Shown here in pieces: positions 1 through 64,000 of a DNA stretch of 64,000 bases. The first letter of the stretch is position 1. Every line of letters starts with the position of its first letter. Source of the stretch: Siphonodentalium dalli (Eukaryota > Mollusca > Scaphopoda > Gadilida > Siphonodentaliidae); NCBI GenBank assembly GCA_032622095.1, contig CP136066.1, positions 169,146,664-169,210,663 of the forward strand. Direction: 5' to 3'. Made by a program: the position numbers and the translations under genes. The notes under the pieces were generated by a model, which saw only the letters and a list, made by a program, of their open reading frames with translations, was not told the origin of the DNA and made no database searches.

Positions 1-1536
1 TCGCGAGACCAAGTCCTGACTTGGAACACCGTGATTACTTTGGTGGTCTAGACCAGAGACCAGAAGTCAGCCGTCGATGATCAGTAATTTCCCCCGACCT
101 ATTGTCGAGAAACGTTACGTATATATTCAGTATATCATGACTAATGAAGTGGGCTAATGCGAGCATGTTTGTGTGAACATCGCTTGTGTGGAGGTAGTGA
201 GTGTGTAATTCAAAAGTCACAAACCCGTTATGAGGGTATAACTGATTTAAATACTCATATGAAGAACAGCTTAGTTCTGCACATAACACCATACAAGACT
301 TGGGGCACAGTTCCCTCACAATGAGTAGACACCATTCAAGACTGACATTGGCTACCTTGCCTGCCAATTCCTCTTGCGGACGGCATTTAGTTTGGTGTCA
401 CTGTCCACTCTTTGCCAGCCTGTTCTTCCGAAAACCCGCACATATCTGCTTATATTATAATTTACTTTAGTGCGATAATCTGCTTATAATTACCTTATTT
501 TGAGTCGATAATCAACTGACAATGAAAACATTTTAGTCACATTATCGACTCATAATGACCTCATTATAGGTTCATTATTGCGGACAATGACACAAAGACT
601 CATACGAAGAACATCTTAGTTCTGCACATAGCACCATACACCATGCACTATTCCCACATAATGAGTAGATCCTGTTTCCATGACTGCCACGAGACAACAT
701 TGCCTGCCAGTTCGTCTTGCAGTACAGAGGAACGTCATTTCGTTTGGTGTCACTGTCCACTTCTGTGTAGACTTCTTCATCCCTTTGGTGACATATGTGT
801 CAAGTAACCAGGGGAAGATTTGAAATTTGAACATGACCAAATGTCCAGCTTACGTGAACATATTCCCGCTTATAGTGAACCAAGTGATGTTGTGATATTC
901 GGAAAGTCGACTCTTCCTATTATTTAGTTAGAAAATATGCTGGTAAAATCAAAGAGATTAACTTTCGCAGCATTCTGATTACCGCATCTGAAAATATCCT
1001 CGACAGGATACAGGGGGACTTACTGTTGTCGAGGTGTTTATATACCAGTATTTCGCGTCTATATTGTCGCTTCAATCGAACTACATGTCAGCAGCGCATG
1101 GTTAACCACTTCTGTACTGAATGAATACTCCCACCCAGCTATAAAAGAGTATATTAGAATCGTGTGTTGTTCATTTGTCGGAGTAGTGTTCATGAAACAT
1201 GAACAGACGACAGACAGAAAACCAAATGATACAGGCGCAGAAGAATTCCTATTCCATGGCGTGAAATGTTCAGATAACAAGTTCAATTAATGACATATGG
1301 TCGATGAGAATTTGGTATAGACAGGTTTAATTTAGATGCAATTGAGGATTCAAAACTTGATGTCCCCTAAACCAGGGACTAATGTGACTTAAAACCTATG
1401 TCCCGATCCACTATCAGTGTTTATGTTTTTAAAACTATTTTAAGCAAGTTATGTGGTCTCAGTTTCCGCATACTTTTGTTCGTATGATGTTTTAATAATC
1501 GACTTGATATAAAAACAATACTTACACAATAATGAC
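1..1536. other. AT-rich DNA with a diverged ~350-bp tandem duplication
   Basis: The sequence around 254-410 (starting near CTCATATGAAGAACAGCTTAG) recurs diverged at about 600-760 (CTCATACGAAGAACATCTTAG), ending in the shared TTTGGTGTCACTGTCCAC. Only short open frames occur, none recognisable. I see no RNA gene or confident exon here. Confidence 0.5.
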
Positions 1537-1547
1537 TTACTTACTCA

Positions 1548-1791
1548 TCCTATCCCATCGATTTGCAAATGTGTTAGCCGGTACAGTCAAACGCGACGAA
1601 GTTACCACCTCACGATATACAACATCAAAACATGCGTATGCTATGCATGTGTGTTTATTGTGACCATATTCGTGAAAAATCAGTTGGACTGCGTTCGCGA
1701 GAATCTTCTTAACTGTAGCCGCTAAACTGCTGAACGGGCATGGCTGGTGGTCAAATGGTGTCGCCTTCCTGTACTGGGATTTAACGCACAT
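1548..1791 (-). CDS. possible internal exon, unrecognised protein
   Basis: On the minus strand a frame stays open for 84 codons and its residues look protein-like (a stretch including HEYGHNKHTCIAYACFDVVY). It ends at GATAGGATGA followed by GTAAGTAAG, a strong donor, and is preceded by ATCCCAG and AGTACAG, either of which could be an acceptor. I do not recognise the family. No neighbouring exon with matching phase was found, so this may be a chance frame. The upstream boundary is approximate. Confidence 0.28.
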
Positions 1792-2920
1792 ATTACGCGT
1801 GATTTACACAGCCTATGGCCGACTACCTACTTTAAAATGTGTTGCACAAAAATCGTGAAATTTGCTGATTTGCATTTTAGGTTGTAACCTGCTGATCAAC
1901 AGTTGTTCCAGAATGTTAGGTATACCCGTGTATATTGACAACAAAAATATCATATCGTGTCCAAGAAGTGCTGAGTTACACATTCCAGGAAGCAGTACAG
2001 CTATTTCAGTACGCACCTTGGGATAATTTCTTGACAGTCGAGCTGATCTCGTGCGACCATGAAAGCGTGAACGTTTGCCGACGATGTCCCATTCGTCAGA
2101 TAACCAATGCTTTTATCGTCGTATCCCACCAGATCACATAGCCACCTCACAACTGTTAACTCAACTTCACATCCACCTGTAGAAAATCGAACACAACATA
2201 TATGCGTGGTTTGTTTCTTATATTATAAGCCTCGTTCTGATAAGTCAGTAGCCTGTGTCACCATGGACATGTTGACGTCGTTTTGTTGTACTCTTCTGGG
2301 TTATAACATAACAATGCCACACAAAGCAAAATCGCTCACAATGTCACCTAAGTCCTGTAATTTCGAGTTGGGATATCCAACTACTATGAACTACATTATT
2401 AAGGAACGCGTAGTAACTAAGAAATTAAATCCCCTGCGTTATATTCTCGACTTTGTAAAGTTCCCTGTCATAGCATCCAAAAATTCACAGGTTTTGTACT
2501 TGTGGAATATGGTCTCTTCGGGCGTTAGCCAGAGTAGAGATTCATGACATGATCTACATTCCTCGTCATTTATGTCGAGGTATTTGTTTATTTTGTTTTT
2601 GGTGGGAAATCAAAGAGGAATTTTAAATGGCTTACCGGGAGCAGTTTCCATCATGACGGCACTTTTTGGCACAAGTTTTGATAGAGCTGCGCCGATTGAT
2701 GATATGTGAGTTTGTGAATTGGCCACCATCCTGAAGTTGCTACCACTCAGCAAATTCGGACCTGGAATATGTGCTAAATTTTGTCACATCGTCACCGTGT
2801 ATTGTTTTCAGTAAAGAAATGACTGATATGATGATGATATTATAAATGCTTAAAGCAATCACGTTGATATTTTAATCTAACTTTACAATATTCAAGAGTT
2901 ATTATTCATCGTTAGACTTC
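1792..2920. other. intergenic or intronic DNA, no supported gene
   Basis: A 146-codon plus-strand frame runs from 2107 to 2547, but it shows no recognisable motif, has low-complexity composition and no splice context I trust. Otherwise I see nothing in this stretch. Confidence 0.4.
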
Positions 2921-3444
2921 TTAAAGGCACGGGCGGCGTTCGTTGCAGAGATATTCATATCTGTTCAAATCGCCATCAACAGAAGGAATATTAAAATATA
3001 TATAGTTTTGTTCATATGCCAAACATAATCAGCGCGTAAATATTATATTGCCAAGACGTACGATGGTGTACGTAAACAAGAACCTGCTAGTGTTACATAA
3101 GTTTTGCTTCTGTTTACATAACACAGCGCAATTATATTGGTTAATCACAAACAAATGATATAAACATTGTTTATTATTTCCATATCAGGTAAACAGCAAC
3201 AAACAACGCTCTTTGTGTTTACCATATCCGGATCTAAACAAAAGCCAGGTTCTGTAACGTTTTTTTGCGTTTGTTTACATAACAAATGAAAACCGTTGAC
3301 AATAACATACTGTTTATGCCATATTTCTGATTGCTATAAGAACAAAGTATGTCTATATTTTACTATTCTTTCTGTTTATGGCGGTTTTGACGGAGCTGAA
3401 TATTTTAACAGCATACCCACCACCAACGCCGCCCGTATCTTTAA
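2921..3444. mobile_element. TTAA-flanked MITE, family M1, copy 1
   Basis: A non-autonomous element bounded by TTAA on both sides. The ends are inverted: TTAAAGGCACGGGCGGCGTT on the left, and the complement of AACGCCGCCCGTATCTTTAA on the right. The inverted similarity continues inward for about 80 bases (left CCATCAACAGAAGGAATATT, right complement CCATAAACAGAAAGAATA). The interior is AT-rich with repeated TTTGTTTACATAACA motifs and has no coding capacity. TTAA targets are typical of piggyBac-like transposases, so that superfamily is a guess. Two more copies lie at about 49.5 and 56.8 kb. Confidence 0.75.
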
Positions 3445-3807
3445 ATGTTATATATATCGTTATCCTTTCTGCAAATAATTTTCGTTGGTTGTTTACAGCC
3501 ACAACTATAACCATGTTCTTTCGTTCCGCGACTTGGTTGAACATAAACCGTCAGTATCACAACATGATACATGAATATGTATACCGCCAATCAACAGCAA
3601 TAGCTTAGAAACTAAAACACTAAAACAAAAATGTCGTACCTCGTGACTTGTTTGTTATGAATACCAATATAATTTTTGCGAACTATTTCTCATCAATCAG
3701 GAAAATATCTATATGAAAGTTTTTCTCATTTAGCAACTGTGGTATAAGATACATCGGCCCTTCCCATAAGTGTAATGCGCTCCGCTTATCCCCTCACTGC
3801 ACTGCCC

Positions 3808-4171
3808 TTAAAGGGGTACTGTACACTATGTCAGACAATTTTAATGAATTTTTGGGACCATCTCCTTTTATACTCAACAGAACATATCCAACAAATGAAT
3901 GAATTTGAGCCATGAATGAGTGCAAAATACATTCATTTACCATATGAACGATACAAAAAACATGGTAATTATAACGAAAATGAATTTATGACTCCAGCCA
4001 TAAATTCCTTTTCATTATAATTACCACGTTGTTTGCATTGTTTATAGAGCACATGGGTGAATTTTGCACAAATCTCTTGCTCAAATTCATTCATTTGTTG
4101 CATATATTCTATTGAGTATTAAAGAAGATTGTCCCATAAATGTCCTGAATTAGTGAACAGTCCCCCTTTAA
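3808..4171. mobile_element. foldback MITE, family M2, copy 1
   Basis: A 364-bp element that is almost one long palindrome. It starts TTAAAGGGGTACTGTACAC and ends with the complement of that motif (GTGAACAGTCCCCCTTTAA). Both arms carry the ATATATTCTGTTGAGTAT and ACATGGTAATTATAA blocks in opposite orientation. There is no coding capacity. Related copies lie near 11.96, 54.25 and 57.34 kb. Confidence 0.75.
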
Positions 4172-5290
4172 CATCGCTCGGAAATAGACAAAATTAGCCA
4201 ATTTATCCGAGCAATTACATCGATATCGTCCGGATATATCGGCGAATGATTCCTCTTTCAAGTAATACCATAGACGCCCCACAATTTCATTTCTATCCAT
4301 AGCATTTAATAAACCGAATATTGTCTCACAAGAGAGTCAACAATAAGAGTCGATCTGACCTAAATGTAAACAAATCCGACTGTGATGAAAATCTACCCCT
4401 ACCAAACCTTCTAAATAAAAATTCGATGAAAAACCAGTTAACAAGAAAACAATAGTCAGAAATGGTAACGCCATCAATATCATATTATTAGGCACATATT
4501 TAAATTATAATATAAAATATATTGGTTTCATGAATGCACAACCTCAGAAAACCTTTAAAAAAACTAATCTTATCACTACGAGTTACTCATGCACCACACC
4601 AGAAAGCCTCTAAATGCGGACCAAAATATCTACTAATCAGATTACGTACACACCCGATACTTCGCAATACGACATTTAGAGTACAATCCAACTGAGACAT
4701 ACTTCATCGGCAAGGTTAGCTGATATATGATGCATTGTGTTCCCGTACTAAAATACGAGAAATTTTCGAGTCTATAACACACATACATACATACATACAT
4801 ACATACAAACAGACAGAAGTTCCAAAATATATAATAGATGTTACTATCTGACTATAATATAGTATACGGCATATAGCATATATGCGACGTCAGACATTGT
4901 TGATTATTCCTTTCTTATCGAAGTTTACGTTACCTGTTTACCGTCGTACTTCTTTTTTTATTAGTCGTAATATTTGGCATAAAATTATTCGCAGAAAGGA
5001 TAACGATATATATAACATTTAAAGATAGGGCGGCGTATATACGGTTAAAACAGTTTGTTTACCGAAATAACTCGCATCGCTTGAAACCCGAAATGTGTTG
5101 TTCTGCGAGATATCCCCATAGTCCCATTGACACCGCCACATCAGCATCAGCATGGCAGTATACTCACATAGGGCGTAATAATGTATGTGTATATATATAT
5201 ATATATCAGTGACTCCAAGCTATTGAAAAGGCAAGATGTGCCGAAACCGGTATAGCTGTTTGTACATACATGTAAAATAAATATTCAACA
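4172..5290. other. AT-rich spacer with an inverted copy of M1 flanking sequence
   Basis: No gene is supported. The segment near 4983-5035 (GCAGAAAGGATAACGATATA, then ATTTAAAGATAGGGCGGCG) is the inverted counterpart of the end of MITE M1 and its flank at about 3428-3475. That suggests an older, larger inverted repeat. Confidence 0.45.
4783..4806. repeat. (CATA)n microsatellite
   Basis: Six or so uninterrupted CATA units followed by CAAACAGACAGA. Confidence 0.85.
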
Positions 5291-8200
5291 ACTAGCAGGG
5301 TTACCCGGCGTTGCCCAGGTTAATGCGATGAGAAACCCTCTGTATGCTGTGGATATTTGTTGGGGATAGAGAATGCTCTTGCTTAAAAGTGTTATACGTT
5401 TTCTCATAAATTGTATATTCAAATAGCATCATAAAACATGATTATTACAGTCATTGGATATAAGTAGAGGCTCACCTTGTCAATTGACATTCTGTTTGTC
5501 GCGATTAATCCGTTCCAACAATAATGAAGTATGTATTTATTTACAACTGCGTATACATTAGACGTGATAACATGATACGTGAACATCATAAACACATTAG
5601 TTCGATAAAAGATGATAATTGGGTTTTAAATATTGAGATGTATCAATCAATTTAGTGGGTTGGACTAAGTTATCGAGGACACCTGGCTATCTCCATGAAG
5701 ATAGATGTTTAAAATAAATTTCCAGGTGCTCCTCTGTTCATGGTGCTATATATTGGCTAAATATTCCCAGTTTAAACGAAATGTTGATGCGCATAAATAT
5801 TAGCTACATGTGACAGGCACAGAGCGAGATTTTGAGTTGTTTATGTCAGTCGAGGAGTCTGTTATAAAACCCTTGTCAGATGTGCAGTATTGGGAGGATC
5901 CTGAAAAGTCTTATGCTACTAACTGCATTTTCTTGTATATCAGAAGAAACTATATTTGACTGCACACTGTGACCACTATTTTTGAACAGCCCTTCCATAT
6001 CTCTTGACAAATTGTAACTTTTGTGTGGAAACTGTATTGAATGGAACAGACTCAATTTTGTTATTATATATATGCAATCCTCTGACGGTTCGAGGTCTCT
6101 CAGTTTGCACGAATACATGTATCTCTTCAATATAATGATAAATATACGTTTAATGCTTCTTCTATGTATCTCTTTTTGCTAGCTCATTTTGTGAATGCCC
6201 CGATTGCTACTCCCATATAAATATGACAGTTAAGAAGATATAATTGTTCAAGTGACTTTAGTGGGTCACCATATGTCGGGATTGTGAAATGTGAACGTTC
6301 AAAACTACTTAAAATGGTATGGAGATGGCCTGGGTGACTGTATATAACTTATATGTGGATAAAGGCGAATAGCAATCTTATCAATGATAGTGCATATCCG
6401 CTCGCCATCCGCGACGCAAACGACACCAAATGTGATTTAATTCATGGTATATCATTAGAGAAAAACGTGTATGAATTCGGTGGAAATTGGTGCCAAATAA
6501 ATTTGTACCAGCGTTTCCTCTTTTGACATATTTAAACCACTCCCATTAAACTCATGGATGCATGCTATACTGGAGATGATTATATATATATGTTTGGTGG
6601 TAATCAGCAACTAAACAAATTCTGAGAAGAGTTATGACCCATATCTCTCACCCAACCGGCAGCAATTTGACGTCTTTAAATCACACGATGATATTCCTCG
6701 TACCATAGAGAAGAATAATATATCAATTTGGTGGAAATCTGGGCTAAAAATAGTTTATTAAATCAATTGTTGATGCAACGTTGACTCGAACAACGCCATA
6801 TTGCGAAGGTGATTATGTATTCGTTTGGTGGAAATCGGCGACAAAATTATTTCACGATATATTTTTAATTTTTCCGACCTCCTCCTTTTCTTCCCCTGAC
6901 ACCAACAGCGTCATGTTATAAAATTTTTACCCGCACCGTTATCTTCCTTGATAACATTACCCCTCTTAGAACGCATTGGTGCCATCTCGATTGCACCGCG
7001 TGAAGTTATATATAGAACGCACACAGACAGACAGAAAGACAGACATACAGACAGACAGCACGATTTGATTTCTTGTATCATTTGAGAAGAACGTGTCTGA
7101 ATTTAATGGTAATTAGTACTAACAATATTTTGTATCAGTCGTGGTGACCCTCCCGTCCCTATTTCAGTCTCAAGCTGCACACACTAAGACTCATTAGAGA
7201 TTAGAGATGCATATATATGAATTTGGTGAAAATTGGCGAGTATACAAATTCGTATCAAATTTAAGGTCCCCCATATCTCTCACACATAGGGCACAAATTT
7301 GGAGTATCAAAACGACACGATAAGATTCCTCGTATCACAGAGAAGTATATGTATCAATCTTGTGGAAATCGGCACTAAACATATAGATATAATTTGTTGT
7401 GTCCCTCTCATCTCTATAAACCACTGACTCGAATGGCCTAACCTATGACATCCTTGAACCACACGATTATACTCCTGATATCATGGAGATGATTGTTTAT
7501 AAGTTTGGTGATAATCGGCGACTAAACGATTTTTTTTATCAAATTTGGTGCCAATCCACCCCCCCCATCTCTCAAACAAACAGCACCAATATGGCGTCTT
7601 TAATTCACACGATTATATTCCTCGTATCTTAGATAAGAACGTGTATCAATTTTTGTGGAAATTGGCGCAAAAAAATTGTGCATCAATTTTGGTGCCCCTG
7701 TCCCTTTCAATGCAACCCTGACTCGAATGAGGCCACATTTGACAGATATAAGCAACACTAATAGACTCCTCATACCATGGGGATGATTTTGTATAAGTGC
7801 GGTGGCAATCGGCGACTAAACCAATTATTATCAAATTTAGTGCCCACCCCCTCCCAATCTCTCAACCAAAAGACAACAATTGTTTTGTTTTTTTTCATAT
7901 CATGGGTTTGGCGTTGTTAAATCGCACAATTAGATTCCTTATATCATGAAGAAGAATATATATCAATTTGGTGGAGATCTGCGCTGAAATCAGTTTTTCA
8001 ATTTTGGTGCCCCTCTCCCCTTCCGTGCATCCCTGACTCGAACGACGCCACTTTTAAACCACACCATTGGTTTTTTTCATATCATGGGGATGATTATATA
8101 TAAGTTTGGTGGAAATCGGCGACAGTAAAAAAATCTGCCCCTCCCCCTTCGGGGCACCCCTGACGCGAGCGGCGCGACTTTTGCCATATTTAAACCACAC

Positions 8201-8455
8201 CATTAGATTCATATCATGGGGATTATTATATATAAGTTTGGTGGCAATCGGCGACAATTTTTGTTCTGCCCCTCCCCCGTTTCTGCCCCTGACAACAACG
8301 GCGTCACTTTAGAAAATTCTTACCCCGACCATTATCTTTCTCGTAAAAAGCTACTCCTAGTAGACGCCTTTGGCATCATCTAGATGGTCCCCTGTGAATT
8401 TCTATAGAACACAGACAGACAGACAGACAGACATACAGACAGACAGACAGACATT
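5291..8455. repeat. degenerate repeat block with ~145-bp tandem units and ACAG-rich tails
   Basis: The block opens with ACTAGCAGGGTTACCCGGCG and closes in (ACAG)n at 8405-8452, with another ACAG-rich tract at 7020-7060. Between about 6.4 and 8.3 kb I count 13 imperfect units, each carrying a variant of TTTGGTGGAAATCGGCGAC. They sit near 6478, 6590, 6730, 6826, 7095, 7220, 7350, 7500, 7650, 7795, 7965, 8104 and 8235. Two unit types tend to alternate: one has AGAAGAA...TATCAATTTGGTGG, the other GATGATTATATATAAGTTTGGTGG. There is no coding capacity. The block may be an amplified retroposon or non-autonomous element. Confidence 0.65.
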
Positions 8456-8559
8456 CGCAAATATAGATATAGATGAACGGATACCTTTCTTAATTTTCAA
8501 ACTATTCCATTCTTCGCGTCAGCAGTCACCTACCTCAGAGGAGAGTTTCTTCATTATTT

Positions 8560-8560
<1 letters not shown>

Positions 8561-8617
<57 letters not shown>
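8561..8617. repeat. (AT)n microsatellite
   Basis: An uninterrupted AT dinucleotide run of nearly 60 bases. Confidence 0.95.
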
Positions 8618-8619
<2 letters not shown>

Positions 8620-8806
8620 CTCTCTCAATGTTGACTTATGGGCTAATAATTTATTTAAGCATACAAACCGACACATCGCCAGTAACATGTTTGTATACAA
8701 GTACATAAGCGAAGAAATATGTTATTAATTTTGAAATATTTCTTTTTAACCTGGATTATGAAGCTGAGTGCGTTAATTGGTTAGAATATAAGCATGCACG
8801 GCGATA

Positions 8807-8886
8807 TTATTTGATATTATGCTGACGAGGTAATAAAGTCGCCTTTTTGGCATTCTCTGCGTTTACGGCATCGATGGCAGTTCCTC
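8807..8886 (-). CDS. possible terminal exon of the 12.4-kb hidden gene
   Basis: On the minus strand, after an AG at 8888-8887, a frame of two bases plus 25 codons and a TAA can be read (GTAIDAVNAENAKK near its start). Its two-base start phase fits the one-base overhang left by the exon at 10573-10478. The DNA is more GC-rich than its flanks. The acceptor has a poor pyrimidine tract and a phase fit occurs by chance one time in three, so this is weak. Confidence 0.2.
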
Positions 8887-8887
8887 C

Positions 8888-9454
8888 TATGTTTTCGTTT
8901 AACTCATGTGTTGTTGTTTTGTTGTTATTCGCGTATATTTGTTTAAAATTACTTCATGGACCCGCGATGCATAGCCACAGTTAAAAATTAACCTCAACCG
9001 AAAATTGACGTGGTTCCAGTGTCTTCGTCCATCGTTGTAAAAGCCGAAATTAGCCGATCAGCCGCAGCCGAATCGCACCATATTAGACACATTTCGCATA
9101 ATGAACGACAACAGATAATTATTACGAACAGCTATGTGTATTCGTAATTTTTCGTACGGTCCAAAAAACCTTTTCCCATAAATAACGACCACGAGTCCGT
9201 TTATGAGACAATCGAGCTCTTCACTCGCAGTAAGGTGATTACCGTTCCTCGTGTCGTGATTATTCTGTACTTAATTATGCTGTTATCAGGTCATAGCTTA
9301 GCGCTATGTGTTTCCCAAGTGTTTCATGTATCACGATGACGAATGATTTGATTGCCATTATTACATGTCGATAAACATTAAGGCCACTGGCGTTCAAAAT
9401 TGAGGAGCTGAGAAACAATCGCGAACTTATTATTATATGCTGTATTTGTGAGTT
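8888..9454. other. spacer, nothing recognised
   Basis: AT-rich DNA with many short inverted motifs. I see no gene, RNA or transposon end here. Confidence 0.4.
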
Positions 9455-9669
9455 ACAGTAATGCCCTAAGTAATCTACCTCTTAACCAAAGCAGAATTAT
9501 GGGTAACTTTTCAGGATTTAGTCGGAAATATGGCTTTTTGCCATTCATCGGAAAGCTCTCCCCGAGAGTTTTCCGATGAATGGCAACAAGCCATATTTCC
9601 CACTAAATCCTTAAAAGTTACCCATAATTCTGCTTTGGTTAAGAGATCGATTACTTGAGGCATTACTGT
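9455..9669. repeat. 215-bp near-perfect palindrome
   Basis: The left arm from ACAGTAATGCCCTAAGTAATC to AAAGCTCTCC is matched by an inverted right arm from CCGAGAGTTTTCC to GATTACTTGAGGCATTACTGT. There are only a few mismatches over about 107 bases per arm and almost no loop. It could be a foldback MITE or a local inverted duplication. A minus-strand frame crosses it, but that frame is simply the palindrome read through. Confidence 0.85.
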
Positions 9670-10160
9670 CTGTTGCAAATCCAAAGAACGTAATCGTAAC
9701 AACGAATATGGAAAAACGATAACGAATAGAATGTACACTTGTCACAGTCTAGTGACGTAGTACCCTATTCGTGATAAGTATATGTTGTCGTTCATTATGA
9801 GAAAGGTGTCTATTATTTGACTACATTGTTTATTGCATAAATAGAGACAATATTTTAGATTTGTAAATGCTATGTGCACTATATGCACAGTCTTTATCTA
9901 ATATAAATATAACACTATCGGGTCTGTATGAAATTTAGCGAGCTTAATATCGCAATATTTTGCGTTCAATAATAAGCGCGACAGATTTATGGGTATTGCG
10001 CTATAATCGCGCCTTTTTCGAAATTAAGCGCGCTCAATATCGCAATAAAGGCGCGCCTCAATATACCACTTCTTCTGACTGGTACTGTATGCCGCGCCGC
10101 AATTGTTGTGTGGAAGAGCATTCAGCGCAGAAATGTTTTAGTACATCTGTACATGTAGTT
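9670..10160. other. spacer with GCGC-rich short repeats
   Basis: The stretch 9930-10060 repeats variants of AATATCGCAATA and AAGCGCG several times. No gene is supported. Confidence 0.4.
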
Positions 10161-10211
10161 TGTGTGTGTGAGGGTGTGTGTGTGAGGGAGGGGCTGTGTG
10201 TGTGTGTGAGG

Positions 10212-10259
<48 letters not shown>

Positions 10260-10268
10260 GTGTGTGAG

Positions 10269-10352
<84 letters not shown>
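10161..10352. repeat. compound (GT)n-(CT)n microsatellite
   Basis: GT repeats interrupted by GAGGG run to about 10300 and switch directly to CT repeats up to 10352. Open frames on both strands here are artefacts of the repeat. Confidence 0.95.
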
Positions 10353-10354
<2 letters not shown>

Positions 10355-10477
10355 CCAAAGTACGATTGAAGTGGCATAATTCATTGTTTTAAGTGAGCTA
10401 AAATTGAAGCGCTCATTTGGTTTGATCCGTGCACACGGTTCTCGGCATGATAAACAGACAAATCGTATACACCATAC

Positions 10478-10573
10478 CTGTTTTCACCACCAGTCTGTCG
10501 AAGATTTCGATAACTTCGGCCAACGGCTTTCTTTCCTCGACATGTTCGATAACAATTTCACCGAAAGACTGAT
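10478..10573 (-). CDS. exon 2 of a hidden minus-strand gene
   Basis: A 96-bp exon with a good acceptor (CTCTCCTTCCAG) and donor (GTATGG). It reads two bases, 31 codons and one base. The peptide includes QSFGEIVIEHVEERKPLAEV, an acidic, helix-like sequence. The two bases combine with the single G left by the exon at 12449-12272 to make GAT, so the two exons join in frame across a 1.7-kb intron. I do not recognise the protein. Its length, splice sites and phase match are the evidence; no domain assignment is possible. Confidence 0.55.
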
Positions 10574-11955
10574 CTGGAAGGAGAGAGAAAGCCTATTGTT
10601 TCTCACATCAACACGAGCTACGACAAAAGGGTGACTATTACGATGAGATTGTCCTTCCCACTCAATCAATTCACAGTAAAAATATATTCGGTCCGAAACA
10701 TTCGTGATGTCCTGGCTAGTAATAAGAGAACAGAATAAAAGCGAATATAATGGTTCTGAAAACGCATTCAATTAACGTGGATTGAACAGCCCGTACACGC
10801 ATGTCATCCCATATGGACCCCTATCTCAAATTTTACAAGGGAATATCCGAGCCGACATGCACGTGCACGATATACACACGCCTTCAATCGAAGGCTTGTT
10901 TGGTTGTTTTACTTGATCATATATAGACAATGTTTAGCTAAATATTGTGTATATCGTCAAGTAAAACAATCGTACAAGTCTAATGTGAACCAAAGCATTC
11001 TATCGACAGCGAATATCATAGCAGTAACGAAGAAGAGCTTTGTCGCAACTCGTGGGCCAAAGGAACGCAGAAGAGAAATAATATACATGTACGTAGCTCC
11101 ACCAGTGGCGGCACGATAAAGCTGATAACAAGTGCTGCAATATCGGAGAACCAACACGCGGCAAAGAAACCACATACACATTAATCTTCTGGTGAAATGA
11201 TATATAGTGCTAAAGAACACAAACATAGTTTTGAGTCCTTCGGTCGGCATTATATACAGAAATCCGGAACTCAATTAATTCAAGTGTTTCATATCCAGCT
11301 ATCGATGTCTAGGGACATCATTTTCAGAGCATAAGTTAGAAAGGTCATATAATACACATGAGCATATTCAATTCCACACAACTTATATCTTCATCACCTC
11401 TCGATAACGATTGAAGCTACAGTAAATGTTTCTATAAAGTATTCTTGATAATCCTACTCGTGCGAACCAGCGATTAAGCAATAGTAAATCACGAGATTTG
11501 GGGAATAACACATGTTCACACTTGACTTTGTAAGCCAGTGCATTATCGAATATGTGTTAGTTTCGCTATGGGACACTCCCATTTATAAAATAATGCATTG
11601 GCACATGGTCCTAATGCTGCACAAGCGCAGTTCCCGTTATGAAGGGGTTAACGCGTGTGAACAGTGTCTAAAACGATCAAGCCATTGTATAGGCCTAATT
11701 AGTTGACTTCGAATAAATATATACTATGAATTGCTGAGAATTAAAGAGATACTTACGCCAATTTCAATACATTCCCGATAATAACAACGATCTAATATCG
11801 ACAATATATTTCTGAATGTCATCGAGGTGGGTTGATGATGTGGGATCATGCAGTGGGTTCATGAAGAGGGTTCATGAAGTGGGTTCATAGAGTGGGTTCG
11901 TGAAATGTGTTCAAGTGATATAACACACACAAATCTGTAAAACGACTCATCATCA
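10574..11955. other. intron of the hidden gene; no further feature
   Basis: Short frames only. Around 11830-11910 GGGTTCATGA-like units repeat four or five times (GTGGGTTCATGAAGAGGGTTC), a small local tandem repeat. Confidence 0.4.
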
Positions 11956-12197
11956 ACAAATTAATTAATGATATTATTGAATTTGAGCCATGGACTAGTG
12001 CACAATACACTTGTGTGCTCTATGAACGATACAAACAACATGATAATTATAATGAAAATGAGTTAATGAATCGAACCATAAACTAATTTTCATATAGTAC
12101 ATGAGTGTATTGTGCATTTATTCCCCGCACAAATTAATTAATTTGTTGCATTCTGTTCAGTATAGTGGATTTCTGTATACATGTAGTTCCCCTTTAA
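11956..12197. mobile_element. foldback MITE, family M2, diverged copy 2
   Basis: It shares the central blocks of the 3808-4171 element (ATTTGAGCCATGGACTAGTG, CATGATAATTATAATGAAAATGAG, and the end TTCCCCTTTAA). The left end is lost. It lies in the intron of the hidden gene. Confidence 0.65.
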
Positions 12198-12271
12198 GTC
12201 GTATGAGATGAAAAATAAGGCAATAACGAAACGATAAACAAACTTCAAATAAATACGACGTTAGTTTTTAC

Positions 12272-12449
12272 CTGATGCAAGATCTCCTGAAACTGGTGTG
12301 TAATTGGCGGGAGACGAGTCGTCATAGAGATCGAGAATATATCGCATGAGACAATGTAGTTCCTCCTCCCTAGCTTCCCTAGACTCAATACGGTGACATT
12401 CTTGTGAAAACGTCTCGAGAAAAGACAGATCATACCCCGGTGTAGGCAT
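12272..12449 (-). CDS. first coding exon of a hidden minus-strand gene
   Basis: This exon starts with ATG at 12449, has an in-frame TAG six codons upstream, reads 59 codons (beginning MPTPGYDLSFLETFSQECHR) and ends at CATCAG before GTAAAA. It is richer in acidic and charged residues than chance frames nearby. It leaves one base of overhang, which the exon at 10573-10478 completes. The joined N-terminal part is about 91 residues and resembles a small soluble, mostly helical protein. I cannot name it. It could be the 5' end of a longer gene whose remaining exons lie further left. Confidence 0.55.
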
Positions 12450-15006
12450 TGTATGATGTATTCCCTAGAGTGTACGCTTCGATAATGAACCACACAAGGA
12501 AATTACTCGTATATATATGTGCATATGATATATACATGTTCGTGGGGACGCAATCGTTACATTAAATTTATGTGACCACAACCTGTGGCCAAAACTATGA
12601 GACCGTATAATTGTAATTACAAGGTTGTGTGAGGCGCACAGGTGTTCTGTACAATCGACCACTGTGTTATAATAGTGTATATTATACCCGTGTGCTCGTG
12701 GGGTCACAACCGATGGGTGATTTTCTTTCACTAGAACGGCATTCACACTGCGGCATTCAAGTGGTATTCTGGGGCAAAGAACATAATGTCTCGAGAAATT
12801 CCATTTGCACGCCCCTTAGGTTGGAAATTTCCAATTGATTTCCACTTTAATCCGAAAATAGGAAACATTCGACTTTTGATCGACAAACAACTAAATCGAA
12901 TATAAAACAAATATAACACAATCTATTTCAAGCCAATCGTGAAATTTTCAACTGCTGAATATTTTAACCAAAGTATCGGGGTGGCGTGACACACCGCACC
13001 CTCCTTCGCCATGTTCCTGCACGCATGTAACCTTCCATTGAGCGAAATGACAAAGTGGTCACTTTTTTCGAAAATATTATATACACCTATGTTATAATTT
13101 AATCATACATGCATATATGGGAGTGGCAAAAATAACATGATGTTTTTTTTTAAATCGGAGGACCCCACCCCTGTGAAGTATTTTAGAGTTGGGTATATGG
13201 TTTGGTTTATGAAATGGTGTGGTATTGCATGTATCTGACTACATATAGCTTATGTATGTATGCAGGGTGTGACGACATAGGCTTGTGAGTCTCATTCCAC
13301 ACAGCTTCGGTTAAATTTGTCAACAGTTGGAAATTATAAACCTGACATAATATTAATTGAAAGTTTCACGGCAACAAAAAGTTGAAATTGTTCTCGTATA
13401 TAACTAAATGTAGTGTGAATTTCTTGTTTTAGACCAACAACGGAAAATTTCCCTACATGTGTTCGAAATTTTGGTATGAAATCGACATTAGTTGGAAATT
13501 GTCGAACCTTATGGGGTATATGTTGTATAGTTTGCAGTGTCTCAACCATCTTCCGATGGTCAGTCAAAAATAAAAATCAAGGCATTTGAGGGGTACCTGT
13601 TGGGAAATTCAAAGCCATGGGGAGAAGTGCAAATAAATTTTTCTAACCCGGGAGTTTGCCCTGGTTCATTGCGAGGGATGCAGTTGGAAAATCCAATATG
13701 GACATCCCCCGTCAACGGAGACCCTCTAGCCAGATAACTGGGCAAATTATCCATAGCATACCCCAGCGATTCTGGCAAAACAACTAGAAATGGAAATACA
13801 TGGTACGACTTGAATTATTGGGACAGACGATAACCCGATCGCAAGAACGGTTGCGACGTACTCACTGTGCGATTATTTAACGGATGCCGATGACCTCTAA
13901 TCAAAGTGAACATGGATCACAAACAAACAATGACGCATCAATGAGTGTCTCTGGTGAATATTGTTTTTGATTGGTCAATCAAGTAATATGTGGCGAACAT
14001 ATTATTTTATTGGTCGCCGTGTGAACGCGGAATCACAATATGGCATCCACACTATTAGAATACATGCAAGCAGAACATTACAAACACAATAGAAAGGCTC
14101 CATCGCTGAACAACGTAACAGAGATAGATACATGGAGATACGTATACGTGTGGATGCTGTGTGAGGCCATATCAAGTAAAAGACAGACAATGACCACCAG
14201 TTGAAGTTGCCCAACATCCTTGAATGTGTGAATAGGAACACGTACAGCCTAAGTCGGTGAGTACGTAACATACAGATGAACTTGTGCATATCATCAACAA
14301 GTCTGGGTATATTGGGCCATATTGCATGAATAGAAATTAATAAATATGCAGGACTAGGTTATTTCCAACTGAAAGGGCATTTTCATGGATCCGAGTTTGA
14401 TAAACTTGCAGAAATGTTCGATATCCCAAAGTAAATGAAACCTATATAAACTATAATAATAAAATAATGTATATAATTATAACTTTGTCGTCCATGTGAC
14501 TCAAACGAAATACAGGAAAGAAACACTTTGTGTTGAATATAACAAATATATACCGGCACCGTATAATATCACACTAATATCGGAGGGCTAAAACACATGC
14601 ATGAAATAGAAATTTAGCTGATCAAGACAGCACACACGTATGACAAACGTGCATTTCACAAAGACCATGTATATATTTGGAACATATAGAGAAATCAATT
14701 TACGTTTATGACCGCTCACCTAGACACAACGTTGAATAGAGCCTTAATTTAATCACATATTTATGGCATGCACATGTCAAATAACATATGGATGCAGAAG
14801 ACGCGCGTCTGATTTAACAACCAGTTGTAACTGATAGCAGATTTACGACCCAACGGCCCATGCACCGTTGTCCATGGATACATTAATTTGGACACCCCCT
14901 ACAGATAACTATTATGTAATTATGTACACTGCATATGTGTGATTCACACTTAGCAAATTTACATTGATATAATATGCTATATAGATATATAGAGATATAT
15001 ATGCCT
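12450..15006. other. spacer without supported genes
   Basis: Several short frames exist (for example 13537-13737, plus strand, 66 codons), but I recognise none and see no splice support. Repeated GTTGGAAATT motifs at 12820-12840 and 13325-13500 hint at old retroelement debris. Confidence 0.4.
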
Positions 15007-15525
15007 GCGTACATTCATATCGAATTCGGCAGCAGCGTATGGGTTAATTTATTCACTTCCGTTGCAGCTAGCGACTTGTCCGATCGTCCATGGATGCATA
15101 GGGGTATTCACTTCATGATATAATGTCCATTTCCGTGGTCAGGCAGCCAGGGGAGGTGCGGTCGGTGCCTTTTTGGATTTTGCGTACCTGGCGGAACCGG
15201 CCGCAAGTTAGGGGTTAACAGTACGGTGTCCGCTCGAGCTATCGACTTGGTGATTTGAACTTTGGTACATTTAGGTCTATTCTGCACGATAGTGCAAACC
15301 CCATCACGCTCCGACCCCTGTTGGTGGTGCGGTCGGCGGGTGTTAATTTCGGCGTTTATGCGTACATTCATAGCGAATTCGGCAGCAGCATATGGGTTAA
15401 TTTATTCACTTCCGCTGCAGCTAGCGACTTGTCCGATCGCCCATGAATGCATACGGGTATTCACTTCATGATATAATGTCCATTTCCGTGGTCAGGCAGC
15501 CAGGGGAGGTGCGGTCTGTGCTTTT
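15007..15525. repeat. 353-bp satellite, unit 1 and part of unit 2
   Basis: Units begin GCGTACATTCATA.CGAATTC at 15007 and 15360, a period of 353 bases. The unit contains ATGATATAATGTCCATTTCCGTGGTCAGG, CCGCTCGAGCTATCGACTTGG and TTCTGCACGATAGTGCAAAC blocks. Unit 2 is interrupted at 15526 by an 812-bp insertion and resumes at 16338. Confidence 0.8.
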
Positions 15526-16337
15526 GTTATACCCCCCGCAACGAAGTTAGGGGGGTATACTGGAGTCAGCTCGTCCGTCCGTCCGTCTGTCGACCGTCCG
15601 TGGACACAAATTTGTCCGGAGTTTTTCTCAGTCGTTTTTTGATCAATTTCCGTGAAACTTGGCACAGACATCAACCACCATGGGAACCTGTGCACCCACG
15701 TTTATGACGTGTGTCGGACATTTTTTGGTGGAGTTATCCCCCTTTTTCGACTTAGAAAATTTTCGCAACATGTATACTTTTGTCCGAGCTTTTATTCCTA
15801 CATTTTTCGGTCAATGTTTTTTAATCTTGGCACTGATATTTAGTACCATGGGAACCTGTGCACCTGCGATTATGACGTCTATCCGACATTTTTTGTGTGG
15901 AGTTATTCCCCTTTTTCGACTTAGAATGTTTTTTCGCAACATACATAATTTTGTCCAAGCTTTTATTCCTAAATGTTTCTGTCAAGAGGTTTAAGCATGT
16001 ACCTTTATTTTACATGATACTTACTTATTATTGAATTATTCACACTTATGTACTCCGCAGAACAACAAAACAGGTACGGCAAACATCGTCTGAAATGAGA
16101 TCTCGTCAACTCTCGTAGCGTTCGCGATATCTCCTCGAGGCGTTATAGAGCGAGCACTGTGAGTCTCGCATACTCCGGATTAACGTACTTGGTTTAAGAT
16201 TAGGGTTATGGTTGTACACCTGCAATGGGAACTGTTATTTTATTATTTTAACTAAATGTTTACTGACATTCGAAACATCTTAGTATTTTAAAAACAGGGG
16301 GGTATCCGTAGTCCCATTGGGACAGTCACACCTCTAG
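15526..16337. mobile_element. 812-bp element inserted in the satellite, possibly Helitron-like
   Basis: The element interrupts the satellite between TTTT and TTGG and leaves no clear target duplication. It starts GTTATACCCCCCGCAACGAAG and ends GTCCCATTGGGACAGTCACACCTCTAG. The left end has its own small inverted repeat (ATACCCCCC / GGGGGGTAT). The right end has a GTCCC-ATT-GGGAC hairpin about 15 bases before a terminal CTAG, as Helitrons do, but the 5' TC is not evident. Inside, a block of about 185 bases beginning near CCATGGGAACCTGTGCACC is repeated twice. No protein is encoded. Bases 16208-16337 are repeated at 28280-28409. Confidence 0.55.
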
Positions 16338-16442
16338 TTGGATTGTGCGTACCTGGCGGAACCGGCCGCAAGTTAGGAGTTAACAGTACCGTGTCCGCTC
16401 GAGCTATCGACTTGGGGGTTGGAACTTTGGTACATTTAGGTC
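16338..16442. repeat. satellite unit 2 continued, with left 8-bp target duplication
   Basis: Resumes the 353-bp satellite after the 812-bp insertion and stops at TTTAGGTC (16435-16442), which is the left target duplication of the foldback element. Confidence 0.75.
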
Positions 16443-18420
16443 GGGTGTGACTAATTACCGCCCGGGCGCCCCCACGGGCCCGTGGACACTATATATCGAC
16501 GTTATAAGGTAGCGACATGCCACCAGAGGGCAACATAGAAGATTTTACTCGCTCGCTCGTCTCCGGTCGGTGTTATTAACCCCGAAAATGCCGATATTGG
16601 CTAAGAGAGCCCGGTAGATCTCGGGTGATCCCGGGTGTCTTCGTGTGTTTTCGGACAGTATATACCACCTGAGTGTGACTTCCAAATATTGACTCGCTGA
16701 CGCATCCACGGCCGATGTTATTAACCCCTCAAAATCCGGTAAAATACCATATAAACAAAAAGAGCCCGGGACCGCCCGGGCGCCCCCATAGGCCCGTGGA
16801 CACTATATCTCGACGTTATAACGTAGCGACATACCCCACGAAGTTAACCTAGAAAATTTTACTCGATCGCTCGTCTCTGGCCGGTTTTATTAACCCCGCA
16901 AATGCCGATATTGGCTAAGAGAGCCCGGGTGTCTTCGTATGTTTTCGGACAGTATAGTTTGGTGATGCGTGGTAGTGCAATAACACCTGATTGTGACTTC
17001 CAAATATTGACTCGTTGGCGCATCCACGGCCGATGTTATCAACCCCTCAAAATCCGGTAAATACCATATAAACAAAAAGAGCCCGGGGCCGCCCTGGACC
17101 GCCCCGGCACCCCCATGGACCCGTGGACACTATATCTCGACGTTATAACGTAGCGGCATACCACACGAGGTCAACCTAGAAGATTTAACAAGCTCGATCG
17201 TATCCGGCCGGTGTTTTATTTACCCCCCCCCCCCACCCCCAACAATATTGACGGCGTCTCGAAACTGTAAGCAAGACTATAGTCGTTTTTATTTACAAGC
17301 ATACAATTCTCCTAGTATTGCTATGAAATAAATTGAAAGTGACTCATGTATTAATCCCTCAGCTGGTATGTCGCTACATAATAACGTCGAGATATGGTGT
17401 CGACGGGCCCATTGGGGCGCCCGGCCTCTCACGGGCTCTTATTGTTGATACGGTATTTCACCTGATTTTTAGGGGTTAATGACATCGGTCGTGGACGCGT
17501 CAGCGAGTCAATATTTGGATGTCACACTCAGGTGTATTGCACTACCACAGTGCACATCACCAAAATATACTGTCCGAAAATACACGAAGACGCCCGGCCT
17601 CCCCGGGCATTCTTAGCCAATATCGGCATTTGTCGGGTTAATAACACCGACCGGAGACGATCGAGCTTGTTAAATGTTCTAGGTTGACCTCGTGGGGTAT
17701 GCCGCTACGTTATAACGTCGAGATATAGTGTCTACGGGTCCATGGGGGTGGTCCCGGGCGGTCTCGGGCTCTTTATGTTTATATTGTATTTTACCGGATT
17801 TTGAGGGGTTAATAACATCGGCCGTCGACGCGTCAACGAGTCAGTATTTGGAATTCACACTCAGGTGTTATTCCACTACCACGCATCACCAAAATATACT
17901 GTCCGAAAAAACACGAAGACACCCGGGCTCTCCCGGGCTCTCTTAACCAATATCGGCATTTGCGGAGTTAATAACACCGACCGGAGACGAGCGAGCTTGT
18001 TAAATTTTCTAGTTTGACCTCGTGTGGTATGCCGCTACGTTATAACGTCGAGATATAGTGTCCACGGGTCCATGGGGGCGGTCCCGGGCTCTTTTTGTTT
18101 ATATTATATTTTACCGGATTTTGAGGGGTTAATAACATCGGCCGTGGACGCGTCAACGGGTCATTATTTGGAAGTCACACTCAGGTGGTATTGCACCACC
18201 ACGTATCACCAAAATATACTGTCCGAAAACACACGAAGACACCGGGCTCCCCCGGGTTCTCTTAGCCAATATCGGCATTTGCGGGGTTAGTAACACCGGC
18301 CGGAGACGAGCGAGCGAGTAAAATCTTCTAGGTTGCCCTCAGGTGGCATGTCGCTACCTTATAACGTCGAGATATAGTGGGCGGTCCCCAGGTGGTCCCG
18401 GGTGGTAATTAGTCACACCG
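16443..18420. mobile_element. foldback DNA transposon FB, copy 1
   Basis: A 1978-bp element inside satellite unit 2. Terminal inverted repeats are GGGTGTGACTAATTACC on the left and, on the right, GGTAATTAGTCACACCG, its near complement. The 8-bp target TTTAGGTC is duplicated at 16435-16442 and 18421-18428. Each arm is built of about three tandem units of 314-328 bp: the motif CCCGTGGACACTATAT recurs at 16479, 16793 and 17120, and its complement recurs around 17395, 17730 and 18058. The arms face each other across a unique ~140-bp spacer that starts with a C-rich run at 17223. No protein is encoded. An 8-bp duplication fits hAT-like or similar transposases, but the superfamily is not established. 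Confidence 0.85.
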
Positions 18421-18840
18421 TTTAGGTCTATTCTGCACGATAGTGCAAACCCCATCACGCTAGGAGCCATGTTGGCGGTGCGGTCGGCGGGTGTTAATTT
18501 CGGCGTTTTTGCGTACATTCCTAGCGAATTCGGCATAGCGTATGGGGTAATTTATCCACTTCTGCTGCAGCTAGCGACTTGTCCGATCGCCCATGGATGT
18601 ATATGGGTATTCACTGCATGATATAATGTCCATTTGCGTCGTCAGGCAGCCAGGGGAGGTGCCTTTTTGGATTTTGAAGTTAAGGGTTAACAGTGCCGTG
18701 TCCGCTCGAGCTATCGACTTTGGAATTGGAACTTTGGTACATTCAGGTCTATTCTGCACGATAGTGCAAACCCCATCACGCTCGGACCCCTGGGGCGGTG
18801 CGGTCCGCTTTTTGTAGGACCGGCATCGGGTCATGGTTCC
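18421..18840. repeat. satellite units 2 (end) and 3
   Basis: Begins with the right target duplication TTTAGGTC and continues the 353-bp satellite; unit 3 begins at 18511. The unit fades after GCTTTTTGTAGGACC. Confidence 0.75.
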
Positions 18841-18868
18841 TAGGAATCCAGGTTGCTGCTCAGTCGGT

Positions 18869-19170
18869 CAGGTGCATAGCGCATTATTGATATATTATCT
18901 ATATTTCGACGATAAATATAGCATTTTGGGGGTCTAGGTAAAAGGCGGACACATAGTGCCCAAGAGTCCCGGTCCGTCATTCAGACAGCCAGGTGCATAG
19001 CGCATTATTGATATGTTATCTATATTTCGGCGAGAAATATAGCAGTTTCTGGGTAAAAGGCGGACACGGAGTTTGTAATAGCATGTGTATACATCGTGCC
19101 CGTGAGTCTCAGACGGACAGGTGCATAGCGCATTATTGATATCTATATTTCGACGATATATATAGCTGGG
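18869..19170. repeat. three tandem ~121-128-bp repeats
   Basis: CAGGTGCATAGCGCATTATTGAT begins units at 18869, 18990 and 19118. Each is followed by ATCTATATTTCG.CGA and GGGTAAAA. It directly abuts the satellite. The same array is at 32120-32421. Confidence 0.85.
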
Positions 19171-20095
19171 TAAAACACGAATGTGTTAATACCGTTTCTA
19201 TGATGGTCCCCCCACCCCCTTTGTCGGAGAATGTAGTTACAGGCGTGTCATATGCTAAGCCACTAAAACCGACGGTAAGCTGATTCCCAAACTACTCTAG
19301 TTCTCGTTATAGGTGTGATGTGATAAGTGACGTTAAACCTCCCACGTGCTGATTGAATCTGCTATTCAGTTTCATAATATGATCCCAGTGTCACACAAAT
19401 GAGTTCAACGCCTAATTAACCAGGGGTATTGTGGAACATATTATAACACGAATCATTAATAATAAAAAAAACTGTTATGCAACCCGTTAGTTCGAGACAG
19501 AAACAATATCACGACAAACAGTTTCCTGAAACATAATAATATATTATTTAATTAGTTCATTTAAACAATGCTTTCTATATATGATACAATAATGCATTTC
19601 TTCTTACAATATCAAGTAATGGCTGTTTCCTGTTTTAGTTCTAGAACCGACTATTCAAAACAAAAAGCGCTTTAAACCCAATGCATTGCAAAAACGTCAG
19701 TGACCAGCTGTATAAGAAAGGTAAGATACATGTAATACAAATGTTGTGCTTCGAATGGATGCAGATTAAATCATTTTTCATTATAACTCTGCTTTTATCG
19801 ATTGTTTAATGTATATGAGTTCAATTTGTTCTACAAACAGCGTAAAACAATAAAGAGCGTTTTGTGTTCCACATGGTAAAATTGAAGAGCGTTTGTGTCT
19901 CATTGGAATATAATCAATAGTGCAGTTCAATTAAGTTGTGCTTGTTGTTGAAAAACAATGACTCGCATATATATGTCGAAAGACATCTGAAATCCAACCA
20001 ACCATGCAAAAACCTGCGTTCTTCAAAACAATTCCACACTCTTTCTATGTGATGCTTCGTGATCGTGGGCATCATATGCCATGGCGATTTAGGTC
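19171..20095. other. spacer, nothing recognised
   Basis: AT-rich sequence without supported genes; its copy is at 32422-33346. Confidence 0.4.
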
Positions 20096-20253
20096 AACGA
20101 TTCGTTGATGTAAACATATTTTATTCCAATTCTGATACATGTGACACATATGAACATATATTTTGACAATATTGTATAGATAGGTGAATTGGAAAATGGA
20201 TTAAATAACAAGTCCATGGACTTTTATTAAGTTTGCTCCCCAAACGATTCGTT
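20096..20253 (-). mobile_element. 136-bp LINE 3' end with 11-bp target duplication
   Basis: The 136-bp insert at 20107-20242 is flanked by AACGATTCGTT at 20096-20106 and 20243-20253. Read on the minus strand it runs from GGGGAGCAAACTTAATAAAAG to GGAATAAAATATGTTTACATC. The same 3' sequence ends the LINE at 29120-30295, so both belong to one family. It is an extreme 5' truncation by target-primed reverse transcription, with a polyadenylation-like AATAAA near the end. The copy is at 33347-33504. Confidence 0.85.
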
Positions 20254-20697
20254 ATGCTGGAGAGCCGGATATTTCTGAGAAACACCCACGACCCAATATT
20301 ACTTTTGCTCTGTCGTAATTGTCAGAAAGATAAGATCTTATTCCAGTTACACGCCATCAACCACAGTGTGAATTATAATTCTGTAAAACAAAATACGACA
20401 TACGCGTACCGGTAGGTTCGTCGAATCGCGACACTCTGGAGCTCTTCTCTAGTGAGACCACGCCCATGCGTGTTACAGGTGGTAAATTCCAGCACATTCC
20501 CGTCGAACATCTCGCGCGAAGATACGCAAACCACGCCCATATGGACACCAATTATGCAATGTTCTTTGTGATCTCACACAGACTAATGAACACTAATTTG
20601 CGTAGCCCAATGGCCTGCTCGTGTGTGTTGTCAATCATACCAGTCCACACAATGGTCAGTTCGGCAGAATTTCATATATGGTGGTATGGATTATGGG
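20254..20697. other. unique spacer
   Basis: No gene is recognised. Relative to copy 2, copy 1 has 8 extra bases (TAATTTGC near 20594). Confidence 0.4.
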
Positions 20698-21065
20698 TGC
20701 ACTGACACCGTCAACCAAGCCAACCAACAGCCAAATCCAACAGCCTCGACTCCTCCACCACGCTTCCACTGCTTTGCCTCCAAATACAACAGCCTCAACA
20801 ACCGATTTTCATCGAAGAATTAAAGAAAGGGTGAAGGGAACTGCACAATGCATTCCGACCATCCTAACCGGCCTGCGGCCGGAAACTACACTACACGGGT
20901 GCACTGACAAGGGTGAAGGGAACTGCACAATGCATTCCGACCATCCTAACCGGCCTGCGGCCGGAAACTACACAACAAGGGTGCACTGACAGAACTGTGA
21001 AGGGACCTGCAAAATGCAGTCCGACCATCCAACCCGGCCTTCGACTGGAAACGAGTCGACTGCAG
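20698..21065. mobile_element. nested 3' ends of a jockey-like LINE (LINE-J)
   Basis: A 3'-UTR-like stretch (CCACGCTTCCACTGCTTTGCC) is followed by repeated terminal units of about 82 bp. These begin GGGTGAAGGGAACTGCAC at 20829 and 20911, with a diverged one from about 20998, and end GTGCACTGACA. The same unit follows the reverse transcriptase at 33949-34986, which identifies the family. Copy 1 holds only these non-coding ends. The single TGCACTGACAC at 20698-20708 marks where copy 2 has its extra 1221 bp. Confidence 0.75.
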
Positions 21066-22520
21066 TGGCAGTAAGATACAGTGTGCGTCCAGACTTATGT
21101 GTGTGTTTTACATGTTCGTGTAGACATTCTATAATATAGGACGTTAGAGAATAATAATGTGCGATGATGTTCAATAAGGTGCGATAATGTTCAATAATGA
21201 TGTATATACAGTTAATATCTCACAGTTTGGAAGATACCTTCCGGATTCGTTGAACTAGAAATATCAACTGACATTGACGCTGAAACTTTCTGATTTTCGT
21301 CGGGATCCGGTGATGGCGCAAAACAAAAGTGTGATTTGTAGCCGAGATAACGTTGACTTCAGTGCGTTGGGTGTCCAGGACTCATAACAGGTAAGTGGTC
21401 TCCAAACCATCGAAATTGTTTTTTTCTTATACATGTACATGTATGCCGTTCTCATTTGTTAAGGTGCCACAACCTTTCGGGAACGAGCACATATGTAGTA
21501 AGTTTATACATTTCGCAATCGAATTGCCTTTCCACACACCCTATGTTAAACCGTTTAGCAGATCATTTTAGTTCGTGGTATGTCAAAGACTTCGAACAGG
21601 ACAGGGGTCCGAAAAACAGTGAAATTCGCCTTTCATATCTGCCAGCGATTAATTCAAAGTATCCCAGACTCCCATGATTCGGGAACCTGATTTATCTCGT
21701 TACATCACATTTGTGAACGTTTTTTTTTATTATCTACCGCTTTTGCGATACCGGAACACTATTGTTGTTTTTTGTTGGGGACACGTTTTTATTATCTACC
21801 GCTTTTGTTGGGATACAGGAGCATGAACGCTATTTATTAGAGCATGTCCTTTTTTCTGGACTGAGAACAATTCGAACATGTTAAAACTTCCTCTTTTGGA
21901 TCTCTCACTTGTTGTTGTTTTTGTTGCGGACATGGTTTCATTGGACCAAGATATCAATTGAATATATCTCTACCTTAGACGTGATTGGTTGTTCTGACGC
22001 TTTGGTCGAATGCTATCCACGATCAGACATGGGAAGTTGTGTTCTGCATCCATTGAAATTTTCAGACAATTTGGTCTCATTGAGCTGGGACGAGCTGGCC
22101 CGTTTCCAAAATATTATATAATATGTATAACATTGATTGATGCACAACATACAGCCGCCTGGGTATCTATTACACACATCTTTATTATTCGGTATCATCT
22201 GACTGCAGCCACGGGCTCAATCTATTTCCAGTCGGCATTCATATTCACACATGCAGTCTCATTGGTAAGAGATGCAAACTATTGTCACACAAGCTGTGAA
22301 TCTGGCCAAAGTTGGATTATATTACTGAAGTCGGATTGCATAATTATGTAGAATAGTATCGAATTTCGTTTTGTATTGATCATATGTACTGACCAGCCTA
22401 ACATTTATTATACTTACCCGAAATTTGGTTATTATTATACTTACCAGATTCTTTGGTTTGGGTCTTATTGGCTCGGGTGGCGTTTCTAGTTGGACGAATT
22501 TGGGACATCTGGTTATCGCC
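21066..22520. other. unique spacer left of the MULE
   Basis: I see no gene. A TTTTATTATCTACCGCTTTTG block is repeated at about 21723 and 21786. Copy 2 has the same at 35530-36984. Confidence 0.4.
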
Positions 22521-22529
22521 CATATTTTC
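22521..22529. repeat. left 9-bp target duplication of the MULE
   Basis: CATATTTTC directly precedes the left inverted repeat and recurs directly after the right one at 27039-27047. Confidence 0.9.
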
Positions 22530-22793
22530 GATGGTCACTAAAAAGAGTACCCCGGCCCCGACTCGGAGAAAATGTGTACTCGGAAGATATATGTTGCATA
22601 TATTTTCTACTTTATGGAAAAAACAAATTTCTTTTGCTAAATTATATGCTACTATGCCAATTTATTCAATATATGATAAAAATTTTACCGAAAAAATTAC
22701 TAACATACTTTTTAATAGCATTTTTACTTCGAAAACACACTAAAAAGTGTACTCCAGGAAAAAGTGTACCCGAGCTAAATCTTGAATTTCACG
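22530..22793 (+). repeat. left terminal inverted repeat of the MULE
   Basis: Matches 26798-27038 in inverted orientation from GATGGTCACTAAAAAG to TTGAATTTCACG. The main difference is an insertion of about 25 bases on the left side. Confidence 0.9.
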
Positions 22794-23776
22794 CTTCACT
22801 ATCCACTTCACAAACATTAAATGTTGTACAATACTCGTAACAGGTCGTAGAAATATATTGGTGATATGAATTAATTATTTTATGCAGTGAAACATATTCA
22901 ATTCTCACATTTGCCGTGGTGTCAACAAATGTCATACTCCGGCCCGACGCCGACTCGGGGGAAATTGTGTACTCGGAAGACATATGATATAATTGTATCA
23001 CTATTATACGAATAATTTATTATTTCAACGTCGGGGTTTTTAAATTCAGTGTCTTTTGGTTCATTTTAACTCCCCTCATCCTTTATCTGGGCTTGGGACC
23101 AGCAGACTTCGTGGAAGTCAGGCGGATTTAAAGTTTTTGTTTTTGTTTTTGTCTTTTTTTTTAAAGACACATGTATCATCGAACTGTTACACGTTATAAG
23201 TTATACTATGCTGGGAGTACCAGCTAGAGTTCTCATTACTGAACATCGGAGGACAAGAATAACAGCAAGAGCTTTAAATATATTCTACGGGAAAAGTGTT
23301 ACTTTAAAACATCATAACTACCGTCAGTGGTAGATTACATAAAGATAAATTTTAGGGATTACTCTATATAGGCCTAGTACTCTTAAGGAGAAAGCGTGTG
23401 GCCCTGAAAAGGCCCTTTTTAATCTTGGTTTAGACTTTCATCTTCATCTGAAATGATAAAATTGAACACGATTAATAGCTCCACCTGAAATTAAACGTGA
23501 AATTAACATTGTTTTAATACTATAAACAGGCTTATCATTATAATGACATGATCATATTCTTACTGATGTCTTGCTCGTTTTCCGATATTTTTTACCAATT
23601 AAGGATGTCCACGTTCAGCGCGGGTCACTAACGGTGACTCGATCCGAGGTGAGTTGGGCATCAGTAGAATTACACTAGTCTGACTACACGTCAATAGAAC
23701 CATGCAGTCACATGTGTATGATTCATCATGTCATTATACCATACATCATAGCAATAAGGCTGAGTTATCATTTAAT

Positions 23777-26389
23777 TCAAACGGAACAGCTCTTGCATTT
23801 ATAATTATTTGGATCACTTGTACATATATGGTGAACCCATGTATCACATTCTTCTGCAGAACATTCTACCATGTCATCGAATATATTAGGCAAACGGCAT
23901 GTGGATGCTGACAATTTGTTATTAAATGCACTATCATACAGTCTAACTTGGCCGTCACTTTCTTTTGTTGAGAGTACCCAGTGGCTGGTTCCGGTGTGGT
24001 GTATTTGGGCACTGCGCTCACCTGTTGGCTGGAATCTCAAGCTGTAGTTCCATTTTTCATTCGCATCATCATAAACTGGAGCTAACCCAGTATGGAACTG
24101 TTCTTTTGTTATCTGCATGGCGAAGTTGACTATCTCGCTGCATAATTCCTCGTTGTTTACTATTTTGTTACGGTGCGACTGTCTCAGAAATTGTTGGCCG
24201 TTTTTAATCCAGATTGAGTCTACATCTTCCACACACTTACTAGAATCTTCTGGTCCTGTTGTCTGGTCGATTGTTTCTTCCGCTATGACCGAAAGATCGA
24301 TAACTGTGTTCTTTACAGCACTTCCAAACTTCTCAACTTTTTCTTTGATTTTGCTGCCGAATGTTTTTTCCTGATTCACTTGTGTCGGGCATCGGTGTTG
24401 AACAAAGTGGAGTTGCAATGATAGAATCTGGTGCAGGTTTGACACACCTCTCAACGTCTTCTTTGTCGCAAGGACGTGGGCATTCTTGTTTGGTTTCTTT
24501 CTGTTATTTCTCGTCAATTGTGTTAGGTTGTATACTTTCGGCATATTATTGTCGTCATCGCACTTCATTCCAACACTCAACTTGGCAGCCACGATGTGCC
24601 AACAAATACCCAAGGCAGGACATACACATTTTTCGTTAGGGAACAATGTCACTGTATATTTATCACCTTTTGACCCATTGACGACAAACGCACCCGCTTG
24701 TGGACAACTGAACACGTTGTTTTGGTCTACTGCGCGTTGGGCGAGAGCATGTTGTGAGGAGATCGGCCTAATGTGTACATCGTCTTCAGCATCTGTTGAT
24801 TCTTCTTCGTCTTCTGAATCGCGCGTTTGTTGTTTTGCTGATATTGTGTGTTTCATTTGTCCTTTTACGAAGGCGACAATATCAGCTGGCTTGATTATAT
24901 CGTCGGGCATCACAACTGTCTCTGGGTCTCGAATGTGGTGTCTATGTTGTGTTTTTAGTTCATAGTCCCCGACATCACAGAAACCTCTCATCAGTTCAAG
25001 CACATGAAACTTTTGTAAGAAATGAAGTGCCAGAACAACCGAGTCCATAGGCACTTGCTTCCAATCTAATAGATCCTTGTACACATAGTTGAATCCTTTG
25101 TTTGTTATTCCAGAATGATGGTTATATATCCCAAGTTCTTCCAGAACAAACCTTCAGCAATGCTCTTGGATGGACTGCTTTATGTTGGCATTGCAATGTT
25201 CGAGGAAGGATGCACTCCAGTTGACACTTAATGCTGCTACCATATCGTCAAACTCTTGTTGAGTTTCGCAACGGAGAAGACTGTAAATATCAGTGCAATA
25301 GACAGCCACATCATCACCTTTACCGCCGTGCTTTCGCACCCAAACTTTTATGTCACTCTTTATATGGTTCCAACAGAAGACGAGCTTTGCGTTTGGAACA
25401 AAATTGGATATCGCATTTGAGAAGGCACTTTCTCTGTCCGTAATTATTATTGGTCGTCCGGTGGTCATGTGTGGAACAGCAGCAACCATTTCTCTCCAGA
25501 AAGTGTCGTGAGTTTTCTGTGTTTTTCGTTCGTGTATGATAAATGACACTGGGAAGCACATCTTTCCTTTGAAAAATGGATGTTTCACTACCAGTGCCGA
25601 AACGAAAAAGTCACCAAGATTGAATGTAGTATCATACGACAATACAACTATCTCGTCGCCACCTGCTGCTAAGAGGCGATTTAACTCAATTAGAATGTCT
25701 TTGTCTGCAACAACAAGTCTAAGCTCTGGGTATACTGAATATTCTAAAACAAAACTATCAAGTGAATAGGCGAGCACAAGTGTATTGTACGCCGCATCGT
25801 GTGATATTTTCCTCTCTTTTGTAGCTAAATAGCGCCGATTTTCTACCTGCTTTCTATTTTTTGCATTCTTGATACCTTGTTCTGCTATTGTGATGTTGGA
25901 TGCGGTCACGCTGTCTCTGTATATCTTGGCTGGCTCACGGTCTACACTCTGCGATTTCAAAGACGACAGCGTTGATTTTAACGTTCGCTTGTGTGGCTGT
26001 TCTGTCTGTTTCGCATTTCCATGTGGGCGATCGACGTAAACTGTCTCGTCGCCTATGTAGTGGACCAATGCCAATTCGTCATGCAGAGAGTTGTAGATTA
26101 CACGTTTAAAACGTGTGTCGCCGACAGCATCTTTAGCGGAGCCTTTTATTCTATAATCACGACGAATCATTACAGGGTCGTTTTTTGGAACTCTTTTACC
26201 GCCTTTGTTCACCCACATGTACTGGTCACATGTTGCATCTTGTTGGCTATTGAGTAGATATATCTCACCACCTCGAGGTTTTAATGGCGGCGTCGCAGAG
26301 ACATTTTCTAAGGATGGATTCTTTAAAATCTCGATAACTTCACGGAAATCTAATAGATCTCTCCTTGTGTCATATATAGACACAGTCAT
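23777..26389 (-). pseudogene. MULE transposase with SWIM, partial Ulp1-like and partial PHD domains; one in-frame TGA
   Basis: From ATG at 26389 a single frame of 870 codons runs to the stop at 23777, broken only by TGA at 25156-25154 (codon 412). Residues 121-187 carry the RPHGN...KNRKQVENRR region that precedes the core in animal MULEs. The core shows D253 (SYDTTFNLGD), D318 (IIITDRE) and C339WNH342. After the TGA, SGITNKGFNY aligns with the usual N..E site but has no acidic residue, so the third catalytic residue seems lost. A SWIM finger follows (CVC...CWH, near residues 588-598), then a Ulp1-like half (HWVLST...VRLYDSAF) without its cysteine part, and the second half of a PHD finger (WVHHIC...CKSC). 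The transposase would bind the element ends and cut them in the nucleus. This copy is probably inactive. Confidence 0.9.
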
Positions 26390-26797
26390 TGTAACAGTAT
26401 AATAAATTTGAATATACTTGATAAGGATTTACGTGCGTACCCACGCTTAGCCTGAGCGGTAAACAATTGAAAATAATTAGCACTTACTTGGGAGCAAACT
26501 TGTCGCTGCCTACCAGGTTCGCTGTCGAGTCACGAATGATGATGATAAACTTGATAATGACGACTGGGTGTTTTATATAGAGAAATGTTTCTAACGAAAG
26601 ATTAAATGTAACATATTTTAGTGAAACAAAATGTAATATGAGTGACTATATAACACCAAACGACAGGGCGAATTACGACATATCAAACTTGTCACATAGG
26701 GCCTTCATAATGTGTTTTATTGGGTAAACAATCATGCATGTGCTGACAGAAGTATAAGAGAATACGAAAGCAAACCTTATGCGTGATAGATTATAAA

Positions 26798-27038
26798 CGT
26801 GAAATTCAAGATTTAGCTCGGGTACACTTTTTCCTGGAGTACACTTTTTAGTGTGTTTTCGAAGTAAAAATGCTATTAAAAAGTATGTTAGTAATTTTTT
26901 CGGTAAATTTTTTATCACATATTGAATAAATTGGCATAGTAGCATATAATTTAGCAAAAGATATGTAACATATATCTTCCGAGTACACATTTTCTCCGAG
27001 TCGGAGCCGGGGCCGGAGTACACTTTTTAGTGACCATC
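26798..27038 (-). repeat. right terminal inverted repeat of the MULE
   Basis: Inverted partner of 22530-22793; followed at once by the second CATATTTTC. The transposase start lies about 410 bases inside this end, so its promoter should be in or near this repeat. Confidence 0.9.
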
Positions 27039-27370
27039 CATATTTTCCTCTACAGTAGTTGCCCTTGTTGACTTGACCACGTTGTCGAGACCTTGATGTT
27101 TTATGTCCAGCCTATACAGCTTTTTGAAACTACACGAAATAAGCCGATATAGGGATTATTTGAATCTGAATTAAGCTCTATGTGAACCTAAATGGGACAT
27201 ACGAACAGTCGTATATCAATTTATTTCAACTCGAAATAAGCTCATGAAAAGTCAGAATTTAATATACTTGTTTCGTCAACACGACGTACCAGATGAACGC
27301 TCTTTATAATGTGTTTTCACTGCGACCCGCGCCATTCAACGAAATGACGGATAAAAGTCCTGTCTGGAGC
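27039..27370. other. right target duplication and spacer
   Basis: CATATTTTC at 27039-27047 completes the MULE insertion site. I see nothing further up to the relic at 27371. Confidence 0.6.
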
Positions 27371-28186
27371 TTATTTCAGAATAAAATGATTTTCTTTATT
27401 TACGAATGGGTGGTATTGGACTAAGTTCTCAACTTGTTGAACATGATATGCAAGGTTGCGGCGATTTCCTTCAACGTTGTCGTTTTTTATCTCTTGTTGA
27501 TATTTGATGTTCTGCACTTGATTTCGGGCCTTGGGGCTGAGTAGACATCTTCTTCCTCGTTGACCAGTTTTCGATATACTTGATGTGGCTGTCGATGCTT
27601 GTTTTTGTCCATTTTGTCCATAGCTGCTTTAGGCATCCTGACATAATCCGCAGACAGTTTAGTACTGTTCCCATGTGGCGCTGCTCCCGGAAATTTACCG
27701 ATATATTCAATCATTGCACGTTTCTTGATTGACAGGTACTCGTGATCGATCCAAGTTATTCTTGTTGTTTGGCAACGGTTGTCCGGTTATCGGCGGTTTA
27801 GATTCTCCAGTGATTAAATCAGTGTAAATTTTCGAAATATCAGCATCATTGTCATACTTTCTGTTTGGCAACGGTTGTCCGGTTATCGGTGGTGTAGATT
27901 CTACAGTGATTAAATCATTGTCATTGTTCGAAATATCAGCATCGTTGTCACGTGCAACAAGTATAAAAATTGGTAGAATCGCTGGTAGAATCGTCACTGA
28001 GTCCCTCAACTATATATATATTGTTGTGTCAAAATCGTTGTCAATATAAACGATTGGTGCTACAATCGTTGTATCGATGGACGGAACGAAACGTACTCCT
28101 CTGGTCACTGGTCGGTTGGCTGGTTGGGGCGTAGGATATTCCGGTTTTTCCAGTATTGTTGGATCAATGACTTGTGGCGTAGACAT
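27371..28186 (-). pseudogene. relic of a second MULE transposase, N-terminal part
   Basis: The minus strand encodes three broken pieces. From ATG at 28186 a frame runs to 27707 with one internal TAG at 28012-28010. It contains a duplicated ~33-residue repeat (DNDADIS...LIT.ES.PPITGQPLPN). A second frame from ATG at 27714 overlaps it by 8 bases and carries APHGNSTK, YVRMPKAAMDKM and VYSAPR. After a frameshift near 27530, the sequence continues NQVQNIKYQQ...NLAYHVQQVENLVQYHPF to a stop at 27371. The order HGN, Y.R, PR..QVQN, HPF matches the region before the catalytic core of animal MULE transposases, including the one next door (RPHGNAK...NRKQVENRR). It lies outside that element's target duplication, so it is a separate, older element. 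No core or ends were found. Confidence 0.6.
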
Positions 28187-29124
28187 GTTGCTCGGCTTGT
28201 CCTTATTTTGCAGAACGACGAAGTGAGTGGTATAATAATGTCCCTAAAAAGAAAGATATATTACATTTGAGATTTAAAAATGGTTGTACACCTGCAATGG
28301 GAACTGTTATTTTATTATTTTAACTAAATGTTTACTGACATTCGAAACATCTTAGTATTTTAAAAACAGGGGGGTATCCGTAGTCCCATTGGGACAGTCA
28401 CACCTCTAGTTGGATTGTGCGTACCTGGCGGAACCGGCCGCAAGTTAGGAGTTAACAGTACCGTGTCCGCTCGAGCTATCGACTTGGGGGTTGGAACTTT
28501 GGTACATTTAGGTCGGGTGTGACTAATTACCGCCCGGGCGCCCCCACGGGCCCGTGGACACTATATATCGACGTTATAAGGTAGCGACATGCCACCAGAG
28601 GGCAACATAGAAGATTTTACTCGCTCGCTCGTCTCCGGTCGGTGTTATTAACCCCGAAAATGCCGATATTGGCTAAGAGAGCCCGGTAGATCTCGGGTGA
28701 TCCCGGGTGTCTTCGTGTGTTTTCGGACAGTATATACCACCTGAGTGTGACTTCCAAATATTGACTCGCTGACGCATCCACGGCCGATGTTATTAACCCC
28801 TCAAAATCCGGTAAAATACCATATAAACAAAAAGAGCCCGGGACCGCCCGGGCGCCCCCATAGGCCCGTGGACACTATATCTCGACGTTATAACGTAGCG
28901 ACATACCCCACGAAGTTAACCTAGAAAATTTTACTCGATCGCTCGTCTCTGGCCGGTTTTATTAACCCCGCAAATGCCGATATTGGCTAAGAGAGCCCGG
29001 GTGTCTTCGTATGTTTTCGGACAGTATAGTTTGGTGATGCGTGGTAGTGCAATAACACCTGATTGTGACTTCCAAATATTGACTCGTTGGCGCATCCACG
29101 GCCGATGTTATCAACCCCTTTAAA

Positions 29125-29700
29125 ATGATCAAAGGAACAGCACCATCTATACTGAGAAATCTCGTACGCCCAGTTGATTCTTACGATACCGGTTATAACT
29201 TCCGTTTTGAGCACATAAGGTTGCCACCCGATATCTCGTACAACTATTACATGAATTCATTTTTGCCATCTGCTATAAGTGAGTGGAACTCTCTGCCTGA
29301 CACAATACGCAATTGTAATACAATTGATGACTTCAAAAAATCACTAAACGCAAGCACACGGCGCCCCCCAACCTACTACTACCACAATAAGTGTCGCAGA
29401 TCACATATACTTCACTCTCGCTTAAGATTAAAATGCAGTAGTTTGAACTCTGACTTATTGAGTAATCACATTAAAACGTCCCCTCTCTGTCATTGTGGCA
29501 AAATAGAAACAGCACATCACTTCTTATTGGAATGTCCTGAATACAATGGCCAAAGGACTGAACTTATATGCGCCATACCGAATGTTATTTTATCAGAACA
29601 AACTCTTTTGTGCGGATCACAGGAACTCAGCCATCGTGATAATATTAAAATATTTGACGCGGTCCAAAGATATATTTTGAAAACAAAGCGATTTTCATAA
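29125..29700 (+). CDS. C-terminal part of LINE ORF2 protein
   Basis: 191 codons, open to a TAA at 29700. It contains the LPSAISEWNSLPDTIRNC region near residue 50, typical just after the reverse transcriptase in CR1/L2/jockey LINEs. A C122-x-C124...H131...C137 cluster (LCHCGKIETAHHFLLECP) is the usual C-terminal zinc-binding motif. The endonuclease and reverse transcriptase are missing through 5' truncation, so the piece has no independent function. The ATG is internal and probably irrelevant. The intact frame implies recent insertion. Confidence 0.85.
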   Translation: MIKGTAPSILRNLVRPVDSYDTGYNFRFEHIRLPPDISYNYYMNSFLPSAISEWNSLPDTIRNCNTIDDFKKSLNASTRRPPTYYYHNKCRRSHILHSRLRLKCSSLNSDLLSNHIKTSPLCHCGKIETAHHFLLECPEYNGQRTELICAIPNVILSEQTLLCGSQELSHRDNIKIFDAVQRYILKTKRFS

Positions 29701-29886
29701 GGATATGATAGGTACACACACTTCGTGAAAAGCATGGAATATTACCGCTAAGCGCGGAACTTACCCGCCCCAGATCGTCTGACATCTCACGGCGACGGGC
29801 GTAGCAATGACACAAACAATAGTATATGTACAGCATTGTAACCAATCAGCTGCAACTGAATTACATCCTCACTTTACCCAGACAGT

Positions 29887-29891
<5 letters not shown>

Positions 29892-29963
<72 letters not shown>

Positions 29964-29995
29964 TTCCGTCTTCTTTCACCCTTTCTCTCTTTCTC

Positions 29996-30041
<46 letters not shown>
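29892..30041. repeat. (CT)n and (TA)n runs in the LINE 3' region
   Basis: A CT run of about 70 bases, a short CCGTCTTCTTTC bridge and TA repeats of about 45 bases. Confidence 0.9.
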
Positions 30042-30042
<1 letters not shown>

Positions 30043-32119
30043 CTTCCTGTCTATCATAACATCATCATTACTATTATTATTATTATAATATTTCCATTCC
30101 TTCCCGTCTGACCCCCCTCTACACTTAATGAAGAGTGGGCGCGAAAAAAAAAGGGAGCAAACTTAACAAAAGCCCTTGGGCTTGTTGTTTAATCCCTTTT
30201 CCAATCCAACAATCATTTATCCTATTCTGTTTTTATTGTCAACACTTTGTCAAATGTATATATGTTATTATGATTGGAATAAAATATGTTTACATCAAAA
30301 TCCGGTAAATACCATATAAACAAAAAGAGCCCGGGGCCGCCCTGGACCGCCCCGGCACCCCCATGGACCCGTGGACACTATATCTCGACGTTATAACGTA
30401 GCGGCATACCACACGAGGTCAACCTAGAAGATTTAACAAGCTCGATCGTATCCGGCCGGTGTTTTATTTACCCCCCCCCCCCCCACCCCCAACAATATTG
30501 ACGGCGTCTCGAAACTGTAAGCAAGACTATAGTCGTTTTTATTTACAAGCATACAATTCTCCTAGTATTGCTATGAAATAAATTGAAAGTGACTCATGTA
30601 TTAATCCCTCAGCTGGTATGTCGCTACATAATAACGTCGAGATATGGTGTCGACGGGCCCATTGGGGCGCCCGGCCTCTCACGGGCTCTTATTGTTGATA
30701 CGGTATTTCACCTGATTTTTAGGGGTTAATGACATCGGTCGTGGACGCGTCAGCGAGTCAATATTTGGATGTCACACTCAGGTGTATTGCACTACCACAG
30801 TGCACATCACCAAAATATACTGTCCGAAAATACACGAAGACGCCCGGCCTCCCCGGGCATTCTTAGCCAATATCGGCATTTGTCGGGTTAATAACACCGA
30901 CCGGAGACGATCGAGCTTGTTAAATGTTCTAGGTTGACCTCGTGGGGTATGCCGCTACGTTATAACGTCGAGATATAGTGTCTACGGGTCCATGGGGGTG
31001 GTCCCGGGCGGTCTCGGGCTCTTTATGTTTATATTGTATTTTACCGGATTTTGAGGGGTTAATAACATCGGCCGTCGACGCGTCAACGAGTCAGTATTTG
31101 GAATTCACACTCAGGTGTTATTCCACTACCACGCATCACCAAAATATACTGTCCGAAAAAACACGAAGACACCCGGGCTCTCCCGGGCTCTCTTAACCAA
31201 TATCGGCATTTGCGGAGTTAATAACACCGACCGGAGACGAGCGAGCTTGTTAAATTTTCTAGTTTGACCTCGTGTGGTATGCCGCTACGTTATAACGTCG
31301 AGATATAGTGTCCACGGGTCCATGGGGGCGGTCCCGGGCTCTTTTTGTTTATATTATATTTTACCGGATTTTGAGGGGTTAATAACATCGGCCGTGGACG
31401 CGTCAACGGGTCATTATTTGGAAGTCACACTCAGGTGGTATTGCACCACCACGTATCACCAAAATATACTGTCCGAAAACACACGAAGACACCGGGCTCC
31501 CCCGGGTTCTCTTAGCCAATATCGGCATTTGCGGGGTTAGTAACACCGGCCGGAGACGAGCGAGCGAGTAAAATCTTCTAGGTTGCCCTCAGGTGGCATG
31601 TCGCTACCTTATAACGTCGAGATATAGTGGGCGGTCCCCAGGTGGTCCCGGGTGGTAATTAGTCACACCGTTTAGGTCTATTCTGCACGATAGTGCAAAC
31701 CCCATCACGCTAGGAGCCATGTTGGCGGTGCGGTCGGCGGGTGTTAATTTCGGCGTTTTTGCGTACATTCCTAGCGAATTCGGCATAGCGTATGGGGTAA
31801 TTTATCCACTTCTGCTGCAGCTAGCGACTTGTCCGATCGCCCATGGATGTATATGGGTATTCACTGCATGATATAATGTCCATTTGCGTCGTCAGGCAGC
31901 CAGGGGAGGTGCCTTTTTGGATTTTGAAGTTAAGGGTTAACAGTGCCGTGTCCACTCGAGCTATCGACTTTGGAATTGGAACTTTGGTACATTCAGGTCT
32001 ATTCTGCACGATAGTGCAAACCCCATCACGCTCGGACCCCTGGGGCGGTGCGGTCGGCTTTTTGTAGGACCGGCATCGGGTCATGGTTCCTAGGAATCCA
32101 GGTTGCTGCTCAGTCGGTC

Positions 32120-32421
32120 AGGTGCATAGCGCATTATTGATATATTATCTATATTTCGACGATAAATATAGCATTTTGGGGGTCTAGGTAAAAGGCGGAC
32201 ACATAGTGCCCAAGAGTCCCGGTCCGTCATTCAGACAGCCAGGTGCATAGCGCATTATTGATATGTTATCTATATTTCGGCGAGAAATATAGCAGTTTCT
32301 GGGTAAAAGGCGGACACGGAGTTTGTAATAGCATGTGTATACATCGTGCCCGTGAGTCTCAGACGGACAGGTGCATAGCGCATTATTGATATCTATATTT
32401 CGACGATATATATAGCTGGGT
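32120..32421. repeat. three tandem ~121-128-bp repeats, copy 2
   Basis: Exact counterpart of 18869-19170. Confidence 0.85.
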
Positions 32422-33346
32422 AAAACACGAATGTGTTAATACCGTTTCTATGATGGTCCCCCCCACCCCCTTTGTCGGAGAATGTAGTTACAGGCGTGTC
32501 ATATGCTAAGCCACTAAAACCGACGGTAAGCTGATTCCCAAACTACTCTAGTTCTCGTTATAGGTGTGATGTGATAAGTGACGTTAAACCTCCCACGTGC
32601 TGATTGAATCTGCTATTCAGTTTCATAATATGATCCCAGTGTCACACAAATGAGTTCAACGCCTAATTAACCAGGGGTATTGTGGAACATATTATAACAC
32701 GAATCATTAATAATAAAAAAAACTGTTATGCAACCCGTTAGTTCGAGACAGAAACAATATCACGACAAACAGTTTCCTGAAACATAATAATATATTATTT
32801 AATTAGTTCATTTAAACAATGCTTTCTATATATGATACAATAATGCATTTCTTCTTACAATATCAAGTAATGGCTGTTTCCTGTTTTAGTTCTAGAACCG
32901 ACTATTCAAAACAAAAAGCGCTTTAAACCCAATGCATTGCAAAAACGTCAGTGACCAGCTGTATAAGAAAGGTAAGATACATGTAATACAAATGTTGTGC
33001 TTCGAATGGATGCAGATTAAATCATTTTTCATTATAACTCTGCTTTTATCGATTGTTTAATGTATATGAGTTCAATTTGTTCTACAAACAGCGTAAAACA
33101 ATAAAGAGCGTTTTGTGTTCCACATGGTAAAATTGAAGAGCGTTTGTGTCTCATTGGAATATAATCAATAGTGCAGTTCAATTAAGTTGTGCTTGTTGTT
33201 GAAAAACAATGACTCGCATATATATGTCGAAAGACATCTGAAATCCAACCAACCATGCAAAAACCTGCGTTCTTCAAAACAATTCCACACTCTTTCTATG
33301 TGATGCTTCGTGATCGTGGGCATCATATGCCATGGCGATTTAGGTC

Positions 33347-33504
33347 AACGATTCGTTGATGTAAACATATTTTATTCCAATTCTGATACATGTGACACAT
33401 ATGAACATATATTTTGACAATATTGTATAGATAGGTGAATTGGAAAATGGATTAAATAACAAGTCCATGGACTTTTATTAAGTTTGCTCCCCAAACGATT
33501 CGTT
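33347..33504 (-). mobile_element. 136-bp LINE 3' end with target duplication, copy 2
   Basis: Counterpart of 20096-20253, with AACGATTCGTT at 33347-33357 and 33494-33504. Confidence 0.85.
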
Positions 33505-33940
33505 ATGCTGGAGAGCCGGATATTTCTGAGAAACACCCACGACCCAATATTACTTTTGCTCTGTCGTAATTGTCAGAAAGATAAGATCTTATTCCAGTTA
33601 CACGCCATCAACCACAGTGTGAATTATAATTCTGTAAAACAAAATACGACATACGCGTACCGGTAGGTTCGTCGAATCGCGACACTCTGGAGCTCTTCTC
33701 TAGTGAGACCACGCCCATGCGTGTTACAGGTGGTAAATTCCAGCACATTCCCGTCGAACATCTCGCGCGAAGATACGCAAACCACGCCCATATGGACACC
33801 AATTATGCAATGTTCTTTGTGATCTCACACAGACTAATGAACACGTAGCCCAATGGCCTGCTCGTGTGTGTTGTCAATCATACCAGTCCACACAATGGTC
33901 AGTTCGGCAGAATTTCATATATGGTGGTATGGATTATGGG

Positions 33941-35172
33941 TGCACTGACACATAGAACACATCATCAGAATAGCAGAAGACGTCCGACTATCCCTAGGAA
34001 AAAACTGGACAACAGGCGCAGTCTTCCTAGACGTAGAAAAAGCCTTCGACTCAGTATGGCACGACGGCCTCCGATACAAGATCAGCCACCTCAACCTTGC
34101 AAGAAAATACACACGCCTCATCTCCTCATTCCTAAAAGACCGTCAACTCAGCGTCCGCATCAACAACGAAACATCAAACCCAGTCCACCTACGCGCCGGA
34201 ACACCACAAGGATCAGTACTAAGCCCACTCCTCTTCTTAATCTACGCCAACGACCTACCCATAGACAAGAGAAACAACGTTGAAATATCACAGTTCGCCG
34301 ACGACCTAGGACTCTGGACGACTCATACAAACCCTCGAATCCTACAGAAAAGACTACAAAAGACACTCGACGACCTATCAACATGGTGCTCAAAATGGAG
34401 AATTAAACTCAACGCCAAAAAGACCCAACTCATCATATTCCACAGAAGAAAAACAACACAATCCATCGACATCAAGATAGACAACGAGACAATCCAACCA
34501 TCCAACCAAGCGATCCTACTAGGAATAACACTAGACCAGCAAATGACCTTCATCCCTCACATCAACAAGATAGCCGATAAAGCTCGAAAAAGAACAAATC
34601 TACTACGATGCCTCCTGGGAACAGACTGGGGAACCAACAGCCAAACCCTCATCAACCTCTACCAAATCTACGTCCGACCAGTCATGGAGTACGGTGCTGC
34701 CGTCCTCACAGCAGCCCCAAAGACATACATTGAAAAACTACAGAAAGTCCAAAACCTAGCCCTCCGCATCGCGCTCCGCCAACCACCATGGACACCGATC
34801 AACGCCCTCCACGACGCAGCGAACATACCTACAATCAAGCAAAGACTGACGGATCTCAGAAACATGACACTATCCCGACTAGACAACAGCCCACTCCTCC
34901 TAGAACTACAAGTCAGAAATCAACTACTCACCACGAAAAAGACAAAGTCCATCCTACAACTAGACGCAACAGACAGACCCATATAACCTCGACAGCACAT
35001 GACGACTCCACCATGCTTCCGCCGCTTTGCCTCCAACCACAGTAACCACGACAGCCACAAGATCGATCCCCATCGAACATATCAAGAAAGGGTGAAGGGA
35101 CTTGCACACTGCAGTCCGACCATCCTACCCGGCCTTCGGCCGGAAACGACTCAACAACAACTGCACTGACAC
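33941..35172 (+). mobile_element. jockey-like LINE (LINE-J) block present only in copy 2
   Basis: A 1221-bp block bounded by TGCACTGACAC at 33941-33951 and 35162-35172; copy 1 has a single TGCACTGACAC at 20698-20708. It contains most of a reverse transcriptase frame, then a 3' region with CCACCATGCTTCCGCCGCTTTGCC and one GGGTGAAGGGACTTGCAC terminal unit. The bounding repeat could be a target duplication, or the remnant of recombination between LINE terminal units, since those units themselves end in TGCACTGACA. Confidence 0.88.
33949..34986 (+). CDS. LINE reverse transcriptase, 5'-truncated
   Basis: The frame is open for 345 codons, beginning right at the 11-bp boundary (an in-frame TGA lies just before it), and ends at 34986. 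It shows VFLDVEKAFDSVWHDGL (finger/palm motif with the first catalytic Asp), GTPQGSVLSPLLFLIYANDLP and FADD at 34294-34305 (the catalytic Asp pair; jockey-type F rather than Y). The thumb and C-terminal region follow (NAKKTQLIIFHRR, then VRPVMEYGAAVL). The endonuclease and the first part of the polymerase domain are missing. Codon usage is strongly C-ending and the DNA is more GC-rich than its surroundings. No stop or frameshift has accumulated, so insertion is recent. Confidence 0.92.
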   Translation, partial: HIEHIIRIAEDVRLSLGKNWTTGAVFLDVEKAFDSVWHDGLRYKISHLNLARKYTRLISSFLKDRQLSVRINNETSNPVHLRAGTPQGSVLSPLLFLIYANDLPIDKRNNVEISQFADDLGLWTTHTNPRILQKRLQKTLDDLSTWCSKWRIKLNAKKTQLIIFHRRKTTQSIDIKIDNETIQPSNQAILLGITLDQQMTFIPHINKIADKARKRTNLLRCLLGTDWGTNSQTLINLYQIYVRPVMEYGAAVLTAAPKTYIEKLQKVQNLALRIALRQPPWTPINALHDAANIPTIKQRLTDLRNMTLSRLDNSPLLLELQVRNQLLTTKKTKSILQLDATDRPI

Positions 35173-35530
35173 CGTCAACCAAGCCAACCAACAGCCAAAT
35201 CCAACAGCCTCGACTCCTCCACCACGCTTCCACTGCTTTGCCTCCAAATACAACAGCCTCAACAACCGATTTTCATCGAAGAATTAAAGAAAGGGTGAAG
35301 GGAACTGCACAATGCATTCCGACCATCCTAACCGGCCTGCGGCCGGAAACTACACTACACGGGTGCACTGACAAGGGTGAAGGGAACTGCACAATGCATT
35401 CCGACCATCCTAACCGGCCTGCGGCCGGAAACTACACAACAAGGGTGCACTGACAGAACTGTGAAGGGACCTGCAAAATGCAGTCCGACCATCCAACCCG
35501 GCCTTCGACTGGAAACGAGTCGACTGCAGT
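35173..35530 (+). mobile_element. nested LINE-J 3' ends, copy 2
   Basis: Counterpart of 20709-21065, with GGGTGAAGGGAACTGCAC units at about 35293 and 35375 and a diverged unit after 35460. It lies directly behind the reverse transcriptase block, so at least three terminal units of one LINE family are stacked in the same orientation. Confidence 0.75.
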
Positions 35531-36984
35531 GGCAGTAAGATACAGTGTGCGTCCAGACTTATGTGTGTGTTTTACATGTTCGTGTAGACATTCTATAATA
35601 TAGGACGTTAGAGAATAATAATGTGCGATGATGTTCAATAAGGTGCGATAATGTTCAATAATGATGTATATACAGTTAATATCTCACAGTTTGGAAGATA
35701 CCTTCCGGATTCGTTGAACTAGAAATATCAACTGACATTGACGCTGAAACTTTCTGATTTTCGTCGGGATCCGGTGATGGCGCAAAACAAAAGTGTGATT
35801 TGTAGCCGAGATAACGTTGACTTCAGTGCGTTGGGTGTCCAGGACTCATAACAGGTAAGTGGTCTCCAAACCATCGAAATTGTTTTTTTCTTATACATGT
35901 ACATGTATGCCGTTCTCATTTGTTAAGGTGCCACAACCTTTCGGGAACGAGCACATATGTAGTAAGTTTATACATTTCGCAATCGAATTGCCTTTCCACA
36001 CACCCTATGTTAAACCGTTTAGCAGATCATTTTAGTTCGTGGTATGTCAAAGACTTCGAACAGGACAGGGGTCCGAAAAACAGTGAAATTCGCCTTTCAT
36101 ATCTGCCAGCGATTAATTCAAAGTATCCCAGACTCCCATGATTCGGGAACCTGATTTATCTCGTTACATCACATTTGTGAACGTTTTTTTTTATTATCTA
36201 CCGCTTTTGCGATACCGGAACACTATTGTTGTTTTTTGTTGGGGACACGTTTTTATTATCTACCGCTTTTGTTGGGATACAGGAGCATGAACGCTATTTA
36301 TTAGAGCATGTCCTTTTTTCTGGACTGAGAACAATTCGAACATGTTAAAACTTCCTCTTTTGGATCTCTCACTTGTTGTTGTTTTTGTTGCGGACATGGT
36401 TTCATTGGACCAAGATATCAATTGAATATATCTCTACCTTAGACGTGATTGGTTGTTCTGACGCTTTGGTCGAATGCTATCCACGATCAGACATGGGAAG
36501 TTGTGTTCTGCATCCATTGAAATTTTCAGACAATTTGGTCTCATTGAGCTGGGACGAGCTGGCCCGTTTCCAAAATATTATATAATATGTATAACATTGA
36601 TTGATGCACAACATACAGCCGCCTGGGTATCTATTACACACATCTTTATTATTCGGTATCATCTGACTGCAGCCACGGGCTCAATCTATTTCCAGTCGGC
36701 ATTCATATTCACACATGCAGTCTCATTGGTAAGAGATGCAAACTATTGTCACACAAGCTGTGAATCTGGCCAAAGTTGGATTATATTACTGAAGTCGGAT
36801 TGCATAATTATGTAGAATAGTATCGAATTTCGTTTTGTATTGATCATATGTACTGACCAGCCTAACATTTATTATACTTACCCGAAATTTGGTTATTATT
36901 ATACTTACCAGATTCTTTGGTTTGGGTCTTATTGGCTCGGGTGGCGTTTCTAGTTGGACGAATTTGGGACATCTGGTTATCGCC
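35531..36984. other. unique spacer left of MULE copy 2
   Basis: Counterpart of 21066-22520; no gene recognised. Confidence 0.4.
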
Positions 36985-36993
36985 CATATTTTC

Positions 36994-39900
36994 GATGGTC
37001 ACTAAAAAGAGTACCCCGGCCCCGACTCGGAGAAAATGTGTACTCGGAAGATATATGTTGCATATATTTTCTACTTTATGGAAAAACAAATTTCTTTTGC
37101 TAAATTATATGCTACTATGCCAATTTATTCAATATATGATAAAAATTTTACCGAAAAAATTACTAACATACTTTTTAATAGCATTTTTACTTCGAAAACA
37201 CACTAAAAAGTGTACTCCAGGAAAAAGTGTACCCGAGCTAAATCTTGAATTTCACGCTTCACTATCCACTTCACAAACATTAAATGTTGTACAATACTCG
37301 TAACAGGTCGTAGAAATATATTGGTGATATGAATTAATTATTTTATGCAGTGAAACATATTCAATTCTCACATTTGCCGTGGTGTCAACAAATGTCATAC
37401 TCCGGCCCGACGCCGACTCGGGGGAAATTGTGTACTCGGAAGACATATGATATAATTGTATCACTATTATACGAATAATTTATTATTTCAACGTCGGGGT
37501 TTTTAAATTCAGTGTCTTTTGGTTCATTTTAACTCCCCTCATCCTTTATCTGGGCTTGGGACCAGCAGACTTCGTGGAAGTCAGGCGGATTTAAAGTTTT
37601 TGTTTTTGTTTTTGTCTTTTTTTTTAAAGACACATGTATCATCGAACTGTTACACGTTATAAGTTATACTATGCTGGGAGTACCAGCTAGAGTTCTCATT
37701 ACTGAACATCGGAGGACAAGAATAACAGCAAGAGCTTTAAATATATTCTACGGGAAAAGTGTTACTTTAAAACATCATAACTACCGTCAGTGGTAGATTA
37801 CATAAAGATAAATTTTAGGGATTACTCTATATAGGCCTAGTACTCTTAAGGAGAAAGCGTGTGGCCCTGAAAAGGCCCTTTTTAATCTTGGTTTAGACTT
37901 TCATCTTCATCTGAAATGATAAAATTGAACACGATTAATAGCTCCACCTGAAATTAAACGTGAAATTAACATTGTTTTAATACTATAAACAGGCTTATCA
38001 TTATAATGACATGATCATATTCTTACTGATGTCTTGCTCGTTTTCCGATATTTTTTACCAATTAAGGATGTCCACGTTCAGCGCGGGTCACTAACGGTGA
38101 CTCGATCCGAGGTGAGTTGGGCATCAGTAGAATTACACTAGTCTGACTACACGTCAATAGAACCATGCAGTCACATGTGTATGATTCATCATGTCATTAT
38201 ACCATACATCATAGCAATAAGGCTGAGTTATCATTTAATTCAAACGGAACAGCTCTTGCATTTATAATTATTTGGATCACTTGTACATATATGGTGAACC
38301 CATGTATCACATTCTTCTGCAGAACATTCTACCATGTCATCGAATATATTAGGCAAACGGCATGTGGATGCTGACAATTTGTTATTAAATGCACTATCAT
38401 ACAGTCTAACTTGGCCGTCACTTTTTTTTGTTGAGAGTACCCAGTGGCTGGTTCCGGTGTGGTGTATTTGGGCACTGCGCTCACCTGTTGGCTGGAATCT
38501 CAAGCTGTAGTTCCATTTTTCATTCGCATCATCATAAACTGGAGCTAACCCAGTATGGAACTGTTCTTTTGTTATCTGCATGGCGAAGTTGACTATCTCG
38601 CTGCATAATTCCTCGTTGTTTACTATTTTGTTACGGTGCGACTGTCTCAGAAATTGTTGGCCGTTTTTAATCCAGATTGAGTCTACATCTTCCACATACT
38701 TACTAGAATCTTCTGGTCCTGTTGTCTGGTCGATTGTTTCTTCCGCTATGACCGAAAGATCGATAACTGTGTTCTTTACAGCACTTCCAAACTTCTCAAC
38801 TTTTTCTTTGATTTTGCTGCCGAATGTTTTTTCCTGATTCACTTGTGTCGGGCATCGGTGTTGAACAAAGTGGAGTTGCAATGATAGAATCTGGTGCAGG
38901 TTTGACACACCTCTCAACGTCTTCTTTGTCGCAAGGACGTGGGCATTCTTGTTTGGTTTCTTTCTGTTATTTCTCGTCAATTGTGTTAGGTTGTATACTT
39001 TCGGCATATTATTGTCGTCATCGCACTTCATTCCAACACTCAACTTGGCAGCCACGATGTGCCAACAAATACCCAAGGCAGGACATACACATTTTTCGTT
39101 AGGGAACAATGTCACTGTATATTTATCACCTTTTGACCCATTGACGACAAACGCACCCGCTTGTGGACAACTGAACACGTTGTTTTGGTCTACTGCGCGT
39201 TGGGCGAGAGCATGTTGTGAGGAGATCGGCCTAATGTGTACATCGTCTTCAGCATCTGTTGATTCTTCTTCGTCTTCTGAATCGCGCGTTTGTTGTTTTG
39301 CTGATATTGTGTGTTTCATTTGTCCTTTTACGAAGGCGACAATATCAGCTGGCTTGATTATATCGTCGGGCATCACAACTGTCTCTGGGTCTCGAATGTG
39401 GTGTCTATGTTGTGTTTTTAGTTCATAGTCCCCGACATCACAGAAACCTCTCATCAGTTCAAGCACATGAAACTTTTGTAAGAAATGAAGTGCCAGAACA
39501 ACCGAGTCCATAGGCACTTGCTTCCAATCTAATAGATCCTTGTACACATAGTTGAATCCTTTGTTTGTTATTCCAGAATGATGGTTATATATCCCAAGTT
39601 CTTCCAGAACAAACCTTCAGCAATGCTCTTGGATGGACTGCTTTATGTTGGCATTGCAATGTTCGAGGAAGGATGCACTCCAGTTGACACTTAATGCTGC
39701 TACCATATCGTCAAACTCTTGTTGAGTTTCGCAACGGAGAAGACTGTAAATATCAGTGCAATAGACAGCCACATCATCACCTTTACCGCCGTGCTTTCGC
39801 ACCCAAACTTTTATGTCACTCTTTATATGGTTCCAACAGAAGACGAGCTTTGCGTTTGGAACAAAATTGGATATCGCATTTGAGAAGGCACTTTCTCTGT

Positions 39901-41501
39901 CCGTAATTATTATTGGTCGTCCGGTGGTCATGTGTGGAACAGCAGCAACCATTTCTCTCCAGAAAGTGTCGTGAGTTTTCTGTGTTTTTCGTTCGTGTAT
40001 GATAAATGACACTGGGAAGCACATCTTTCCTTTGAAAAATGGATGTTTCACTACCAGTGCCGAAACGAAAAAGTCACCAAGATTGAATGTAGTATCATAC
40101 GACAATACAACTATCTCGTCGCCACCTGCTGCTAAGAGGCGATTTAACTCAATTAGAATGTCTTTGTCTGCAACAACAAGTCTAAGCTCTGGGTATACTG
40201 AATATTCTAAAACAAAACTATCAAGTGAATAGGCGAGCACAAGTGTATTGTACGCCGCATCGTGTGATATTTTCCTCTCTTTTGTAGCTAAATAGCGCCG
40301 ATTTTCTACCTGCTTTCTATTTTTTGCATTCTTGATACCTTGTTCTGCTATTGTGATGTTGGATGCGGTCACGCTGTCTCTGTATATCTTGGCTGGCTCA
40401 CGGTCTACACTCTGCGATTTCAAAGACGACAGCGTTGATTTTAACGTTCGCTTGTGTGGCTGTTCTGTCTGTTTCGCATTTCCATGTGGGCGATCGACGT
40501 AAACTGTCTCGTCGCCTATGTAGTGGACCAATGCCAATTCGTCATGCAGAGAGTTGTAGATTACACGTTTAAAACGTGTGTCGCCGACAGCATCTTTAGC
40601 GGAGCCTTTTATTCTATAATCACGACGAATCATTACAGGGTCGTTTTTTGGAACTCTTTTACCGCCTTTGTTCACCCACATGTACTGGTCACATGTTGCA
40701 TCTTGTTGGCTATTGAGTAGATATATCTCACCACCTCGAGGTTTTAATGGCGGCGTCGCAGAGACATTTTCTAAGGATGGATTCTTTAAAATCTCGATAA
40801 CTTCACGGAAATCTAATAGATCTCTCCTTGTGTCATATATAGACACAGTCATTGTAACAGTATATTAAATTTGAATATACTTGATAAGGATTTACGTGCG
40901 TACCCACGCTTAGCCTGAGCGGTAAACAATTGAAAATAATTAGCACTTACTTGGGAGCAAACTTGTCGCTGCCTACCAGGTTCGCTGTCGAGTCACGAAT
41001 GATGATGATAAACTTGATAATGACGACTGGGTGTTTTATATAGAGAAATGTTTCTAACGAAAGATTAAATGTAACATATTTTAGTGAAACAAAATGTAAT
41101 ATGAGTGACTATATAACACCAAACGACAGGGCGAATTACGACATATCAAACTTGTCACATAGGGCCTTCATAATGTGTTTTATTGGGTAAACAATCATGC
41201 ATGTGCTGACAGAAGTATAAGAGAATACGAAAGCAAACCTTATGCGTGATAGATTATAAACGTGAAATTCAAGATTTAGCTCGGGTACACTTTTTCCTGG
41301 AGTACACTTTTTAGTGTGTTTTCGAAGTAAAAATGCTATTAAAAAGTATGTTAGTAATTTTTTCGGTAAATTTTTTATCACATATTGAATAAATTGGCAT
41401 AGTAGCATATAATTTAGCAAAAGATATGTAACATATATCTTCCGAGTACACATTTTCTCCGAGTCGGAGCCGGGGCCGGAGTACACTTTTTAGTGACCAT
41501 C
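36994..41501 (-). mobile_element. complete MULE-type DNA transposon, copy 2
   Basis: 4508 bp, one base shorter than copy 1 (GGAAAAACAAAT against GGAAAAAACAAAT near 37080). CATATTTTC lies at 36985-36993 and 41502-41510. The flanks match copy 1, so it arose by segmental duplication and not by a second transposition. Confidence 0.93.
38240..40852 (-). pseudogene. MULE transposase, copy 2, same in-frame TGA
   Basis: The counterpart of 23777-26389, with the TGA at the same codon (39619-39617). Two amino-acid differences are visible in the C-terminal half: SSKCVED to SSKYVED and STKESDG to STKKSDG. Both copies lack the acidic residue at the third catalytic position and the cysteine half of the Ulp1-like domain, so those changes predate the duplication. 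Confidence 0.9.
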
Positions 41502-41833
41502 CATATTTTCCTCTACAGTAGTTGCCCTTGTTGACTTGACCACGTTGTCGAGACCTTGATGTTTTATGTCCAGCCTATACAGCTTTTTGAAACTACACGA
41601 AATAAGCCGATATAGGGATTATTTGAATCTGAATTAAGCTCTATGTGAACCTAAATGGGACATACGAACAGTCGTATATCAATTTATTTCAACTCGAAAT
41701 AAGCTCATGAAAAGTCAGAATTTAATATACTTGTTTCGTCAACACGACGTACCAGATGAACGCTCTTTATAATGTGTTTTCACTGCGACCCGCGCCATTC
41801 AACGAAATGACGGATAAAAGTCCTGTCTGGAGC

Positions 41834-42649
41834 TTATTTCAGAATAAAATGATTTTCTTTATTTACGAATGGGTGGTATTGGACTAAGTTCTCAACTTGT
41901 TGAACATGATATGCAAGGTTGCGGCGATTTCCTTCAACGTTGTCGTTTTTTATCTCTTGTTGATATTTGATGTTCTGCACTTGATTTCGGGCCTTGGGGC
42001 TGAGTAGACATCTTCTTCCTCGTTGACCAGTTTTCGATATACTTGATGTGGCTGTCGATGCTTGTTTTTGTCCATTTTGTCCATAGCTGCTTTAGGCATC
42101 CTGACATAATCCGCAGACAGTTTAGTACTGTTCCCATGTGGCGCTGCTCCCGGAAATTTACCGATATATTCAATCATTGCACGTTTCTTGATTGACAGGT
42201 ACTCGTGATCGATCCAAGTTATTCTTGTTGTTTGGCAACGGTTGTCCGGTTATCGGCGGTTTAGATTCTCCAGTGATTAAATCAGTGTAAATTTTCGAAA
42301 TATCAGCATCATTGTCATACTTTCTGTTTGGCAACGGTTGTCCGGTTATCGGTGGTGTAGATTCTACAGTGATTAAATCATTGTCATTGTTCGAAATATC
42401 AGCATCGTTGTCACGTGCAACAAGTATAAAAATTGGTAGAATCGCTGGTAGAATCGTCACTGAGTCCCTCAACTATATATATATTGTTGTGTCAAAATCG
42501 TTGTCAATATAAACGATTGGTGCTACAATCGTTGTATCGATGGACGGAACGAAACGTACTCCTCTGGTCACTGGTCGGTTGGCTGGTTGGGGCGTAGGAT
42601 ATTCCGGTTTTTCCAGTATTGTTGGATCAATGACTTGTGGCGTAGACAT
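41834..42649 (-). pseudogene. second MULE transposase relic, copy 2
   Basis: Counterpart of 27371-28186 with the same internal TAG, overlapping frames and frameshift. Confidence 0.6.
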
Positions 42650-42737
42650 GTTGCTCGGCTTGTCCTTATTTTGCAGAACGACGAAGTGAGTGATATAATA
42701 ATGTCCCTAAAAAGAAAGATATATTACATTTGAGATT

Positions 42738-43400
42738 ACAAATAATACTCAATTTGTTATTCCCGCCCCAGGCTAAAAGGAGAGACGATTCGGTCGAATC
42801 ATCCCGACCGAATCTTATGCCGACCGAACCAAGCTCATTGAACAGTTATCTCCCATTCGGGACTTTCTGTATTATCATGTGACTTTCGGTGCTATCGAAG
42901 ACTTTCGGTAGTGCAAGGGACTTCGGTGTTAAGGACAACCCGTTCTACAAGAACCTATGGAAATAGTTAGGTCCTATATGAACCTATTTGCACGAGCATA
43001 TATTGTTAGTTCTGCTCTAATGTATACTGTGTATAGACGACGGTTGACGTGGGTGGGTATGACGGTGTTAGCCCTATTTGAATGGGCCATTGTTGCTTAC
43101 TATCACCGTCGCTCGGAAAGATGCACTGAAGTGAACGGATCTGAATTAATACATAATTCGGATCTCATACATGATTTGAATTTCATCTGGTTGTAACACA
43201 GTTTATAGCATGTAATCGCCGAATCGTAGTTTTTAGTTTGAAGATTGTTGTAATGATAGTTGGGACCGGCTGAATATATTCATCAAAAAGATATTGCCCT
43301 TAAATGTGTGAGGTGAAAGTACCCACCTATTCTCCAAATCCAAATGTCTGACTAAATCAGATTCAAACGATGACACACAGCAATATATAAAATGATATTA
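42738..43400. other. spacer right of the duplication
   Basis: Contains clustered CGACCGAATC-type short repeats near 42790-42835 and an unrecognised 79-codon plus-strand frame (42957-43196) with two hydrophobic stretches. I do not consider that frame supported. Confidence 0.4.
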
Positions 43401-43823
43401 AATCTTGAACAATAACATATTTGTTATCGTTTGTTACAATACTAGTTTTGATTAGTGCATAATCAGACATACCAAATTCGTAAAAACTGTTGGCAATAAC
43501 ACATACTGCATGATATTCAATCTCATGGCTATTTACTTTATTTGTTTCCTTTGATGCACGTTCAGGAAATCAAACCAATGCAGGTTTATCTCCGAAAAAA
43601 CATTTTCAATAATGTTTTTATTTCTTTCTACAACATATCCAGTGTAAATTAAATTCGCGTTTTTTTGGACACATTCGGTCCAAATGAGTCGTGGCAAATC
43701 ATAAGTTGGTGGTTTTCGGTCAACGATTTTGGTAATGCATTTCCACTTGAATCCTTTAAATAAAGCATGCTTCCCTTCGAAGCGCATCAACCAATTATGT
43801 CGGAGTGGTCCAAATGTCAGCAT
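43401..43823 (-). pseudogene. C-terminal exon(s) of an FGPL...KH..FK family gene, copy D
   Basis: The minus strand has an acceptor CCTGTCTTTTCAG followed by MLTFGPLRHNWLMRFEGKHA, a signature I know from uncharacterised, often multicopy proteins of fish, molluscs and cnidarians. The first frame stops at 43533. In another frame the sequence continues FPERAS...YHAVCVIANSFYEFGMSDYA to about 43401, so a frameshift or intron separates the parts. A homologous copy is at 62523-62979. Function is unknown; the family may be transposon-derived. Confidence 0.6.
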
Positions 43824-44044
43824 CTGAAAAGACAGGTGCAGAAGAAAGTGCACTTTTGGTGTAACTGAAGCATGAGGATATCACTGTTGGAATTGTGCAT
43901 GGTTAGATGATATGAATTGTTCCAGATAGCCCACTGTCAACAACGTTACTTCGGGTGAAGTTACCTGGATCAGTTAGACAAATAAATTCCACTTTGAGTA
44001 GCCGTCGGGTATCTTTTTCCCATCATGAAAGGTTATGCACAAAG

Positions 44045-45545
44045 TCTTTACTGCACCCGATTTTGTTTGTCCTCGTTATACATTGTTTTTCTGTTGCCAC
44101 TGGGATCATTGGTGATTTTGCAACATCACAAGGCCGATTCGCAAAAGCAACTCCTTTGAATCCAACAATCCAGTGGGATGCTGGTGTCAGGACACAAAGC
44201 CAATAGAGAGCCCATTATTGTCTTGTTATTATTGTTTACACATATATTTATGCCTTCCGTCGACAAAACTTATGAAATATTTCAGAAGGATTCCAGTTCC
44301 ATATTTTCGAACAGCCTTGGTCTTACTGATCTCAAGAAGTTGTATGCTAGTTTGATATGTATATTGGCGGAATATTCACAAGCGTGCAGTAAATAGTTAT
44401 GTTGTGTCTTTTTACATTGTTCCAATTGTATTCACAATCTCAATGTCATCTGTATACATAACAATATACAGAGCCTTATTGTGTTCTTTCCGAATAAATC
44501 GTACTGAGAAATATACCTGCCATCACTGATGTCGCTCGTTGTGTTAACGTTAGTGTGAGGTGAACATATAGAGGCCCAAACCACCGGCAGTCAGAGATAC
44601 AATTGTTCCAGATTTTTTCCGGAAGGGAACAACATATTGATAAATATTTTCTGAGTATTTTCCCATTCACACCATGCATGTATGATGGCAAGAATAAATT
44701 ACTTCAGGTTAGATATAGCCGAAATATCCCTTTTACAATTTGAGACGCTTATGTTGAGTTTATAAACATTCGAAGCTGCCACCGTTTCTGCCATCCATTA
44801 CGGTGTCACTTCCACTAATATCACGATGCTCGAGATCATATATGATCCTCGGGTTGAAAGCACTGATATGATGAGACATGATATCGGGTGTGGTTGAAAT
44901 AACACTTTGCAGAGCTTCCTATGCAAGTTGGTGTTTGGTTTCCAAAGATAATAGATCGGCATCACTGTATGAAATTAAAACAGTCTGATTGATAGACTAT
45001 GTTATTTGACATTATGGATGTCACTAGGATGATTCATCAGTGAGACGCAATGTGGGAAGTTGTCATAAGTTATAGGCGAAGCGGAACATCTAGCCGACTT
45101 TGAACAAGAGATTTAACTCTATTAAAGTAGCACCTATTATCCATATTTATGTTCAGTTGCGTGAGTCGCAGTTGATGTGTGAACCCGATTTTATGAAGGG
45201 TTTTCGTTATGTGAGTTGTTCTCATTTGTTTCATGTTACATTGTAAGTTCTCTGATGTGTCGGGTGTTGGTGGGTTAGTTTGAGGAACCGCGCTATTTTG
45301 AACTCGATTTCTGCAGCAAGAAATCTGAACGATTCGAAACAAACAAATCAGGACAGAATGGGTAGCTTCACACATAGACTGTGGTGGAACCAGTACAGGG
45401 TCTAGAGTGTCCGTGAGTTAAATCCAAGCTGGGATTTCCCTTAAACTGCTTGACAACGACACAGCCCTGTATATTCTTTTAAATATCATATTGTGATTAC
45501 CAAGTTGCTACCCCTGATCAAGCTATAATTCTGAAAAACTAAATT
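44045..45545. repeat. tandem segment D1 (~1.5 kb)
   Basis: Begins near CGTTATACATTGTTTTTCTGTTG and contains TTCAGAAGGATTCCAGTTCC and GAGACGCAATGTGGGAAG blocks. These recur in the same order at 45565-46880 with an internal deletion of about 150 bp. The first part recurs at 63510-64000. A minus-strand frame at the equivalent of 63551-63838 is open only in that third copy. No function is recognised. Confidence 0.7.
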
Positions 45546-45564
45546 ATCAAACCTTTGTTTATGT

Positions 45565-46880
45565 TCACCGAGTGTCCGCGTTATACATTGTTTTTCTGTT
45601 CCACTAGTGTCATTGGTGATTTTGTAACATCACAATTTCTACACGGCCGATTTGCAAAACCAAATCCAACAATCCAGTGGGCTCCTGTTGTGCCAGATAC
45701 ATAGCCAGTAGAGAGCTCTTTATTGTCTAATTATTATTGTTTACACATATATTTATGCCTTCAGTTGACAACACTTTAACAGTATGAAATCTTTCAGAAG
45801 GATTCCAGTTCCATATTTTCGAACAGCCTTGGTCTTACTGATCTCAATAAGTTGTATGCTAGTTTGATATGTATTTTGGCGGAATATTCACAAGCGTGCA
45901 GTAAATAGTTATTGTGTGTCTCTTTACATTGCTCCAATTGTACTTACAATCTCAATGTCATCTGTATACAAAACAATATACAGAGCCTTAATGTCCTCTC
46001 CGAATAAATCGTGCTGAGAAATATAGCTGTCATCACATATGTCGCTCATTGTGTTAACGTTATTGTGAGGTGAACGTATAGAGAACCAAACCGCCGGGTG
46101 CCAGAGACAAAATTATTCCAGGTTTTTCCGGAAAGGAACAATATATCCATAACTATGTTTTTGAATTATTTTACCATTCACCCCATGCACGTGGTGACCA
46201 AGAATACATTTCTTCAGGTTCGAGATAGCGGAAATATCCCTTATACAATTTGATACGCTTATATTGAGTTTATAAACATTCGAAGCTGCCACCGATTCTA
46301 GCATCCATGACAGTGTAATTGTCACTAATACCGCGTTGCTCAAGATCATACATGTATGTGATCCTCTGTTTGAAATCATTGATATGATGAGACATGAGAT
46401 GTGAGACGCAATATGGGAAGTTGTCATAAGTTATCGACGAAGCGGAACATCTAGCCGACTTTGAACTAGAGATTGAACTCTATTAAAGTTGCACATATTA
46501 TCCATATTTATGTTAAGTTGCGTAAGTCGAAGTTGATGTTTGAACCTGATTTTATGCAGGGTTTTCGTTATGTGAGTTGTTCTCTTTTGTTTCATGCTAC
46601 ATTGTAAGTTCTGACGTTACGGGTATTGGTGGGTTAATTTGAGGAAGCGCGCTATTTTGAACTAAATTTCTTTAGCAAGAAATCTGAAGGATTCGAAACA
46701 AACAAATCAGGACAGGATAGGTAGTTTCACGCGGTGGTCGTACTAGTGCATGGTTTAGAGTGCCCGTGCGTTAAATCCAAGCTGGGATCTCCCTTAAACT
46801 GCTTGAAAACGGCACAGCCCTGTATTATCTTCTCTTAAATAACATTTTGTGATTACCAAGTTGCTACCCCTGATCAAGCT
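45565..46880. repeat. tandem segment D2 (~1.3 kb)
   Basis: Diverged direct repeat of 44045-45545. Both copies end in CACAGCCCTGTATTATCTT-like sequence followed by GATTACCAAGTTGCTACCCC. Confidence 0.7.
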
Positions 46881-47128
46881 ATAACTCCATATTGTTCGGA
46901 CGTCTCTGATTACACCAAATGCGAACGAAACATTGACATTCTGATTGGAAGCGTGAACCTGTGAGGTTTTCATTCGCGGGATGGATTCTGCAACCTGTCT
47001 TTCCCAGAGATACCATCAGGCCACGCACACTCCTATAAAAAAAAGCATTTGTTTAGTACAATATGCAGAAATACATAAAAACAACTTCAACGATAAACTA
47101 ATTACTCCGGGATTATATGTCAACGCAC

Positions 47129-47222
47129 CGGGCTCCTCAGATGGTCTTGCTTGCTGTGCAGGTGCATTTCGAACCACTGGTTCTTCGTGATAGTCACCAG
47201 ATTGGTCTGACTCTGTCATGAT
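47129..47222 (-). CDS. exon 3 of a hidden three-exon gene
   Basis: The acceptor AATTTTCCAG precedes ATC ATG ACA..., which reads MTESDQSGDYHEEPVVRNAP, proline/acidic and probably disordered. It ends at GAGGAGCCCG before GTGCGT. It starts in phase 0, as required by exon 2. The continuation to the left was not found. Confidence 0.45.
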
Positions 47223-47482
47223 CTGGAAAAATTAAGAAAAGTGCATCATAACTATGAGTATTATATGACGAGAATAATCACGGATTATCAAAATGAACAC
47301 ACATGTTATATAAAGTAAATTCGTGACTAACTTATTGATGCCATAGAGGTGGGCGGTCGCATTGGTCCTGCTCTTCAGTTTTGGTGTTTGTACTCCTCTG
47401 GGTATTCGTGTCTGACAATTAACTGACTGGTGAGTAAGGATCCGACAGTGATGGGTTGCCTGCCGTCCTCTCAGTGTCTCAC

Positions 47483-47623
47483 GAATCCGGCATCATCTCT
47501 CAGCCATCTGGTTCTGCGAAAGTTCGTCGCTGTAATCGCACCGTGGCTGGTGTATGGTATGCGCTTCTGTGACACCGTCGGCCTGACCTTCTGTATCGAT
47601 CTCTCGTCCAGCGGGATACCTTT
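47483..47623 (-). CDS. exon 2 of a hidden three-exon gene
   Basis: 141 bp, exactly 47 codons, between an acceptor (GCAAACAG) and donor GTGAGA. The peptide is basic and includes KGIPLDERSIQKVRPTVSQK and FRRTRWLRDDAGF. It is clearly more GC-rich than its flanks. The frame is open through the exon and closed by stops in the flanking DNA. Unrecognised family. Confidence 0.45.
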
Positions 47624-48013
47624 CTGTTTGCATGTGTAATCAATGCCTAATACAAATATTTTTGAAAAGTACTTAAATTATACAGCTATCCAATAAGTTA
47701 TGGTTGCTTTGTTTGTTTATTAGTTTAAACATATTTATTTGTCCAATTGTATAAAGATGGTACGGGACACACAAAATTCTATACAAACAGTGGCATTGGA
47801 GGTCAGGTGTTGGTCTCCCTTGCTGGTACCCCATCTTTCGTTTATTAACCAATTTCCAAGCAAATGAGTATCGCAAAAATCAATCGACATTGATTTTGCT
47901 CGTTGTGTTTAATGCTTCAGAGCTATAAGAATATCGCCGAAATCGATAGAGTTATCACGCTTCTTCCGTTTAGGATTTTTTTTTATTTTCAATGATGAAA
48001 TCACGATAATTAC

Positions 48014-48067
48014 CTGTATATTTGACGGGATCTTCGTGGCCCGTCTTTGTCGTCTGGTCAAGGACAT
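48014..48067 (-). CDS. exon 1 of a hidden three-exon gene
   Basis: ATG at 48067 starts an 18-codon piece (MSLTRRQRRATKIPSNIQ) ending in CAG before GTAATT, phase 0. An in-frame TGA lies 8 codons upstream of the ATG. Joined to the next exons it gives a basic N-terminal region followed by an acidic one, about 96 residues so far. A nuclear or chromatin role would fit the basic part, but that is speculation. Confidence 0.4.
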
Positions 48068-49520
48068 CCATACTAAGTTTATTCACAACATGGCACAGCT
48101 CCGAACAAAATGTTCTGGTTGTCGATGCACTGGTATGTGCAGCTGCCGCTCGGTTAGCGTTCCATCACACCAGACCATCGAGAAGATACGCATGGAGGCA
48201 CAGGCCCCTAGGGAAAATTACTAAAATACCAATACAGACTATACCAGTGTAAAGGTTCCAATGATCGATTTTGGCTAGAACCACACTATTAAAGCCCATA
48301 CAATTCTAGACATACATAATTGCAGCCATGAACGTAAATGAGATGGACAGGCAACTCTCACAGAGTAACGCGATATATCGGGGATTCTTTTGTTTGTAAT
48401 TAACGAGCGCCTGACTGCGAGATCGTCTGTTGGAATCACGGAACTAAATGGTTTCCCATAGGCGACAGTGTTAACGTTTAGGCCAAATTCACTGAATTGA
48501 AGCCTGCAGGCCATATCAGTGATGTTTACCCGGCTAGATTGACACCAGTTGATCACGAAAATGGACGAAAAATCATAGGTCATGTGTTTACTTTTTAAAA
48601 TAAATCCCCAAGTGTACGACAGCCAAATTTGATCTGGACAAATCCAGAACTACAGCAGCTAGTTAAATAAATTTCCCGCTCACAAAAATCCATTCCCCCA
48701 TTCATTCACCAGTTTAAATTATTTAGATATGATGTACAAATCAAATAAACGCGATGTCATCCTTTAATAACGTGTCGCATGTATCAGGTGAAGGTCATTA
48801 TTCAGTTACCTTCACCTTTAGCATTCCACGGTGTACTCGTTCCCCGAATCTGGAACACATTTAGCTCCCTGATTCCTGTTGCTAACCACTGCGTAAACAA
48901 AATGGCGTCTTTTGCTTTCTTTTAGTGTCGAAACAATATCGATAGCACGCTATGTTTCCTTTCTGACTCTAGCTTTCATTTACCCGCTTATTAATAAACG
49001 CTTGAATTAATTTTAAATGGATACATTTCGTTTATTATTTATAGTGGCCTAATAAAAGTGGGAAAGCACCCAAATGAGCATTACAAATAAAGCTTTGAAA
49101 TTTAATCATCATACTCATAGAATGAGCATTGTTGTCATTTCCGCCGAATTATTTCTTAACTAAAACTAAAAACTATTAATAACATATCAAGGTGGTGAAT
49201 GATCAATTAGCAAAACTTAGTGGTGTTTATATAACCAGGCTTGGAGGAAGCGGGAAGTTTTAATCTTCCCCAAAGCAATGCTAATTGAATATGATCACAC
49301 TTCAGTTAAAACAATGTTGACACATCGCGGAGAGGGCTAATCATCGCTGATTTGACGTGTTTTAATCAACAACGAAGCCATTGACAATATTGTTTTATTT
49401 CGCGTGTGACTTCTGAGTTCATAGTGCGATGGTTCAATCAACTACAGCATGACATCTACACTTACTAGTAGCTATTATTAAGTATCTTCGGTTTAAACAA
49501 AGAGTTATACAGACAACTTT
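48068..49520. other. spacer, nothing supported
   Basis: Plus-strand frames at 48022-48252 overlap the upstream region of the hidden gene. One is cysteine-rich (TKCSGCRCTGMCSCRS) but lacks splice or homology support. From 48.3 to 49.5 kb I see only AT-rich DNA. Confidence 0.35.
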
Positions 49521-49974
49521 AAAATATATATAGTTTTTTTTGTATGCCAAACATAATCAGCGCGTAAATAGTGTATTGTCATCAAGACGTACGATGTTGT
49601 ACGTAAACAAGAGCCTGATCGTGTGACAGAAGTTTTGCTTCTGTTTACATAACACAGCGCAATTTTATTGGTTAATCACACACAAATTATATAAACGATC
49701 TTTATTATTTCCCTATCAGGAAAACAGTAACCAATAGCGCTCTTTATGTTTACCATATCCGTATCTAAACAAAAGGCAGGAAAATAACGTTTTTTGCTTT
49801 TGTTTACATAACAAAGGAAACACATTTGACGATAACATACTGTTTATGCCATATTTTTGATTGGTATAAGAACAAAGTATGTCTATATATTACTATTCTT
49901 TCTGTTTATGGCGGTTTTTGACGGAGGTGAAGATTTTAACAGCATACCATCACCAACGCCGCCCGTATCTTTAA
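49521..49974. mobile_element. TTAA MITE, family M1, copy 2 (left end lost)
   Basis: Parallels 2990-3444 closely (GCCAAACATAATCAGCGCGTAAATA, TTATGGCGGTTTTTGACGGAG, GCCGCCCGTATCTTTAA). The left terminal repeat is missing. Confidence 0.75.
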
Positions 49975-50189
49975 GTATTTATGTAAATGCAAACTATTAA
50001 ACAATAAAGCGCCACATCATAGAGAGAAAAACTAATGTATATTCACATATTATAAATAAAGCTTATAGTAATCAGATTGGGTATTGTGAATATGTATTTA
50101 AAAGCCTATAAAATTGAGATATACCCCCCCCCCCCCCGACTTTCACAAGTGAAATGTTTTCTTAATTTGTCTTCGAGCTAATTTAGAAT

Positions 50190-50672
50190 TATCAATTGAT
50201 CGTGCAGAATCCTGTTTGCAACCAGTGTTGCCATGTTTCGGAGTCAGAGTCTGACTTCCAATGGCTCTTAGATGTGTCATGGTGTTTTTGACATCGTACA
50301 GATGGATTGTTACTAGATCCACCTTTATGCCTATAATGTCCGAAATGTTATTCCAGGCGGTCCTGATTGAATCTGTTGGTCAAAACAAAGTCAGCACCTT
50401 TATCCAGAGTGTATTTAACACAGCTCAGAATTGAGGAAACAGTTATTCTCCGGCCTGAAATGGTCTGCCTGCTGATTTGCATCCCCACGGACCTTTGTCT
50501 TGATGCCTTTATCCTTCCGCGCATTGACAGCATTCTCCCATTCTTTCAGATAGTTCAGAAAGTCGTTGTATTCGAGCCACGATAATATTGCATCATCCTT
50601 GTCTCTATAAACATCTATATGTTTACATTTCTGTTTGTCACACACTCGCCTATATTCCGTGTATTCAGACAA
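50190..50672 (-). pseudogene. P-element-like transposase relic (C-terminal region)
   Basis: The first minus-strand frame gives LEYNDFLNYLKEWENAVNAR. After a frameshift near 50510, a second gives ISGRRITVSSILSCVKYTL and FVLTNRFNQDRLE. After one in-frame TAA at about 50347 it continues HFGHYRHKGGSSNNPSV. The order (F..YL..WE, G.RITV.S...V.Y, F.QD.LE..FG..R..GG...NPS) is that of the C-terminal region of P-element/THAP9-type transposases. It has at least one frameshift and one stop; the N-terminal THAP finger and the ends were not found. Confidence 0.75.
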
Positions 50673-51107
50673 TCATACCATTTGTTAAATGTCTTTATAT
50701 GAAGCTCACAGTTTATGTAACATTGCCACAACACATAAGCTCGAGTGCATTTGCCACTGTACTACTGAGTACACTTGCAGCCAAACGGACTTTCATCTTA
50801 CTATATGGCTTTAGATATACATGCGCATTAATCAGTTTTGGACATAGTCAGTTGATCAGTTTTAGTCCAATATGTGAAGCCAGGAGATATCCTTTCCATT
50901 GATCCACAATTTCCTCGACTTTGCATAAGAGTTACTAAAGCAATTTATTACTTGATCCTACTCTTATTCCATTCAATAAACCCATTCTATAAAGTGTGAT
51001 ATTAAACGTTCGTTTAATAACAGGAAATAGTGCCAGGTGACTAAATTAGTAAGAACTTAACATGATTTGAGAGCATTTGATATATTTTAAATTATTCTGA
51101 TTGGTAC

Positions 51108-51215
51108 CATCTTGACACTAACAATAGTACTACTCTTCATCCCCTTTCCTTTGGAAAACGATGTTGCCTCCTCCAATGTTTTCAGTAACGCAAGTTCTTT
51201 ATCTGTGTCTGTACA
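51108..51215 (-). CDS. gene A exon e
   Basis: A 36-codon, phase 0-0 exon (includes TDTDKELALLKTLEEATSFS) between acceptor TATACAG and donor GTACC. A near-identical exon lies at 61599-61706. No domain is recognised in it. Confidence 0.55.
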
Positions 51216-51784
51216 CTGTATACATCAATTATAGTTTTATAAGATATGCCTACATAAAATAGAGTATGATGTCTAGATGATCATCCCTTTATCTGTTCTG
51301 GATAAGGTCTGATAAAACTATACATGCATTCGTTGTAGTAATTTCCACACACATGCCCTTGATGTGACCTTTTTATAATTCGGCAAACTAAACTATTGCC
51401 CACAATGTAACCTAACACAGATAAATGTTAATGAAATTTCCTTTCAGAAAATAAAGGCCACGACTATTCTAACGCATGAAGATGGGATGTAGTTAATTGA
51501 AATTTGTCAATAAAGTTAAGTCACCTAAAAAAATTAATCCGTGACAATGAAAAGTCACTCCAAATAAAGAATTATTTTAATACAGATTACTGGCCCTTTT
51601 AATTAGCAAAGATTTACTTAAAGCGTTGTGCTGTTAGTTTATCATGTTAGACAATACATTTATCTCTAACATTTTATAAAGGAGCACATAAAAGTGCAGT
51701 TAATTTATTAAAGTCGGAGAGCTTCTCTTAGTTTAGGTGTCAACCATATTTGTTGAGTTCCAGATATAAGAATTACTAACTTAC

Positions 51785-51885
51785 CTTTAGCTCGGATTTC
51801 ATTCCAATTCGAATAGAATTTAAATTTTTGTCCCTGCCCCATCCAGATTCTCCTTCCCTTTCATGAGTTGGTATTCATACAATAT
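51785..51885 (-). pseudogene. gene A exon d, frameshifted
   Basis: 101 bp, against 111 bp for the intact homologue at 62240-62350. A 10-bp deletion near 51808 (ATTCCAATTCG against ATTGTATTTGCCACCAATTCG) breaks the frame after ILYEYQLMKGKENLDGAG. Another change gives TAA nearby. The acceptor is GAAG instead of GCAG. It suggests gene A is decaying or skips this exon. Confidence 0.6.
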
Positions 51886-52368
51886 CTTCAGAAAAGAAAC
51901 ATGAAGAAATTTGAAGAGTAAACACAACTTGAATGTCCATCTTAATACCTGAGAGTTATGTAAATTGAGAGTGCATCCTTGGTTGGATTATATAGTCTGC
52001 ACTATTTAATATGGTACATATTATATATTTATAAATGTAACTAACAACCAGATCCATATAAGTTTCCTAAATTATGACTAGCTTAGCAATGTGTCAAGGA
52101 TGGCTCATGCAGGTATTAGAGAATAGACATTTATGACAAAAATTGCGATTAATTTTAAAGCTCGGATACATGTACATAATCCGGGGTCGGTCTAAATTTT
52201 TTCTACAGCATTTTGCAGAACTGGGTAGAATTTGTATAGCATTCCCTACCAATACATGTTTTTCAATGAAAGTTGGTTTAGTAGCAAATTGGAAATTGCA
52301 TTGCGAATTGCAATGCGAATCCAGTTAAATCGAGCCCCTATAACGTAATAGTAAGATTATTCACTTAC

Positions 52369-52701
52369 ATATTCAATGTCATTGAAGCATGGGAATTCCT
52401 CGAGTATAGGTGCTATGGCACCTCCTTCCAGTCCCTTCAGCCATTCTCGTCTTTTGGTGAATGATTCCTTTAATAGCAGCTTTATGTGACTGGAAGGTTT
52501 CGATTTTTCTGACTCTGCCTTCATTTCAGCCAAGTGGTTGGTATAATCATCCTGGCTGGTGAAATAATGTGACTGCACAGATCGCCTTTTAAAAGAAGAG
52601 ATCTTTATTTTTGTCTGTTTTTTGTCAACATCCATACTCTTTCTCATGTTTTTAAGGCGCAAGTTTCTGATCTTAGCACTCAGTCGATCATTGAATACAG
52701 A
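52369..52701 (-). CDS. gene A exon c
   Basis: 333 bp, 111 codons, phase 0-0, with acceptor TTTTTTTCAG and donor GTAAGTG. It reads SVFNDRLSAKIRNLR, a lysine/arginine-rich linker, then DDYTNHLAEMKAESEKSKPS, LLLKESFTKRREWL and ILEEFPCFNDIEY. This is the H...E....P......L...F..RR.W......I...FP pattern of the uncharacterised CIDE-N/FGPL protein family. Fully open. A shortened, damaged copy is at 58064-58347. Confidence 0.65.
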
Positions 52702-53213
52702 CTGAAAAAAAGCTGCAATTGTTAAATAGTAACTGCCCTTTCACTACTACAGTCTTAGCAATATCATATCGGTAGAGTGTTAAGTAGACTATGCTGACAA
52801 ATGTCGATATATATGGCCTAGCAGCTGAAATGATGATAAACCCCAATCAAACAACCAAACACAAAATCAGCTTACATGGGAATCTACTACACTCACCTTA
52901 ATGATCTGCAGATATATCACATAGTTAAATTTGATAATACAAGCACAGCCTGACAATAACATAAGTGCTCGCTCAGATGTTTCAAAACAATTGGGTTCAA
53001 TAAATCTTGAAATAGTTAGTTTGAATACCAACTAGAGCTGAAACAATTAATCAAAGAATCGATAAATCGTCCATTAATTCACTAATGATTAATGAGATAA
53101 TCGATTAATCACCTGAGTTGAATCCAGGCCTACCATTATAATATGTTGATGACTAAAATTGTTAAATTCTGTTTGGAATATTATTTATGTACACGGAAAC
53201 GACCCATGCTTAC

Positions 53214-53431
53214 CCATGGTTCTGTACCAGTTGGCATCCGAATGCATGGGTACTTCAAATACATTTGTTCTCCCACCTGCTTGTACTCGGACGACTCCTT
53301 GAGCATAAACACATTCGTATAGAAGCTTCCGCATTCTGATATCAAGTGGTTGAATGATGCCAAACTATTGCCATTTCTTAAGGCTTCTTCCAGTCCCGAT
53401 GAAAAGGTGGGAATCGGAACTGTGAATATTT
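53214..53431 (-). CDS. gene A exon b
   Basis: 218 bp with acceptor TTTTTCCAG and donor GTAAGC. It begins with two bases that complete the codon left by exon a and ends in phase 0, as exon c needs. It reads IFTVPIPTFSSGLEEALRNG, then EYKQVGEQMYLKYPCIR and EPW, matching the VP.F......L..G.......L........Y...P....Y..V...L..KYP.L....G...W pattern of the family. Confidence 0.65.
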
Positions 53432-53801
53432 CTGGAAAAACATTTATATGAATATTAAATATTTGTACTTGGTATTGGTAATGCATACAATAAATTTGAG
53501 ACATATTATGGCTCAAGGAAACATTCAGAGCATAGCAAGTGGAAAAACTGTATATCTATCTGAGATCGCCTGAATAAGATAATCCATCTTTAAATAAGTT
53601 TGTATTCAAAATACATGAACATCCACATGTACATTTAGCTTCCATCTACACATATGACAATAGGCATCAACAGTACATGTAACATTCATGAGAAATATTA
53701 AGATAATCATCGTGAATGCCTGAATGGTTGCTGAGGTAACAATACCAGTACCTCCACTTATTGAAGTTACTAGGAGGCTAAACAAATTGTTTGATACATA
53801 C

Positions 53802-54065
53802 TCTGTGCGGGTTTGGCTGGTAATGAAGATGACACGATTGACTCATCTGGCAAATCAGCTCTGCTTGGTCTCTCTGGATTTACTTCATTGGCAGAATGTT
53901 GTTGTGTCTGTTGTTCTTGTTGTTGTCTAGATCTCCATATCCCACCACCCTCCAGACAACAGGGGACTTCATCATTAAGAATCAGAAGTACTTCATCATC
54001 ATCCACCTCGATTCCTTGTTTCTCTGTTACAATCATTGCAGCTTGTATGGACACAAGCGCTGATG
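53802..54065 (-). CDS. gene A exon a, CIDE-N-like domain
   Basis: 264 bp with acceptor GTCTTCACAG and donor GTATGT. It starts with two bases of a split codon and ends one base into the next, which exon b completes. MIVTEKQGIEVDDDEVLLIL, then CCLEGGGIWR, resembles the second half of a CIDE-N (ubiquitin-like) domain (GTEVDDDEVL...L.EGE.W). It is followed by a glutamine-rich and Ser/Pro-rich linker (RQQQEQQTQQHSANE). In CAD and DFF45 proteins this fold mediates pairing of the two subunits; in this family its role is unknown. The first half of the domain should lie in an exon further right. Confidence 0.6.
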
Positions 54066-54249
54066 CTGTGAAGACGTAAATGAGTGGAAATTTGTGCAAA
54101 GTAGATAATTCAAATAAAGTGCCAGCGGTGCAGAAAGTGTCGGGTTACTGTTTCCAACTTTTTTATGAACAAAGGCAAGGACCAGTCTAACCTGAGAACA
54201 AATTTCGTCTCAAAGTTGATATAGTTGCTTAGTGAATGAAAATTGTACT

Positions 54250-54412
54250 GGAGTCATAAATTACCATGTTGTTTGAATCATTCATAGAGCACATGAGTGT
54301 ATTTTGAACTAATGCATGGCTCAAATTCATACATTTGTTGCATATATTCTGTTCAGTATAAAAGGATATGGTCCCGTAAATGGCTGGATTAAGCGTACAA
54401 TACAACTTTAAA
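54250..54412. mobile_element. foldback MITE, family M2, half copy
   Basis: Only the right half is present: GTCATAAATTACCATGTTGTTTG to GCATATATTCTGTTCAGTATAAAAGG and a decayed end. Confidence 0.65.
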
Positions 54413-54980
54413 GTAATGGTGTTACGGTGTCCCTCTTCCATTTGTCAAACAAAAACAAACATGACAACTGAGATGGAGTTAGAAGTTAACCCTGTGCTCT
54501 ATCTACTATATGTACATGCATATTTGACATTCAATGTCATTTGTTTGTTAACAATATATTTTCCTCGACTTGTCAATGGGATTGATGCTATAATTAACAC
54601 CATCGTCGCAAGAGAGAAGCTCAAAAAGCTTTCGGTTGGCCGAAGCACCATCACACGTAAGGAACAGAACTCTGAATCCAACGACACATTCCAATATGAT
54701 CACTGCTTTCTCCATGATAGGCCATGCGACCAAACTAGTTAGTGAAATACCAGACAACTTACTAGTAATACTTCCTAGATATTGAATGGAGAGGATTAGC
54801 AAGCGCTATAACAGTATGTTGTAAACAGCATGGTATGACTTTAACCAACGTTTACATATCAGACATATAACCACGGTGTTGAGTGTTTTCTTATCGCACA
54901 CTCCTTAAGTACTGTACCGTAATATAAAATGGCGTTTGTTTACTAACACTGTGTACGATGTAATGAACGTTGACTACACA
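54413..54980. other. spacer, no supported gene
   Basis: A 120-codon plus-strand frame (54380-54742) overlaps the MITE, and nothing recognisable is in it. Minus-strand frames are equally featureless. Confidence 0.35.
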
Positions 54981-54984
54981 CTGT

Positions 54985-55275
54985 TAAAAAATATTCCGTT
55001 ATTTTACGGAACAAGGTTCCGGAAATATACTGCCGGAACCATGTTCCGTAATACTACGGACAACCGTAAAAATACGGATACAATTTTACGGACAACAGTA
55101 AAAATACGGATACGTAATATTACGGCCAACCGTAAAAAAAATTACGGGCAATCGTAAAACCACGGATACGTAATATTACAGCCAACCGTAAAAAAAGTTA
55201 TGGACAATCGTAAAATACGAATACGTAATATTACGGACTGCCATAAAAATACGGATGCTCTGTATTTGGAAGAGC
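54985..55275. repeat. GTAAAAATACGGATA / TTACGGACAACC tandem repeat
   Basis: Irregular units of about 40-45 bases made of TTACGG, CCGTAAAAATACGGATA and ACGTAATATTACGG, which are themselves partly palindromic. The left part includes ATTCCGTTATTTTACGGAAC. Probably a MITE-derived minisatellite. Confidence 0.75.
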
Positions 55276-56095
55276 CGTATTTTTACATGTAAATCCAAAA
55301 GTATTGCTATAAATTCAACAGGCATGCCCACAGAATTACAACTTTCATTTTTGTTTTGACAAGGTATCTTCCAAATTTTCACATTCGTGTAGGGATCAAT
55401 CTATATTCATTGATATTAGGACACACACCATTATAAAAATATGAACCCATACAAATGTGTACCGTTCATCTATTGCACATTAAATATTAGTGTGGTTGCA
55501 AAAAATGCTTATGGAAAAAAATAATATTGAAGAGCAGGTAGTACTATCAAATTATATATCATAACTATAAAGGGATGAGAGGGAATGGGATAAATTAATG
55601 TTATTGATAGAAGCTCAAAACACCACAAGTTTGATTTGAAGTTTAAAGATAACATTTTTATTATAATACACATTAATAACAGGAGTTTCTCAACATATAT
55701 AATCAATACAAAGGTGATTTGAATAACAACCATACAGACACAGTTGGAAGTTTGGATTAGGACTATCTATTTACCAACTGGAGAATTGCCTGTCAAAAAG
55801 GAAGGTAATGGATCAAAGCACAACCCATTTAGTACCTTAATCTTGTACAATCTGCATAGAACAAGCACTTTGTGTGCAATTCCTTGAGTATGATAACCCA
55901 TAAAAGTACACTATTACATTGAAACCATGTAATCAGAGGACACTGCTATATAACTCGCACATATTGTTTGCACAAACTGAATTGTGTCACTATACTATAA
56001 TAGGGGAGACGTATACCCAAAAACAATGTTGATTAATTAGAAACAATTTTTATCCTGAGCGAATTTCAAGGGCAATATGGAATTTCCAACCTTCA
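55276..56095. other. spacer, nothing recognised
   Basis: AT-rich DNA with short frames only. Confidence 0.4.
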
Positions 56096-56637
56096 ACAAG
56101 AGCACGCCGTCGGGGCGTGGGCACAATACGCCCTTACTGGAGTAAAGTGGGGCAAGGTTTAATTCATTTGTTTGAAACTTGGTTCAGTTCACTCGATACA
56201 ATCTAAAGTTATCATCTGGAAACCGCATATCAGGTAAAATCTGAGTCGAAAAAGGGGCATAACTCAGTCAAAATCATGCGGACGAAACCCATATTCGAAC
56301 TTGATCTGTGTTTTGGGGTGATAAACTAACAAACCAAATTTGGTTCAGTTCACTCAATTCAATCTAAAGTTATCATCCGGAAACCACAAATCAGGTGAAA
56401 TCTAAGTCGAAAAAGGGGCATAACTCTGTCAAAATCATGCGGACGAAACCCATATTTGAACTTGATATGTGTTTTGGGGTGGTAAACTAACATACCAAAT
56501 ATGGTTCAGTTCACTCAATTCAATCTAAAGTTATCATCCGGAAACCAAATACGGACGGACGGACGGACAGACGAACGGACGACGGACGGACAACCCATTT
56601 CCATAATACGACCTTTTTTTCAAAAGGGCGTATAAAA
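56096..56637. mobile_element. non-autonomous element with ~160-bp internal repeats
   Basis: The ends carry inverted CACAATACGCCCTT and AAAAGGGCGTATAAAAA. Between them a block with TTGGTTCAGTTCACTC recurs at about 56180, 56341 and 56502 (period 160-161). Each is followed by ATCTAAAGTTATCATC.GGAAACC and AAAAAGGGGCATAACTC. It closes with a GACGGACG run (56555-56590). I associate such sequences with mollusc genomes. No protein is encoded. Confidence 0.75.
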
Positions 56638-56807
56638 ATATGTTATGTCTCAGTCTTTCTACAACGGATCACCATGAAATTTTGTATACCATGTTTTAAG
56701 ATGCGCGTGCCAAATATTGAGTTGAATTAGACATATATATATATATAGATAAGATTCGACAAACACACGAAAATTGGAAATTGTGACAGATAAACATATA
56801 TATTGAA

Positions 56808-57189
56808 ATATGGGTGGCGTTGGCGGTGGGCATGCTGTTGAAATATTCATCTCCGTCAAAATCCGCCATAAACAGAAAGAATATTTATTAGTAAAATATA
56901 GACAGTGCCATTTGTTACTGTTTTCCTGATATGGAAATAATAAAGAATGTTTATATCATTTGTGTAATTAACCAATAAAATTGCGCTGCATTATGTAAAC
57001 AGAAGCAAAACTTCTGTAACACGATCATGCTCTTGTTTACGCACACCATCGTACGTCTATAGTATTTTATCTACGCGCTGATTATGTTTGGCATATGAAC
57101 AAAACTATATATGTTATAATATTCCTTCTGTTGATGGCAATTTGAACAAATATGAATATTTCCGCAATGAACGCCGCCCATGCCTTTAA
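56808..57189. mobile_element. TTAA MITE, family M1, copy 3 (inverted orientation)
   Basis: Runs opposite to copy 1: GGGTGGCGTTGGCGGTGGGCATGC on the left, GCCGCCCATGCCTTTAA on the right. The right TTAA is intact; the left end has decayed. Confidence 0.75.
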
Positions 57190-57339
57190 TCAGCTATATG
57201 TTAATTGACCACAATAAGCAGAACAAGACGCGCATCAAAGCCATAGTTTATCTCTGCCTATAACAAGTTTTATAGAGTTTCATGAATATAAAATAATAAA
57301 TATGAATCAAAGACCCCTCGCCGGAAACGCTTCTATCAA

Positions 57340-57694
57340 TTAAAGGGTTACTGTACACCAAATCCAGCCATCTATGGGACCATCTCCTTTTATACTCAAC
57401 AGAATATATGCAACAAATAAATGATTTGAGCCATGGATTAGTTCAAAATACACTCTTGTGCTCCATGAACGAAGCCACAAAATGGTAACTATAATGGAAA
57501 TGAATTTATGACTACAGCCATTTATTCATTTTCATTATAATTACCATGTTGTTTGCATCATTCATAGAGCACATAAGTGTAATTTGCACTAATCCATGGC
57601 TCAAATTCAATCTTTTGTTGCATATATTCTGTTGAGTATAAACGGAGATGGAGGTCCCATAAATGTCCGGATTTAGTGTACAGTACCCCTTCAA
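57340..57694. mobile_element. foldback MITE, family M2, copy 4
   Basis: Nearly full length: TTAAAGGGTTACTGTACACC on the left and GTGTACAGTACCCCTTCAAC on the right, with palindromic arms. Confidence 0.75.
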
Positions 57695-57755
57695 CATAGT
57701 AGTGTTGGAAGGTTATAGAAATTTACTTTTCGTTTTTTTTCGGTTACTAACTTAC

Positions 57756-57866
57756 CTTTAGCACGGATTTCATTGTATTTGCCACCAATTCGAATAGTTT
57801 TTCAAATTTCTTTCATGCCCCATCCAGATTCGCCTTCCCTTTCATGAGTTGGTATTCATACAATAT
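57756..57866 (-). pseudogene. gene B exon d, with premature TGA
   Basis: A 111-bp homologue of the 62240-62350 exon. One codon, GGA in the intact copy, is TGA here (GGGGCATGAAAG). Splice sites TCTGCAG and GTAAG are intact. Confidence 0.65.
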
Positions 57867-58063
57867 CTGCAGAAAAGAAACACGAAGAAATTTGAAGAGT
57901 AAACACAACTTGAATGGCCATCTTAATATCTGAGAGTTGGATTATATAGTCTGCACTATTTAGTGTAGTCAGTTGTTTTAGCAGAAAATTGCAAATTTCA
58001 TTGCGAATCCAGTTAAATCGAGCCCCGATAACGTAATTATTAAGAGTAAAATTATTCACTTAG

Positions 58064-58347
58064 ATATTCAATGTCATTGAGGCATGGGAATTCCTCGAGT
58101 ATAGATCCAATGGCACCTCCTTCCAGTCCCTTCAGCCATGCTCGTCTTTTGGTGAATGATTCCTTCAATAGCAGCTTTATGTGACTGGACGAAGGTTTCG
58201 ATTTTTCTGACTCGACCTTCATTTCAGCCAAGTGGTTCGTATAATTTAGTTTATTTTTGTCTGTTTGATGTCAACATCCATACTCTTTCTCTTGTTTTTA
58301 AGGCGCAAGTTTCTGATCTTAGCACTCAGTCGGTCATTGAATACAGA
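58064..58347 (-). pseudogene. gene B exon c, deleted and donor-mutated
   Basis: Homologue of 52369-52701 but 49 bases shorter, so out of frame. The donor GTAAGT has become CTAAGT. The flanking introns are also homologous (57735-58632 against 51770-53000), showing segmental duplication. Confidence 0.65.
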
Positions 58348-58934
58348 CTGAACAATTTGTTAAATAGTCACTGTCCTGTAACTACTACAGTCTTAACAAT
58401 ATTATATCGGTAGAGTGTTAAGTACACTATGCTGACAAATGTCGAGATATATGGCATAGCAGCTGAAATGATGATAAACCCCAATCAAACAACCAAACAC
58501 TAAATCAGCTTACAGGGGAATCTAATACACGCACCTTAATCATCTGCACATATATCACATAGTTTAATTAGATAATACAAGCACAGCCTGACAATAACAT
58601 TAGTGCTCGCTCAGATAATGTTTCAAAACAGTTAAAATTTCATGCCTGGTACTACATTAGTTGTAGATTAGATGTTCACACCAAAAATAGGTTAGAATTG
58701 TTCTGATAGTTTGGTTTGATTTTCCAACATGGTATGTTTTTAAACCATAAGTCCATATGGTCTTACTCCAGGTTAAACTGTTGGACCAAATTGGCCACAA
58801 ATTTTAACTTTATGGGTGGCGTCAGGTTGCTGTTAATACATCCACTGACTACTATAATATTAAAGAATAACTTATTACTCTGTCATTTACAGTAATTGAT
58901 TTTTCAGTGTGAGTAGTGCAATCAAAACATTCCC

Positions 58935-59130
58935 CACATGGTCACTGATGGCAGGCCTGGTGTTTTAAGGGGGGGCCATAGCCCTCACCCTCCTGAAACT
59001 AAATTAAGGAGGGCTATACAAATGTTCTTAAATAATAATGGCCTTCCCAAGTTTTTACTTTTAGCCCTCCTGTATCAAATTAAGGAGGGCTATTGTAGCC
59101 CTCCTGCACTTTTCAAACATACAGGCCTGT
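58935..59130. repeat. small inverted-repeat element with AGCCCTCCT blocks
   Basis: Alternating AGCCCTC.CCTCCTG.A and AATTAAGGAGGGCTAT blocks, each about four times in both orientations. A foldback-like minisatellite. Confidence 0.6.
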
Positions 59131-59369
59131 GTTGGACATATATATACTATATTAAAATATCCATATGTAGAAGGTTATTATCTTACTAACTGTATTATAC
59201 ATACACATGTATTATCATTAAAATCCACTTATAAATTCAGTAGCATGCCTCAATTTAATAACAGTTTCAAAAAGTTAATATATTGATTTTGTCATTGACC
59301 AGTTTAACCATTTTTCTTGTCATAACCCTGACTGCAAGTTACAGAAAATGTCAAAGGATTAAAACTTAC

Positions 59370-59577
59370 AATTTCTAGTATCTTCAAAGCCGGATACATC
59401 TGTATGTCAGTCGTATGGCCTGAGATGGCCTGAGATGTAGTCATTTCTGGTGACTCTCGTACGGGCCATCCAGTCACTCATATGAGTAATTGATGGCCTC
59501 ATCTTCTTCATCTCAGCTGTCATCAGCAGCAAGTGTTGTTTTACACTGTACTCGTCTTCTACAGGCTCTTTGATAGT
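59370..59577 (-). pseudogene. gene B exon with 10-bp duplication frameshift
   Basis: Between acceptor GACTAG and donor GTAAGTT it reads EPVEDEYSVKQHLLLMTAEM, then KKMRPSITHMSDWMARTR and RNDYI. A direct duplication of CTCAGGCCAT then breaks the frame. Removing one 10-bp unit would leave 66 codons in phase 0-0 ending in MYPALKILEI. The sequence shows the family pattern DE......H...M..E.....P.......M..TR..R..YI. It is a lightly damaged exon. Confidence 0.6.
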
Positions 59578-60096
59578 CTAGTCATGAAATGGAAATATTC
59601 ACATGTTTAACAGAACGTACACACGTGGCATCCAGAAACCTCCAACTAGAAAAGGAATAAATCAAGTCTGGTAAAAATCCATATTGAATTTTTTTTATCT
59701 GTAATTTTAGCTGAGAAACCAAATTGGTTGCGATCCAACATTCCACACTAAATTTATCAGGAAACCTAACAAAAAGTCAAAACAGAAACTGTAACTCCTG
59801 GTAAAAACAAGCAGTCGCAGACGACGGTACCCTCCGCCGAATTGTACGGTTGGGGAAGTGCATTCTTAATAATGTTGCGTTCTCAGTATGTGCTAAACAA
59901 GAGTTGGTCTTTATGTTCGCCTGGCTTGTGAACTCTTTTAGTTACTGACATTTGAGGAAATTAGCCATGTGCTGAAAATATCCGACCAGAAATGTATGTG
60001 GATGTTAATTTCCTCATGTTCTCGGGGAACATACTGGAGGAGAGCTGTATAAATATTGTTAATAGAAGACAGATCTAACTATCTGGTAATATTTAC

Positions 60097-60255
60097 ATTT
60101 GTATCATAAGACCTTCGTACAATCTTGTCATCTGTTTTTCGGTGAGCTCCACCACCCCTTGTGAACATCTCACGTGTTTTCGCAATGTCTGGGTCACTTG
60201 TTATGGTTTTCCTTGAGCGCTTCATCTTTTCTTTAAGGCAACATACCAAGAATTC
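60097..60255 (-). CDS. gene B exon, 53 codons
   Basis: Phase 0-0 and fully open. Acceptor ATTTCAG, donor GTAAAT. The peptide is lysine/arginine-rich (EFLVCCLKEKMKRSRKTITS, then GGGAHRKTDDKIVRRSYDTN). It fits in frame with the following exon at 59577-59370. No domain recognised. Confidence 0.5.
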
Positions 60256-60565
60256 CTGAAATTCAATTTATTTTTATTTAAAGATGGCCACCGGATTAGA
60301 GGAATGGAATTACAACCACAACATCATATTTTTCAAAACATTTTTTTTAGCCCAATTGGTCAATTACCCATAATAATCCTGTCCAGCGCCTTCTCCTGTG
60401 AAATTCCGATGTAAAAATATATGTAAAAAAAACGATATACATGAAACAAAATTTCCACCCACGAATAAAGGCGATATGCAGAGTGCATCTTTAATATATA
60501 CAAATAATAAGTGCCTGTTACATCTTCCTGTTGAATAATTAGTTTATAAATAGCCGCTGACTTAC

Positions 60566-60709
60566 ATCTTCATCGAATCTGATATTGTATCAGCTCTGTC
60601 TTTTATGGACAGAGTTGACTGCCTCTCCAACCAGACCCTCTTTTCTTCCTGTGTGGTCAAGTCCTCATCCTCTGTATAACTATCTGTCTGCCAACTAATG
60701 CATCCATAG
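60566..60709 (-). CDS. isolated exon, YGC..WQ type
   Basis: Acceptor AAACAG, donor GTAAGT. It reads YGCISWQTDSYTEDEDLTTQ, then EEKRVWLERQ. The YGC..WQ...E.ED.......K..W pattern occurs in the same uncharacterised family. Its donor phase (2) does not fit the next exon (phase 0), so it may belong to a different copy or be out of register. Confidence 0.4.
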
Positions 60710-60929
60710 CTGTTTTTTTATTGGTTCTTTTTCAGTTTGCTGACGCCTAATATTTGTCGTTTCGGACTGGTTTTCCTCTCCCCTCTTTTCAGATTTGTAT
60801 AGTGAAAATATGAGTATATACTCAACACCTCAGTTTCCTTCAGAGGTTTTTGTCGATGTATCTAGCGCCTTGCAATGCATGAACAATAAGCGCATCACCA
60901 CACGCTGTACACTGCAAAAAATAATTACC

Positions 60930-61260
60930 TATAACCATGTTTAATTAAAAAATACCTGAGAGACACACGTATAAGACATGTGCTATGTTTTAGTAAAACA
61001 CTCATGTTTTATAATTAAATCACCAGTGTTTATATAAAAACATGTCACTGTGTTTTATCATAAACACTCAATCCAATTATGAATAAACACTAGCGTTTAC
61101 ATAAACACATGTCATGGTGTTTTATAATAAACACTAGTGTTTATATAAAAAACATGTCATGGTGTTTTATAATAAACACTCCATCCAACTATGAATAAAC
61201 ATTGGTGTTTATATAAAAACATGTCATGGTGTTTTAAAACAACAATCAACGTGTGTATTT
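60930..61260. repeat. AAACACTAGTGTTTATATAAAAACATGTCATGG minisatellite
   Basis: Five to six units built from GTGTTTATATAAAAACATGTCA and TGGTGTTTTATAATAAACACT, the latter self-complementary. Alternate units also carry CATCCAA.TATGAAT, giving a higher-order spacing of roughly 110 bases. Confidence 0.8.
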
Positions 61261-61598
61261 TCCAGACACACTTTATAAACACTATTACATGATTATTATT
61301 TAGAAAATAAAACGCCTGATGCGTTTAAAAAAAAATATTCTCAAAATCTTAATAAAATAACATTTCAACATTTAACAGTTTTATACACTTCACAAAAAAT
61401 GATGGTGATATATCTATAATCACATTAGTCCAGTGCATTACTGATGACAGTTTGAAGCTAATATGTCAATCACATGCGTAGACTAATTTTCTGAAAATAA
61501 GTGTACAATGAAGGTCCTATCAAATGAGTAAATAAATTAGTAAGAACTTAACATGATTTGAGAGCATTTTATATCTTTTAAATTGTTCTGATTGGTAC

Positions 61599-61706
61599 CT
61601 TCTTGACAGTAACAATAGTACTACTCTTCATCCCCTTTCCTTTGGAAAATGATGTAGCCTCCTCCAATGTTTTCAGTAACGCAAGTTCTTTATCTGTGTC
61701 TGTACT
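61599..61706 (-). CDS. gene C exon e
   Basis: 36 codons, phase 0-0, homologue of 51108-51215 with three or four substitutions. It lies in a 1-kb segment (61530-62535) duplicated from or with 51040-52065. Confidence 0.55.
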
Positions 61707-62239
61707 CTGTGTAAATAAATTATAGTTGTATAAGATCTGCCTACATAAAATAGAGTGATGTCTAGATGATCATGCCTTTATCTGTTCTGGATAAGGTCTG
61801 ATAAAACAATACATGCACTGGTGGTAGTAATGTCCACACACATGCCCTTGGTGTGACCTTTTTATAATTCGGCAAACTAAACTATTGTCCACAATGTAAC
61901 CTAACTCAGATAAATGTTAATGAAATTTCCTTTCAGAAAATAAGGGCCACGATTATTCTAACGCATGAAGATGGGATGTAGTGAATTGAAAGTTGAAAAT
62001 AAAGTCAACTTGAAAAAATAAATCCAGATTACTGGCCCTTGTAATTAGCAATGATTTACTTAAAGCGTTGTGCTGTTAGTTTATCATTTTAGATACTTTA
62101 AATAGATAAGACATTTATCTCTCACATTTGATAAAAGAGCACATAAAAGTGCAGTTGATTCATTAAAGTCGGAGATCTTCTCTTAGTTTAGGTGTCAACC
62201 ATATTTGTTGAGTTCCAGAGATAAGAATTACTAACTTAC

Positions 62240-62350
62240 CTTTAGCTCGGATTTCATTGTATTTGCCACCAATTCGAATAGTTTTTCAAATTTCTTTCCT
62301 GCCCCATCCACACTCTCCTTCCCTTTCACGAGTTGGTATTCATACAGTAT
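62240..62350 (-). CDS. gene C exon d, intact version
   Basis: 37 codons, phase 0-0, acceptor TCTGCAG, donor GTAAG. It includes ILYEYQLVKGKESVDGAGKK. It is the only undamaged copy of this exon in the window and served to identify the lesions in copies A and B. The flanking exons c, b and a are missing here, because the duplicated segment stops at about 62535. Confidence 0.6.
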
Positions 62351-62522
62351 CTGCAGAAAAGAAACATGACAAAATTTGAAGAGTAAACACAACTTGAATG
62401 GACATCTTAATATCTGAGAGTTAAGTAAATTGAGAGTGCATCCTTGGTTGGATTATATAGTCTGCACTATTTAATATGGCATATAAATATTATATATTTA
62501 TAAATGTAACTAACAACCAGAT

Positions 62523-62979
62523 TCATATAAGTTTGGGACAGGGTTTTCCCAAAATTTCTTGAACAATAACATATTTGGTATCGTTTATTACAATACTAGT
62601 TTTGATCAGTGCATAATCAGACATTCCGAATTTGTAAACACTGTTGGCAATAACACATACCGCATGATATTTAATCTCATGGCTATTTACTTTATTTGCT
62701 GAATACACTGCGTCCAATGATGCACGTTCGGGAAATAGAACCAATGCAGGTTTTTCTCTGGAAAAACATTTTCAATAATTCTCCTTTATCTTCTTCCACA
62801 ACATCTCCAGTGTAAAGGAAATTCGCATTTTTGATGCATTCGGGACGTAGCAAATAATAAGTTGATGGTTTGCGGTGAACGATTTTGGAAATGCATTTCC
62901 ACTTGAATCCTTTAAAGAAAGCATGCTTCCTTTCGAAGCCCAACCACCAAACCTGTCGGAATGGTCCAAATGTCAGCAT
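62523..62979 (-). pseudogene. C-terminal exon(s) of FGPL...KH..FK family gene, second copy
   Basis: Acceptor CTTTTCAG, then MLTFGPFRQVWWLGFERKHA, CISKIVHRKPS and NANFLYTGDVVEED. A frame change near 62780 leads into EKPALVLFPERASLDAV and VYKFGMSDYALIKTSIVI, ending at 62523. Copy D (43401-43823) shows the same frame change at the same place, so it may mark an unrecognised intron or a shared old mutation. In this copy RFEGKH has become GFERKH. Confidence 0.6.
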
Positions 62980-63009
62980 CTGAAAAGGCAGGTGCAGAGG
63001 AAAGTGCAT

Positions 63010-63509
63010 GTTTGGTGTAACCGAAGCATGAGGATATTACTATTGTAATTGTACATAATGAGATGATATAAGTTGTCGAAATTCCACTTTTAGTAGGTCT
63101 CTGGTATCTTTTCCCCAGTATGAATGATATTTATTTGCACAAAGTCAATACTGCACCCAGTGTTAGTTTGATCTTGGTTTCAGGAAGTACACTTTGTTTT
63201 TCAAAATGGCATGGTCTGTCAACTTCAAGATATGAGTAGCTGAAGTTTGATTGTTGTGAATTGAACCAGCCATAGTGAACAACTTTTTCATCAATGACAC
63301 TATTGTACAGCATTAATGTCAGTTCGCATGGGAATAACACATTCCAACACAATATGCATTGAGTCTTGTAGAAATTAATTGACATACGTCGAACATGGGA
63401 ATATCAATCAGAAATATCTTGTTATGAATCCCTCAATGCTTACTCCAATAGTTCCGGGAGTTTTTTTTTTATCGAAATAATAAATTATCACACCTTTGTT
63501 TATGTTCAC
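63010..63509. other. spacer upstream of the FGPL exon
   Basis: An 84-codon minus-strand frame (63131-63385) might include an upstream exon of the family, but I see no convincing splice sites. Confidence 0.35.
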
Positions 63510-64000
63510 CGAGTGTCCTCGTTATACATTATTTTTCTGTTCCATTGGTTTCATTGGTGATTTTGTAACATCACTATTTCTACACGGCCGATTTTCAAAA
63601 CCAACTCCTTAGAATCCAACAATCCAGTGGACTCCTGGTTTGTCAGATACATAGTCAATAGAGAGTTCTTTATTGTCGAATTGGTATTGTTTACACATAT
63701 AGTTATGCCTTCCGTTGACAACACTTTAACAGTATGATATCTTTCAGAAGGATTCCAGTTCCATATTTGCGAATAGCTGATCGCAAGAAGTTGGATGCTA
63801 ATTAACTTTGATAATGTATTTTGGCGGAATATCCACAAGCGTTATTTTGTGTCTTTTTACATTGTTCCAATTATATTCACAATCTCAATGTCATCTGGTT
63901 ACAAAACAACATACATAGCCTTAATCTCCTTTCCGAATAAATCGTGCTGAGAAATATAGCTGTCATCACAGATGTCGCTCATTGTGTTCACGTTATTGTG
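63510..64000. repeat. third copy of the D segment, cut by the window end
   Basis: Homologous to the start of 44045-45545 and 45565-46880 (CATTGGTGATTTTGTAACATCAC, CAGAAGGATTCCAGTTCC, AAATCGTGCTGAGAAATATAGC). It sits in the same position relative to an FGPL exon as D1 does, so the whole D segment plus FGPL exon is one duplicated unit. Confidence 0.7.

Follow-up and report, generated by a model that had tools for sequence, protein, structure and literature searches.

A defective Mutator-like element of Siphonodentalium dalli and the predicted CG-1 domain in the transposase of its family

Introduction

A stretch of 64,000 nucleotides of the contig CP136066.1 (positions 169,146,664 to 169,210,663, forward strand) from the scaphopod Siphonodentalium dalli (assembly GCA_032622095.1), referred to as the window in the following, contains an element with long inverted ends. 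In an earlier note it was described as a complete animal Mutator-like element (MULE) with a four-part transposase of 870 codons. This raises the question whether the element is complete, which parts the transposase of its family comprises and where its N-terminal domain comes from.

Element ends and target duplication

The boundaries of the element and the features of its ends are as follows:
22530 to 27038, coding strand minus: MULE element of 4,509 bp, delimited by inverted ends and target duplication
22521 to 22529, plus strand: left target duplication CATATTTTC, identical 9-mer
27039 to 27047, plus strand: right target duplication CATATTTTC, identical 9-mer
22530 to 22796, plus strand: left terminal inverted repeat, about 267 bp, from alignment of the ends and genome matches
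26795 to 27038, minus strand: right terminal inverted repeat, about 244 bp, from alignment with the left end
22574 to 22974, plus strand: four GTGTACYC sites of the left end (22574, 22747, 22764 and 22967)
26820, 26837, 26981 and 27016, minus strand: four GTGTACYC sites of the right end, from motif search

The long inverted ends and the 9-bp target duplication described before were both found again. In the alignment of the window, the ends showed 98% complementarity over a core of 170 nt, and for the perfect duplication on the outer edges a chance probability of 0.25 to the ninth power, approximately 4e-6, can be calculated. Long inverted ends are a MULE trait, as is the duplication, its 9 bp lying within the range of 8-10 bp. 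The subterminal repeat was likewise recovered, since GTGTACYC occurred 18 times in the 64-kb window compared to 2.8 expected occurrences, a number that was reached in none of 100 shuffles. Sixteen of the 18 sites lie within two copies of the element, eight per copy with four at each end, and all of these face inward. The last site of the left end (22967) is held by an inner partial copy of this end at 22943-22989. The region 23060-23150, located in the non-coding part of the element beside a T-rich run, may be a nested insertion.

Dispersed copies of the end family

A search of the host genome (2.23 Gb) with the left end resulted in 40 scored matches among 609 candidates with identities of 92-100%, two of which are the window's own, the other 38 showing 92-98%. 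Twenty left-end stretches (L010-L029) were read out, and both outer termini were present in nine of them. Perfect and mutually different 9-bp duplications were observed for five of the nine; for the remaining four, 9 of 10 letters (L017), 7 of 9 (L012) and 6 of 8 (L010 and L011) agreed. The family is dispersed in the host genome with its own 9-bp duplications, as had been proposed. L010 and L011, located 1.9 Mb apart on one contig, have common flanking letters and may stem from a duplication. Fragments of the C-terminal frame are kept in many of the 20 stretches. Since none of them matched the CG-1/MULE frame at E 0.001, the two-ended copies among them represent deletion derivatives.

Coding frame of the window copy

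The following features were assigned on the coding strand:
25154 to 26389, minus strand: first open frame of 411 aa with CG-1 and the first part of the MULE core (ORF, Pfam)
26054 to 26353, minus strand: predicted CG-1 domain, residues 13-112 (Pfam PF03859, E 1.2e-6)
25358 to 25645, minus strand: MULE (DDE) domain with the first two Asp and CxxH (Pfam PF10551, E 2.1e-9)
25154 to 25156, minus strand: in-frame TGA stop (frame translation)
25088 to 25111, minus strand: expected site of the DDE glutamate motif, Glu absent (comparison with relatives)
24572 to 24658, minus strand: SWIM-type Cys/His motif CxCx5CxH (Pfam PF04434, E 0.033, below cut-off)
23924 to 24217, minus strand: first half of a Ulp1/C48-like domain with His and Asp motifs (comparison with L037 and L079)
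23786 to 23899, minus strand: PHD-like zinc finger at the C-terminus (Pfam PF00628, E 0.11-0.39, below cut-off)

With 38.1 bits for PF10551 compared to a cut-off of 27.6, the assignment to the MULEs stands. The single protein of 870 codons had to be given up, since the frame spanning 26389 to 23777 is interrupted by the TGA, leaving pieces of 411 and 458 aa. PF04434 reached 14.2 bits compared to a cut-off of 19.6; the CxCx5CxH motif is present in the window as well as in L054 and L058. In the PDB, the first frame had no sequence match at E 1.

The glutamate motif of the window is shortened and lacks the Glu, the first two Asp and CxxH being kept. At the other distinct places of the genome where the motif was found, Glu is kept in 22 out of 22 cases, as counted with a pattern that did not ask for Glu; L063, which is the same place as L054, was omitted, as were loci without a pattern match, including L032 with a frame damaged exactly at the motif. 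One of the 22 places, L080, comprises frames that are 94% and 97% identical to those of the window. The loss of Glu is a decay of the window copy and not of the family.

A further loss concerns the Ulp1-like domain. Its Gln/Cys half is missing in the window, where the region of the Asp motif runs straight into the PHD-like finger, and Pfam C48 gave no match in the window sequence itself. At this junction, 85 extra residues were found in L019 and 95 in L037/L065, and the spacing from the Asp motif to PHD amounts to 117 residues in L079. The residues missing in the window carry the Gln motif in the relatives and, in L037 and L079 but not in L019, also the Cys. Because of the in-frame TGA, the missing catalytic Glu and the halved Ulp1-like domain, the coding copy of the window is defective in three ways and very likely dead. 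The description as a complete MULE holds for the ends, but not for the decayed coding part.

Relatives and domain order of the transposase

Searching the host genome with the 411-aa frame gave 106 matches (101 of 382 candidates scored), which, with those of the window itself excluded, showed 31-94% identity. Ten of the matches sit in stop-free frames of 1,057-1,254 aa. These long open frames are relatives of the window at about 33-60% identity; for the subfamily to which the window copy belongs, no intact member was found in the host genome. Outside the host, no relatives of the first frame were found in viral contigs (protein and three DNA patterns) or in plasmids (protein). In genome contigs, a pattern search hit a single stretch, which is bacterial (L001).

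The full order of CG-1, MULE, SWIM-type motif, Ulp1/C48-like domain and PHD was observed in L058 (1,165 aa) and its continuation L079. The Pfam matches comprise CG-1 (E 2.5e-5), MULE (E 1.2e-6), C48 (E 0.002), RickCE-like (E 0.0003) and PHD (E 0.0009), the last three all lying below the curated cut-offs. For PHD, the match in L079 (E 9e-4, 19.7 bits compared to a cut-off of 24) is the best among the relatives, and their C48 matches range from E 0.001 to 0.008, below the cut-off. L037 and L079 contain the His, Asp, Gln and Cys motifs of Ulp1/C48 in this order. Compared to the PDB, the Ulp1-like region of L054 (L064) matched a chain with a ULP protease domain (E 0.008) and OtDUB (0.011), followed by unrelated chains from 0.06; the L054 copy stops short of PHD.

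Altogether, it can be assumed with good confidence that the transposase of the wider family consists of five parts, namely CG-1, the MULE DDE core, a SWIM finger, a Ulp1-like protease and a PHD finger, and that the window contains a defective Mutator-like copy, although the Ulp1 and PHD matches lie below the cut-offs and for the relatives no pair of ends with a duplication could be located. The four parts named in the earlier note are an undercount, as the CG-1 domain opening the protein had been missed. Ulp1 and PHD are retained as remnants, based on the Pfam matches below cut-off in relatives and the motif order in L037 and L079, but without the Gln/Cys half in the window.

Within the relatives, L054, L057, L058 and L059, which occupy four places on three contigs, share 99.5-99.8% identity over 4.2 kb, and beyond the left end L054 and L058 have different flanks. 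Due to this near-identity at four places and the differing flanks, the group is read as having moved recently. Searches for the right end and the duplication of this group found neither. At its left end, which opens with GAGTGGCTAAAATGC and then a palindromic sequence, a 193-bp unit is repeated in tandem 5.4 and 4.4 times (L075 626-1661 and L077).

The N-terminal CG-1 domain

On a 124-aa piece of the window, PF03859 reached 28.7 bits over the profile positions 7-114 of 116, and on the whole 411-aa frame 25.2 bits, compared to a cut-off of 23.5. Eight N-termini were picked by similarity to the window, and six of these matched CG-1 with E values of 9e-4 to 4e-8, four above and two below the cut-off. 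For L032 and L049, the closest to the window in this set (55% and 51%), no CG-1 match at E 1 or better was observed. When the whole host genome was searched with the CG-1 family at E 0.001, four matches were obtained, namely L060, a CAMTA-like exon of the host, and three element places (L061, L062 and L063), and the window domain was not among them. Since this run gave just four matches, most CG-1 members are seen only via their likeness to the window frame. A further CG-1/MULE subfamily, which is in pieces and reads CDGYNWRHY, is represented by L061 and L062. A 49-residue piece of L061 showed a CG-1 score of 5e-8, and in the BLAST comparison to plant CAMTA3 this subfamily reached E 5e-10 and the window domain E 1e-6.

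The family alignment (17 rows, 11 of them used by hhalign, Neff 2.6) was compared to Arabidopsis CAMTA3, resulting in 95.8% and E 7.2e-9, whereas the control with reversed CAMTA3 gave 0.3% and E 0.21. W59 and Y111 are invariant in 17 of 17 rows, several of which are near-identical, and align with W75 and Y132 of CAMTA3. According to PMC10417383, both of these CAMTA3 residues are required for DNA binding; of the six CAMTA3 sites reported there as tested, these two are matched in the element family, and W26, H88, Y102/103 and W118 are unmatched.

The N-terminus of L041 also matched WRKY (E 8e-5, above cut-off) over overlapping residues and FLYWCH with E 0.046. In addition, the AF2 model of the N-terminal domain, for which the pLDDT was 30 with the single sequence and 81 with the 17-row alignment, shows a predicted fold resembling GCM, NAC and WRKY, which were among the top structural rows. 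Together with the missing CG-1 match of L032 and L049, these observations would fit an ordinary animal MULE with a diverged FLYWCH/WRKY-type finger at its N-terminus, in which case the CG-1 label would be a mere profile overlap without a special link to CAMTA. However, the CG-1 matches span nearly the whole profile and occur in several subfamilies, and the comparison of the family alignment to the WRKY domain is weak (12%, E 0.0024) next to that with CAMTA3. The WRKY domain comprises WRKYGQK and zinc ligands, whereas the window reads DQYMWVNKG without paired Cys/His, and Pfam WRKY gave no match in the window domain itself. We consider the finger explanation improbable and regard residues 13-112 as a CG-1 domain, the type of DNA-binding domain of the CAMTA transcription factors. 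Among viral models, no structural match below E 0.001 was obtained. In the PDB, where WRKY chains had been expected, the family profile had no sequence match at E 10, and a comparison of CAMTA3 to the PDB sequences found no solved CG-1 structure.

Origin of the CG-1 domain

The presence of CG-1 in a MULE transposase hints at a shared origin of the element domain and CAMTA. The CAMTA-like exon of the host (L060) matches CG-1 with E 1.6e-14 and shares 49% identity with plant CAMTA3 (E 2e-15). Its comparison to the window domain gave no significant match (E 2.3), and that to L061 gave 0.007. Furthermore, the N-termini of elements within the host genome are only 29-58% identical to that of the window. 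Since L060 is unlike the window domain and the N-termini have diverged to this extent, a recent capture from the host CAMTA is unlikely and any capture would be very old, which leaves two possibilities, namely capture at an early time or descent of CAMTA from a transposon.

In the case of an old capture, the family would have taken up CG-1 long ago from a host CAMTA gene in the manner of Pack-MULEs; the five parts would be the same and solely the origin would differ. The acquisition of host gene fragments by MULEs is described in PMC6446971 and PMC5225508, and a CAMTA-like exon is present in the host. The similarity of this exon to plant CAMTA3 but hardly to the element domains, as well as the divergence of the N-termini within one genome, speaks against it, and we regard the old capture as rather unlikely. 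A transposon origin is proposed tentatively, as a possibility that falls somewhat short of an even chance. CG-1 would then be by origin a transposase domain of the WRKY-GCM kind, plant and animal CAMTA would originate from an ancient Mutator-like transposon, and the CG-1 MULEs of the host would be surviving representatives of the lineage from which CAMTA arose, a part of which remained active until recently. Reportedly, WRKY, GCM, FLYWCH and FAR1 were grouped as DNA-binding domains of the WRKY-GCM1 type by Babu et al. in 2006.

The name 'Cg-1', with 64 occurrences in PMC3169594, presumably denotes a nematode gene and not the CG-1 domain. No title or abstract opening covered by the literature search reports a link of CG-1 to MULEs or WRKY-GCM, and neither the MULE survey PMC6446971 nor PMC13359780 on arthropod MULEs contains 'CG-1' in its main text. 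CAMTA are old regulators common to plants and animals, and a transposase with the same domain makes their origin testable by a tree. The CG-1 transposase family with its one WRKY-matching member may represent a sequence bridge from CG-1 to the WRKY-GCM group.

Comparison with known systems

Kaonashi-type plant MULEs carry a Ulp1 domain. They resemble the present family in combining a MULE with a Ulp1-like protease, whereas the present one is of animal type with CG-1 and PHD added. Compared to Mutator-like elements such as Muta1 of Aedes (PMC5225508) and the groups of Dupeyron et al. (PMC6446971), the MULE DDE core with CxxH, the SWIM-type motif, the long inverted ends with subterminal repeats and the duplication of 8-10 bp are alike. 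In contrast to the FLYWCH or other finger found there, the N-terminus is formed by CG-1, and the C-terminal Ulp1-like and PHD parts belong to this family. The rows examined of Table 1 in PMC6446971 list neither CG-1 nor Ulp1, and a PHD finger for Rehavkus only. This is a transposon that adds protease-like and chromatin-reader-like parts inside the frame of its transposase.

CAMTA likewise carries CG-1 at the N-terminus. TIG, ankyrin and IQ were not found by Pfam in the scanned element sequences, the remainder of which is transposase. The binding core CGCG/CGTG of CAMTA, as given in PMC10417383, and the element repeat GTGTACYC are not the same.

For an intact relative, the likely working is as follows. 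The CG-1 domain would grip the inward-pointing repeats of the long ends, and the DDE core would excise the element and join it to a target staggered by 9 bp. The Ulp1-like part could free the transposase or silencing proteins of SUMO or a comparable tag, and the PHD finger may read histone tails, thereby steering the element to the target or opening it. The window copy itself is very likely incapable of such transposition, but its ends could still be moved in trans by protein made elsewhere.

Second copy and tandem duplication in the window

A second copy of the element is present in the window:
36994 to 41501, no strand assigned: second copy of the same MULE insertion, with the same flanking 9-mers and four differences

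Two near-identical MULE copies 14.5 kb apart could point to independent insertions and recent activity. However, the flanking 9-mers are identical, the flanks agree by 99.6-99.9% over 12 kb and the copies differ at only four sites, which leaves this explanation with practically no probability; independent insertion is ruled out by the common flanks. The two copies lie in head-to-tail duplicates of 12-14 kb (16208-28281 and 28280-42743) with 99.6-99.9% identity, the second of which comprises two extra inserts at 29127-30294 and 33952-35161. Due to the shared flanks and the head-to-tail arrangement, the second copy gives no evidence for movement; it is a passenger of the tandem duplication and no new insertion. 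The in-frame TGA is present in both copies. The duplication could be either genuine or an assembly artefact.

As read from the sequence alone, both inserts seem to contain reverse-transcriptase-like coding pieces, and the one at 29127-30294 resembles the 3' portion of a non-LTR element. The regions 15000-18800 and 28400-32050 show nested direct and inverted repeats of about 70-190 nt in several copies, which, leaving the duplication aside, are approximately 61-92% alike.
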